Position numbers and translations under genes: made by a program. The notes below the pieces were generated by a model, which was given only the letters and a program-made list of their open reading frames with translations, searched no databases and was not told the DNA's origin. 64,000 nt of DNA from Bryoerythrophyllum caledonicum (Eukaryota; Streptophyta; Bryopsida; Pottiales; Pottiaceae): positions 13,023,845-13,087,844 of the forward strand of contig OZ020524.1 in NCBI GenBank assembly GCA_963971425.1. The letters run 5' to 3'. Of the stretch, positions 1 to 64,000 are shown one piece after another (the stretch's first letter is position 1; every line of letters begins with the position of its first letter).

Positions 1-479
1 TGGCCTCTACATGACTAAATCTCCTTCGTGACAAGTTTTTAATTTTGGGCAGGTTTCTAGATTTCAAATACGAAGAAATAACTTTCGAAAATTTTATGTT
101 AGTTTGTCCCTAGGAAGAGATATTTGAATGTATTAATTTTATTTTTTATTTTATTTGTGGTTTCAAATTTAGTACCACCCATAGTAAAAAATGGGGAGCA
201 CGGGCATCTAAAATCCTTTTATAGAATTTTCTATTGACATTGAGGTTTTTCATACTCATCTCAAATATTTTTTTCTTTAAAGATTTCCCAAAAAAATGAT
301 TGTCTTCATTGTAAATTCGCATTTTATTCGAAGTAAAATAATTTCACCATTTTTGGTGCAATGGGCAACAAAACTTCTTCTTTTCCTCAATAAAACTTAC
401 AAATTATTATATTTTTTTCACTTCTTCTTTTGTTCTCCTAAAAGATGTGATGTACACCCTTTTATTGACCAATTGGAAT

Positions 480-1510
480 AAGGATAAGCATTCTAAAAGA
501 TATTTAGTTCACAAGTGATTGTAACGTGAATTGACCATTCTTGAACCTCCACTTGTTGTTGAATTTTATTGAGGATACTACACCCCTCTTTTACCTCTAG
601 AAATTGGTGTGTTGGGTATGAACATGATGCTTAACTTTTAAGACAATGGTAAAAGATTTGGAACTTCTGTACTTTAAACATTACATAGAAAGTGAAGTCA
701 AAGTCTACGAACCCGGGAAGAAAACTCAACCATTGTTTTCACGTTAGACACTATAATCTATCGATTCGTGCGGTAGATTGCAACTAATACAGTATGGCGT
801 GTTCATATATTTGGTTCCTATCGACCGCACGGATAGGTTTATCATGGTGTTTACAATCCAAACAACAACTCATTCTCTTCCTTGCATTGATCCATATTCA
901 TGAGACACTGAGACTTTGACAACACTTCGTATCATATTTATGTAATATGCAAGGTCTAAATATTTTACCCTTGTTTGAAACTCTATAGGAACATGGCCAA
1001 TTTAGCTAAAAAATAAGTCCAAAACCGTCACATCGAAAAAGAGGCATAGCAATCACATTTTTCAAGTGATCTTTATATTTTAAACCGTAAGATTCTAAAG
1101 TAGACTTCTATATGAACACACCATGCTCTTATGGTTGCAATCCACCACATGGATTGATAGATTACAGTGTGTAAAGTAAAAAAAAATGTTCATTTTCTTC
1201 CATCGTTGACTGGTATTCTAGACTTTGACTTTGCTTTTTATAAACTTGTTCCAATCCAAAAGTTTGTAATTTTATATTGTTCTGTGAAGCATGATGTTAA
1301 TTCCATATACACCAATTTGTAGAGGTAAGAAACGGGAGTAGCATATTCAAACAAATTTGTGCAAGGAGTGGAGGTTCAAACATGGCCAATTCACATTTCA
1401 CTTTCTTGTGCACCCGGCATCTTTTAGAATGTTTATCCAAACAATAAATGAGAAGGTATATAACACATCTTGTACAAGAGAAAATAAGATGTGACAAATT
1501 TAATAAGGTG
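480..1510. repeat. Large imperfect inverted repeat (foldback)
   Basis: The arm from about 480 to 1000 (+) is matched in reverse complement by about 1120-1460. Both carry the same order of landmarks: 'ggataarcattctaaaaga', 'gaacctccact', 'ttacctcta.aaattggtgt' and 'gtcaaagtcta'. By eye the arms are roughly 75-80% alike. A third, direct copy lies at about 2820-3010. This is the layout of a foldback or MITE-like non-autonomous element. No TSD was found, so its ends are approximate. Confidence 0.5.
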
Positions 1511-2119
1511 TACATTTATAATTGTCCCTCTCTCTCTTTGGTTCTCTTCTCCTTCAAGTTTACTTGAGAGTTTAATTTTTATTTGGTTGTCCCTCTCTTC
1601 CTTTTGTCTTTTAAAAATAAAATAGGGATGTTCCTTCCCAAACTTATACCTTCTAAATTACTTAATATCTAAATCAAAAATTGTCCCTGAAGCCTAAACC
1701 CTCTTCTTTCCCTTCTAATTTACTGAAGACTTCATTTATTATTGTCCATCTCTCGTTCTTGCCTCCATTTTTTTTTGTTTTTTGAAGAACCTTCTATATT
1801 TTTATTTATAATTTTTTGCATTCTTCTCCACTCCTTCCAATAACAAAAAGGTGGAATTATTTTGCCTTGGATCCTCTTCTTCTAATTTAACTAGGATCTT
1901 CTTGAACGATTATCCATCTCTCTCGTCTCCACTCACTCCATCTAAATTAAATGAGATCTACATTTATAAATGTCCCTCTCTCTCTCCCTCCCTTCTCTTT
2001 CCGTTTTAGTTCAGATCTGGAATTTTGTAGATTGTCACTCTCTTCCTTTTATCTTCTTCATTTATTTATTAGTTTTGTATTTCTTTGGTTTCTTTCAATT
2101 CCTCCCGACTCCTTTAACC

Positions 2120-2156
2120 CCTTATGGTCTAAGCAATATTAGCTTAGACCATAAGG
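2120..2156. repeat. Perfect 15-bp hairpin
   Basis: CCTTATGGTCTAAGC at 2120-2134 is followed by a 7-nt AT loop and its exact reverse complement at 2142-2156. No gene is adjacent, so a transcription role is unsupported; it may be the remains of a small foldback element. Confidence 0.7.
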
Positions 2157-3145
2157 CAACTCTCCCACGAAGTTGAAAAAGCTTCTCCCTAGCTAATATA
2201 TTTCAAATATATTTGTGTTATTTGATGTCTCTCTTATATTTTGGTTTCCTTAGAGTATGTAGCTCTATTATCTTACGATATATAGCTCCATCTTAACTCC
2301 TAGAGGATCAAGTGTCAAAAGTGGGTTTTTTGAGAGTTTGGTGAGGTTCCTATGGTGTGAATTTCCAACATTCTTCTTTGAAATTTTTACTATAGAAAGG
2401 CATTACCGATGCCTTAGTGGGAAAACAAGTTTTTCTTAAATTGGACATTTGATGAAAAAGTTATAGGGTTTTGAATTTCCAATGGGGAGAGCGGGTAGCT
2501 CGGGCACGTCTAAAAAGTTAATCTACGACACTCTACTGAAAGTGAGATTTTTAATACTCGCAAGTAATATTGCTTCCCTTGATATTGTAAAAAAACAAGT
2601 CTTGTCTTTATTGAAAAATAGCATACCAACCCAAGTCAGACATTTTCATACATTGTCACTCATTGTTGGGCAAGGTACGAAATAAAAATTCTTCTTTTCC
2701 AGATAAAATGTAGATATCTTTATAATTTTCACGTTTTATTTTTTCCACAACAACATCTGGTGTAAGTCTTCCTATTGACCCTTTCAGATTATCAATCAAA
2801 AACATATTTATCTTACAAAAAACTAAAGTGTGAATTAGCAAATTTTGAACCTCCACTACTTGCACATTTGTTTTGAATATGCTACACTCCTCCTTTACCT
2901 CTAAAAATTGGTGTATCGGGAACTATCATTATGTATAACAAGATGGTAATGGATTTAGACCTTGTGTAGTGCAAAAATTTGACAACAAGTGAAGTCAAAG
3001 ACTGGTGATCCATTGAGTGGAGGTAAGAAATGGCTATCTAGTCGATCCAGTCGATCTGGGAAGTGATTCGAGGGAATGGGCCGAAATACATGAAGTAGTG
3101 GGAGTGGCTTATGATTTGAAGAACGAGGCCTAAACTCTTGTAGCA

Positions 3146-5154
3146 ATGGCTCCTTTTCTTCTAAAAATGGCTCATGTGCTACGAGGCGCTATTGGCTTCG
3201 ACACATTGGCTTCCTCTATAACGCCAATGTTACCAGAAAGGGTCGCGCTAACTCAGAAAGTGATAGATTTGGAGAACGAGGCCAAAAAAAATGAAGCTCT
3301 CACTAGACACCTTAAATAGGAATTGGAAGGGAACAAGCGGGAGCTGGAGGCCAGTGACAGACTCCTTAACAAGATGTCAGAGAAGATGAATGCACAGATT
3401 CATGAGGTGAATGTGGTGGTCATTGAGGACATCGCCGGAACTTCGGATGACCTCTCTCTTTCCAAGTTTGTAGGGAACAATGTAGAGAATGCCACACCGG
3501 TCAAATCTAGCAGAACCGTCAAGCCTTCTTCTGTTCAATTGGCAGTACCAGCTGTGAGTAGCCAAGTACGGCCAGAAGCATCTAAAAAAGGGAAGGCTAT
3601 AATGGAATGTGAGGGGGAGATGGAATCGATGTCACAAAAGTTGGAGGTGGCAAATAAGAAGAGGGACGAAGCACGAGCGGAACTGGAGACAATGCGGAGG
3701 ACATTGAGATCGGTGGACGACACACCATGCAACGAGAACACAATGCCTTGGTTGGATTGGGTTCATCGCCTTCAGGACAGGGAGACCATGGTCTCGAAAG
3801 CACAACATGATCTCAAGAAATTTGCCGCCGAATCACAAGAATCATGTGAACTCGTGGATACTTTATTGGAGCGATTCAAGAAATTCGTTGGACAACGTGG
3901 ATATGAGCCCACAAAGGTTACTATTTGGAATAATGTACCGGAGATGATGGATCACACAAATTATCATCGGAAGAGAAAGAGCCATGGTAATGACTGGGTT
4001 TTAGAAGTGGAGGAAGGATGGGTGCCCTATAATATCTTCTCATCACATTTTGTAGAATTGGAGCGAAGAGTAATCCATACTTGCGACCCTGTCTCAGCAT
4101 TCCTCACTGACAAATGCAGCTTGTGCCAAGATCATTTCGGTCCGGAGGGAGCGGCTACGTTGGGCCAATGTAGCCATAACGTTCATATTACTTGTATTTC
4201 CGCAAGTTCCATGATACAATCGGCGTGTCCTATTTGTCGCTCTCCAATTAGCACAAGATTCTACGAAGTGATGGGGATACGAGATGTTATGCCACCAGTG
4301 CACGAGTTCAACCAAAGGAATCTCCCCTTGGATCAACTTCCGAAAAAATCCCAGAACTATCATGACTGGGAAAAACAACTTATGTGGAATAATGAGTTTT
4401 CTTGTCACCAGCTATACGAGGAGTATGGAATGGAAATTGATCCATTCTTTTGGATGACACAAGACTATGAGGTGGAGATACGGGCGTGAGAGATTGAAGA
4501 TGGCGAGCAACAAGAGTTGTTTTGCCGCAACTTTGGGGGGCATTGGAGCGCTCAGCATAAGCGTTTCTTTCGATTTCCTCCAAAGAGAGCTGAGAAGAGA
4601 GAAGATGGACCAATGGTGTGTGGCATGAGATAAACGATGGCATTTAGCTAGAAGATGAGTATAAGAAATACAATTGTACTTTGGTGGGAAGAGCCCTCGT
4701 CCTTGCAAAGTTGGAAGAGGCCGCAAAGCTACGGAGTTCAACGGAAGAGGATTCTTTTAAAGACGTAGATTGTTCTTATTGGGATGCGGTGCAAACATTT
4801 GATTGGAGGATTGAGGACATCATTGGCTATTGGCGGAACGTGCTACAGAAACTCAAAGGTGAATTATTGGTGTAATTCCAAGAGAATGACGCTTTTGTGA
4901 ACAAGGTGGTGGAACGAATAAAAAAGGCCATGGAAATCTTTGCGGCGAAGAAGGTGGATCCTGGCGGGAAGCGGAAGAGGGATGATGGCAATGACAGCGA
5001 CGATAGTTGGTGGTCGGAGATGCATAGGGAAATTGCAGCTGTGGATCGAGAGTACGAAGAGGGGGGGAAGATTGTCAGGCCAAGCCAGAGACCGCGGACT
5101 CGTAGTAGCACTCGAACGGATCATACGGACAAGCCTTCTTCTTCAAGGCAATAG
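3146..5154 (+). pseudogene. Decayed RING-H2 / coiled-coil protein gene
   Basis: The frame opens at ATG 3146 and runs with one in-frame TAG (3317-3319) into a 388-codon open stretch ending at TGA 4487-4489. A frame change near 4500-4600 then leads into a further related stretch to 5154, again broken by one TAA (4873-4875). The protein starts with a charged coiled coil and has a RING-H2 zinc finger in the middle: CSLC, then CSHNVHITC, then CPIC (translated from about 4115-4245), giving C-x2-C...C-x-H-x2-H-x2-C...C-x2-C. A basic, Arg/Ser-rich tail (KRKRDD, RPRTRSS) follows. RING-H2 proteins are usually E3 ubiquitin ligases. The stops are the kind C-to-T changes at CAG, CGA and CAA would give. 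The gene converges on the hAT gene, so it could be that element's second gene or an old host gene. I do not recognise the family outside the RING. Confidence 0.6.
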
Positions 5155-5753
5155 AATGGAGTAGATAAATGTTAACCTTAGCGTAGTTGTTGTTTAAGGA
5201 ATGGTGTGGCAAGAAGTTGCAAGCATGCCGTGGTGGAGCATACTTTTTGAAATAAAGGTTTACAATTTGTAAGATATATTGTTATCTTGTTAATTCTTCA
5301 ATTGTATGTGGATGTTAGAAATGTTGTGGTGCATTAGGTGAATGCAAAGCAGTGAAATTAATAGAAGTTTATAAACTCGAAGTACATTCTGTACACAACA
5401 AGAATGTCATGTTTAAGTCATTTCGTATGGGATGACTAAATCCATATACAAAATACAAGACAATAGAATAGCAAAAGAGATGGATGTAGAACTTGTGCAT
5501 ATACGAAAAAACTTTATTGATATTCGGAATAAATCCAAAAATCAATTGAGACAATAGAAGCTTACAATGCATACGCAGAACGACTATAAAGTACCCTAAA
5601 CTTGAACTACGCTATTTACAATAAAAATAAGTGCGGTGAACGCATACTACGTAAATGGGCCAAATTTTCCTACTCATTCACGTCGGTAGGAAGTTCGTAA
5701 TCGATGTCTCCTTTGATTTCAGCTCCAGTAGATCCCAAAGAATCGTCTTCATG
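5155..5753. other. Gap between convergent genes
   Basis: AT-rich sequence between the ends of the RING gene (+) and the hAT gene (-). I searched it for a left hAT terminus resembling CAGGGTTGTCA and found none. No other feature was seen. Confidence 0.5.
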
Positions 5754-6876
5754 TTACGTGGTGGCTTCTTGTTTGATTCTCCGTTTGATCAACAATGTTT
5801 GAATGATTTTGAATCTCTTGCAAGTTCCAATGACATTGATGGGATTACTAGGTCGTGTGCAAAGAAATGGATGTATGGGAGCTTTACGTTTCTTCGTGTC
5901 GTTTGTAGGCCGCCTAGGTTGTAACCCTAAACCTCCATGAACCTCGCAGTGATGTATGAAGAGCTTAGACAGAGGTACATCGCCATCACTAGGTATGCCA
6001 TCGGATTGGCGTTGCGGCATTTGGGGTCGCACATGTTTTGAAATGGACACCAAACCGTGGGAGGATTTCAAATTGGTTGTAGTGACCGTTGTAAGAGAGG
6101 TTGCAAATAGAGACCGCGACGCGCGACCATGCAAGGGCGGTTGATCCTTAGAGGAGGATGCCTTCTTCTCTGTGACGTGAATGGGACTCCTTGAACCGCC
6201 GTAAGTACCGCCCTCCACAGTTTTCTCCCTAAGAACAACCATGTCGTCTAGGAATGGCTCTTTTGTTGTTTGCTCGGGGTTCTCCGCAAGTGCGAGACCG
6301 TGGTGCTTGCCTTCCTCAACACTCTTCACTGAGAGCCCTTGCGTTTTTTGCCCGTGTAGTGTCGTTGCACGTGAGGATGATAAATCTTCTCCTCCCTTGT
6401 CCTTCGTGTCTTCCGGAAACGGAGTTGGTCCAAGTCGAAGGATATTATTGCTATTGACCATGCCGTCTCTATTCAGGTACCGCGCTATGGGCAACAAGTC
6501 ATCTTCTTTCTCTGCAAGAACGTCATCATTGACAAAATCATACTCGGTGAATGGGGCGTCGTGAGTATGATCCATACGTTGAGAAGGGCTGCTGTCAATG
6601 TCATTGTCTAGATGCTCTGCATCGTAATTGGCAAGGACACCGGTGCTTGAATCGTGAGAGTATTCCCGGTCATTTGACTCATGTGGTTGTGGATCCTCTA
6701 AATCCAAGTTCTCCGCGTACTACCTCTTCTCATCCGTCAACTTTGCATTCGCAAGCAACTTCGAATTCGTATACACAAAGACCAAGTCATGAGCCCTTCC
6801 CGGTAGTAACCGATTCCGTTTCTTGTCATGGACGAAACAGTAGCTACTCCAATTGCGTTCGCAAGAAGATGTCGTG
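5754..6876 (-). pseudogene. hAT transposase-like gene, C-terminal half
   Basis: Reading the minus strand from 6876 gives the hAT C-terminal dimerisation signature (SSCERNWSSYCFVHDKKRN, then RLLPGRAHDLVFVYTN). A TAG at 6720-6722 interrupts the frame, which then stays open for more than 300 codons to TAA at 5754 as a Ser/Thr-rich, acidic tail that turns basic near its end. The N-terminal half of the same gene lies 50 kb away at 57308-58802. The two fit at a CATCTTCTT / TCTTCTTGC junction, where a retrotransposon inserted. The family are DDE cut-and-paste transposases or their domesticated DUF659 relatives. The tail is unusually long for hAT, so it could be a fusion or a host-adapted form. Confidence 0.75.
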
Positions 6877-7058
6877 CACCACCACATCGTGCCAAGAAAA
6901 CATCGTGCTAATCAGGTGAGAGCGCACAGTCAGAGACAACTCGAGAGTAACGGTGACATAACCACCACCGTTACCTCTATAAAACAACAAAACAATACAC
7001 ACTTATATACTATGAGCAATCCAGACTTAGGGAAAAGAAATAAATGACCCATAACCTC

Positions 7059-7068
7059 GTACACCAAG
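7059..7068. other. Paralogous empty site for the outer MULE
   Basis: GTACACCAAG occurs here once, followed directly by 'aagtagtaagcgg'. The same sequence at 20161-20170 is split by the outer MULE, which resumes at 43916 with GTACACCAAG and 'aagtagtaagcgg'. This copy in the chimeric LTR therefore shows the pre-insertion state and confirms the MULE boundaries. Confidence 0.85.
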
Positions 7069-7170
7069 AAGTAGTAAGCGGTCTAAAAGTATCCCATTAC
7101 TAATAAACAAGTAGAAAATACTCATAAACTACACATAGTCAAGTCAATGCCATTCTTAAAGAATGATCGC

Positions 7171-9587
7171 TGTAAGGCCAAAAATAGACCCCCTAAGAGA
7201 ATCAATTTTTAAACCTACAAGGTCCTAATGTTACACCACTTAACATTCCTGATGCTTATCTGTATATTCTAATTTACTGGGGCTGGATCCTTGGTTATGT
7301 CTATTTATATATTTAGAGTTTAATAATACTATTATTTTAACCCAGTCATGTGGACTCGATTGACCCTTCCTTGGAACTTAAACACTTAACTCCGGATAAA
7401 TTAATTAGGTGTAGGTAATTATTTACTTAATTGTTATCTAATCGTTACGGTTATTGATTATCATGATTATTACTATTATTTTTATTTATATATATATATA
7501 TATATTTTATTTTTTATTTATTTTATTTTATTTTATTTTTTGGTTAATTTTTCGAGTTTAGGTCGGCTGATCAGGCCTGATCCAGATCCCGTTTTGTGGC
7601 AGCAACTTCAACAGCACTTATCTCTTGACTCGAGACTCCGAATCCAAAAAAAATTCCTCTCACAGTGATCAGCAACTCATTTCCAACTTGAATGAACCAT
7701 TTAAAACCGAATTCAGCAGGCCGAGGACATAGAAACCACCATCACAAGCAATTTCCATGCACCAACGATCTCAACACATCATTATGAACCAAGACGAACT
7801 TATGCATACAGGACGGAGTCAATGGGCTGCGAACTGGTTCAGTTCTGAAGGAACTTGTGGCCAGATACCTAATTCTGGCAAAAATTCGCCAGCGCTTCCG
7901 CATGAGATTCGGCCACCGGAATTTTAACACCTATTCCTCGCAGCTCTCCAGCACCTTCTCTCCAGCTAGCACCGCGCGCGCCGGCTCTTGTTCTCTCGCA
8001 CAACAGCTCCAGCTCCCCAGACCTCGCGTGCAGCTCCACGACAACCGAGTGACGACCTCCAGCAATTCGCACCAGACTCACATTCACACGCCACCTCCTA
8101 CTTCGCGCACGCAGGTGCGTACTCTCCGCGGCACTCCATCACCGAATTTCAGTTCACCAGCTCACCCTTCACAGATCGCGCGCACAGACGCGCACCACCA
8201 AAACAGAGTCTTCCAAGAGAAAACAGCTCCCCGCTCGCAGGAGCTTCTCGCTCACGCACGCCGATCCACCTCCTCGCGCAGGTACACCCTCCAGCTCGCG
8301 CAGGAGCCTCTCACACCGGAGCGCTTCAGCTTCCAGAAAAAAACGAAGAGCGAGACCTCGCGCGCACACACGCCCTCCGGCTCCAGGAGCGCTCGCACCC
8401 ACCAACACGGAGACACCTCCTCGCGCGCAGCCGGTGCGCTCACCACCAAAACCGGAAGAGCCTCTCCTCCAGCTCGCAGGAGCTTCCTCCAGCTCGCGTA
8501 GGAGCCTCTTCTCCAAAAAAAAAACGCAGAGAGGCCAGCTCTCCCTCGCGCCCAGGGCGCACACCCACCAACCACAAAAAAAAAACAAACCCAACCCAAA
8601 AAAACGAGAGCTCCAGCCCTCCCTCTTGCTCGCAGGAACTCCTCCTCGCTCCTCAAAAAACGGCCCCCGGAAATCCAGAGAACTCCAACTCTCTCGCCAG
8701 CGACTCAGCCTGGCTGGTCCTCCTTTCTCCCTTTTTTTTCTTTTTCTTTTGGTCTTTCTCGTTTTTCTTCCCCGACAAGACTGGCTTAGTTTAAATGAGG
8801 CAACCCATGACCTCTCACAGAAGTGCAGGATTGGCTACTTACAGCCGTTTTTGCATGTTTTTAGTTTATTACTAGCATTAACTCGCCGCTTTGCTCCTGA
8901 CAAGCCTCCCTAAAATTAATTCCATGGTGGCAAGAATTGTCATGTGGCATGTGCATGGGGAAGCACGCCCAACCACCTTCTTTTCTTTTCTTCCTCCTTT
9001 TTTTTTTTCTTTTCCTTTTGATCTTCTAAAGACTATTACCCTAGATCTACTACTATCTACTGATGATTTGCAATTTACTTATAACTTAAAAAACTAACCA
9101 CACAGCTGGACTCCCAGCACCCTAATTAGTCTACCTAAATTTCCCTAGCATTTTTGGAGTTCAATAAGTATTTTTCCCGAACGGTCAACCGCCGATCCAC
9201 TAGTCAAACCCTAGAAATAAATAGCAATTCAACTCGGAAAATTCTAGAAATTTTACCACTACTTCTACCTGCTAGGAGACACTCTCTCAATTTTTTCCAT
9301 AATTTTTGTCCCATTTCTCAATTTTTAGTCATTTTCCAAGGACCTTTCTTTCCCTTTTTTATCTTTCTCTTCATTCCCACTCCACTTCCACTACACTTTC
9401 AAGCATATTAGTAGGGAGGAGGAAAAAATAGGGAACTTAGTGTCCCATCATGGCACTAGGCCTATTAATCTAGGACTTTGACTCTAATAGGTGGATTGAC
9501 TACTACTTTAACTAAAATTGGGTCAATACTATCAAAAACTCGAAAAAACAAAGAAAAAAGAGTGAGGGCCCACTTTGGCCACTCACA
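7171..9587 (-). repeat. 3' LTR of the young Gypsy
   Basis: 2417 bp, TG...CA, and equal in length to the copy at 17247-19663. An AT-rich block with (TA)n is followed by a GC-rich Ser/Pro/Arg-coding-like block (about 7950-8700) and long T runs. The open frames in the GC-rich part are duplicated in both LTRs and have no homology I recognise. I saw no clear polypurine tract beside 9588. Confidence 0.92.
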
Positions 9588-10222
9588 CATGGCGACCATC
9601 TGGGCCGACTCGTGAGAGGAGAGTGGACCTAGACCTCTTGCTCACTACGGCACACGGTAATGAGAAAAAATAAAGAGATGTAGAAAGACAATTATGGAAT
9701 TTGGAAGAAAACTAGGAAGTTAGACATAAGGGATGGGATTGAAGAAAAGCTAGGAAATTTCAATAGAGAAGGGGGAAAAAATGAGAGAAAAATAGGGAAA
9801 ATAGAGACGGCATTCGACTAGAAAGAATTGAAAGATTAGCAGAATGGATGCACGTCCCAATTTTTGAGTTAAACCCATTCGCCCTGGACGGACCCAGGTT
9901 GAATCTACAGCCAAAAAAGATTTCAAAACCGCCTTCCGCCTTCATCGGAGTGAACTTGGACTACAGAGAGATAGAAGTTCCAATCTCTTTGGAAGGTAAG
10001 GAAAGCAAGGAGAAAAATATATTTTTGATAGTAATTTGGGAGAAAAGAAAACACTTGTCTCTAGTGTAGTGATGAGACTAGTATGGTTGACCCATGGAGA
10101 AGACATGATCGGCTGCAACTAGTGGTCAAAAGGCACTAGTTGAATCAGAAGGGTCATGTCCTCCCCGTTGTGAGGCCAATTGTCACGAAGTGAGGTGGGC
10201 TAGTGATAATGAATCCACTCTA
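9588..10222 (-). other. 3' untranslated region of the young Gypsy
   Basis: The 635 bp between the polyprotein stop and the 3' LTR. It is AT-rich with no open frame of note. A short motif reading ACGGGGAGGACATGACCC on the minus strand (about 10150) lies just downstream of the coding region; it is G/A-rich at first but too far from the LTR to be the polypurine tract. Confidence 0.6.
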
Positions 10223-13200
10223 TCATGTCCGGTATTCCTTGCAACGACTCCCAGCCGTGCGTGTTGGAAATGATTCACCATTCAGGGTTTCGAGTTGGAC
10301 CGAGTTGTTGGGAAATACCTTGGTAACGAGATAGGGGCCCAACCACAACGCATCAAACTTCCCAGGGAATTCTAGCCTTCTCGCATCTTGAAGCAAAACC
10401 AACATCCTTGGCAACAATGTCCGCTTCTTGTGGCGTTTATCAAACGCAATTTTTCGGCGCCTCTGGACAACCTCAATGTGTTGTGCGCTCAGTCTACGAT
10501 CCTCATCCAATTTCTCCAACCGTTCCAATCGATGGATCAAAGACTGTTTGGTGGTCAATCGAGTGTCTATCGCTATTCGAAGTGATGGCACTTCAAACTC
10601 TATGGGAAGTACAGCCTCTACACCATAGACTAATGAAAACGGAGTGGCTTGGGTGGTCACCTTGTACGTTGTTCGGTAAGCCCACAATGCAGCGGGGAGT
10701 TTAACATCCCAATCTCTCTTCGAGTCTACGACCGTTTTCCTCAGGATCGTGGCTAAGGTTTGATTGACCCTCTCAGTGTGCCCGTTTGTCTGAGGGTGAT
10801 AGGGTGTAGTTTTACGGTGGTCAATTTGGAACCGATCGGTCAAGTCCTCAAACACCTCATTGAGGAAATGTTTGCCTCGATCACTAATGAGGATTTTAGG
10901 GCATCCAAACCGGGTTATCACTTGCTCAAACAAAAACGTAGCAGCACTCTTGGCATCATTTGATTTTACCGCTTTGGCTTCTGCCCATTTGGTGAGATAC
11001 TCTGTCGCTACCACTATGTGCTTCATCCCTCTACTCGAATGGGGATGAATTTCTCCGATGTAATCTACTCCCCACTTCTCGAATGGGACGAGGGGAAGAG
11101 AGACCTGAAGTGGCAGCTCTATGCGTAGATCATTTCTAGCATAACGTTGACAAGCATCACAACGTCGAGTGTAACCGTGGGCATCCCGAAACATGGAAGG
11201 CCAATAGTAACCAGCGCGTAAGGCCTTCTGGCCTGTCAAGGTACCAGAAAAATGCCCCCCGCATGCACTATCATGACAAGAAGCCAAAATAGCCGGAATC
11301 TCCATGGCTTCTACACACCTCCGCAAAATGCCATCAATGCCTCGGCGATAGAGACGGCCACCTACAAGGGCGAAGTGGCGGCTATTAATGCGCACCTTCC
11401 GACGATCGTTTTTCCCCAAGTTGTCCGGCATTTGTTGGGTTCTGAGGAACTCCGCAATGTTCTGGTACCAAATAGGAGAAGAAGAGACCAGGAAGAGGTT
11501 CTCATCTACCAAGCTATCATCGATGGGCGTGGTAATTGGATCTCCAGATAGTCTAGATAGGTGATCCGCTTGCAAGTGTTTCCTACCCGGTTTGTATTGC
11601 ACGGTATAATCAAACTCCTCCAAGAGGAGTACCCATCGAGCAATCCTACCGCTAAGGTCGGCTTTGTTCACCAAGTATTTGATGGCCATGTGGTCTACGA
11701 AGAAGACCACCCGATTTAGCAATAGATAGTGGCGAAATTTCTTCAAAGAGAACACCATGGCTAGACATTCTCGTTCCGTGGTGGTGTAATTTTTTTCTGC
11801 CGGGTTTAACTGGCGACTAGCAAAGGCCACGGGGTAGTCCTTCTCCTTCTCTCCAGTTGGTTGGCATAATGCACTCCCTACCGCTATAGAGGAGGCATCG
11901 CAATAAACATGAAAGGGCAAGTTCCAGTTTGGAGGTTTTAACACTGGAAAGGTGCTAAGCTTGGTCTTAAGGATATCAAATGCCCCTTGGCACTCTGGAG
12001 TCCATTCAAACTTTACTGCCTTTTGCTGCAACCGATTAATGGGTAATGAAATTGTCGCATAGTCGGGAATTAATTCCCGATACCATCCCATGTGACCAAG
12101 AGTCCTTTGGACTCCTTTAACATCTGTGGGTGGAGGCAGTTCAACTATCACCTTGACCTTCTCCGGATCTGGTTCCCTACCATGTTTGGAGACCACATAA
12201 CCCAACAAGACACCCCTCTCAACGGCTAAAAAGATCTTGTCTGGATTAAGGGCGATGCCCGTCCTTCTACACCGCTCGAAGCTTCCTCGAACACATGCCA
12301 AATGTTCCTCAATTGATGATTGGGTACTAAAATCATCTATAAACACTGTCATAGATGTGTGTAGGAGATCAGAGAAGGCATGGGTCATAGCCCGCTGGAA
12401 GGCGGATGGTGCATTACACAATCCAAATGGCATGACTACATAGATAAAGGTGCCCCAAGGAGTGGTAAAGGCTGTTTTGTGGTAGTCATCGGGGTGTATG
12501 GATATTTGGTTATAACCAGAATAACCATCCATGAAGGTGTAAAGTTCATGACCAGCCACTTCTTCCAAAATGGTGTTAATGAAAGGAAGAGGGAAGTGGT
12601 CCTTTTGCGTGGCTTGGTCAAGTTTGCGATAGTCTATGCAAACTCTCAACTTCCCATTTTTCTTCTTGACTAGCACCATGGGGGAAACCCAGTCGGTAAT
12701 CTCTACTGGGCGGATAAATCCAGCTTGAAGGAGTTTTTCCAACTCCATTTTAACTATAAGTTGGAGTTGTGGATTCATTCGTCGCTCCTTTTGGTGAATG
12801 GCCACTGAGCCTGGAGTTAAGGGAATTCGATGTTGCACCACTTCTGGAGGGATGCCTTTGAGTTCTCTATAAGACCATGCGAACACATCGCGATACTCCA
12901 TGACTAGGGCTCTAAAGGGCTCTAATCCTTCCCTTGTGAGTTGGCTCCCAACCTTTATCATTCGCGGCCCTTCTCCCTCAAACGATACATCTATCTCTTG
13001 CCAATCTTTTGGACTCGCATGAGGTTGTTCCGTTGGTCCCTTGTACCAGTCATGGGGGATTGGTGGATAGATGGATAGATCACTTCCCACTTGTATTCCT
13101 GATGAAGTGGATTTGAAGTGCAACGGAGAAATGAGGGCTTCTTCATCCAAGATAGGATCTACATTGGACAATTGTGTGCCATCTAAGGTGACACCACAAA

Positions 13201-16195
13201 CATCCTCGTAACGTAGGTCATCTACGAGAATGGCTAAGTCAATGTCCTTGAGAGGATCACCACTAAGTTCTTCCATGAAAAACGTATCCATGGATCGGTC
13301 AGACTCAGTGTGCGGGTGCTCAGCCAACCAAGTAGAGAATTCTCCATCATCCTCCCATTCGTATAGGCTAGGCCCCAGGCAACTCAATGAAGGAGTGGTG
13401 GTTTTTGTTACCTCTGGAAGCGCGACTTTGACCCCCTTGATTGTCTTTCTAGCTCCGCGTGGCACGTGGTCTTCATCCTCTGAGGATGAGCTAGAAGATC
13501 CTAAGGTCTTAGGGAAGCTAGGTTGAATATAAACCTTGGTTAGATTCGACCCGACACCATAGGTGATGTGAGGTTTTTCACCACTCCAATCTACCTTAGC
13601 GTTGGCTGCCCTCAACCACGGTCTCCCTAGAAGCAAGGGGAAGGAATTTTTGTTCGAGTGCATTCGAAGCACTTGGAAGGTGACCGTGTAGTCCTCCCCT
13701 CCTGTGTTCATCTTACACCCAGAAATTTGACCTATTGGTGCTTCTGGAATCTGGTTGGCCATGTTGATCACATAAGGTGAGGGCTCTGTGATATCTAGCC
13801 CTAACTTTTCCATGGTGTGAAGAGGCATGATGTTTACACCACTACCACCATCCACCAACACCTTGGGCAACACCTTATCCACGATAGTGGCTTCAATTTC
13901 TACCGCACGAACCTCAAATGCCTTTTTGGAAGGCTTCCTAGAAGAGCTCACTCTAGCTGCTAGATTGGGCTTGACCTTTACCCTCTTGGCTAGTGGAATC
14001 TTCTTCTTCAACTCCTTCCGTACCAAGGGAGCCAAGTGGATGAGCTGGGCAATGGTAATGTTGGCGTTCAACCTATTCAAGTCCTCCCAAAGATCATACG
14101 GTCTAAACGTGGAGGTGGATGAAGGGATTTTAATTCCTATTTCTTGAGTAGGAATTGTTGGACCCTCCCAGGTTGGCTCGGGTGCGTGGGGATTCTGGGG
14201 TTCTTCACCGCCTTCGGAAGGGGTGGAATCTAACATCAACGGATTCACTGGAGGCACCTTCTGGTTGGCCTTCCTCGTGGACTTCAAGGCTTCATGAACT
14301 ACATCATTGAGCTCTGATAAGTGTGGTGAGTCCTCGAAGCTAACCTCCGATTCCTGAGCTACGAAGGGTTGGTTGGCCTTTTGGGCTCGTGTCAATACCG
14401 CATTTACGGGAAGTGAAAGGTGAGCCACTTGATGTGGAATGACAGGTTCATGCGATACAAAATGGGATTGAGAAGAGGTAGAACTTTGAGGAGCTCCTTG
14501 AGACCCGAGTTCTGTCAATGTGACGGTGGTAGAGGGAGATGAAGAAGAAGGAGATGCAAATCGGGCATCTTGGATAGGCGCCTGGTTTTGGCCAAAAGGC
14601 ACAAAACCTTGTTGGGTTTGCAAGCCCTGAGGAGGTTGGTGGTTTTGACGATGATTATTATAATCATAGTACATGTTGGGAGGATGGAGACTATTGTCAT
14701 TCAAAGGGTTTCGAGCCCCTCTCTGGTTATCCATGGCTTGTTGGGCAAAATTCCCTCTCATGGGCCTCATAGGAATGACCTTGTCCTTCTCCCTACATCT
14801 AATTGTGGGATGATTACCACCGCAGTTTCCACACACTACCCCATTCTCCAACCAGCAACTCCCAGGTGGATGTCTTCTCCCACAAGATTGACAGATCTCC
14901 CAACGAGGTTGGGGCCTCGGACCTTGACCACGATTAAGCTGTTGATTCCGGTGTGGGGGTTGGTATACGTTTGAATGGTGAGGGAAGGTGGTACAAAACT
15001 GCATGGTGTGACCATTCTCGCCGCACGAAGTGCACCACATACCGGAAGAATGTCTACCTGACTCTATCTGAGGAGGTAGGGCATTAGGGTTCTGGTTCCT
15101 GAGTAGAAGAGCCATCTGATCTGTCATTGCCCTCAATTGTTGTTGGAGTTGGTCTTGGAACCCTTGCTGAGCGTCGTGGATCTCCTTCTTCATCTCGTGA
15201 CGCCAAGTGGGTCCATATGTAAGAGCGGGTAGAGGAACGGGGGGCCTGACATTAAGAGGAATGGTATTCACCACAGGTGGAGAATACACTGTTGGGCCAG
15301 GTGGAGGTTCAACTAAGTCTGACTTCTCCCGGGCATGGATGGGAATAAAGCTAGGAATGCTCTCATTCTCCTTCCTCCATAGTTTCTCGTGTTCTGTTGC
15401 CACCGCTGCCACGGTCCTAGCTGCCTCCTTAGCTTCCTCTAAGGTGGTGGACCTTGTCTGGAGGATTTCCCGTATCGTTTTCTCTAGATAAAACCCTTGA
15501 AGGAAAAAGTGTCTCAAGGTATCATCCGTGAGCAAATCACCCACGAACCGGGTGACAACTTGTTCAAAGCTACGGATGTAGGATGAAATATCCTCATCCT
15601 TCCCTTGTCTAAAGCTTGCCAAGGCCGTCAAGGCTGCACTCTGGCCTACTTCGGGTCTGTATTGTTCCAAGAATGACCTCATGAGGCCATCCCAATCACG
15701 AAAGGTGGATGCCGCATGATTGCGGTACCATTCGTAAGCCGATTCCTTGAGTGTGGTTGGAAACCACACCAAGTAGTAACGGTTGTCGATTATCAAACAC
15801 GTAGTCAATAACTCTATAAACCGCTCCACATGCATCGAGGGATCCTCATCCCTAGTTCCCTTGAAACTAGGAAGATTTGGGGGCATAGGGGCAGCTTGAA
15901 GCCCTTCAGGAACTACAATAGGCAAACCCCTTGGTTGAACCAAGGGGTTAAGGGGTGGGTTGACAATTGGATCTTCCATGTCACCAGGACTAGGAAGAGG
16001 GGAAGAGTGAGGAGAGGAGGAAGACCTAAAGCTTGATTCCTCAACGGTTGTACGGTCTTTTGGGCCTCCCGAGTTGGTTCTTGTACTAGGACCTCCTTCT
16101 AATGTCTCAGGATTGGGAAATGAAGTTGGAGTAGTAGAAATTAGGGGAAGGGGAAGCGGTCTATAACATCTTCCAGATCGAGTCACAGGGCTCAT
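10223..16195 (-). CDS. Gag-Pol polyprotein of the young Gypsy
   Basis: One uninterrupted frame of 1990 codons drives copy-out transposition. Rough domain order: Ser/Pro-rich N-terminus; Gag core about 110-270; zinc knuckles about 384-470 (CTSCGENGHTMQFC plus two CCHC-like units); aspartic protease near 780 (LVDGGSGVN); reverse transcriptase with the FIDD catalytic motif near 1287; RNase H near 1430 (YCDASS); integrase with its zinc-binding HHCC region about 1640-1690 and the DDE triad near 1711 (VDYIGEI), 1772 (SDRGKHF) and 1807 (HTERVNQ). The C-terminus has no chromodomain. All catalytic motifs are present and there are no stops, so this copy is probably able to move. The start ATG follows a 1-kb leader from the 5' LTR. 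Confidence 0.95.
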   Translation of the reverse strand: MSPVTRSGRCYRPLPLPLISTTPTSFPNPETLEGGPSTRTNSGGPKDRTTVEESSFRSSSSPHSSPLPSPGDMEDPIVNPPLNPLVQPRGLPIVVPEGLQAAPMPPNLPSFKGTRDEDPSMHVERFIELLTTCLIIDNRYYLVWFPTTLKESAYEWYRNHAASTFRDWDGLMRSFLEQYRPEVGQSAALTALASFRQGKDEDISSYIRSFEQVVTRFVGDLLTDDTLRHFFLQGFYLEKTIREILQTRSTTLEEAKEAARTVAAVATEHEKLWRKENESIPSFIPIHAREKSDLVEPPPGPTVYSPPVVNTIPLNVRPPVPLPALTYGPTWRHEMKKEIHDAQQGFQDQLQQQLRAMTDQMALLLRNQNPNALPPQIESGRHSSGMWCTSCGENGHTMQFCTTFPHHSNVYQPPHRNQQLNRGQGPRPQPRWEICQSCGRRHPPGSCWLENGVVCGNCGGNHPTIRCREKDKVIPMRPMRGNFAQQAMDNQRGARNPLNDNSLHPPNMYYDYNNHRQNHQPPQGLQTQQGFVPFGQNQAPIQDARFASPSSSSPSTTVTLTELGSQGAPQSSTSSQSHFVSHEPVIPHQVAHLSLPVNAVLTRAQKANQPFVAQESEVSFEDSPHLSELNDVVHEALKSTRKANQKVPPVNPLMLDSTPSEGGEEPQNPHAPEPTWEGPTIPTQEIGIKIPSSTSTFRPYDLWEDLNRLNANITIAQLIHLAPLVRKELKKKIPLAKRVKVKPNLAARVSSSRKPSKKAFEVRAVEIEATIVDKVLPKVLVDGGSGVNIMPLHTMEKLGLDITEPSPYVINMANQIPEAPIGQISGCKMNTGGEDYTVTFQVLRMHSNKNSFPLLLGRPWLRAANAKVDWSGEKPHITYGVGSNLTKVYIQPSFPKTLGSSSSSSEDEDHVPRGARKTIKGVKVALPEVTKTTTPSLSCLGPSLYEWEDDGEFSTWLAEHPHTESDRSMDTFFMEELSGDPLKDIDLAILVDDLRYEDVCGVTLDGTQLSNVDPILDEEALISPLHFKSTSSGIQVGSDLSIYPPIPHDWYKGPTEQPHASPKDWQEIDVSFEGEGPRMIKVGSQLTREGLEPFRALVMEYRDVFAWSYRELKGIPPEVVQHRIPLTPGSVAIHQKERRMNPQLQLIVKMELEKLLQAGFIRPVEITDWVSPMVLVKKKNGKLRVCIDYRKLDQATQKDHFPLPFINTILEEVAGHELYTFMDGYSGYNQISIHPDDYHKTAFTTPWGTFIYVVMPFGLCNAPSAFQRAMTHAFSDLLHTSMTVFIDDFSTQSSIEEHLACVRGSFERCRRTGIALNPDKIFLAVERGVLLGYVVSKHGREPDPEKVKVIVELPPPTDVKGVQRTLGHMGWYRELIPDYATISLPINRLQQKAVKFEWTPECQGAFDILKTKLSTFPVLKPPNWNLPFHVYCDASSIAVGSALCQPTGEKEKDYPVAFASRQLNPAEKNYTTTERECLAMVFSLKKFRHYLLLNRVVFFVDHMAIKYLVNKADLSGRIARWVLLLEEFDYTVQYKPGRKHLQADHLSRLSGDPITTPIDDSLVDENLFLVSSSPIWYQNIAEFLRTQQMPDNLGKNDRRKVRINSRHFALVGGRLYRRGIDGILRRCVEAMEIPAILASCHDSACGGHFSGTLTGQKALRAGYYWPSMFRDAHGYTRRCDACQRYARNDLRIELPLQVSLPLVPFEKWGVDYIGEIHPHSSRGMKHIVVATEYLTKWAEAKAVKSNDAKSAATFLFEQVITRFGCPKILISDRGKHFLNEVFEDLTDRFQIDHRKTTPYHPQTNGHTERVNQTLATILRKTVVDSKRDWDVKLPAALWAYRTTYKVTTQATPFSLVYGVEAVLPIEFEVPSLRIAIDTRLTTKQSLIHRLERLEKLDEDRRLSAQHIEVVQRRRKIAFDKRHKKRTLLPRMLVLLQDARRLEFPGKFDALWLGPYLVTKVFPNNSVQLETLNGESFPTRTAGSRCKEYRT

Positions 16196-17227
16196 CTAAC
16201 GATTAAGTTGCCGTTCTTAGTTTTCTAGACCTATGTGAAGACATTTCGTAAACACCAATAATTGACTTAAAATGATTCCAAGGTTCTCCCAAACTCCCCC
16301 ATGCTGGGAAGTAAACAAAACAGAAGGTTACATGTGGGGCTAACCTCCGGACGAGGTACACCCACTATGCCCCATACGATACAGACTCTTAGTTGGGCTG
16401 ACCACCTACCTGGAGGTTTCTCCTTGGTATCAAGGTATCCCCAATTTCTCTCCAAGGGATGGCATCACCAACTTAAGAGAAACGACACCAACATGTACAA
16501 AAATCCTTCATTGGTTCATCATAATTCATTCATTAAGAAGGGAAGAACGTACCTGGCTGCAAATTCACATCCCCTGTTCGATCCCTAGCCGAACCTAAGT
16601 GTCTAGTGTAGGGTTTGGTGTAGTGAGGAAGGTTTGTATACTCACCTTATGCCGCGCTCCTTCCTCACGACCCCTTCAACATGCATATCATTCCATGTAT
16701 GCAACATTCATCCCATTCAACAACCAAGGCTATTGAAAGTATGCAAGTTGCTCTTACCTTGGTGGTAGATCGAGTTCGGGGGGGAAGGGAAGGGCGCCCT
16801 TGTCCCATGCCCGGGCACATGCACCTTCCCTCTTTGGCTTAGAAGCTCACTGATTACTTTCAAGCAATCGTGGGAGGGCCTCAACCTTTCACCCCTAAGC
16901 CCCCTTACTCAACCAAAGCACAAGAGTTAGAAGGTGGTCCGCCTAACACAATGTGCTTGTGTTAGGAGGTCGGGAATTCCACACACCCTTCTAACTCCCC
17001 ACCTCCCTTGCAACTTGGACAACACACCTCATACAGGAATACACGCACTAAAATAGGTTTAACGACTTACCTCAAGCAATAGCGCACTCCACTCCCCACA
17101 TGTGCCAAAAACCACTCAACTCACGATTTAGGTCAGAATTAGACAATTCAGAACCCTAGAAAACCTAAATTTAGCAATCCAGCGGCAAGACAAACACCTT
17201 CCAAGCAACAAACCAACAAAAAGCTCC
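16196..17227 (-). other. Leader between primer site and gag
   Basis: About 1 kb of untranslated leader between the 5' LTR primer site and the gag start. It contains only short open frames. Packaging and dimerisation signals would be expected here but cannot be recognised by eye. Confidence 0.6.
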
Positions 17228-17244
17228 TCCCGGCGGACGCACCA
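17228..17244 (-). promoter_or_regulatory. tRNA primer binding site
   Basis: The plus-strand string TCCCGGCGGACGCACCA, two bases inside the 5' LTR, looks like a tRNA 3' end with CCA, so its complement is the primer site for minus-strand DNA synthesis. It shares TCCCGGC and the GCACCA end with plant tRNA-Gly, but I cannot fix the tRNA species. Confidence 0.75.
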
Positions 17245-17246
17245 AA

Positions 17247-19663
17247 TGTAAGGCCAAAAATAGACCCCCTAAGAGAATCAATTTTTAAACCTACAAGGTC
17301 CTAATGTTACACCACTTAACATTCCTGATGCTTATCTGTATATTCTAATTTACTGGGGCTGGATCCTTGGTTATGTCTATTTATATATTTAGAGTTTAAT
17401 AATACTATTATTTTAACCCAGTCATGTGGACTCGATTGACCCTTCCTTGGAACTTAAACACTTAACTCCGGATAAATTAATTAGGTGTAGGTAATTATTT
17501 ACTTAATTGTTATCTAATCGTTACGGTTATTGATTATCATGATTATTACTATTATTTTTATTTATATATATATATATATATTTTATTTTTTATTTATTTT
17601 ATTTTATTTTATTTTTTGGTTAATTTTTCGAGTTTAGGTCGGCTGATCAGGCCTGATCCAGATCCCGTTTTGTGGCAGCAACTTCAACAGCACTTATCTC
17701 TTGACTCGAGACTCCGAATCCAAAAAAAATTCCTCTCACAGTGATCAGCAACTCATTTCCAACTTGAATGAACCATTTAAAACCGAATTCAGCAGGCCGA
17801 GGACATAGAAACCACCATCACAAGCAATTTCCATGCACCAACGATCTCAACACATCATTATGAACCAAGACGAACTTATGCATACAGGACGGAGTCAATG
17901 GGCTGCGAACTGGTTCAGTTCTGAAGGAACTTGTGGCCAGATACCTAATTCTGGCAAAAATTCGCCAGCGCTTCCGCATGAGATTCGGCCACCGGAATTT
18001 TAACACCTATTCCTCGCAGCTCTCCAGCACCTTCTCTCCAGCTAGCACCGCGCGCGCCGGCTCTTGTTCTCTCGCACAACAGCTCCAGCTCCCCAGACCT
18101 CGCGTGCAGCTCCACGACAACCGAGTGACGACCTCCAGCAATTCGCACCAGACTCACATTCACACGCCACCTCCTACTTCGCGCACGCAGGTGCGTACTC
18201 TCCGCGGCACTCCATCACCGAATTTCAGTTCACCAGCTCACCCTTCACAGATCGCGCGCACAGACGCGCACCACCAAAACAGAGTCTTCCAAGAGAAAAC
18301 AGCTCCCCGCTCGCAGGAGCTTCTCGCTCACGCACGCCGATCCACCTCCTCGCGCAGGTACACCCTCCAGCTCGCGCAGGAGCCTCTCACACCGGAGCGC
18401 TTCAGCTTCCAGAAAAAAACGAAGAGCGAGACCTCGCGCGCACACACGCCCTCCGGCTCCAGGAGCGCTCGCACCCACCAACACGGAGACACCTCCTCGC
18501 GCGCAGCCGGTGCGCTCACCACCAAAACCGGAAGAGCCTCTCCTCCAGCTCGCAGGAGCTTCCTCCAGCTCGCGTAGGAGCCTCTTCTCCAAAAAAAAAA
18601 CGCAGAGAGGCCAGCTCTCCCTCGCGCCCAGGGCGCACACCCACCAACCACAAAAAAAAAACAAACCCAACCCAAAAAAACAAGAGCTCCAGCCCTCCCT
18701 CTTGCTCGCAGGAACTCCTCCTCGCTCCTCAAAAAACGGCCCCCGGAAATCCAGAGAACTCCAACTCTCTCGCCAGCGACTCAGCCTGGCTGGTCCTCCT
18801 TTCTCCCTTTTTTTTCTTTTTCTTTTGGTCTTTCTCGTTTTTCTTCCCCGACAAGACTGGCTTAGTTTAAATGAGGCAACCCATGACCTCTCACAGAAGT
18901 GCAGGATTGGCTACTTACAGCCGTTTTTGCATGTTTTTAGTTTATTACTAGCATTAACTCGCCGCTTTGCTCCTGACAAGCCTCCCTAAAATTAATTCCA
19001 TGGTGGCAAGAATTGTCATGTGGCATGTGCATGGGGAAGCACGCCCAACCACCTTCTTTTCTTTTCTTCCTCCTTTTTTTTTTTCTTTTCCTTTTGATCT
19101 TCTAAAGACTATTACCCTAGATCTACTACTATCTACTGATGATTTGCAATTTACTTATAACTTAAAAAACTAACCACACAGCTGGACTCCCAGCACCCTA
19201 ATTAGTCTACCTAAATTTCCCTAGCATTTTTGGAGTTCAATAAGTATTTTTCCCGAACGGTCAACCGCCGATCCACTAGTCAAACCCTAGAAATAAATAG
19301 CAATTCAACTCGGAAAATTCTAGAAATTTTACCACTACTTCTACCTGCTAGGAGACACTCTCTCAATTTTTTCCATAATTTTTGTCCCATTTCTCAATTT
19401 TTAGTCATTTTCCAAGGACCTTTCTTTCCCTTTTTTATCTTTCTCTTCATTCCCACTCCACTTCCACTACACTTTCAAGCATATTAGTAGGGAGGAGGAA
19501 AAAATAGGGAACTTAGTGTCCCATCATGGCACTAGGCCTATTAATCTAGGACTTTGACTCTAATAGGTGGATTGACTACTACTTTAACTAAAATTGGGTC
19601 AATACTATCAAAAACTCGAAAAAACAAAGAAAAAAGAGTGAGGGCCCACTTTGGCCACTCACA
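17247..19663 (-). repeat. 5' LTR of the young Gypsy
   Basis: The second 2417-bp LTR, matching 7171-9587 base for base over the stretches I compared apart from one visible difference. It holds the promoter for the minus-strand gag-pol. The matching TSD base set ATCGC follows at 19664-19668, after which the older Gypsy LTR sequence resumes. Confidence 0.92.
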
Positions 19664-20170
19664 ATCGCATAATAACAATGAAGCTAAAAAAGTGCACGCA
19701 CGCACGTACTCTCTCACTCCATCACGTGGAAGACTCAACTTGAGAAAGATGAGTCTCCTCATACTACACGTGGAGGTCATTTGGACTCCAAGTCCCAAAT
19801 GAGGTGTCAAAAGACACCACCAATGCCCTAAAATTCAAAAGACTCTAATACTAACTCTAATTAATAACTAGAGCTAGAATCTAGGTCTTCCTTGGGCCGC
19901 TTAACCTCCTAGTTGATTCATAACGCGTAAACCAACCTCCACAAACCTTCCAACGCGCCAAACCTGATAGTTGTCATGCACAACCGCATCGTGCCAAGAT
20001 AACATCGTGCCAATTAGGTGAGAGCGCACAGTCAGAGACAACTTGAGAGTAACGGTGACATAACCACCACAGTTACCTCTATAATACAACAAAACAATAC
20101 ACACTTATACACTATGAGCAATCCAGACTTAGGGAAAAGAAATAAATGACCCATAACCTCGTACACCAAG

Positions 20171-20240
20171 CAACGACGCTTGATCATGAGCGATGAGCGG
20201 TGAGCCATGAGCGGTGAGCGGTGATTTCATGAGCGGTGAG
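20171..20240 (+). repeat. Left terminal inverted repeat of the outer MULE
   Basis: Begins CAACGACGCTTGATCATGAG and continues as repeated GAGCGGTGAGC units. It pairs, imperfectly, with the reverse complement of the right end (about 43832-43915). The 7-bp iterated unit (GAGCGGT) is shared with the inner MULE. Confidence 0.8.
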
Positions 20241-20681
20241 CAAAAATATACTAAAAATAAATTATACTTACTAAAAATAAAAGTATATTCCAATATTCGA
20301 TGGATTTATTTCTATTTTTGAGAAGCTCTTTCTGCCTATAACCGTGGATTGTCGGATTTTGGAGGCCATCATTTGCAAACCTTTAGCAGTGAATATGTTT
20401 TTGTTTCCAAAGTAGTAAAGGGTGCTTTTACCACCTTGTATTGGAAGTAAGTTTGGTTGTTGTATCAAATGAGAAGAAAATTCAGGGGGTGATAGAATGA
20501 ATCGGTGGTTTATATAGGAGTACATGTTTATGTTTTCAAAGTACTCATGGGCGCATTCACCATGTGGTTAAGGAAGCCAAATGAGTTGTTCAATCCAACA
20601 ACGTGAAACAACCTGCAGTTCTGAGCAGACTCATACACATCTGTAGATGACTTAGAGATTGATCTTTTTATATTGGTATTT

Positions 20682-23600
20682 TTATAGGAAACGATTGACT
20701 CCCTTGTCCATGACTTTCTTGATCTCGTTGAAGCTAAAAGTGGGGGCATGGACGAAATAGTCATCCTCGTGATTGAGATTGCACACCACACAGAAGATGT
20801 AGTAGAGGTGCTTGCAGTGGTACCAAGCGTCTCTCTTCTTGGTCCGTGCCAACATGTCCTTGAAATCTGCACAAGAACAATCCGGGAGGGGGCCGACTGT
20901 CAACCGATACTCCGCTGTGGTCTGCGCCTTCTTTGAGTGAAGCAAGATGATGCATCCATTGGCCGGATACGGAATTGGAATAACCTCCGAGATGCGAGCA
21001 TCAAGAATACCAGTTGACTCCCAACGATTTCTCTGCTTCACCGAGACCTTGGCGTTTGGGAGACGGCGAATGCGGCGACAACACCGAATCGTTGGATGTG
21101 CATTGGGTTCAGAAGGCAGTGGAATAGTAGCAGGATGTGCGGCACGATTGGAAGCGTCTCCAAAGAGACGCCTTGGTGAAACTTCTCGGCGGTCTTCAAG
21201 CTGGAATCCAGCCTCCTCCAGTCTAAGAATCTCCGCCTTTGTGAGGTTGGTGCCCTTCAGCACAGGCCATACCTTGGTGACCGGAGACCGGTGGTTCACC
21301 CACTTCCACTTCGTTCCCTTCACACAACGTTCGATGTCGTCAGCACACTGGAAAAAATCCATGACTTGGTCCTTCAATGTCCTTCAAACGTGTTGAATTC
21401 TAGAGTAGGTAAGAGCTAGAGTACTTTTGCTTAGGCGCACAATCTTCTCCTTACACGTCCTTCGTGTTTGGGCTTGTTTAGCAAAACAACTCTTCCCTGA
21501 ATTCTTAGGAAAATGAGCAATGTGTCATTTCTTCACATCGCACTCTGACTTATGGACTCTTGTGACATGCGTAACCCTTAACGACACCATAGAAGCAGAC
21601 GCCAGTGGGGACATGATTCAGACGTCCTCAGAGGAAGTAGGAGAACAAGGGAGAGATACATCAATGGCTGGTGGCGCACTCTCTCAACGTGCTCTAGTGG
21701 ATCTAGTAGGGACTTTGGGATGGGAGAAGTTCATCTTGTCCGGGCGGTGACTGTTAAACTGGGATCCAAGTGGAAGGTCAAGCTTTCGCTTGCCAGACCC
21801 AAAGACTTCCTCCCCTTCAAAATGAGGCATACGAGTGCACCACTCCTTAGCTCCGGGCATGCTCTCCATTGCTTCTACAACTTTACCAGGCTTTCCCGTT
21901 CTCTGGGTATGGCGTAGTCGCAACTCCTGCTTGGAGGGCCCGTTACCCGATCGCCCTCCCTTCAAGAACTGGAAGTAGTTAGTGCACTGCATGAATGCAC
22001 GTACGAAGTCGTCCACTGTAGCATCGTACAAGTCGTTCCCCTTGTTGCTGGATTGTTGAAGCCAACGGTTATGAATTGTCTCTGCCAAATTGCAAGATGG
22101 CATTTTAGCCCGTTCTTCAACGTTGAGGTCGTGTGGAGTACATATCAACGGTACGGATTTAGGTTGTTGGATCCAACAACCAAAACGACTAAATACTTGA
22201 GGCGGTCAAAGGAGTCTTACCATTTGCATGGACGCACCCCATTGCCGGTAGCGGTAGTGCCAAAATGTGAGCCACTGATCAAGCTGCTTAAGAGCTTCAT
22301 CATTTAGAGCTCCATAGGATTGCCACCATGCCCGAATTGCAAGGTATCAAACTTCCGAGTCGGCTGAAGTCTTGGAATCCTTGTATTGCTTGCACAGGAG
22401 ACGATGCTGATTCTGGAATTCACTCTTGATGTACTTGTCCGTATGACGATTCATAGAGGTAGTCCAATGAAAGAGGCAAGTGCGCTCGCGATCAACCATC
22501 ACCTCCTGCGGATCACCAGAACCGTAGATCTTCCTCACTGCATTCCAGTTTGCACCAACGCTATCCGCCATAAATCCTTTGAAGTTGATGGAGTTGAGCC
22601 CATTTCTTGCCATGACTTTGCTGATTCCCTTCCACATGAGACATTGGGCCTCCGTATCTTCAAATTGCATGTCACATACGGTAATCGTCATCACTCTACA
22701 GTAGTGGGAATCGTACACATGGCACGCCATAGTGGTCTAGTGTTTGACGCGTTTGACATGATCAAACATTAGCCACGCATCTTGTATGTCTCCGCCGGCT
22801 TGCATCCTTGTCACGAGATCAACGCCGGAGCCGGGTCCTATCTCACTCATTTTGAATACAAAGACTTTATCCTTGTCACCCCCTTGGCCAGGAAACATAT
22901 TTCGCTGGACAAATGGCCATGTTGTACATCCCCTCATTTGACGAATGCCATCCATTGCTCCAGTGCGCCCAACCTGCTTGAACGATGAGATGGCATTCTT
23001 AATGTTTGGAAAGGTGAGGTTGGCGTACTTCTCCATAACGTCCTTTATATCTTCAACAATCATGGTCTTCTCTGATTCTAGGGGACGAAGGAGATGTTCA
23101 GCAAGGAACTCCTTGCTTGCTGCCATTGCAATAGCTGAATTCGTAGCTCATGGGTTCCGCTCCACGTGTTCGCCCAATAACGTATTAATCTTCATCTCGG
23201 ACTCTCGACAGGTTCCAAACGCAACAGGGTGGTCATCGATGCCAATGCGCATACAAGCACGAGTCATCCATGGTGGTCCTTGGACGTTGTAGGTAATGGC
23301 ATTACATGTAGCAAGAACGGTAGGCAGGGTTTTGCATACCTAACATATTAGAGTCGAACCTTTGGGAATTTGAGCCCCATGCACAAATGGCATAGGGGTG
23401 TTCCCCTCCCACTCCTTCTCGTTGAAGGGCTCCTCCTTGTTGGGGCACATCAAATAATCGCACTCCATGTTATCGCAGCGGAGATGTCCAGAACAAGAAA
23501 AGCTCCATTCCATTCGAAATGTTTGAAGTCATCGTAAGGCACGAGCAATGGCCGTCGTACTTCTTATCCATACCTTCCATGTTTTTAGCTTTGGAGGTGC

Positions 23601-24331
23601 TAACGTCCATTGAAGCAGGTGGCAATTCGAAGATGACGTCACCGTCGTACGTGGAAGGGAGGAAGTCAACTTTCATATGGGGCATTGTAGCATAGTTGAC
23701 GGTCTTCAGCACGTTCTTCATTCGTGGTCTAGAGGCCAGACTCTTCAAACACGCCACAACACTAGTACGTTCCAGCCTTCTAGGGTTCGGGGATGCAGAG
23801 GGGGCCGTGAAGCGGAAGATGGAGTCGGAGGTAGACAATGTTGGGAGAACATGGACGCCGGTGGCGTGATGAGGGTTGGAGAAGTACGTGATGTGATATC
23901 TTCTGGGGGGAAGTCGTCTTTGCTGTCAGAGATATGGATGGGAGAAGCAACAACAGGATATACGGAAGCCGGGGTAGAATCTGGTGCGCTTGTTTGTGGA
24001 GTGTTAACAGCCGGTTGATGGTGGAAGTGGTGGATTTTCCAGGCATCAAGATCTCCATAGATGCTTGCATCTGCATGTCACTTAAACCAAACACTTTGTA
24101 AGTACCCTCCTTCAAAGACCATGCCTTTTGGTCACTTACAAGTATACAGAGTTGAAGCATGGTGTAGCTGATATCTTGAGCATCATCTACAACCTCTTCC
24201 TCTACATGGATAGTATCTATATTGTAGCCAAAATGAAGTGCAAGTAGCGATGAAGTAACCAGGGCAAGCCCATCAACTCCCAATGGAATTCGGATTGGAA
24301 TAAGATGACTGTCAGTTCTGAGTGTAGCCAT
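20682..24331 (-). pseudogene. Broken MULE transposase (outer element)
   Basis: The start is ATG at 24331 (MATLRTDSH...), and pieces in successive frames run to 20682. They align in order with the intact transposase of the inner MULE: the N-terminal region ending GLSDMQMQASMEILMPGKST, the catalytic core (CHVYDSHYCRV, then GFMADSVGANWNA), the third acidic site in NLAETIHN and the SWIM zinc motif (DCSC...HCKHLYY). It is broken by frame changes and by a TAG at 22737-22739 exactly where the intact copy has Trp before TTMACHVYD, a G-to-A type change. A GTAAGA at the position of the inner copy's intron donor suggests the same intron once existed. It cannot encode an active enzyme as it stands. Confidence 0.85.
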
Positions 24332-24720
24332 TATATAGACGCAGTTTGAGTAGAGACAAAAGAGGGGAAGAGGATGCCTACAGGGAGTGACAAGTGCATT
24401 GCGGCAGTTGTATTTGATGATGAATAGAAAATGGGAAAAGGGGCACATCATGGGATGGCGTGCCATTAGACTGACCAGTGACACGGGATAAAGATTAAAT
24501 AGCTAATTAACCCATTGAAGGTTGTATCTCTTATTAGATGTTGCAGGATGTTATGACAGCTGCTATTATTGTGAAATAGGTGGTAGGTAGAATAGTTATG
24601 AAAGTAATAGAAGACGTCCTTATAGAATTGGGATGAAGGTTAGAAGTCCCTAGTTAGTCCATATCATTCAGAATTTGAAAACACTCTAATGAAATGATCT
24701 GTTTCGAAATGATCTGTTGT

Positions 24721-25768
24721 TGGTCTTCAGATTACGATTTTTTGAGCTGAATTGGTTTGAAAACTAGTTGTCGGATCCAACAATCAGTTTCGAGATGATA
24801 ATTTACTGGTGTTTGGGTTAGGATTTTGAAAGCTGGATCGCTATATTTCACAGTTGACAAATTCGACAACTTGTTGAATTGGAGATGATAAGTTGCTTGT
24901 GATTGAGTTTGGATTATCACTTATGAATTGGCATGAGTCCTAGTTGTCGGATCTGACAACCTATTTCGAGATGATCTGTTGCTGGTCTTCAGATTACGAT
25001 TTTTTGAGCTGAATTGGTTTGAATCCTAGTTGTCGGATCCAACAACCAGTTTCGAGATGATAATTTACTGGTGTTTGGGTTAGGATTTTGAAAGCTAGAT
25101 TGCTATATTTCACAGTTGACAAATTCAACAATTTGTTGAATCGGAGATGATAAGTTGCTTGTGATTGAGTTTGGATTATCACTTCTGAATTGGCATGAGT
25201 CCTAGTTGTTGGATCTGACAACCTATTTCGAGATGATTTGTTGCTGGTCTTCAGATTACGATTTTTTGAGCTGAATTGGTATGAATCCTAATTGTCGGAT
25301 CCAACAACCAGTTTCGAGATGATAATTTACTAGTGTTTGGGTTAGGATTTTGAAAGCTAGATTGCTATATTTCACAGTTGACAAATTAAACAATTTGTTG
25401 AATCGGAGATGATAAGTTGCTTGTGATTGAGTTTGGATTATCACTTCTGAATTGGCATGAGTCCTAGTTGTCGGATCCGACAACCTATTTCAAGATGATT
25501 TGTTGCTGGTCTTCAGATTACGATTTTTTGAGCTGAATTGGTATGAATCCTAGTTGTCGGATCCAACAACCAGTTTCGAGATGATAATTTACTGGTGTTT
25601 GGGTTAGGATTTTGAAAGTTGGATCGCCATATTTCATAGTTGCTGAATCCGACAACTTGTTTGGAGATGATAAGTTGCTTGTGATTGAGTTTGGATCATC
25701 ACTTCTGAATTGACAAGAGTCCCAGTTGTCGGATCCGACAACGTGGTTCGAGATGATTTGTTGCGGTC
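24721..25768. repeat. Tandem array, four 262-bp units
   Basis: The landmark 'tggtcttcagattacgattt' recurs at 24721, 24983, 25245 and 25507, an exact 262-bp period, before the pattern decays near 25769. Each unit carries two palindromes of the TTGTCGGATCCRACAA type plus a half-matching third. The array lies upstream of the broken transposase start, inside the outer MULE. Neighbouring units are very similar, pointing to recent amplification. Confidence 0.9.
25467..25742. promoter_or_regulatory. Palindrome cluster GTTGTCGGATCCGACAAC (outer MULE)
   Basis: Perfect 18-bp palindromes lie at 25467-25484 and 25725-25742. Many one- or two-base variants run from about 24770 to 26330 and singly elsewhere in the element (about 22165 and 43125). 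The spread goes beyond the tandem array, so it is not only a by-product of it. A protein-binding site is a fair inference from perfect dyad symmetry, but no function is shown. Confidence 0.6.
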
Positions 25769-26469
25769 TTTGTGGATGGATTTTGGGACCTGAGTTGTTA
25801 TGAGTCTCAGTTGTCGGAACCGACAACTAGTGTTTGGATTGGAATTTTGAGAGCTGAATCGGAATATTTTTCAGTTGTCGGATCCGTCCACTTGTGCGGA
25901 AAGATGTGTAGCTGGTGCCGAATTTTGGATGTTCAATCGGTGAATCAATATAGTTCTCAGCTAACTGATCCGACAACCTTCATTAACTTGAATATTCATT
26001 GGCCGATTTTCTGTTTATGGCTGTAAGAATTTTTGAAAGCAAATTGTTCGTTGCATGATTTGGGGCTCGATAATGCAATCTTAAAGATGTCGGATCCAAC
26101 AACCCTCAATTGGATTTGAGTGCAATAGACACTTTTGAACATCAATAGTTCATTCGGATTAGTATATATACATCGTTGATCTCAAGAGAGTTTAGCTTTG
26201 GGAAGCGATAGCATAGTGCGTCGTTATCAATGGCAGGGAGGGCTCTTTGTTTCTTGGTCAATAGTTGTAGCTCATGAATTTGGATTAGTTTCACATTTAT
26301 GACTTCCTTGATGTCGGATCCGACAACCTTAATTTGGTGGAGAATCATATCACAACTCTTCATTGTGGCTGGACAAAATGGTTGCACATCCGGAATAAGT
26401 GAGTACTTTGACATTCCTCTCCATTGCAGTTCTTCAATCACGTAGCTACTACTATGTCTTTATTTGATG

Positions 26470-26685
26470 TATGTTGATTCTTGCAGAGAGTATGTTTCTC
26501 CATCAAAGGCTTGGGCTCTTCCCTTGTATGCGGAAGATGTTGTGAGGCTCCAAGCTCTACAAGTCTCGCGGCCAATCCCGTCTATTTTTCCTCTTAAGTA
26601 CAACTCCGATGTCATTATGTATCTTGACGTTAAAGCTGAAGTAGATCTTGAACTGTCAGAGCCATCAACATCCTTATCAGAGTAG
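26470..26685 (+). pseudogene. Last-exon remnant of the ParB/MTase-like gene
   Basis: After a possible acceptor (attcttgcag, ending about 26485) a frame reads VSPSKAWALPLYAE...KYNSDVIMYLDVKAEVDLELSE and ends at TAG just after PSTSLSE. It matches the last exon of the inner MULE's gene (SPMKSYDLPMYAE...ESSTSL) in spacing and key residues. No earlier exon was found in the outer MULE, so the rest was deleted. Confidence 0.65.
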
Positions 26686-26699
26686 TGATGTAATAGACC

Positions 26700-27030
26700 A
26701 TTTCGGTCGTGACTCACTGCATTTGTTGTGTTTTAATTTCTATATTATAATTAATATGATTCCAACACCTGGATTTATCTTGATCCTAACCATCATAATA
26801 TGATATGGTCAAATGCTCTGGTCGTATGTCATCATTAAATATATAACAATTTTTAACTTTGATGGCACCTTGCTACTTGGATAATTGTAGAAATTGTAGA
26901 ATTGAGACGAGTTTTTGAGAGACCCCTTTCCAGTTTACGGATCTGACAATTCAATCTGGGAGGAGAATCCTACCTGAAATCCATGTCGTGTGACAATGAA
27001 GTTAGTCCTTTTGAAACAATTTTGGGGTGG
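26700..27030. other. Outer MULE non-coding sequence
   Basis: AT-rich sequence between the last-exon remnant and the inner MULE insertion site. No gene seen. It contains one degenerate CGGATCTGACAA palindrome half. Confidence 0.5.
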
Positions 27031-27039
27031 TTCAGTGTT

Positions 27040-27092
27040 GAGCGACGCTATTTTGCGAGCCTAGAGCGGTGAGCAGTGAGCCTAGAGCAGAA
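27040..27092 (+). repeat. Left terminal inverted repeat of the inner MULE
   Basis: From GAGCGACGCTATTTTGCGAG onward, then CCTAGAGCGGTGAGC. It pairs with the reverse complement of the right end from 41528 inward, with a one-base offset in the outermost 8 bases. Confidence 0.85.
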
Positions 27093-27450
27093 ATAAAATA
27101 CTATTTTAAGGATTCCGGATTAATTTATAATATTTTAATATTAATAAAATTTATTTTTCTTATTTTTAGTAAAAAATAGGACCTATCACCGTGGACAATT
27201 TCACATAATAAATAGAATACTGGATTCATCGAAGTAGATTTAGAGTAACAAAACTTGAACCATATCATATATAATTAACCACGATGAAGAGGGAGATTAT
27301 CAAATTCCAAGACAAAAATTGTACAAATCAAGATATGACATAATCCACAATAGAATAGATAAAACCTTGTAGTGGCCCTTTTAGTCTCACTACATCTTTA
27401 CTGCATGTTTAAAAACTGTATTACAAAGTACCTAAATGGCACAGGAAACC
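27093..27450. other. Subterminal region of the inner MULE
   Basis: AT-rich, non-coding, between the left terminal repeat and the transposase stop; it should hold the transposase 3' untranslated region. No other feature recognised. Confidence 0.5.
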
Positions 27451-30400
27451 TTAAGAAATAGGATGGCTAAGTAGACCGCTCTCAAGAATGCGCTTGATCT
27501 CGTTAAAACTCAGACTTGGAGCATGTATAAAAACATCAATATCGAAGTGTAATCCACAGATCACAATGAAGATGTAATACAAGTGCTTACAATTTGTCCA
27601 CTGACCTCGCTTACCTAGAGATTTCTGCATCATTTCTTGAAAGAATGGACAAGAACAAGTGGGGAACTGTCCAACAGTGATGGAATACTGTTCGATTTTT
27701 GGAGGAGTTCCGGAGTCAAAAGTAGCAATGCATCCAATAGCTGGAATAGGTATCATGGTCAATCGGCGGAGACTACCTCTGACCAAAATGGCGGATGCAC
27801 AAACATTAGCCTGTTTTGTTGAAGGTGCTTTTGCATTCCTACGAATTTTTTTTCCAAACCTGAGCGAGGGATGTTCATCAGGGAATTCCGGAAGAGTATA
27901 TCCGGACAAATCGACCGGAATCCGCTGACCTTCGAATAATCGACGAGGCGATATTGCAGCACGAGGTTGCAGTTGAAATCCTGCAGTTTGTAGTGCAAGA
28001 ATTTCAGAGGTAGTTAGGTTAGTACCCATCTTCACTGGCCAAACCTCTGGCACAGCTGGTTTTGACACCACCCACTTGCGCCTGGTACCCTTGACGCACC
28101 TTTCAATATCATCGTTGCAGAAGAAGAATTGCATACGCTCTTCCCGGTTCTTCTGGTAATTGTGCATCCTTCCAGTATATGTGGGAGCCGCAGTATTCCT
28201 CCCATCCTGGATAATCCTTGCAGTACACTTTCTCTTCGTGATTGCTTGTTGGGCAAAACATGCTTTGGCAGAAGCCTTGGGCAATCGTGCTATGTGCCAT
28301 TCACTCTCATCGCATGTAGTTTCTTGGACGGCAGTCACATGTATACTTGGAGGTGGAACAACAACTGTCTCATCCTCGGCACATGCGGCATGTTGATCTT
28401 CATCTGTCTCCACATGTACTCCAATTCCTGGATTAGCGTCCTCAAGGTGCCTTGATGATCCTTGCCTAGTTTGAACACGTGGACGAGAGAAATTGATCTT
28501 GTCGGGTCTATGGGAGTCTTCATCGCAACCAGGAGGAAGATCTATCTTTTGTTTCAAAGAACCAAATACTTCCTCCCCTTCAAGATGTGGTTCCCGAGTA
28601 CAGAAAGCAGAAGCTCCAGGTAGTTTGGCCATTGCAGCATGAAGTGCTTTCGGATCACCTGACCGATGAGTTGTACGTTGAGCCACTCGTAAGAGCAGTT
28701 CTTCCTTTCCAGGGCCGGTGCCTGATCGATCACCATTCAAGTATTGGTAATATGCCACAACTTGCATGAAGGCTCGAACATAATCATCCACAGTGGCGAC
28801 GTAAAGGTCATTGCCACGATTTCCAGATTGTTGCAACCACTTATTATGTACTGTCTCCGCAAGATTACAAGATGGCATTTCAGCCAATTCGGAATCTGGG
28901 AGGGGCTGAACAAAAACACGAACCATCACATAAAATATAAGAGTGGAACAAAAGAATGGACTATTAATCTTGACATGTGGATTTCACGAATATAGTATTA
29001 ACGTTGAAAGCTGGAGAAATCAGGATAAGAGTATACGAATTGCATGAAGCCGCCCCATTGGCGATAGCGGAAATGCCAAAACGCAAGCCAAAGATCAAGA
29101 CTAGCGACCTCTTGATCTGTTGTTGCTCCAGATGATAACCACCAGGATCGGATGGCATGATATCTAGCCTCCGCCTCTTCGATGGATTTAGCATCCTTGT
29201 ATTGCTTACACATTTGGCGATGCTGTGCTTGGAGATCTGGCCGAATGCTTGCTTTGGTGTGCTTCTCTAACGATTGCGTCCAATGGAAGAGGCATGTCCT
29301 CTCTTGATTCTCCATCGGTAGTGATGCGTCTCCACTTCCATAGATTAGGCGAATAGCATTCCAGTTTGCTTGAGCACTGTCCGCCATAAAACCTTTAAAT
29401 TTTGGATTGGGGACACCATGCCTACTCATCACGAGGTTAAGATTCTTCCAAAATATTGATTGAGCAGTAGCATCTTCTGATTGCATATCACAAACAGCAA
29501 CAGTCATTACTCGACAGTATTGAGAGTCATAGACATGGCACGCCATGGTAGTCCATCCTTTGACACGCTTGACGTGGTCGAACATTAGCCATGCGTTCTG
29601 AAGATCCCCTTCCGTCTGCATCCGTTTGACAAGATCTATACCACTCCCGGGACCCATTTCGGACATTTTGAAAATGAAGACCTTGTCGGAGTCCGATCCT
29701 TGGCCCGGAAACTTGTTTTCTTGAACAAATGCCCACTTGCTAGATCCACGAAGCTTAGTGATGCTATCCATAACTCCGAATCGACGGAAGTATCGAAAAG
29801 ATGTGACCTTATTGCGAATGCTTGGTGAAGACATATGCTTGCAAGTGTTGAGCACTGGAACAAGTTCGTTAAAGGTGAGAGTCGCCTGAGGTGAATCCTC
29901 CGGGTGAAGCAATAACTCTCCAAGTAGATCTTTGCTTGCCTCCATGATAATGGCTGAATTGGTGGCAGTAGGGGTTCTCTGAACTTGCTCTCCAATAATA
30001 CTTTCAGCCCTTTCTGCAAATTCTCTATTGATTCCAATCTTCACAGGATGTGCATGTAAACCAAGATGGATACAAGCTCGAGTCATATGACTTTTAGCAA
30101 GAACATAGTAGATTTTAGCAGGGCAGGTTGCAAGGCAAGAGGGAGGAACCTTACAGACCTTACAAACAACATTCGAACCTTTAGGGAGCTCACATCCAAT
30201 GTCGAAAGTGTTGGTGCTGACTCCATCCCACTCAACTTCATTTGCTGTTGTGGTGCGATGAACTCGGGTCAGGTAATCGCAGTCAACGTTCATACACTTG
30301 AGATGGCCCAAACATGATGATGATCTGAACGTGAGCCCCATGTCGTTCTTGATGTTGGACGTGATGGTTCGCGTCCAGGCGTGTCCGTCGTGTCGTTTGT

Positions 30401-31175
30401 CCATTCCACGAAGGAGCCTCGCTTGGGAGTGCGATGCTGAGGCACCAATAGGTGGCAATTCAAAAACGACATCACCATCGAAAGTGGGTGGCAGGAATTC
30501 CACTTTCTCTAATTTAATGCTACTGTAATCAATCTTTGTAACTACAGACTTCGAACCTTTTCTAGCGGACAACTTTTTAAGGCAGTCAATGACACTAATC
30601 GAATCTGAAGTACGGTGAGGAAGTGGAGGCTTGCCACTAGAGAGACATGGTGATTGAGAGGGCTGAGATAGATGTGATGGGACGGGTTGGACCACGGTAT
30701 GCGACAGAGGAGATTGGGGAGTTGGAGTGTCATCACCAGAGTCATCACTAAGAAGATGGATAGGTTCAAGCCCTGGCTCTATCTTTACTCTCTGGACACA
30801 TGGTGTGTTGAGTGTAGAAGTGGATGATTGTCTGGGAGTAAGAATTTCAGTTGATGCAGCAATAAGGGAGTCAGACAGACCATACAATCTAAACCTTCCT
30901 GGCGGTAGTCGCCAAAACTTAACACCATCATTCAGATAGGAGAGTTGATTGACTGTATGGGTGAGCTCACCAGAGGCATTGTCAAATATCTCCTGATCGA
31001 CCTGCATAGACTCCTCTAGGAATTGAAATCTAAGACTCAATCGAAAGGCTGTCACAATGCAAAATCCTTCGTCGGCAATGGGAAACGAGACAGGTATACC
31101 ATGCCCATTTGCATGTATGAATGCCATTGGAAAAGCAGATTGTGCAAGCTTGGTTGAAACATTGAGGAATGACAT
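27451..31175 (-). CDS. MULE transposase, two exons
   Basis: Exon 1 is 31175-29037 and exon 2 is 28905-27451; both phases fit a GTATAC donor and a TTCAG acceptor, giving about 1197 residues. N-terminus: a GCM/WRKY-like zinc region near residue 290 (CLGHLKCMNVDC, later CKVC, then IHLGLHAHPV). Catalytic core: MFDHV near 533, FMADSAQANW near 598 and NLAETVHNKW near 730, matching the D-D-E positions of MULE transposases. C-terminus: SWIM zinc motif CSC...CKHLYY near 1131-1152. The family binds the terminal repeats in the nucleus and does cut-and-paste transposition with 9-bp TSDs, which is what the flanks show. All motifs are intact, so it may be active. The intron falls between the second and third acidic residues, and a donor-like GT is conserved at that spot in the older copy. 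Confidence 0.92.
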
Positions 31176-32900
31176 ACACGTTTTAGAGGGAATTGTGATT
31201 CACTAAGAAGTATTAACGAGACATTTACAACCAAGCAATGAATGGTTATTCATAAACATTCAATATTTAGCAATTAGGTTGGATTCATTGAATGTACAAT
31301 TAAGATAAATGAAATCAGATGCAGTACAACAGACACACCAAATAATTGACAAGGCTAACAACGAGCTGCCTCGTAGGAAATAGAAAGGGAATTGGATGTA
31401 ACTAAATTCAAATAAAAACAAAATAGTGAGTTAATAAGTTACAGCCGATATGCCAATAATTGATTACACTTAATATAATGTAGTGGTTCAAACCAGTTTT
31501 AATGGAAGCGCCAATTTCCACGTGAATTTTAGCAAAGCACTGTCCATAAAATTTATAAACATACCCAAGTACATGACCCTAAACCAATAATATTTAAATC
31601 CCAAAGATGGTAATGAAAATGGAAAATAGATTCTGACACTACCAGTTTGACACCTCTATTAATATGTTCTATTAAAATATAGGGATTCTGTCAGTAGGTA
31701 GTAGATACAGAAGAGCTTAGTTGTCAAATCTTAATATTTGTATGATAGAGCTTGGTGGTCTTCAAACTGTTGTGGCAACTCCTTCTCTATCTATATTGGT
31801 GCATAAATGAGTTGCAACATGATTTAATAGACCACGAAGGTCTACTTTACTTAAAAAGGTTAGAGAATCAAGTTCTATCAGAGGAAGCAGCTGTTGAGAT
31901 TCAAAATTTCCGAGGGTCCTTATGTGTCAGGCACCTAATTATTTAGTTTAAAAATGAATAAAGCATCCGTGATTGCGTTCATGTACATCATTTAATATGA
32001 TTGCGTTCATGTATATCATTTAATATGATTTCCTAAGGTTGATCTTTTGCGCTATAAGATTGCACATTTCAAGCGTGTACTAATGACTGAGGTAGATAGT
32101 GTTTGAGGTGATACATATATCTTAAGTGTGAGGTGCTAGTTGTTGAAAGCAGTGTATGTGTGCAGAGATGAATCATTGACTATATGCAGCTAGAAAACGG
32201 CAGTGTAGATCATATTTGTGTTGCTAACAGGAAGAGAAGGAAAAAACGCCCGGCGTTATATTTCTCCTCTGCAAAAGCCCTTAGAAGATCCAGAATGAAA
32301 CAAAAGAAAGTGGTATGCAGAATAGGGGGGTCATCACCTGGAGAAGTACGAAAAACGTTGCAGTTTGCCGTAGGAACAAGCAGCGGAGATGTTGCCAGAG
32401 TCAATGCAATTTATGATGGACAGTCAAACGTGCAAGAGAGCGCGGTAGACAAGCACATTGAAAGAACGGAAGTCATTGAGGTAAATGTCCGGAAATCAAT
32501 TGTCGTAGGCAGCATTCAATGTTGATAAATATTTTAAGAGGATTTTCATTTACGGTATGAATTTAGAGTGAGAAATATGATTGTACATTCAATAAATTGG
32601 AACGAGTTAATATGATCCAACATGAAATCAATATCATGGAAATATTGCATGCTTTGTGGAAAGGCTTAGTTAGGAATTTGATATGGAGTTCTGAAGGTCG
32701 GGTTCTAAACCCGAATGGATGACTCCAAATACGAATGGATGACTTCAAACCTGAATGGATGGAACTGCAAATACTATTTCGGTTTACCTAGTATGAGGAG
32801 TCGTCACTCCACTGAAGATTCTATTTCGCCTTTGGTGGCGGCTGCGGGTCTTTGAGAGTTGGGATTGAGGGTTGCGGCAAGGCTTGTGAGGGTTTCGATA
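31176..32900. other. Divergent intergenic region of the inner MULE
   Basis: Lies between the divergently read transposase and the plus-strand gene, so it should carry both promoters. At about 31971-32030 a ~30-bp unit (TGATTGCGTTCATGTA..., ending TTTAATATGATT) is duplicated in tandem. A 113-codon plus-strand frame (32184-32525) begins with a basic, nuclear-signal-like run (RKRRKKRP) and contains a GAG|GTAAAT donor; it could be an upstream exon of the cargo gene but I could not join it in phase. Confidence 0.5.
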
Positions 32901-35900
32901 ATGAGGGATTCTGTGCAGAATGTTTTGGAGAATGACGAATCGATGAGGAGTACACGGAGTCGGTCGAGGGGGGAGCCGGACGACCAAGCCGACGAGGACG
33001 TAAGTTTGAGGATGGGGAGGACAATCAAACGGACTAAGGTGTGCTCAAACTCATCATTCCATCTCTACGTTGTGTGAAACTTGTTTGAGTCTACTTGGGA
33101 TTGAGGAAACTGGTCGATTGAAGTGGAATCTCAATCGGAGGCTGTATTCTTATCTCGGATCCGAGAGGATTGATATTTCTCTTTCGATAGGAAGTGGCTG
33201 CGGGTGAAAGAGTCCCTGCGTTATGTGAAACTTGTGATAGTCTGCTGGGGAATGAAGGAACTGGTCGATCGATGTGGAATCCCAGTCGGTGGCTCTATAG
33301 TTATTTCAGATCCGAGAAGATAGTTTTCATTCTTTCGGGAACTAGTGGCTGCTAGTGCAATATATATGGAGGCCATCATGTCGATGATGAGAGTCACCGA
33401 ATTTTGAAGAGAAAGACTGTTCGTTTTCTCCTTGGAGCCTTTTCTTTGGAACTTTCGGGAACGGGATGGTGTGGAGGGGTGAGCTGTCTCCATTATGTGG
33501 GTTGGTGTGCATCGGGTTGGTGTGTAGGAGTGAACTTTTGGAACGGGATGGTGTGGACGGGTTAACTTTCGGGAACGTGATGGTGTGGAGGAATAATATC
33601 TCGGATCCAATAACATCTGAATTCCGTGGAGAAGTGTATGCAGTATCGACGGATTTAGGGAAATTTCTTATAGAAGTCGGGAGGGCTCTTACATACGTCG
33701 GGATGGTTCTTACGTACGTGCCCATGAAGTCTCCAAAGCCCATTGTTGATGTTCTAATTGTGTCACTATCAGAAAGCTCAAATGAGAGCACAAACTGCAA
33801 GGATTTGCAGTGAGAAACTGCAAGGACAAAATGCGAGTCACTTAATGGGCCGAAGAGGACGTATTAATTTCAGCGTTAAGTCATAGGTTTAAGTGGATGT
33901 GCTCATTTTGAGTCTAGAGTTCGTTATGAATATGTTGAATTCAGACCGTTCATGCGAGTCACTAATCGGATCCGATGATGGCATCTTCGGTGTGTGGGGG
34001 TGAGATATTCGTCGTCTCGGGTCCGATACGTACTTCAGATTGGTCTCGGATCTACCTTCACCTTCAGATTGGTCTCGGATCCACCTTCAGCAAGATTGGT
34101 CTCGGATCCACCTTCACATAGTAAGAACTGACGATGGATTTGGAGGACTCTGTCGGAAGGAAAGCATATGATTCAGCTGTGTTAGATTCTGCGGTGTGGA
34201 GGGTTGCCCTCTCGGATCCGAAACTCAATAACACGTAGTGATCGATGATGGATAAAGAGGAGTCAAGATATGGTGGACCGGATGTTTGAGTCCAAACTTC
34301 AGTTTCACTTATGAGAGTCCAGACTGTTCTGCTCTTACACACACGAGGTGAATATGATCGAATCCAGACTGCAGTGTACTTACTAGTATAGAGTGCTCTG
34401 TCATGACTGAATTTTAATGCAGGTATAGGGTTTCGGAATTTAAATCACGAAAAAGGGATTCTCACCTTCTGCGAAACGGGACTGAATTTGACACCTTCGT
34501 TAGCCAAAGCTGGATCACTGAAAGCTAGATCACTCAAAGCTGGATCACTGAATTTTACTTTCGATAGCTTTGAGTGATCACTCAAAGCTGGATCACTGAA
34601 TTTTACAGATCACTAGCCAAAGCTCGACCACTGAATTTTTCTGCAGGTATAGCTATTGTATTCGGCAACTGGAATCTCTCGGTCTCCGATGTAGCTGACG
34701 CTTTAAGAACGCGGTGGACTACTCCTGATTCCGCATCTTGCTTATTCAATACTGGTCCACGCACACTCTGATCACGAAGGCTTGAAGATCAGAACTGGAA
34801 GCAGAGGTATAATCCAACAAGAGTATAGAATTCGTAAATGATACACATGTTTGCCTAAATCAAAACATACAGAAGCGCCACGAGGTATTTTTTTGGAAAC
34901 TTTATCGTGTTGGATAGTCGGTATGAATTAAGAAGGCAGATAACCGATCAAGTATGAAGAATGATTCACCAGGTGAACTGTTCTGATATTTTTTGTTCGG
35001 AGGGGTGAGATTTTTAGTCGTCTCGGATCCGAGATCTACTTTAGCGTAGGCTGGTGGTCCGGTTTTGGCCTTGGGGGACGAAGACAATTTGGGGGTGAAT
35101 GATTCACCTGGAATGTTTATCATGGCGTGTTATTTAATTTTTGGTGTGGACGAGTGAAATAATAGTCGTCTCGGATCCGATAAGGCCATGACGAGCACAT
35201 GAAACGAACAAGCACTTGTATCCTCCAAGCCGGACAACATGTAAATATAATATCGAGTTGGATAATGAGTCTTGTTCCAGATCGCAGTTCATGATCGGTC
35301 AAGCTGGATTCCTGGTTTCATGGATACCCGGTCGGGCAGGATTTCTGCATACTTGGGTACATGGATACTTGGAAACTTGGTCGGGCTGCATACTGGCCAA
35401 AATGAGCTGCATATCTGCCCTTGGATGAAGCTGTCTCGGATCCGAGAACTGCATTGCGGTTATTGATAATTCTAACTATTCTAGGTTCCAGGAACTATCA
35501 TGCACAGAACTTCACGATTTGACCTGCAATTCATTTAGCTTCAAAGTCCATGTTGAGTTCGTGTTGAACCATTGCACTGTGATCTATCACTGCTTCGGCT
35601 TCGTCGACCCGTCCAGTGATTGAGAGGTCTCAGAACAATGATGTCTCGGATCCGAGATAAGCTTCACGATGTCCATCGATTACTACGTTGTCCTTGGATG
35701 ACGCAGTTGGTTCGGTTAAGAGATTATCACCAAGTGTTATGTTTTCTGACGGCTGCTATCGAATCAGCGATGTGGGGGTGCTCTTTCGAAGCTAGCTCGT
35801 AAACTGTTCAGGGATGAATACATCTATTTGCAGTAGTTGATTTTCATGTATATCATCATGGCCAAATCATACTGTATGTTCACGCTTCTTTAGAACTCGC

Positions 35901-38900
35901 CAGGTAGTTGTCGAAGAGTTGGCCTTGGGGTATGCACTTGGTATGGAGGTGAATGATTCACCAGGTGGATTGTCATACCTGGCCCGAGATGGATTCTGTG
36001 ATGTGGTGGGGCTTTAATCCAAGCTCTCTCGGATCCGAGAACATGATATTCTCGTGATAGATGAGCCCTACTGTTGCAGGTTTAAATGAGAGAAGGAAAG
36101 GAGAGGAGACATGATTTCATGAACTGTGTTCAAATCTACTATACTTATATCCAGGGTCTATTGTACTTATTCTCTCGAGGAGAATGAAAACATTTGGTTG
36201 ATTATTTTGGGGATGCAACATGTCTACATGCACATTCATGTGATATTATGGTATTGAGGATCAACACTACTTGGCCCTACATAAGTTTCAGGCGATAGAA
36301 TGATGTTTAGATTCATTTTGTCTTTGTCTCGATTTTACTTATTTGATTTCTTTGTTGTAGAAGTTACTTCCCATAATTGATGACGATATCTCCTCTGGAT
36401 CTGAGCCCCCTCAAAAGGTTTTAGTGCATAGAGCCCAAGTTTCTCAATCTCTTGAGGTCTCAGGAGATTCGTCTTCACATGAGGTTGCTGAAGCTGCAAT
36501 TGTAAGAGTTGAATACATTGTTGTTCTCATTTAGGAAGAATTGCATGCTTTCCTTTTACTTGAATTATCTTGGAGTCAAAAATTTAATAAATTTAATCAA
36601 GAATTACACTAGTGATAATTAAGAGGGCAATCCATTCATTGCTATGTCCTCATGTGAGGGAAAATGATCTCTTCCATGTTTAACAGATGTGATTTGTGTT
36701 GCTACTTCTACTACTTAGTGGTGTGATAACAGTATATTTTCCAAGTCTTGATTATTTTTGTCATTATCTTCATATGTACAAATTGTAATGACAATCGCAG
36801 GAAAATGTGTCACTTACGAGTCTATCTCAAGGGCACCTCGATGATCGTACTCCTGGATCTAATGAGACTGCCCAACCCGAATTTGGAGGTCTGGCAGATG
36901 ATGGTGAACTTGAAGGACCCGTTGATGAAGGCCTTGATAATGAAGAGAAGGAGTTGTTTGAATATGACTTGCGTCGTCTCCAGAAAGTGGATTCCGTGAC
37001 TTCAATTTCCTCATTAAGGATGAAGCCTGAGCATCTATTCCGCCTTCGCATCCCCTTGTGCAGACTTGTTTCTATGCCAATGGTAAGACCAACTCTTTCG
37101 TGCGACATTGTGAAACTTGAACAGGAGTTTGTTCATGGATATCGAGATGGGGCAGCAGTTTTTTATGTCTCCATCACTAATGAAGCTGGAGTGTGCATGG
37201 AGTTCACGACGGATGAGATTTCAAATTTTGGAACACTATGGAAGAAGGAGAATGACGTATTTGAATACCATGTAAGTTCAATACCCGAACTCAACTTCCT
37301 GAAGAATGCAAAATTTTTTGTTTGCGACGGCAATCACCGGCTTCTAGCTTGGATGAACCACATTTCCAGGCTTCATTCAGCTGATCCCACCTGGCACATC
37401 GCCGTTGACTGTATCGTACTGGAGACAAGGGGACGGATTGAATTGGTCATGCAAATTATGCATGACATAAACAAGTGAGTTTTTTGTCATAGACTGAATT
37501 ATGAGATCATTTTCTCATTCGGTTTTCTGCTTATAATTCTGCAGTAGATGTAGATTTCTGATCTCGATTCTGGTATCACTTCCAGGTCCACTGAGGACTC
37601 TCACGTAAAAACCAACTTGGTTCACACACTGTACCGGGTTCAGAAGTACGGTCTTCTGCCACTGGAGAGGTTTTGTGACTTGCTCAGACCATCAGAGAGG
37701 AGACGGTGTTCTTTGCAATTGCCTCGCAAAACTTGGTATTTACTACCGGTTGATGTCTTCACTGCATTTATTTTCAGGGTGAGACATATTACATGTTGAC
37801 TTTCAATTAACATTTTTGTGTTATTTTTTTGTTGAATTTTTATTTTAAACGTTCCATTAATGGATATAGTGCTTGATGCTTGTAGCAAGAAATTGCAGCC
37901 GCATCAGATGCTGCACTTCGACAATACCATGAGAACACACCAAATGATGAAAAAACAGACGTCGGTGTTGCGGATGCTATGAGACTAGGAGCTAAAGAGA
38001 AGTCCACGAAATTATATCAAAAGATGCACAAATTTCTCACCGTTGCCAATCCTACTCTTGGTCCAGGGTTTCTTGAAGAGGTTAGTTCTTCACATCGCTT
38101 TAATCCCTTCTAATCATTTTCATGATATGCATTCGATTCTATGATAATTTTTTCTCTTGGACTTATTATCAGGTGGAGAGTCATTGGAGCTCTAACGAAG
38201 TTCCAGAGATGACCTTGGAGAAACTCCAGATGGTAGCTACATGTTCCACTACTCCCTACCACAAAATTAAGTTTCTTCAGTGGTGGAACTCATCCATGCC
38301 ATCTCGGGACGCTAGGCATTTTCCGCCCAAGCCTGTTTCGGAGCTCCATCTTGGTCCATTTCTGAACAAATGCGTTTGGTATGCCGGGGTATGTTTACCA
38401 CTACTCATAGCAAGAAAATTTAATACTGAACAATAATAAATTTCGGGATTCATACTTAATTTCAAACTTTCTGATGCAATCTTGTAGATCGAAGATGCTG
38501 CTATTGAATTCCTTGATATGGTCATGAAGAAGGACAAAATCCCGATCAATATGAATGTACCACTCAAGCCGGAGCCTTTGAATGTGTACGTGGAAGGGTG
38601 GAGGCGCAAAATTTGGGATCACGGTTTTTGGGCAATTATTAAAGGAGCGAATCATTTCAAAAAGATTGACAACTTCAAGACTTTTGAAGGTTCAGGGCAG
38701 GCAGTGCAAAGAGTAATTTTCAGGTTTGATTTTCCTGACACTTCATTGTAAATTCTAATTCATTTTAATGCTTTTCATATCCACAATGACATTAATTAGT
38801 TGCTTTGTGTAAAATGGGCTTACTGTAGAAGTGCATTGTTTTAATCAATCTTATTTGAGTAGTTATGTGAAATTCTTATACGGACTTCCTTTATTGTTGA

Positions 38901-41119
38901 TTCCATTACTCTAGGTACTTCAAGTACGAGTTGGAACCAAAAGGTGCAATGGCTCATACAGATTTCCCACCTTTCTTGTCGTCTTGGTTGGACCGTAGTT
39001 CCAAGGAGTGTATGTTTACTCCTATTCAATTCCGCACCTTTACGACAGTCCACCTCAGTGGGGGAGGGTGGTACTTGGATTGCAATGTTACCTTCACCCA
39101 TCCATCAGAGGTTGAGCTGAGGAAATCCTTTGATGGCCTTGGTGCCATCACTTTGGATTTTGACGAGTTCGTCGGCCTCACAGAGAAACAAAAGAAGAGA
39201 GCCATTGCCAAAAGGGACGCCACTGATAAGAAGAAGGAGGAACGTCTCCAAGAGATTGTGACCTCAAAGGCAAAGAAAGAAGAGGAACGCTTGGCGAAGA
39301 AAGAATTGGATCGCTTGGCAATGGTAGCAGAGAAGGAAAGGGTGAAAGACAAAGGTAAGAAGGCTGATATTGGAGTCCCAATTCCAGCTTCTTCAACAGT
39401 GGACAGTGGCTCTCAGATGCTTGGTGGTTCGTATAGTGGTGTGATGAGGCCGGCTGCACTTCCTGAGTTCTCAGAGGATGTGATTACTCATGGGACACAA
39501 CTGATTGTCCTTGATGAAGACAATATGGAGAACTTTGGAGGATTAATTCTTAATATCTCCATCTCAAAGTTGTTGGAAAATATGGACACCACGACACCCA
39601 TAACATATACTGAGGTTTCCCAATTTCTGAAGAAGGTAATCTTTTCTTAAAATCGGTTGCATAACGTAAAATATTAAATGTCCATGGACATTTTGCAGAA
39701 TTTACTAACTGATTTACTCTCGTGATTTTTTTCTATAGTTTTCTGGAGATAAGGCTCGAAAGATCAATGGCGTGGCAGATATCAAGCCAACGGTGGACCT
39801 TGTTCTTTTTGACTGTCAGGAGAATTTGCCTGTACCAGGAGTGTCTATACCAGCGACTATGGTACCAATTTGGAATGAAGACAAAGAGTATGAAGACCTT
39901 CAGTCAGCTTTTGCATTTGCTGAACTCCATCTTCAAGACGATGGTTGTATGATCGTGTTCCACTCATTCTCTGCTGTTTCAAAAGGCAATATTCTTGGAC
40001 TTTGTGAGACATATCAGATGTTGAAGAAGAAGGAATGGTTGGGCATGAATCGTCTTCACTTGACTTCGGCATTGGATGTTACTACCACTGTGAGTTTTTT
40101 ATAGTGTTCTTTATTTTAATTCATACGTTACCGAAAGTGTCGTTTATCTTCTTGATATTGATGTTGTTTGTAAATTGACAGACGCAGAAGTTTGGAATCA
40201 GCCTCCTTGTGAAAGACCTCGGTAAGAAAGGAAAATCTAACTTCTCTTTCAAACGGTCAACCACAATGAAGAATGCAAGTGTTGACATCGGACGAGACGA
40301 CATGTTGATTAATTATACCACCGATCGAGACTTGGCGATGAATGGTGATATTCCGTGGCGGGGGCCTCGTCAGAAGGATCCTCGATTTTTCCAGCTTCTT
40401 TTGGAAGGCACGACCGTCGCTGGAGATTTGGTACTCGATTGCACTGCAGCTACAGGTGTGTAATCAACTATCTGGTTGTGTGTTTTAATTTCCATCCAGA
40501 AAATTATCTGTTTATTTATTTATCTAAGGTTTTGTTCTGCAAATTTAGGTGCATCAATTACCGCCTGTCTTGGTCTTCATCGACAAATCGTGGCTTTAGA
40601 GAAGGACACGGATTTGTTTGATGCCCTTCTAAAGCCCATGGAGGTGGCCCCTCCTGCCATCAAACCGCCTGAACCCAAAGCCGTGGAGGTGGCATCAGAA
40701 GATCCTGATGCCATGGTTGTCGTGCCTCGCAAATTCAATCGGAAGGCTAGATTCAGTAAGTGAGTGTATACATTTGATTTTCTCTCGTATTTTTATCTTT
40801 TTTTAACTTTTGTTCTAAATACTCTTATTGTACAATATCAATGTGCAGCGGTTCAGGATTGACATTAGCCACGACATTGGTGAAGAATCAGGGTCTTCTT
40901 TTAAGCCCAATGAAGTCATATGATCTGCCAATGTATGCGGAGAAGATGGCAATGGCATTTGCGGAGTTTGGTTGCTCTATATCAAAATCCAAGAAGTATG
41001 ATGATAATGTTTTGAAGTATATAGATGATTCAGCAGTTGAGGATAGAGAGCCATCAGAGTCATCTACGAGCTTGGATTTTATGTTAGAGGTTTCTACAAC
41101 TGAGTCTTCATCGTCTTAG
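32901..41119 (+). CDS. ParB-like / beta-class amino-methyltransferase-like cargo protein
   Basis: Twelve exons with GT-AG sites that stay in phase: 32901-32999, 36361-36501, 36801-37474, 37586-37778, 37886-38080, 38173-38388, 38488-38723, 38915-39635, 39739-40089, 40182-40455, 40549-40759, 40849-41119; about 1193 residues. Seen: an acidic N-terminus; residues about 165-330 shaped like ParB/sulfiredoxin domains (RIPLCRLV..., FVCDGNHRLLAW near 256, then a helix rich in acidic and Asn residues); a Lys/Glu coiled coil about 670-735; then DLVLFDCQENLP (about 845) and LQDDGCMIVFHSF, followed by DPRFFQLLLEG, GDLVLDCTAATGAS (about 1030) and IVALEKD. Motif IV-like before motif X/I is the circular order of beta-class N4-cytosine/N6-adenine methyltransferases, and bacterial and phage enzymes fuse ParB-like domains to them. 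DCQ in place of D/S-P-P-Y/W argues against normal catalysis, so it may only bind DNA. Exon 1 is the least certain part. Confidence 0.72.
33000..36360 (+). other. Long first intron of the cargo gene
   Basis: 3.36 kb between the GAC|GTAAGT donor and the TTGTAG acceptor. It has no convincing exon. It carries scattered CTCGGATCCGAG palindromes (separate entry), and near 34500-34620 short tandem repeats of 'gctggatcactgaa' type. If exon 1 is wrong, part of this is promoter instead of intron. Confidence 0.5.
33154..36039. promoter_or_regulatory. Palindrome cluster CTCGGATCCGAG (inner MULE)
   Basis: Perfect 12-bp palindromes at 33154-33165, 35022-35033, 35435-35446, 35645-35656 and 36028-36039, with at least seven near-matches between (for example about 33598, 33965, 34073, 34100, 34212 and 35168). 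The surrounding sequence is not conserved between copies, so these are not simply repeats of a longer unit. The core CGGATCCG is shared with the outer MULE's palindromes, but the flanks differ (CT/AG against GTTGT/ACAAC). This suggests a co-evolving binding site; function is inferred. Confidence 0.65.
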
Positions 41120-41456
41120 ACTCCTTGAGTTTTTAGAAACCTTAGATATTTTGTATTGATTTTATTATGATTGAATTTGTGTGCTTTATGGCTATATAAT
41201 TGGGTGATGTCTTCTTGATAATCATGTTATTCATCACATTCTTTACAGCAAACCATATACATTTTATAAATGTAATATATCCATTCAAACAATTTTTGTT
41301 CATGCTCCAATAATAATATTATAATCACATCAAATTTAACAATTTCAAACTTTTATAATCTCACGGTAATAGGTCCATCACTGTTTTTTCTTTATAAAAT
41401 GGTACAATAATCTCCATACTTCCTACCAAATTTTTCCGTCATGGCTTAAAAAATTC
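41120..41456. other. 3' flank of the cargo gene
   Basis: AT-rich, non-coding, between the cargo stop and the right terminal repeat; should include its polyadenylation site. No other feature seen. Confidence 0.5.
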
Positions 41457-41528
41457 AGCTCACCGCTCACCGCTCACTGCTCACCGCTCACCGCTCACCG
41501 CTCTAGGCTCACATAATAGCATTCCCCG
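41457..41528 (-). repeat. Right terminal inverted repeat with 7-bp iterations
   Basis: Inside the tip the sequence is an almost pure run of CTCACCG 7-mers (about seven units, one changed to CTCACTG), then CTCTAGGCTCACATAATAGC and the end. The same unit is sparser at the left end and present at both outer MULE ends. Repeated units at MULE ends are typical places for transposase binding; that role is inferred. Confidence 0.85.
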
Positions 41529-41537
41529 TTCAGTGTT

Positions 41538-43915
41538 ACAAGAACATATTGGAGACGCAATTTGAGGCCACTTGATTGCGTTGGATGGTTGTGTTGTCCG
41601 GATTGGCTCTAAAATGCTAGATGGGAATATGTGTTCTCGGATCTCTAAACTAATTTCTACTGTGAAACCGCGGATGGCTCATAAAATTAGTTATGGTTTC
41701 ATTTGGATTGGCACTGAAATGATGGATGGGGTAATATTTTTTTACATATCCTTAACTTGATTTTGGATCATGCTTTCCTTGGATGTTCTTGTTTTAAAGT
41801 GAAACCAGATACCGTGAAGTTAGTGAATTTCAAATCAGTTCTGGGCATAGCTCTTGTAGCAATCTAGATGATCATGCTTGTAGTCATATGCCAACCTCAA
41901 CATTTAGCCTTGCATAATTCAATATATTCTCCTCCAACGGTGACGATGCCAAGAGTTGAAGATCCGGAGTAGGTAAGTGTAACTCCAACATTCTTTCATA
42001 CTTCAGTTCTGCAATTAAATAGCATGCCTTCTATATATGTCTCCTTTTAAGTACAAATCCGATATCATTATGTATGATGATGTTGAAGCTAATGTAGATC
42101 TTGGATTCTCAAAAACAACAGTTGCATGGCTTGATCCTAGCCTTCATCAATTGTTTTGATTATGAATTTTGTGAATGAGACATAAGGGCAGCTTTTGAAT
42201 TTTGAAAACGAGTGATGACCTACTCAATATACTTGCCTTTTTAGCATTTGTTGTCCATTACTCGATATTCTACTAGAGTTATAATCAACTGTGAATCGTT
42301 ACGGGTCTTAAATTGTGCCTATTCCCAATTCATTATCACTCTCTTTTAGAAAAGGGTATGATCCTGAATATGAGAACCGTGACCAAAGTTGGCATCGATC
42401 ACATGTCGGGTCCAAAAACACATATGAGGGAAATTATAGTCTTGAACTTCGATTCTCAGCCTTGTATATGGTTCACAAACTCTAGGCACAAGGGAATAGA
42501 TGATATCCAATTCAGAACTTCGTACAGTACCAAATTGATTCTTGATGAATTAAGAAACATGGATATTTCACATCTAAAAAGCACCATGGACTAAGTTAAT
42601 CACTATATATTTAATTTTAAAATCTCATTTGTACCCTGACATCAAAAGACACTTTTACTAAACCATGTCAGAGCATCATTATATCTAGTATGTGCCTTCT
42701 CATTTCCATATCATCATCTTCTCTACTTATTAACATGATTTCTTGGACATCGCCTCCTGTATTTACTGATATTTCTCTATTTCCATAACATGTAACAAAC
42801 TTTAAACCCAACATAATAGAAGAATTATGTATACATTTATGAATATTTTCCATTCAGGTCAACTTCATTCTACTGGTGACGAGTCATATCTGTAAAAATT
42901 CATAGTAAACTAACAATGATGTTTAGTGTGTCCACATTATATGATTTATAAATGCAATAAAACTTTACTCTCAATGAATATTTTCATCCCCTTTGAGTAG
43001 TATGGATAATTATGCTCTAAGTAATAATTATCATCAAATGTAAAATAATATAACACTTTCAAATATTATAATGTGGATATAGTAACATCATTTTTAGTTA
43101 GATAATAGATTCATGGTGGCGGTTGTCGAGTCCGACAACTTCATCCACCTAATTGATTGGATGCTACCCTTGCAATAATACGAGTACTGAATGTAATACC
43201 TACATCTATATAGACCAGTTCTCAATTGGTCCCAACCTTCCTTTAATTTATTTGGTTTCTTCTTTTCGTCCCCCTGTTTTTTTTTACCTCAATCCTTTTC
43301 CTTACCACTTTCAATAAATTCACTTTTACATTCCTCTTTTTTTTCTCTCTTTTTTTCTTTTCATTTCATTCTCTTCTCGTTCTCCCTTCCTCCTAAACCC
43401 TAGTACTTCTTCCCTCGAGCCCGTTTCTTTTCTTTTTCTTCATTCTTAAAATCTTTAACATTTTGCCCTCTTTCATTCTTGAGACCCAGTGCATCCTGTC
43501 AAGAGGAGGTCCTTGCTTGCGCCTTTTGACTTGAGAGATCCTAGTACCAGAATTAATCTGTTGTAAACAAATTAATCTTAGAATAGGAATTACTAAAATG
43601 TTAAGAAAATTTAATTTACCAAAAATTTAAGGTAGACGAAAAAGAAATCTCAATGCATAATCAAAAACAAGAAAAGAAATCCAGATTTCAAATGTAGATA
43701 TAGGCTCTACTACTGCAAAAGTTCCACGCAAATAGGCTATATGACATCGAATCTTCCACAGATATTGGGTACTCTATAGCCAAATCTCCACGGTTAAATA
43801 TCCACTTTCTACAGAATTGGGGCAAGAAATTTCCGACAACTCATTGCTCACGTCCTACCGCTCACGTCCCACCGCTCATCGAGCATTGCTCACCGCTCAC
43901 AACCTAGCATTCCTG
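41538..43915. other. Right arm of the outer MULE
   Basis: Resumes outer MULE sequence after the second TTCAGTGTT. At about 42050-42115 a stretch (aagtacaaatccgatatcattatgtat...gtagatcttgga) closely matches 26595-26655, so part of the cargo gene's last exon is present twice in this element. A GTTGTCGAGTCCGACAAC-like palindrome lies near 43125. The end (43832-43915) is a GAGCGGT-type terminal repeat in reverse. No intact gene. Confidence 0.6.
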
Positions 43916-43925
43916 GTACACCAAG

Positions 43926-44160
43926 AAGTAGTAAGCGGACTACAAATACCCCTTTACTCGCCTCCTTCGCCCGTGGTGAAGCCCCTTTTACACCGGCGAA
44001 CCACACAATTTACATATAAACTGAATGATAACCGTAAATGAAAACCTCTCAAAACCATAGAACCAATGTGATCCACATGAAAAGACGCTAAAAGACTCAA
44101 CAAACAAAGGGTAGGCCGGGTGCAAGTAGAGCCCCATTGTTAATCGCCTCTAACACATTT
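43926..44160 (-). other. 3' internal end of the DNMT Gypsy
   Basis: Non-coding sequence after the integrase/PHD frame. With 19972-20170 it forms one block split by the outer MULE and reaching the left LTR. A second copy of part of it forms the odd left portion of that LTR. Confidence 0.55.
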
Positions 44161-44984
44161 TTAATGCTAGACTTTGTCAACTCAGACTCTCAATGTGCTA
44201 AACACTCAGGACAAGATCATTGACCCACTGGTACCTCTAAAAGAGATGGAGTTAAGCATTCTAAATGCCACCCCGTAGAACATAAGTCACAAGTAACCAT
44301 AGTGGCTGCTCGTTTGGCACTACCATACAACCGTAATCCAGTAGAGATGTGAGAGAGACCAGGGTATACTGTCCCATCAATGTGTGGCAAGTGGCAAGAC
44401 GCACAATTGCGTGTGTGATCCTTCCACTTCTTGCCATCAGGACCCTCCAACACTAACACCCCTGAGTCCTTCACCTCACGAACCCTTAAGATTACCCTTC
44501 ATGTTGTCACATCTAAGGTGGTGGGCGCTGCTTGTTGCAAATACACATAACTCCAAGCGTGAAACGCCACACCTGTGGTCGATAACCACCTCCCCGTATT
44601 GTAGCATAGCGCAACATATCCCGATGTTGAGCAATGGAGAGGTTCTCCAATGCCATAGGCATCACCCTTTTGAACAACTCTACACATTGCTCACACACTT
44701 GAGCCCACATGTCTAGATTGTCCATGTTAGCCAACACGGTGTCAGCATCTGCTTGAATGGCCTTCGGTAAAACCAGGTGCCTTCCAAACAATAGATAGTA
44801 AGGTGAAAAAGACGCCAAAGATGCTTGTTTGCAAAACCGATAGCCCATTGCTATCCACGGTAGCTGTAAATCCCAATCTTGATGATGTCATTTCTTCAAG
44901 CTGTACTTCCGAAGTCCCCTCTTGACGGTTTGCACCATGCGCTTCGCCAATCCATCTGCTTCGGGGTGGTCCCTTAAAGTAGTA
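44160..44984 (-). pseudogene. Integrase C-terminus and PHD finger (DNMT Gypsy)
   Basis: The minus strand opens with the end of the integrase core, DHPEADGLAKRMVQ. Gypsy integrases have Glu in DGxxER, and here it is Lys (codon 44942-44944), a G-to-A change that removes the third catalytic acid. PWIAMGYR and FSPYYLLFGR follow. After a frame change comes YVYLQQAAPTTLDVTT, and finally a C4HC3 PHD finger: CASC, MVTCDLC, GWHLEC, then SCPEC, with the usual Trp before the last pair changed to TGA. PHD fingers read histone H3 tails, often by H3K4 state, so this probably steered integration in the way chromodomains do in chromoviruses. It is inactive now. Confidence 0.8.
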
Positions 44985-47806
44985 TGTGAGTGGCCAAAGT
45001 GGGCCCTCACTCTTTTTCTTCATTTTTTCGAGTTTTTTGATAGTATTGACCAGATTTTGGTTAAATTGGTGGACAACCCATCTATTAGAGCCAAATTCCT
45101 AGATTAATAGGCCTAGAGCCATGAGGTGACACTAAACTTCCCATTCTTCCTCCTTCCTACTAATATGCTTGAAAGTGTAGTGAAAGTGGAATGGAAATGA
45201 AGAGAAAGATAAAAAATGGAAAGAAAAGTCCTTGGAAAATGACTAAAACTTGGGAAATGGGACAAAAAATATGGGAAAAATTGGAAAAGTGTCTCCTAGC
45301 AGGTAGAAATAGTGGTAAAATTTCTAGAATTTTCCGAGTTGAATTGCTATTTTATTCTAGGGTTTGACTAGTGGATCGGCGGTTGACCGTTCGGGAAAAA
45401 TACTTAGGAACCTTCAAAAATGCTAAGGAAATTTTGGTAGACTAATTAGGGTGCTGGGAGTCCAGCTATGTGGTTAGTTTTTGAAGTTATAAGTAAATTG
45501 CAAATCATCAGTAGATAGTACTAGATCTAGCGTGATAGTCTTTAAAAGATCAAAAGAAAAAAAAAAAGGAGGAAGAAAAGAAAAAGGAAGTGGTTGGATG
45601 TGCTTCTCCATGCACATGCCACATGACAATTTTTGCCACCATGGATTTAATTTTAGAGCGGCTTGTCAGGAGCAAAGCGGCGAATTAATGCTCGTGATAA
45701 ACTAAAAACATGCAAAAATGGCTGTAAGTAGCCAATCCTGCACTTCTGTGAGAGGTCATGGGTTGCCTCATTAAAAGTAAGCCAGTCTTGTCGGGGAAGA
45801 AAAAGAAAAGACAGAAAAAAAAAAAAAAAAAAAAAAAAATACAGCCAGGCGGAATTCCTGGCGAAGAGTGTTGGACGCTCTGTTTTTTCGGGGGCTCTTC
45901 TTTTTTTTCGTGTGCGCCGGGATCGGCGTGGGAGTCGGGGAGACTCGGAGGCTAGACGCTGCGGAGAGTGCGCACTCTCGTGTGTGCGAGGGTGCGAGCT
46001 GGAGGATCCAGGTGGGGAAGCTCTCTTGTTTTTTTCGAAGGCACCGGTGTGCGAGACCTCCGACGAGCGAGGGAGCTGGGAGTCTCGTTTTCTTTTTCTT
46101 TTTTTGGGTTGTGTGTGTACGCGAGGCACCTGTGAGTGTGCGGAAGGCACCTGTGAGTGTGCGAGCTGGAGATTCGGGGGCAGGGAGCTCGGTGAGGCTC
46201 CGGTGGAGAAGTGCCGGTGTCTGGAGGAGTGCGAGCAGGAGGACGACATCGGAAATCGCGCGTATCTATAGACACACGCAGTAGTGTGCATGCTGGTTGC
46301 CGGAAGGGGGGAGAGCTGTTGTTGGCGGACGCGCATCTGTGGGCGCAAGGAGAGACTCCGGTGGAGAAGTGCCGGTGCCTGGGGCGGCGTCTGAGTCTGC
46401 GAGCGGGGAGACTCAGAGGCTGGACGCTGCGAGAGAGTGCGCACCTGTGTGCACGAGGCGTGGAGTGCGGTTTATGTTTTTTTTTTCCTTTTTTTTCTTG
46501 TGTGTGCGAGCTGGAGGATCCAGGCGGGAAAAGCGCGCGCGTGTTCCGGCGCGCGTGAGCTGGAAGTGAGGTACGATTGTGGAGAGCGTGGCGGAGAGAT
46601 CGCTGGGCTAGAAGTGAGGTGCTGGAGTCGGATGTGCGCGAGAAGAGGCTGCAGCGTTCGGACCAGGGAGTATTTCTCGGGTGAAGCTATTTTTTCCCTA
46701 AATTCCCACATGCATGCTGTCGTAGCAGTTTCTGTTTTTTTTTGTGTTATCTGAATTTTCGGGATCTCTAAACCTACGCGGAAGCGCTGGAGGAATTTTG
46801 TGGACTCTAGGGTTTCAGAACTTAGTGATGATTGCTCGCTGGCCGATGCAAGAATGCTGGAACAGACTTAACTAAGAGTGTCTGGCTCACGTAAGTTGAA
46901 CCAAACTGTTGCTGAATAGTCTAGCTGAATGCTTGTAAGTTGGTGCTTGTTGCAACCGTTGGAAGTTTGATGAATGGCGTCTCCACTTGAATGATGTGCG
47001 GACTCATGAGGAAGTTGTGAACGCTTGTTGTGGTTGTGGGTCACTGCTGCCGCCTGTATGAGGCACTCTTCAAGGTCCGGTTGGATACTCTCTTAAGTCT
47101 ATCGTCAAGAACACGAAAAATTAATAAGTCTAGACGTTGAAAACGCTCAATTCGGAGTTAACCCTAGAAAGTTAAGCTGTTTTCAGAAGAAAAAAAACTA
47201 GAACTCACAGGGACTGTCTGCTGCAACTGCTGGTTGAGGTCGGTGTTAGTCTTGAATTAGGTATTTAGTGGTTTATTCAAGTTGGAAATGAGCTGCTGAT
47301 TAGTTTAAGAGGAAATTTTTTTGGATTCGGAGTCCCGAATCAAAAGATAAGGGCTGCTGAAGTTGCTGCTACAAAACAGGATCTGGATCAGGCCTGATCA
47401 GCCGACCTAAACAAAAAAAAAAATATATTTATATAAAATCTTTTTAAAATTTTTTAATTAATAATAAAAAAATAAAAATAAATAAAACAACCCAAAAAAA
47501 AAAACAATAACAAAAAATAATGATCATAATTATCCCATAACAGATAATTAAATAATTACTTAGACCTATTTAATTTTATCCAGAGTTAAGTGTTTGATTA
47601 CAAGGAAAGGTTAATCGAGTCCACTTAACTGGGTTAAAATAATAGTAATATTAAATTCTAAATATATAAATAGATCTGCCAAAGATCCAAATCCAGTAAA
47701 AAGTAGAATTTACAATTATGTATAAAGAATGGTTTAAGTGGTGTAAAAATGGGACCTTGTAGGTTAAAAAATTGATTCTCTTAAGAGGTCTATTTTTGGG
47801 CTTACA
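44985..47806 (+). repeat. Solo LTR in the Gypsy integrase
   Basis: 2822 bp, TGTGAGTGG...GCTTACA, with TSD TAGTA on both sides (44980-44984 and 47807-47811). It is the reverse complement of the young Gypsy's LTR family, diverged and about 400 bp longer, with the same landmarks: TTTGGCCACTCACA, the GC-rich block, 'tcaggcctgatcagccgacctaaa' and the 'cctaagag..ggtctatttttgg' end. No internal sequence remains, so LTR-LTR recombination removed it. It splits the integrase between DQGSKFFGEF and the DHPEADG motif. Confidence 0.9.
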
Positions 47807-47811
47807 TAGTA

Positions 47812-50510
47812 CGATGATCATTCATCGCTTGCTCACACAGCGTCTGAAACTCACCGAAGAATTTGCTACCTTGGTCTGTGAGTACCTCTGCTGGAGCTCC
47901 AAAGCGATTTAGAACACGATCAAGAAACAAATAAGTGGCTCCCTCACTGAACTTATCAGACAATGCCACTAACTCTTTTCATTTCAAGAAATGTTGGATG
48001 ACTACCAACACATATTTGTTGTGTCGAGGTGTCACTAGCAATGGACCTGCAAAATCCAAGCTCCATCTATATCCTAAGCCCATAATTGGCAAAGGTTGTA
48101 ACTGAGGCATTAGAGCGTTAAAAGACGCTCATACCCGATCATACACCATACACCGGGCCACCAAAGTTTGCACTTCGGATTGCATCCCACGCCACCAATA
48201 GTGAATCTGAAGTAGACCATAAGTCCTTCTCACTCCAAAGTGTCCAAGGTCCTCATGTGTGTCTTTAATCAATTTCACTCTTTCTATTGGAGCTAGTGCT
48301 ATCTTTTTAGTACCATCTAGCCACAATCTCATAAGGTGACTCCTCTCCCAGACAAACCTCTTAACTCGTTGTAGATTCCTATCTCTCTCCTTATGAGACC
48401 ATGATGCCATTGTCTCTCCATCCTTCAAGAACTGCATCACATTTGTGTCTTCATGGATATCTCTGGCGCCCCTAGACTCTTCTCCTCCATCCTCATCTAC
48501 TGTGGCCATAGTAGCTTTCCCGATGGTGTCTCCATTCAATGCCAATATTCCCAGATAGACCGACCAATGTCAACCTGGTAATGAGTCGGTTTCATCCTCA
48601 GTATGCCACCTAGCACCTGTATCATCCTCTTGGTTTGGAATTGGATTGCAGCTAAGGCCATCTGCATCCATATTAACCAAACCTATCCTATGAACCACCT
48701 TGAAGTCATACTCTATCAACATCAAGGCCCATCGTGCTAGTTTTCCTGTCAATTTATCAGACTCCATCAACAATTTCAAAGGCTGATGATTTGTAACTAA
48801 CAGAAATTCATTACCATAAAGATAACACCGAAAATGAGCAATTGCCCATGTGGTAGCCAGACATTCCTCTTTGTACGAGCTATACTGAGCCTCAGCGTTG
48901 TTATTAGACCGGCTGGCATACGTAATCACAAATTCCTTGCCATCATCATCCATTTGCGTCAATACTGCACCAATCCCCAACGAGCTCCAATCTGTGTGTA
49001 GCTGATACGTCTTTCCTACTATAGGCCTCTACAGTATCAGCGCTCATATCAAACGGTTTTTCAATTGTTGAAAGGCCGCCTCTTGCTCATCTCCCCAGAT
49101 TCAAGATTGATCATTCCTTGTCAACATGGTTAATGGCTTGACAATAGCACTGAAAGTTTTGACAAACTTTCTATATTAGTTACACAATCCCAGAAATGCT
49201 CTCAACCTACTAACATCTCGTGGTCTAGGAATAGACATCACTACCACACCTAATCCACTTGGATAAATCATGTGGCCTAAATACTCAATGCGATCAAAGT
49301 AGAATTTGCACTTACCAGGGAACAACTTTAATCCATGAAGCCTCAATCTAGCAAAAACCTCCATCAGGTGTAGTCTATGTTGTTTTCAATTCCTGCTAAA
49401 CACAATGATGTCATCAATATAGCATCTCACGAAATCCAACCCCAAGAATACTCTGTCCATAACCCTCTAAAATTTTGCTGGGGCATACATAAATCCAAGC
49501 GGTAGAAACTTCCATTGAAACAACTGGTCCTTCCCATCTCTGTCAATGCCCCAGGACGCAGTATTCTCCTTGTCTTCCTCTCTCAATCCAATCTAGTGGT
49601 ATCCAGAGCGTAAATCCAACGTACTAAACACCTTGGCCTGGCCAATGGCCTCAAAGTTCTCCTCTGGAGTTGGCATTGCATAACGGTCTGACTTAGTGAA
49701 TTTATTAATTCTCCTATAGTCACCACACATCATTTTCTCAGTCCAATTACCATAAATGTCCTTCTTGGATGGCATAACCGTTGCTCATGCATACTCACAA
49801 TCTGGAGGAGCCAACTCCACCAACCCTGCAGCCATTTATTCTTCAGTGTGAGCACGAATCATCTTTCGTTCCATGTCGCTAAACTTGTATGGCTTTCGAT
49901 AAATTGGTGCTTCGTCGGTTAAGTTAATACGCACTTCTTGCCCCTTCAACACTCCCAAATCATGTAAACTGAAAGCAAAACAATCTAAATACTCCTTCTG
50001 GAACTCATGTTTCTCCACCTCCACTACTCCATCTGCCACGCCTAATCTTGGTTTCCAAGTGTCCTTAGTCACCACCTCCTTCAGTTCCTTTGTTCCAAGA
50101 TTTTCCACCCTTGGTTGCTATTGGATCCCATGTAAAGGAGGTTCCTCTCTTTCCTCTCCAATAATACTCCCAAGTCCTTCCAATTGACCAAATTTGTCAA
50201 TTTCTTGCATGTGAAGAGCTGTGTGCTCTTCCAAGAAGATCTTCTCCACATCATCCTCCAAATTTATCCACTAGTGAGCCAATCTGTTCCCTTCACTTCA
50301 GTTCTCCCCTCCATAGTGAATATTTGTTGCTATGGTGGTCACAAAAATATTTGCGGTATCCCACATGTTCCATGGATGAGGTGCAAAGGCCCACTCGCCC
50401 CCAACCACTTTGCTTGTCACCCTGACAGAGGCAAGTGGTTCTCCTCCCGCCCGCAACTCGTACTATCCAATGTAACTCGTCAAGCTAGAAGCTAAACGCT
50501 TCTGTTCAGC
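47812..50510 (-). pseudogene. Reverse transcriptase, RNase H and integrase N-terminus
   Basis: One minus-strand frame, the same as the methyltransferase, holds in order: a linker; RT start (INLTDEAPIYRKPYK, MPSKKDIYGNW, STLDLRSGYH); the catalytic RCYIDDIIVFS near 49420; RNase H (QLHTDWSSLGIGAVLTQ); and integrase (HEDLGHFGVRRTYG, LDFAGPL, LTDQGSKFF), stopping at the solo LTR. The frame is kept for over 2 kb but has about a dozen isolated stops (TAG, TGA, TAA), most restorable by one transition. A dead copy of a standard Ty3/Gypsy pol; YIDD and DDE regions are otherwise well kept. Confidence 0.88.
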
Positions 50511-50524
50511 AACCACTAACAATA

Positions 50525-51487
50525 TAATCCAAGTCAGGCAATTTAAATCCATTGCCTGACCAAGTCAAAATCGTCTCTGTGCTTCCGAAATCCTAGGCAC
50601 ATCGGTGATGCTAGTGGAAAAGCCCGTGACTCTTTCCCGCTCATCTGCATTAGGCTCCACCATCTTCTGGGACAATAAATCCCATACAAGCCCAAGTTCA
50701 TTATCCTTGAAATCATAAGACCGTGCAAAGCTAACCAATGTAGGCAAGGCCCTACGTGGTTCTTCTTTGCAGTTAACCACCGCTAATGGTGTCTGATCAT
50801 CGTGATACACGCGCCGTGGTGTCTTGTGAGGATCCAAAATATCACTCACATACACATCTAGGCGTTTAATGCGACCCACCGCGGATTGTAGCAACTCTGC
50901 TGGTGCCAGATTTGTCCACCACAAGCATGGTCGATGTGCTCTTGATCCTAGTGCAACCGCATCAATTAACACTGGCAAACCTTGAGTCTGATGGATTCTG
51001 TGCATACTCTCAAGTATCATGGACCTCGAACTGCTCACCACGGGCACATTCTCTACAATATAACCAGGCGGTTGCCTCTGAGAAGTTTGAAGCAACCGAA
51101 GTACTCGAATCAAGTCAAAGAACCTGGAAGAACGGGAGTCCTTTAATCCATTCTGATTGCCTGCCATAGACATGCCTTGGCAAGGCCATCTTGCAATAAT
51201 AAGGTCCACATGACCCACACGGTGAATGTCATCCTCTGACAACAAGGAAATATCGCCCACAAGTCTAGAGAAAGAAGTTTTGATGGCACTAGTGGCCAAC
51301 AATTCAAGAAATTGTGTCCTCAGTCTCCGTGTGTGACGTTTGGCCACACGCCTTGCTACTTCATCCACATCCACATAAATGTAGCGCTTAACTTTGATCC
51401 CCGCTTGTAAAACAGCTGCCAATCCTGTGCCAATTCCTGCAAATAGCTCCAACAATACAATGCCATCTGTTGGTGCCTACGAATGGA
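50525..51487 (-). pseudogene. DNMT3-like C5 cytosine methyltransferase domain in pol
   Basis: About 320 codons with all major C5-methyltransferase motifs: I, LLELFAGIGTGL; II, YVDVDEVARR; III, VGDISLL; IV, WPCQGMSMAG with the catalytic Cys in PCQ; VI, IVENVP; VIII, DAVALGSRAHRPCLWW; IX-like, RERVTGF; and X, LGQAMD. Motif I with 'GLAAV', the spacing, and 'AHRPCLWWTNL' are closest to DNMT3/DRM-type enzymes; there is no chromodomain or BAH insert. The domain transfers methyl groups from S-adenosylmethionine to DNA cytosine. It is in the same frame as RT (50108 onward), so it was part of the polyprotein, between protease and RT. Two stops (51477-51479 TAG and 50565-50567 TGA) flank an open 297-codon core. 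Charophyte Gypsy elements with such domains have been reported. Confidence 0.88.
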
Positions 51488-51856
51488 TGGTAGAAGTGTC
51501 TAACGAAGGCCCTAGGTCCTGCTCAACTCGAAACTCCTGTTGCATCTGTGGTAGCATGGAATGTTGCCACGCTTCTTCCACTGTTCACTCCGCGGCCCCC
51601 TTAATTGGGTGGTGTTGCTCCACGCCGCCTCGATCCCAAGTTGATATCCTTCTTCCCCTCCACCACTCGTGTTGCCCATGTAGACATCCACTCTCTCTGA
51701 AGTGTGTTCAGCAATAGAAGGATCCTCAAAACCTGCCTGAAACCATGAAGGTTTTATATTCATACACCTAGAGAAGGCAAATACGTCAGCAAAGTTACCA
51801 GTAAGAATTCGAACAAATCAAGCTGACAGCTGAGCCTTCCGCCCATCTCCTACTTG

Positions 51857-52444
51857 CTATCCTGGTCTATAGCTTGCTGACTCCTCCCACAAATCCAAAG
51901 TGAATCCCATTGGATATAGCACTGCCGAGCCCACCAAGACATTACATGACTTGGCATCCGTGACTATTGCCTTCACTTTCATGGAACTGGCATCTGCCAC
52001 ATCACTTTGATTGAGTAGTAATACTAACTCAGCCCTTGTGATCCCTGTAGCGTGCTCTGTACTCCCCATGGATGTACTAATGCTCCAGGGACACTTCTCT
52101 AAAGTATCTCCAGTTAAACCCAACCCTTCAATAGCAGACGCTCTTTGCATCAAAGGTTGAGCTCCCGAATCCAGGAGCACACGTCGAGGTACAAAAACCT
52201 TCCCTTTAGGCCCAACGAGTTGGAAAATGCCTAGGGAATTATCAACCACTACCACACCAAGGGTAATGGATGATCTCTCAATTGCAGGTCTAGCGGCCAT
52301 TGTCTTCACATGTATGGCTACTGAAAGCAGCCCCTCCACGTTGTCACTTTGGCTCTCTTCTGCATTGATTATCTTCGTCTTTAACACATTAACCCCCGTG
52401 GAGTTGTCCAACTCACACATTGAGGCTTCAATCTTGAAAGCCAT
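51857..52444 (-). CDS. Retroviral-type aspartic protease region (DNMT Gypsy)
   Basis: An open 195-codon stretch with VLLDSGAQPLM, the D-S/T-G active site of a retropepsin, followed by the hydrophobic ELVLLL and NVLVGSAVLYPMGF that fit the second half of the fold. It would cut Gag-Pol. It is in a different frame from the methyltransferase next to it, so a programmed or accidental frame change lies near 51500-51850. The surrounding element is dead, so this open piece is a relic. Confidence 0.7.
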   Translation of the reverse strand: MAFKIEASMCELDNSTGVNVLKTKIINAEESQSDNVEGLLSVAIHVKTMAARPAIERSSITLGVVVVDNSLGIFQLVGPKGKVFVPRRVLLDSGAQPLMQRASAIEGLGLTGDTLEKCPWSISTSMGSTEHATGITRAELVLLLNQSDVADASSMKVKAIVTDAKSCNVLVGSAVLYPMGFTLDLWEESASYRPG

Positions 52445-52643
52445 CTTGTGACAACATTTTAGCAGAAAATAAAAAGGCTTCCCATACGAAAGTTGTTGCC
52501 TCCATAAGTGCTCCAGAACCTCCTGTGAGTCCTCCAGCTCGTGGTGAGGCTCGTGTGGATGTCACCACTGGTTGTGGTGGAGGCACCATGGATGACGTGA
52601 GCACCATCTCTTCTAACATGAAGGATTGTGGCAACCTTGCTAG

Positions 52644-54834
52644 TCAGTTATCCTTTCTATGGTGAGGATCCAAAGTTGGACTAGCTCCACGTGGAACATC
52701 CTTGGAAATTGGAGTATGTCTCCGTGTGAGGGCATAGGCCTCCTGTGTGCCATCCTTGATAGCCAGTGCCATGCCACTCATCATGAAGTCTCCAAATTCA
52801 TCATCCACGGAACTCAAACCGCCCCCAGCATGGAAACTCGCAATAAGTTGAGGATTGTCACCTACCACAGTGGTGTTGGCACCCATTGCTTCCATTTTGG
52901 CCTCTAAGTCTGCGAATTTGGCTTTCCAGCTCTTCTTCTCCCCTCCAGTGGTCTTTGACTCCTTCTCCTTACCTTCTTTAGCTCCCTTGCTCCTGGTTGG
53001 CTTCAACTCTGGATGAAGATTCCAACAGCTGGCCTTTGTATGCCCCTTGGCACCACAACCAGAGCAGAAACCTCCAGTCTGAGGTGTGAAAGTCTTACCT
53101 TCCTTGCAATCTTTCCTCTAATGTCATGGCTTCTCGCATTTGAAGCACAAGGCACTAGAGTCTACACTATACGAAGGGATAGCCACCTTGGCCACCTTAA
53201 CCTTTTCCGGGACCTTCTCTTCACGTTTAAAAAATCCCATGGCTGCCTTCTCTTCCAGTAAATTTTTCTCAATCCGCTCTGAGGTCTCAAAAACAAATCG
53301 TAGTGTCGTGGGTACTCCCAATTGCAACGCCTCATTGCAAACCAAGGTTTTCAACTCCTTGTCTAGGATACTGTACCAGTGTTGCACTGCCTATTGTTCT
53401 GTAACTCCGTGAGTGGCTGAAATTAGTCTCCTTAATCTCGCATGAGCCTCTCTCAAAGACTCGTCACCTCCACGTGTGAAGGAACAAAGGGCCTTCATCT
53501 TATCCGCCCTCTATCTTTGGTAGTCTCTGTGGAGTTGCACAAAGAATCCCACGATGGGATTGAATGGAGGTGGATGATTTACTAGTCCCTCTGGCTACAT
53601 CATATCGTCCATCGTGCTCGTGCCTTTCTCCATCTTCCCTTAGACAAGAGTGGTGATGTCACCCTGGATGCTCCACCATACACGACCACGTAGTTCGGTG
53701 CATAGAAATCTCTCCAAGCCATAATTTCTGGGAAATGAACCTCCTCGAACTCTCCGTAGTCCGCTAGTGGAGCTCCCTCCAGACACCCAAACAATGCTCT
53801 CTACACCATGTATGGATTGAAGTTGAAATTATGGGACTTCTAAAGTTCACACCACATGGTGAACTTCCTCTTGAAGTCATCGACTTCGATGGTGCCCGTG
53901 GCACCCAAAAATCTCCGTACCCCTCTTTCTCCACCTCCATATGATGAAGCCATCTCCTCTCAATCAAAGTAAAATTGGTAAGGTTTTGTGGGTAAAACTG
54001 GGACCTGAACACTCACCTTCGAGTTTTCGAGAAATTCCTCTTCTTCTACCAATGGCAAAGAATTGTCTTCTGCCTCTTCTGGTTGAACACAATTTTCTAT
54101 CAACACTCTCTCACTAGCATCTACTGAAAAGGGGGTGTTTCTACGTGTTAATCCGGGACCTTTCTAATTATCCAGATTGCTAGTTGAGTGGTTTACTCAA
54201 TGAATCGCCAAGCTTCATTGGTTCCTCTCATCTCTGGAGCATAGATCGTAGGTGTCACTTCCTAGTCCAACAACTCTAAGGTAAGAGTATCCCACACACT
54301 AGTGGCCCGCTCTTTCCACTTGTTAACCTCCCACTGCCAAGTAGTGTGGAATAAAAACCCTTCGCTCTCAAACTCGATGAAAATAAGGGAGAAGGTGGGT
54401 AGTTGGATGCTTGAAGAGAAATCTTCTACCTCTACACCATACCTTGATCCAGAATTTCGTAGAACCACGGCTTGACCTTCAATCACCAAGTCCTTGGCTT
54501 TAACTTGCCGACGAGCGCGGCACAAAGGTGCAGGAATACCCTCCTTCACCCAAAGTGAGCGGATCTTCTACACCCCACCAAATGAAGTCCAATACTTCAC
54601 CGATTCCGTGCTCAACACTTTCGTGTCTGGTTTACGCAAGTTCTGGAGCCCCGTGCGAGATCTAGTTACGGGAGAGAGCTCAAAGTTTCTATGGCTACTA
54701 CTTGTTGTGGAAGGGGAGCCTTTCACCTTTAGGCTCTGCAAACAAGTGATCAAGGTGTCCAACACCTCCCCATCAATTTCCACCTTTGGCCCACTAGCCT
54801 TCTCGGGTTTCTTAGCCTTACATCTTCCCTCCAT
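52644..54834 (-). pseudogene. Gag of the DNMT Gypsy
   Basis: Broken into several frames. The N-terminus (from 54834) is basic, and the middle pieces include WYSILDKELKTLVCNEALQ. The clearest part is the nucleocapsid: CFKCEKP...H...RKDC, with stops in place of two residues, then CSGCGAKGHTKASC, two CCHC zinc knuckles that bind RNA. A Lys/Glu-rich coiled-coil (KAKFADLEAKMEAM) and an acidic tail follow to 52644. Homology is weak apart from the knuckles, as is usual for Gag. Confidence 0.7.
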
Positions 54835-54866
54835 GGCCCATATTAAGTCCCAAATATCCTTGAAAC

Positions 54867-54877
54867 ACCTTATACCA
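54867..54877 (-). promoter_or_regulatory. Degenerate primer binding site
   Basis: The minus strand reads TGGTATAAGGT immediately inside the 5' LTR end (TTGACA). The start matches the common plant initiator-Met primer site TGGTATCAGAG, the rest is mutated. This helps place the inner LTR edge at 54878. Confidence 0.5.
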
Positions 54878-57307
54878 TGTCAATAATGTTCCCACAGGCT
54901 TCCAAGCGTCCACTTTACCCTCCAGGAGGAACTATAAATATGCAATCACTTCTCAATCTCCTCATAATCAACCTTGATACTCGGGTAATCTCACACGCCA
55001 CTATAAGAAACCCGTGTTTTTTGTGATGTCATCAAAAATCGTAGACGTTCCGCTGGACATTAACATTTTGAAAAGTGACATCTAGAAAAACATCAGAATT
55101 AACAGGACGTTGTAAAAACATGGAGATGTTAGTTGGCAAACGTGGGCATGTTAGCTCCCAAACATGTTTTAGGTGATGTTTTCACGGACATCATCCCTAT
55201 TTTTTTAGACATTTTTCTACGTTTTTTGGAACATCACAAAAAACACGGGTTTCTTATAGTGCGCAGACCCCCCCTAAACTTTATACACGTATGGCAACCG
55301 AAGATACAGTCCCGATGCGGATACTGAGCAAACCGAATGCCGTATGATGTGGGTACCAAACTTGCCATATACGGATAAGAACTATGGGGAACGGGCTTTG
55401 GCATCCGGGTATCAATACTTCAACCGGGTACCAATACATCAAGAGGGTATGAACACATCGGCAGGGTTTTAATACATCAGTAGGGTATCAGAGCACATGC
55501 GGGTATAAGTATCAAACCAAGTATAAGAAAAGAACCAGATATCAGCCCTAACCCGGGTATAAGCACACTCAACCGGGTATCAGCAAAACCAACCGGACAT
55601 CATCATAAACAGAATACCAATAGCGGAGCCGGATCTGAGTACCATAGTAGGGTCTTAGCACTCACAGCGAGCATCAGCCCTCACTGCCAGGTACTCTCTC
55701 ACTACCAGGTACCAATATCAGTACCGCGTACGGGTATCAGACCCAAGTCGGATATAAACTTCTAATACTGGGTACCAACTCACAAGATATCATCTCACAG
55801 TAGGGTATCAACTCACATCACGGTGTCACTCCGCACCAGGGTATCACTCTGAAGAACGGGTATCAACCTGGAGAACGTGTAACAGCAAGACGAACGGATT
55901 TCAGTAAGTTGTCCAAGTTTCAATCACAAGCAGCAGGGTATCATCTCACTAGGCGGGTATAGGTATAGGGCCGGGTAGGGTACCACAGGTTTAGAGCCGG
56001 GTAGGGTTGTATCTGTGGTGTGTCTGTACCGTGTCTGCGTGCGCCAAATCTCCCGCCGCGTCCACACACTCCCCGCGTCTGCCTGTGAATAAACCCCTGT
56101 GCACACTGAATCTCCTCCTCGCACCTCTCGCGTCAGTCTCACATACGCATCTGCCGCGACGAGCCCAAGCAGAGCCACACCACCATCACATTATCCGCTC
56201 CACCCCAAATTCCCTCCCAACCCCAACTAAATTCCTCCCCACAACGCGACTAAATCAGCCCTCCCACGATGCTACGACAAGGCAGGGCTCGGAGCGAGGT
56301 CGGGAAAGGCAGAGCGAAGCAAGGACAGAGGGCAGACCGGGCTGGAAGGAGCTCGTCCGGGTTCAACACCGTACCCGACTCTACAGTGGCCCTACCCAGC
56401 GCAGCGTGAGTGCATAAGCAGCGCAGCTCAAACAGGCTGCGGGAACTCAGGCCTGGCAGGAACGCGGCCCTCGTGCTTTGGGCGCCTCGGACAGCCTCCG
56501 TCGAAGCCCTTGCTGCCAACTCGATGACCCACTTCCTAGCTCTCACTTTCTCTCGCAGTCGCCTCCCAACGTCGCACCTGCAACCACCAAAAACCACCAC
56601 TGCATAGACGCCGCAAGTCCCAGAAACCAAGCGCGCAGAAACCAGGAACGTGAGACATGAGATCGCCTACAAAAGTGGATCTAGATACTATGGATGAACT
56701 CGCAAAGTCAACTAGGTTTCATCTAGGTTGGTTGGCATATGGCCATCTTCCACCACTCCTTTCCAACCCTATCTACAACATTCATCCCTTTCACTTCTAA
56801 GTATGCTTGAGCTTTTGCAACAACAATTTCAGCACTATAACATTGCTCAAAAACACCTCAAACACAAGATTTTGAAGGTTTTAAGTGTTAAAAATCCACT
56901 AAGACTACACTCATATCAAAGTGGTGATCTTTCTCAAGTAATTAACAAGTAGAACATACTCATAAACTACACATAGTTAAGTCAATGCCATTCTTAAAGA
57001 ATGATCGCATAATAACAATGAAGCTAAAGAAGTGCAAGCACGCACACTCTTTCATTCCATCACGTGGGAGACTCAATTTGAGAAAGATGAGTCTCCTTAC
57101 ACTACACATGGAGGTCATTTGGACTCCAAGTCCCAAATGAGGTGTCAAAAGACACCACCAATGCCCTAAAAGTCAAAAGACTCTAATACTAACTCTAATT
57201 AATAACTAGAGCTAGAATCTAGGTCTTCCTTGGGCCGCATAACCTCCTAGTTGGTTCCTAGCGCGTAAACCAACCTCCACAAACCCTCCAATGTGCCGAA
57301 CCTGACA
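54878..57307 (-). repeat. Right (5') LTR of the DNMT Gypsy
   Basis: TGTCAATAATG...CCTGACA, 2430 bp including the 263-bp MITE. The last ~370 bp match the left LTR. Between about 55400 and 55960 the motif GGGTATCA(A/G) and close variants recur many times at irregular spacing, and 56000-56640 is GC-rich. The left copy lacks everything to the left of about 56940, so the LTR extent rests on the TGTC/GACA ends and the primer site. Confidence 0.6.
54999..55261. mobile_element. CACTA-type MITE
   Basis: 263 bp with perfect terminal inverted repeats of about 31 bp beginning CACTATAAGAAACCCG and the 3-bp duplication CGC on both sides (54996-54998 and 55262-55264). CACTATAAG ends and 3-bp TSDs mark the CACTA (EnSpm) superfamily. 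It has no coding capacity. The perfect ends suggest recent arrival. Confidence 0.9.
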
Positions 57308-58802
57308 AAGAAGATGACATTGTCTGCGCTAGTATTCTCTTTGCAATTGGTGCAAGGAGTTTTTCACAAGCACCTCCAAAATCCCACCAAGCATACGGAG
57401 AACATTTTTGGTCCTTAGGATCCAACATGTCATGAAATGGTACATCCTTGTTTCAAAATGCTAGGAACTCGTTCACCACGTCCGGGTAAGTCTTAGGAGT
57501 ACATAGCTTTCGTAGTACTTGTTTGCATGCCGTGATGACATCCGGATCATCGGCCAACTCTTTGTCATGGAGTAAATAAGGATTGAGAAGTGCACCGGCG
57601 GAATGTAAATCCGTTGTCATCATTTGTTTGCGTGCGTAGAACTCGTCCTCAGCAATGACCGCTAAATCGCTATCGAGACAAAATGGTTCATTACACAACG
57701 CTAGGACATGCTTCTTGAGGTCGCAAAGGATGTGCAAAACCTTGGGCATGCAAGGTTCCTTGGCATCGAATTCCCGAAGCCCATACACAACAAGGGCTAC
57801 CATCTCCTGGAAGTTCGTGCACCGCTCCCAGAAACGCTCATCTAGAACGGTGCCTCGAGAGATCACTAGTTCATTACTAGCCGAGAGTGACTTCTTTGAG
57901 GTGTATGCCCGCCATTCAGGATCAACGACGGTTTGCTCCAATGATTCCTTGACCTTCAACAAACGATCTATCATTATGAAATTACATGCAAATCTTGTTT
58001 GCCCGGGCAACAATATGCTGAACTTGGCCTCGTGTTTACAAAACACGGCGAGGAGCATTTACCAATTCTTGACAAACTTAACTAAGAACTTGGCCTTGTC
58101 TAGAGTTTCTTTTATTCATGTAGCCTTCTCCCGGTCCTCCAACAATAAGTCCATGGCATGCGCGGCACATTCTTGAATGTATATGTGTGGATATTTCTTG
58201 ACGACTAATTTTGAGGCATTGAGCACGACTGGAGCATTGTCAGTACACACCTGAACAACGTTATGGGGGCCAACTTGTTCAATGAACTTGAACATGATGG
58301 ATGCCAGGTACGCAACGTTCTTTTCTTTGCCCGTAGTATCTACAACTCCCAAGAAGAGCTCTTGAGCGGGAGACACGAGCATTGCATTCCACAAAGGACG
58401 ACTAGTCACAGGTGTCCACCCATCTATGGCTAGTGTTCCTCCGAACTTCCGAACACTCTCGAACACTCTTTTATTAAGTTGTGCTTCCAAATCATCCTTC
58501 GCTTGTCCCAACAACCTTGTCCGAATGTCATGGTAAGAAGGTGGGACATATGGTTTTTTGAAAGAGGCAGTCTTCATCATGGCTTCTTTGAACGCAGCAT
58601 TCCGTGCTACAGCAAACGGCACGTTTACTTCATAGAACAACTTCGCCCACACTTTGTCTAGCTCCCGCCGCTCCACTTCTTGAAAGCCCTCTTTGATTAC
58701 GGATTGCCTCACCAATCTGAGGAAGGTGGCACCTACACTCCCTTGTTCAATGAAGCCGTGGAAGGTGGAGGTCGGTTCAACCATGGCTGATGGTAAAATC
58801 AC
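57308..58802 (-). pseudogene. hAT transposase-like gene, N-terminal half
   Basis: The minus-strand frame from about 58802 shows DUF659/hAT features: YVPPSYHDIRTRLL, GGTLAIDGWTPVTSRPLWNAM (first catalytic Asp), QVCTDNAPVVLNASK (second Asp) and IYIQECAAHAMDLLLED (CxxH of the insertion). Two in-frame stops (TGA 58113-58115, TAA 58059-58061) interrupt it, and then TRFACNFIMIDRLLKVKESL, DPEWRAYT and DERFWERC run on to SPYAWWDFGGACEKLLAPIAKRIL, ending at the retrotransposon. The third acidic residue (CERNWS) is in the half at 5754-6876. An upstream ATG at about 58946 (MATTRNTIENFFSEH) may be the true start in another frame. I see no BED zinc finger. Confidence 0.82.
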
Positions 58803-58946
58803 AAAGGGGGGCTTCAGTGGACCCTACACAAGAATCTCCACCAGTGGACTTGGGCGTGCTATATTCTGAGGCAGGCGCAAGTTTCGATGGTAGGGCGGGG
58901 CAATGTTCGGAGAAAAAGTTCTCTATTGTATTTCGGGTAGTAGCCA

Positions 58947-59533
58947 TGACAATTTTTAAATAAAGTCTGTACGCGGGTTGTCAATTTGGTGCAGAGGCCA
59001 ACATCGCTATTGCACTTGCTAGGAAGTTCGTTGTATCTAAGATGACTTAGCTGTCGTTCTAGCCTTCTTGCAAAAATGCATTGACAAAGATTGCATTTGA
59101 GGGAGTTGGTCTTCCTACCTTCTACTTCAGTGATTTTGATATACTAAGGAGACCAAGGTTTGGTGGCCATTTTGATGGATATAGTATCGAGAAATGAACA
59201 AACGTGATAGGTAGTATGTGGAAGAAATATCAGGAGTTCTTAAAGAAACTCTGATATTCAAGACTTCCGAACTCGATGATTACCAAGCAATGGTTACATA
59301 ATGCAGCTCAAAACTCTTGGGAAACAAAATTTTAGAAGTGAAGTGAGGCTCCATGTGTTGTTTTCTTTATACTCACGGTGATTCGGAATGGGCGGTCGGC
59401 CGGGGCTGCGGACGGCTATTTACCCCCAGGTAAACTGACGAAACTGGTTATGTCACTGGACGTCCTCATAGGCTCGAAGACGTCCTCCGTCCGGACGTCC
59501 GGACGTCAGGGACGTCAAGCGTCCTGACAACCC
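58947..59533 (+). repeat. Probable right end of a hAT element
   Basis: Upstream of the hAT gene the DNA becomes GC-rich and packed with GACGTC / GGACGT repeats (about 59458-59510) and stops at ...GTCCTGACAACCCCG. The reverse complement begins CGGGGTTGTCAGG, close to hAT tips (CAGGGTTGTCA-like). No left partner was found in the window and no 8-bp duplication could be matched. Confidence 0.5.
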
Positions 59534-60454
59534 CGGGTGGGTGGCTATGGGGCTGTACGAAAGGTGATACTAACAAAATTGGAGAACATTCTAAGTTGGA
59601 TTTACTTCGCCGGAAAAACTCTGACCAACACCAACGAGAGGGAGAAGCGCCGAGACATGATCAACGAGGTTGGAGGGTATTTGGTGGTGCATCCAGGGAT
59701 CATTAGACTTGCGTACATCCACCCGAAAACTATGGAAGGGTACACACTCTGGTGGAATGGGGGATTTTTGGCTTCTTTTTGGTCCAAGTATGACTCAAAA
59801 ATGGACGAATCATTGCCGTTTGAACAGATTCAGATGCATTCAAATATCGGGTTGTTGATCGAAGAGCTTCGGTGGGTAAAAACTTACCGCAAGAATCGAC
59901 TGAACCTCGCGCTATCGTTGCTTTTCATTGTGGGAAAATGCCATGACGTGAATTATATACACAATGATCTCTCTCCATCGAATGTTTTGCTCCACTTTGA
60001 TGAGTGGAAACCCGATACGGTGTACATATGAATTTGCAATTGGGGGCTTTCTAGTCGGGTTGTGGATAATGAACCATCAAGGTATGGTTATCAATTCATG
60101 GAGCAGGTTCGAGAGGAAAGAGAGCGGCGACGGTTTGTGGCACCAGAACTGTTCTATGTTTTTGGAAAGCAGGGCTCCACCAACTCGCTTGAAGTCATGC
60201 AACGGTCACACCTCTACTCCAAGGCAGCAGATGCATTTGCGGTGGGTTGGATTTTTCCTCGCATTTGGCAAGAAGAATGGGACACACAGTATTTCACCAC
60301 CAAAAACACGGAGCAATATGTACACCTGAAGCTGAAGGTGGAAGGCCTACGGAAAGAAGATGTGAGTGAACGGTCTTCTGTGCCAGTTGTTATAGACACA
60401 TTAATGAAACCCCCCCACGGTTGGACTATGCCTCTATATTATTACTGGCAATAG
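59534..60454 (+). pseudogene. Protein-kinase-like gene, decayed, 5' end missing
   Basis: Starts abruptly in the glycine loop (GGYGAVRKV) right at the hAT end. Then YFAGKTL (ATP-binding Lys region), HPGIIRL, YIHNDLSPSNVLL (HxD catalytic loop), TGA at 60029-60031, ICNWGLSS where DFG is normal, RRFVAPELF (APE) and ADAFAVGW (DxWxxG of helix F), to the stop after LYYYWQ. The DFG Asp as Asn and the TGA are both single transitions. It is a partial Ser/Thr-kinase-like fold lacking everything upstream of the G-loop. It may be a gene captured between hAT-like ends or a host gene cut by one. Confidence 0.7.
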
Positions 60455-60837
60455 TTTTTTGTTAATTAGTTGCATTAGTTTTGCATGTGGTGGTTAAGTA
60501 GACGGTACAGCATCTTCATAGAAGAATATGTGTACTTGGCAATTGCAATACATCTCATTTAATCAATTTTGTATACATCCAATTTTTAATTTTTCAGTCT
60601 GAGATTTGCATTTCTTCAATCACCAATAATTGGGTATAAATATTTTCTTCACATATAATATGTCAATGCAAAGCTATCAAGTATCAACCTAGTGCACATG
60701 TGAACCGCTCTAATTCAAAGTAAGAAAATTCTTGCAAGACTCTATTGATAGTTAAAGTAGTACACCCTCCAATTTCCACAGTTTTCACTACCAATATACG
60801 GTAACTTTAAACACTATAATATATTCCATCAACAGTT

Positions 60838-60907
60838 GGACGTCCCTGCCCTGCGCTAGTAGGGGCGGGGACGTCTCTGCCCCTACCAACGCAAGGCAGG
60901 GACGTCC
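60838..60907. repeat. GC-rich palindrome
   Basis: GGACGTCCCTGCCCTGCGC and a near-exact reverse complement about 40 bases on make an imperfect hairpin of roughly 30-bp arms. GACGTC units like those at 59458-59510 suggest it belongs to a hAT subterminal region. Confidence 0.7.
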
Positions 60908-60929
60908 CCGCACTGCCTCCCTCTTCCCT

Positions 60930-61132
60930 TTAGTCCCCGGCCCTACATAAACACGTCCATGTCATGCGTGGCAGCGCATGTTTTTACCTTGATGGTAAGT
61001 CAACTCTAGGTTGACCGTATTGGACGGGCGAGACCTCTACCGAACGGGCGAATCAGACGAACCCGCGAATCGGACGGGCGGGCGAATTGGACGGACGGGC
61101 AAATCGGACGTCCATCCAGTATGACAACCCTG
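60930..61132 (+). repeat. Second hAT-like right end
   Basis: A run of 'ggacgggcgaat' type repeats (about 61020-61110) ends in ...CAGTATGACAACCCTG at about 61132. Its reverse complement CAGGGTTGTCAT is a typical hAT tip. It is the same end type and orientation as 59533, so two related hAT insertions are nested or adjacent. Confidence 0.5.
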
Positions 61133-61428
61133 GTCAGAACACCTTTTTGCTTGACGATTGTCCTTACAGGAATGTCAAGAATAGTCCTTTGAATGCAATG
61201 CATCCAATGACATTCACCCTAGAGTCAACGGAGTCGAACAAGAACGCCGTTCGTCCCGGGGTTGTAAAGTATCTTTCCGCTTTGTTAGACTCAGGCTTAC
61301 TTGTACCCGAATTTAATTGGAGGAATCCTAGCTCTAGATGCCCTCGACTCTCCCCCAGTGACCCACAATGGGAGGACTTTGTTTTAGCGTACCTGAGCAG
61401 TAGGCATCCCCCTCGTATCGTTGCATAG
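61133..61428 (+). pseudogene. Unrecognised protein segment, copy 1
   Basis: Just after the hAT-like end a frame reads NTFLLDD.P..N...PLNAMHPMTFT and ends at TAG 61428. It is paralogous to the end of the frame at 62140-62598 (NTLLIDHYPLCN..NDPFNAVHPSIFT). Family unknown. The upstream part is probably cut away by the hAT insertion. Confidence 0.45.
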
Positions 61429-61601
61429 TAGTTCGACATCGGTGGGCAGCCAAAGCCGAAATTGCCCAATTTTGCCAGGCTTTGACATTCATGTCTCTAA
61501 CACCATTTTTCTTCGAAATAAAATTCCTCACAATAATCACAGTCTCCCTTGCACATGGCTCATCACTTATTGTATGCATTTGAATCGACTTTTCCATTCA
61601 G

Positions 61602-62030
61602 ATGGACTGTCTTGACAAGGAGATTGAAGAGCTGGTTCCGATTGCTGAGAACCCAGTCATTATATTTTTGGATGATAGCTCACCGGAGAGACCGAGTCCT
61701 CACCCGACCGACGGCTCGCAGTCAATGGCTTCCGTCCCTGAAATTCGTCCTACCTACCACTTCGGTATGGAAGATGATGATCGAGACTTTGCACCATCAC
61801 CGCTGGAGGAGATCGGGCCCAAATGTGTCCACCGTGTTCCTGTCGAATCCGTCGCAGACCACGATATTAACCGAGAAGACGACAACCAAGCATTTGCCTC
61901 TGACGGAGCTTGGCCTGGGGCGGTCGGAGTAGTCGGCGGACTGCCGACCGCTACATCTACCCCATACCCGGCTCCCAGCGTGAGCTCTGAAGTTGTTCTA
62001 AGGAACATTAACGTGGGTCCTTCAAGATAA
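61602..62030 (+). CDS. Hypothetical acidic protein segment
   Basis: 142 codons, ATG directly after a tccattcag acceptor-like site, acidic and Pro/Ser-rich (MDCLDKEIEELVPIAE, FLDDSSPERPSPH). No domain recognised. It may be an exon upstream of the frame at 62140, but I could not place a donor with confidence. Confidence 0.35.
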   Translation: MDCLDKEIEELVPIAENPVIIFLDDSSPERPSPHPTDGSQSMASVPEIRPTYHFGMEDDDRDFAPSPLEEIGPKCVHRVPVESVADHDINREDDNQAFASDGAWPGAVGVVGGLPTATSTPYPAPSVSSEVVLRNINVGPSR

Positions 62031-62139
62031 TACCTCGTCCTACAAGTTAAAGGGCTTCTAATGGCTGAACAATATGGTTATCGGGGAACGATATGGTTAT
62101 TGGGAAAAAGACAAGAAGCCCGATTATCATTAAAAACCT

Positions 62140-62598
62140 AGGCCGGGTCTTCTTGAATTCCTGACGTTCTGCCAGTCCAACTTCGGATTGGCATTCTGGT
62201 CCACCGAGAAACACGAGCCCATGATCAGACACATGGGTTACCTGCGCGAGGTGTACCCTGACCTACGTAAGGACATCCGAGAGATGACCAATGTGTTTTG
62301 TGATATCTCTGCCTCGGTGAATCCCAAAACAATGAAGCGCGACATATTGCTGAAGCGACTTGCTCACCTTTTTCGAGATAGACGCTATCTTATCGGGCCA
62401 GACGCTAATGAATGGAACACACTTCTAATCGATCATTACCCCCTCTGTAATATCCTCAATGATCCTTTTAACGCAGTGCATCCTTCAATATTCACATACT
62501 CTATCCCAGAACACGCACTGTCTGGAGGACAGACGTATCTTAAGAGTATGTTGATTCCCTGGCTTCAGGGACTATTGGAGTCGAGATTCAATGTTTAG
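62140..62598 (+). CDS. Unrecognised protein segment, copy 2
   Basis: Opens after a CCTAG acceptor-like site (GLLEFLTFCQSNFGLAFWSTEKHE) and runs to TAG after LLESRFNV. It has a hydrophobic and aromatic-rich fold-like pattern with IDHYPLCNILNDPFNAVHP shared with copy 1. Two related copies in 1.5 kb imply a local duplication of an unknown gene or of a captured domain. Confidence 0.45.
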   Translation, partial: RPGLLEFLTFCQSNFGLAFWSTEKHEPMIRHMGYLREVYPDLRKDIREMTNVFCDISASVNPKTMKRDILLKRLAHLFRDRRYLIGPDANEWNTLLIDHYPLCNILNDPFNAVHPSIFTYSIPEHALSGGQTYLKSMLIPWLQGLLESRFNV

Positions 62599-64000
62599 GA
62601 ATACTGCAGGCTGAACTTCGATCTGGATCAGCGTTGTATTTTCCTGAGATCAGCGGTCCACAACAGATGCCGAGAAGTTTGCTCTTCTTACCAAGAGGGC
62701 TACGACAAGCCAGATTGTCTAGATGAAGTAAATGGCCAAGTTGACAGTCACTCCCCAACCTTAGAGAGCCATATTCCCTCAGAGGGCCTCACGAACCGGC
62801 ACCCACTTTAATTCACTGGACTCTCGCCCGTCGTAAACATTGATAAATGTTATAGATGGTTTCATGTAATTACTTTTATATACTCATCTCAAATTTTGCT
62901 GAACTAATTTTCTCTATTTCATAATCCTCGCATATCCTATTTGAGAAGTTTGGTTCAAATACTTCTACTTGTTGTAGTTTTCTCCGTCGGCGACCGGCCG
63001 ACGTGTTTAACTTCTCACTTCTACTTGTAGTTTGCATCATGACAATGTTTCTTTAACATTTTCCAGGGAACATCCTTCCATTTCAGATGCCTGCACGCTC
63101 CTCCATCACAGATTCAAAAATATATTGTACTATGCGTCAATGGTCTTCTTTGCTTTGTGGACCCTTGCAAGCCAGCATCTTCTGATTTCCCTCATGGAAA
63201 TGTTGTCCGGAGGCCGGGCCTAAAGAAACTATTCGAAATGCTACTCTCCCACTTCAACATTAGGCCTTGGTCAACGATGCCTCTAAACATGTTAAAGCCG
63301 CTCTTGTTGCACATTCTTCCGAAAGGAGTCTTTCAATGTTTGTTGTTTGTTTATAGCAGAAGTGACTTAGCTGATAGTTCCAAGTTAGGTAGCCCAAGAG
63401 GTTTTTTTGAGTACAATTAGTGATTTGGAAAAGACGTTGTTTTCTCTTCCAGGTCTATTTTGTTAATCGGCGGGCAGCCAACATTGTACTTATCCTCTTA
63501 TCAATATATGTGATCATGTTCTCTGCCTGCATCTTTGTTGTGTTGCCATTGCCGTTCGAAATTTTCGACGCCATACTCAGAACCCATGTTCGACAATTCC
63601 TCTCGCATCTCTTTTATCTTTTGCGATTATTTTTGTTTTAATTGACCTTGGATTTCATTGTTACAGTAGAAAAGGTTTAAGCAAATTGATGCAGTTTGTT
63701 GCTCTTGTATGATCGGTTGTTAGCCGACAACCATGTACTGTGATTTTTCAATTAATATTGTCATCATTCTTAAAACTTCCGCTTCCGGTACGTATGATCT
63801 GGAATTTGATAACACCCTAAATCACTGGAATCTACGACCATGGTAGATTTTTAGAAGAGCATCAACGCTCGGGCTACATTTTTGCCCTAAACCCTCTCTA
63901 GAAAGGGTGAAGCCCATTTTCATAAGTCACCTGTCCGCCGATGAGATGTTCTCGCCACTCTTATTTCTGGAATTTTTTTTCCACATTTAGTTAAATATCT
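62599..64000. other. Right margin, little recognised
   Basis: Open stretches at 63157-63420 (GLKKLFEMLLSHFNIRPWSTMPLNML) and 63420-63641 (hydrophobic, VLILLSIYVIMFSACIFVVL) have no family I know. They could be the 3' part of the unknown gene copies. I see no RNA gene or mobile end here. Confidence 0.35.

Follow-up and report, generated by a model that had tools for sequence, protein, structure and literature searches.

A plant transposon gene with ParB-like and degenerate methyltransferase-like parts and subfamily-specific palindrome arrays

Results

Element and transposase

The window analysed, a stretch of 64,000 nucleotides from Bryoerythrophyllum caledonicum (Bryopsida), contains a 14,488-bp element flanked by 10-bp target duplications, a second copy of which was also seen. 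It carries a transposase gene and, divergent to it, the gene considered here (gene 2), and it is adjoined by a related element with an internal deletion (Table 1).

Table 1. Features of the element and of its deleted neighbour, with positions in the window
Feature	Position	Strand	Remarks
Left target-site duplication	27030..27039	.	GTTCAGTGTT; identical 10 bp at 41528-41537
Left terminal inverted repeat	27040..27090	+	GAGCGACGCTATTTTGCGAGCC..., with GAGCGGTGAGC repeats
Transposase gene	27451..31175	-	ORFs 31175-28998 and 28929-27451; divergent to gene 2
Gene 2	32901..41119	+	12 exons (predicted), 1193 aa; ParB/Srx-like, middle region, degenerate beta-class aminomethyltransferase-like
Gene 2 exons 1-6	32901-32999, 36361-36501, 36801-37474, 37586-37778, 37886-38080, 38173-38388	+	
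Gene 2 exons 7-12	38488-38723, 38915-39635, 39739-40089, 40182-40455, 40549-40759, 40849-41119	+	
Intron 1 of gene 2	33000..36360	+	contains palindrome array
Array of 14-bp palindromes	33153..36040	.	TCTCGGATCCGAGA; 10 sites at <=3 mismatches, 5 exact
Exon 3	36801..37474	+	ParB/Srx-like domain, CDGNHR
Exon 9	39739..40089	+	motif IV position, DLVLFDCQEN
Exons 10-11	40182..40759	+	motif I region, KDPRFFQLLLEGTTVAGDLVLDCTAATGAS...ALEKD
Right terminal inverted repeat	41477..41527	-	minus strand reads GGGGAATGCTATTATGTGAGCC...
Right target-site duplication	41528..41537	.	GTTCAGTGTT
Adjoining related element	20697..26676	.	internally deleted
Transposase of adjoining element	24349-20697	-	46-48% identical over most of length; stops and frameshifts
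Palindrome array of adjoining element	24769-26325		TGTCGGATCCGACA
Leftover of gene 2's last exon in adjoining element	26494-26676		

MULEs with terminal inverted repeats have target duplications of 8-11 bp, and the 10-bp duplications and inverted repeats found here, in both of the two copies with both ends visible, are compatible with such an origin. The sequence-only reading of this DNA had taken the element for a plant MULE; the plant host stands and the duplication length fits, but a MULE transposase did not emerge from the profile comparisons. The transposase ORFs gave no Pfam family at E <= 1, neither of two joined transposases gave any family at E <= 10 (MULE domain PF10551 included), and hhalign of the transposase against three MULE ORFs of the same genome, drawn from three of six Pfam-MULE loci examined, returned a probability of 0.35% on thin profiles. 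A PDB profile search yielded a single match, a snake-venom chain at E 0.055 that we take as chance, and a CxC...CxH motif close to the transposase end appears SWIM-like by eye. Because the transposase, of no matched Pfam family, lacks a match to Pfam's MULE model, membership of the element among the MULEs is unproven. A divergent transposase partner lies beside 13 of 19 rows of gene-2 matches at >=86% identity, a count that leaves out partial matches at 86-95% (C8:834277, C11:5736221, C1:47324518 and C7:30563602); with these four added, only C11:5736221 among them having a divergent partner, 14 of 23 rows are paired. A second pairing list, complete at 20 of 20, consists of chosen rows and hence gives no rate. 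Transposases that are 89% identical form a further group in the genome (C1:39893907 and others).

Structure, copies and selection of gene 2

All 11 predicted introns of gene 2 are GT-AG and the exons give a single frame in which FVCDGNHRLLAW, DLVLFDCQ and GDLVLDCTAATGAS follow in this order, confirming the earlier description of twelve exons joined in one frame with these motifs. At E <= 0.001, both a 66-aa segment of exon 3 and exon 9 in full match at least 150 places each in this genome, so that the predicted gene is far beyond chance. When the protein was spliced onto 20 genomic copies with a purpose-made aligner, intron positions and phases were common to most of them, recurring down to about 40% identity. 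Seven copies (L010, L011, L012, L014, L023, L025 and L027) are free of stops and frameshifts over most of the gene, as are the partial copies L017 and L022; each of the remaining 11 has at least one stop or frameshift. In L043, a sibling copy that is distant, the sequence corresponding to exons 8-11 forms one 530-aa open frame with intron 10 read through in frame, which supports joining these exons in that frame, while exon 1 has a counterpart in one other compared locus, L040 (70%), most other loci ending short of it. We regard the 12-exon gene, its splicing as predicted, as real. Introns are read through in many metagenome relatives.

Gene 2 is under purifying selection. Eleven of 12 copy pairs have dN/dS within 0.13-0.42, dS being above 1 in two of the 12, and the outlier, L013-L015, has 0.89 at a dS of 0.009. 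Alignments A1 and A2 comprise the window with six and five of the 20 copies respectively; near-duplicates were dropped, as were copies that have stops or gaps in the aligned region.

Gene 2 has many introns, and its copies within a single genome have diverged widely. No relative turned up in the viral contigs or in the bacterial and archaeal genomes scanned, and a full-length homologue search with one sequence gave none at E <= 0.001. Recent uptake from prokaryotes, as the motifs had at first suggested, is not borne out.

A ParB/Srx-type fold and a degenerate methyltransferase-type fold in one protein

A ParB/sulfiredoxin fold in gene 2 is supported, and the DGxHR-type signature is present as CDGNHR in 119 of the 120 relatives listed. 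The full-length protein matched no Pfam family at E <= 1, and no ParB Pfam match was obtained with it, with six members or with exon 3 alone; weak signals came from DUF1015 (best E 0.045) and a ParB-like PHROG (best E 0.12), in two of the six members each, and the sole profile match of exon 3 alone was RDM1 at E 0.19. The proposed ParB-like assignment is supported at the level of fold.

A beta-class aminomethyltransferase fold, with motif IV preceding motif I, is likewise supported. The structure model was built on a relative, P0146, which ends after motif I (mean pLDDT 73.0); P0146 matches PF01555 at E 5e-4, the L043 frame reaches only 0.19, and nine of ten metagenome relatives match no Pfam family at E <= 0.1. 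Support from sequence profiles is uneven for both parts, whereas the presence of the two folds in one transposon gene is supported.

Active beta-class enzymes have a motif IV of the DPPY type, [DNS]PP[YFW], and usually DPFxGSG as motif I. In all 18 copies whose alignment extends to motif IV this reads DCQE or D[ILV]PE, with no aromatic residue, in keeping with the degeneration first read from DCQ. With a regular expression based on the sequence context in this family, the site was located in 25 of 61 metagenome relatives, each with Glu or Asp at the aromatic position; [DNS]PP[YFW] itself, scanned for separately, occurs in one of the 61, P0125, at a different position. Motif I is DC[TS]x[AS]TG[AS]S in aligned copies, rather than DPFxGSG, and DWNASTG and DVSVGTG in two distant ones. 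Since motif IV has the form D-x-P/Q-E, catalysis has probably been lost, and the departure from [DNS]PP[YFW] leads us to class this part as a degenerate relative and not as an active enzyme. That gene 2 might instead be an active N4C/N6A methyltransferase marking its own transposon, as proposed for an Ectocarpus protein in the portion of PMC12477816 available, would accord with the PF01555-type profile and fold and with the acidic residue retained after motif I (ALEKD); given both altered motifs, we consider it improbable.

Palindrome arrays

Arrays of 14-bp palindromes lie in the shared 5' region of gene 2 and the transposase, between their coding parts. The core TCGGNNCCGA occurs nine times in intron 1, and the remaining 58.9 kb, both arrays excluded, has none. 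It is common to all six variants seen, which include TCTCGGATCCGAGA, TGTCGGATCCGACA, AGTCGGCTCCGACT, CGTCGGTGCCGACG and TCTCGGTACCGAGA, the remaining bases differing by subfamily. For one variant, all 36 genome-wide sites lie on the same strand as, and 5' of, one subfamily, and a cluster of another, traced in the genome, led to the same gene pair, in a copy whose examined stretch does not include the ParB exon and whose splice has one stop and one frameshift. Ten of the 50 TCTCGGATCCGAGA sites listed are not 5' of any listed copy, in a comparison that covered the exon-3 matches listed for C1-C3 and a part of those for C4, C6 and C7. GATC (Dam-type) was considered as the target and dropped, because the central bases vary among subfamilies.

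Degenerate repeat units in the flanks of the sites, and a 262-bp tandem repeat in the neighbouring element, could suggest that intron 1 merely contains the neutral debris of tandem repeats. The array is in part an old degenerate tandem repeat, so that its sites are not all independent, and their choice by motif resemblance raises the information content of the motif. However, the symmetric 14 bp are retained where the flanks lose similarity, and with a core shared by all variants we judge neutral debris to be highly unlikely. A role of the ParB-like domain in aiding transposition, as a nuclease or NTPase beside incidental arrays, seems to us just as improbable: the accessible part of PMC5512222 describes DNases with a ParB fold and a ParB-methylase that has nicking activity, but such an activity leaves the subfamily-specific palindromes unexplained.

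Since transposase, gene 2 and palindromes travel in one element, the transposase or a host transcription factor could also read the palindromes, which would then be operator or enhancer sites while gene 2 acts otherwise. Their position between divergent coding parts, the co-inheritance of transposase and site, and the neighbouring element, which kept transposase and array while losing most of gene 2, are consistent with this. The transposase, however, must act at the element ends, whose repeat differs (GAGCGGTGAGC), and recognition of six variants, each tied to a transposon subfamily, is not what one would expect of a host factor; moreover the neighbouring transposase is itself broken, and a copy sharing that element's variant has a transposase and, of gene 2, the C-terminal part or more. 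We therefore regard operator or enhancer sites as a doubtful explanation.

Discussion

Our preferred reading, to which we give a probability of about 0.5, is that gene 2 encodes a transposon self-recognition protein, parS-like or VANC-like in design and perhaps anti-silencing, its binding inferred by analogy. A dimer of the protein would bind the 14-bp palindromes, as in ParB-parS, Noc and VirB-virS, and may spread from them along the element; once bound it would keep the shared control region unsilenced, or switch both genes, as VANC does in VANDAL, while the methyltransferase-like part could contact DNA or cofactor without normal catalysis. Each subfamily may carry its own address label in the DNA and a protein that reads it. 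More tentatively, and with the odds somewhat against so full an account, this would amount to ParB-parS-like addressing, in which the ParB-fold protein loads on subfamily-specific palindromes, spreads and keeps only its own copies unsilenced, the burnt-out methyltransferase serving as a second DNA-contacting part, and in which protein and site co-diversify without cross-activation between related subfamilies of one plant genome. Of the VANC-like role raised in the sequence-only reading, targeting gains indirect support from the subfamily-specific site arrays, and anti-silencing keeps its perhaps.

Gene 2 resembles the beta-class adenine methyltransferases CcrM and M1.HpyAVI (DpnA) in motif order, fold and profile match, and differs from them in its degenerate catalytic motif IV and SAM motif I. 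The cognate sites of ParB, Noc and VirB are, respectively, parS, the 14-bp NBS and virS, parS and NBS being palindromes of about 14 bp; with these systems gene 2 shares the ParB/Srx fold and candidate palindromic sites of similar length, but they are bacterial, whereas gene 2 resides in a plant transposon. VirB, a ParB-type antisilencer, has been shown to bind CTP and to load as a clamp (PMC10770331, in the part available).

VANC of the Arabidopsis VANDAL MULEs is, like gene 2, the second gene of a DNA transposon with short motifs repeated in the element's noncoding DNA and varying between related families, a resemblance of design only. The VANC motifs as printed in the accessible text of PMC5735166 (YAGTATTAY, AGTTGTCC) are short and non-palindromic, and binding and demethylation were demonstrated by experiment (PMC5735166; PMC10398659); here, in contrast, the sites are palindromic, the role is read from sequence and the protein has ParB and methyltransferase folds, neither mentioned for VANC in the available portions of those two papers.

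A close likeness, by description, is to the accessory protein of the brown-algal transposon Sola1-1_Ec32 of Ectocarpus (1104 aa; PMC12477816, as far as its accessible text goes), likewise the product of a large gene opposite the transposase strand, with ParB-like and N4C/N6A methyltransferase parts and of similar length; the same text states such genes for green and red algae too. The type of cargo is therefore not new, having been reported in a Sola transposon, and the suggestion that no described MULE carries it turns on a MULE identity that is unproven. Unlike Sola1 as described there, the present element has 10-bp duplications, a transposase without assigned family, a degenerate motif IV and palindrome arrays. 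New here are these 14-bp arrays, with the core TCGGNNCCGA and subfamily-specific bases outside it: that text names no target site for the algal proteins, whereas here a candidate target is visible in the DNA, and since the symmetric sites change with the subfamily, what ParB-methyltransferase proteins read becomes testable. If true, the proposal would place beside VANC a further plant system in which a transposon counters silencing in a sequence-specific way, here by means of a fold of the bacterial partition type.

Results

Gene 2, the ParB/sulfiredoxin-like and degenerate aminomethyltransferase-like gene of the transposon, was confirmed where the sequence-only reading had placed it, its twelve exons joining in one frame of 1193 codons followed by a stop, with introns that are all GT-AG. 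In the 437-Mb genome (894 contigs) that holds the window, a 66-aa piece of exon 3 (the ParB region) and exon 9 (motif IV) each match at least 150 places. Spliced alignment of the gene-2 protein onto 20 copies, picked to span the identity range, revealed intron sites and phases common to most of them (304/2, 369/0, 434/0, 506/0, 584/2, 825/0, 942/0, 1033/1 and 1103/2); an intron-poor sibling presents the counterparts of exons 8-11 in a single 530-aa open frame, intron 10 included. The dN/dS ratio is 0.13-0.42 in 11 of 12 pairs (the remaining pair has a dS of 0.009) and 0.05-0.37 for the ParB region (11 usable values). Gene 2 is a family under selection. Among public proteins the ParB region matches 773 of 2206 candidates at E<=0.1 (120 listed) and the methyltransferase region 62 of 4795. 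Scans of viral contigs, bacterial genomes and archaeal genomes found no relatives. The genome also holds a LEAFY-type gene, with a SAM_LFY match at E 1.3e-27. Its DNA-binding exon encodes YLFDLYEQC, in which the Asp is of the moss type, and the host is thus a land plant, probably a moss.

The terminal repeats of the element are flanked at both ends by GTTCAGTGTT; GCCCCACAGG lies at both sides of a copy on contig C14, and the right ends of copies L009-L017 share the terminal motif, with differing DNA beyond. The element had been called a MULE, and the 10-bp duplications fit MULEs, but its transposase is unassigned: a Pfam search with a cut-off as lax as E 10 gave no family, and profile comparison with MULE ORFs from this genome showed no similarity; because of the duplications we term the element MULE-like, by its ends only. 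Among the 150 transposase matches scored, a divergent transposase lies 7.1-8.1 kb 5' of 13 of the 19 exon-3 matches at least 86% identical, or 14 of 23 once four partial matches are added. Nine transposase places of identical score are 89% identical to that of the window, in 730-aa open frames, and none of the exon-3 and exon-9 matches listed falls within 30 kb of them; this group is a recently amplified relative that perhaps lacks gene 2 or has a strongly diverged version of it.

Features of the window and of related places in the genome (C, contig; L, other genomic copy of gene 2)
Feature	Place	Strand	Remark
Near-identical long repeats, 10,076 bp apart	7171-19700		apparently a young LTR element
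Gypsy-like polyprotein ORF between them	10223-16195	minus	1990 aa
Neighbour element	20697-26676		related element; broken transposase; remnant of gene 2's last exon only
Element with gene 2	27040-41527		terminal repeats at its ends
Transposase	31175-27451		divergent to gene 2
Gene 2	32901-41119	plus
Intron 1 of gene 2	33000-36360
Gypsy-type retroelement	48129-53117	minus	integrase H2C2 and RNase H ORFs
C5-cytosine DNA methyltransferase ORF	50565-51476		PF00145 E 1.5e-12
DUF659 ORF	58116-58802	minus	E 6.8e-31
89%-identical transposases, including	C1:39893907, C1:33134330, C2:3049383, C6:31156170, C8:8417616
TGTCGGATCCGACA cluster	C3:752545-757941
Variant TC-AT-GA	window group
Variant TC-TA-GA	L027/L041
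Variant TC-GA-GA	L022, L023
Variant CG-(TA,TG,CA)-CG	L025, L026, L028
Variant AG-CT-CT	L018-L021
Variant TG-AT-CA	neighbour element

The Gypsy-type retroelement carries the cytosine methyltransferase ORF, which adjoins an ORF whose match to aspartyl proteases is below threshold; cytosine methyltransferases occur in retrotransposons of other eukaryotes. DUF659 is a feature of plant hAT-like transposases.

Intron 1 of gene 2 contains ten sites within three mismatches of TCTCGGATCCGAGA, five of them exact. The whole window contains 20, against 2.43 +/- 1.42 expected; the other ten sit in the neighbour element and are nearer to TGTCGGATCCGACA; the neighbour's own variant lies partly inside a 262-bp tandem repeat. 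Information content, partly raised within the 14 bp by the way sites were chosen, reaches 1.3-1.8 bits at all of the 14 positions but one, which has 0.5. Outside, values are mostly under 0.5 (maximum 1.1), and the flanks contain degenerate repeat units. The core TCGGNNCCGA is constant and the surrounding bases form mainly one own variant per subfamily. This core is present in the examined 5' region (1.2-1.5 kb for L009-L017) of 19 of 20 copies, the exception being L024; three of the 20 also have it within the 4.5-kb gene body, or have it there instead (L022-L024, one apiece); shuffled sequence gives about 0.

Genome-wide, TCTCGGATCCGAGA occurs at 128 sites against 0 for the reversed control; among the 50 listed, 40 lie on the 5' side of an exon-3 match, at a distance of 0.9-6.3 kb, and 10 do not. 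The directional AGTCGGCTCCGACT has 36 sites (control 0), all 5' of, and on the same strand as, copies 69-80% identical to that of the window. Of these sites, 30 are no more than 4 kb away and six are at 17-20 kb, namely three on C12, with distance taken to an exon-9 match, and three on C10, where an opposite-strand copy is closer. For TGTCGGATCCGACA (65 sites, control 0), a cluster on C3 was chosen blind to its surroundings. It is flanked on one side by a transposase (49% identical) and on the other by gene 2 in the opposite direction (residues 435-1178, motif IV DVPE; the stretch examined excludes its ParB exon). In this single blind trial, then, the gene pair was correctly foretold by the palindrome.

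Discussion

Terminal repeats and palindromes are two distinct site types at two separate places. The palindromes are dyad-symmetric, 14 bp long, flanked by the coding parts of the two divergent genes, and variable by subfamily around a constant core. Most economically, they would be sites read by a dimeric, element-encoded protein, for which the ParB-fold gene-2 protein is the obvious candidate. The main rival reading assigns them to the transposase instead. The observed/expected CpG ratio is 0.86 in intron 1, the least depleted of the parts measured, against 0.65 in the exons, 0.54 in the other introns and 0.67 in the transposase (0.54-0.80 across the other element parts measured; 0.69 for the whole window), which would weakly suggest low methylation there.

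A search largely confined to the open-access literature found no land-plant case of a ParB-methyltransferase transposon gene, nor any report of cognate palindromes for such genes. The Sola1 element of the brown alga Ectocarpus has, opposite to its transposase, a gene for a 1104-aa protein that combines ParB and N4C/N6A methyltransferase, and such genes are reported from green and red algae too (PMC12477816). VirB is a ParB-type antisilencer (PMC10770331). The motifs of VANC, the second gene of Arabidopsis VANDAL MULEs, are described as tandem repeats in noncoding DNA that differ between families (PMC5735166), a design matched by the subfamily-varying noncoding site arrays of the present element.
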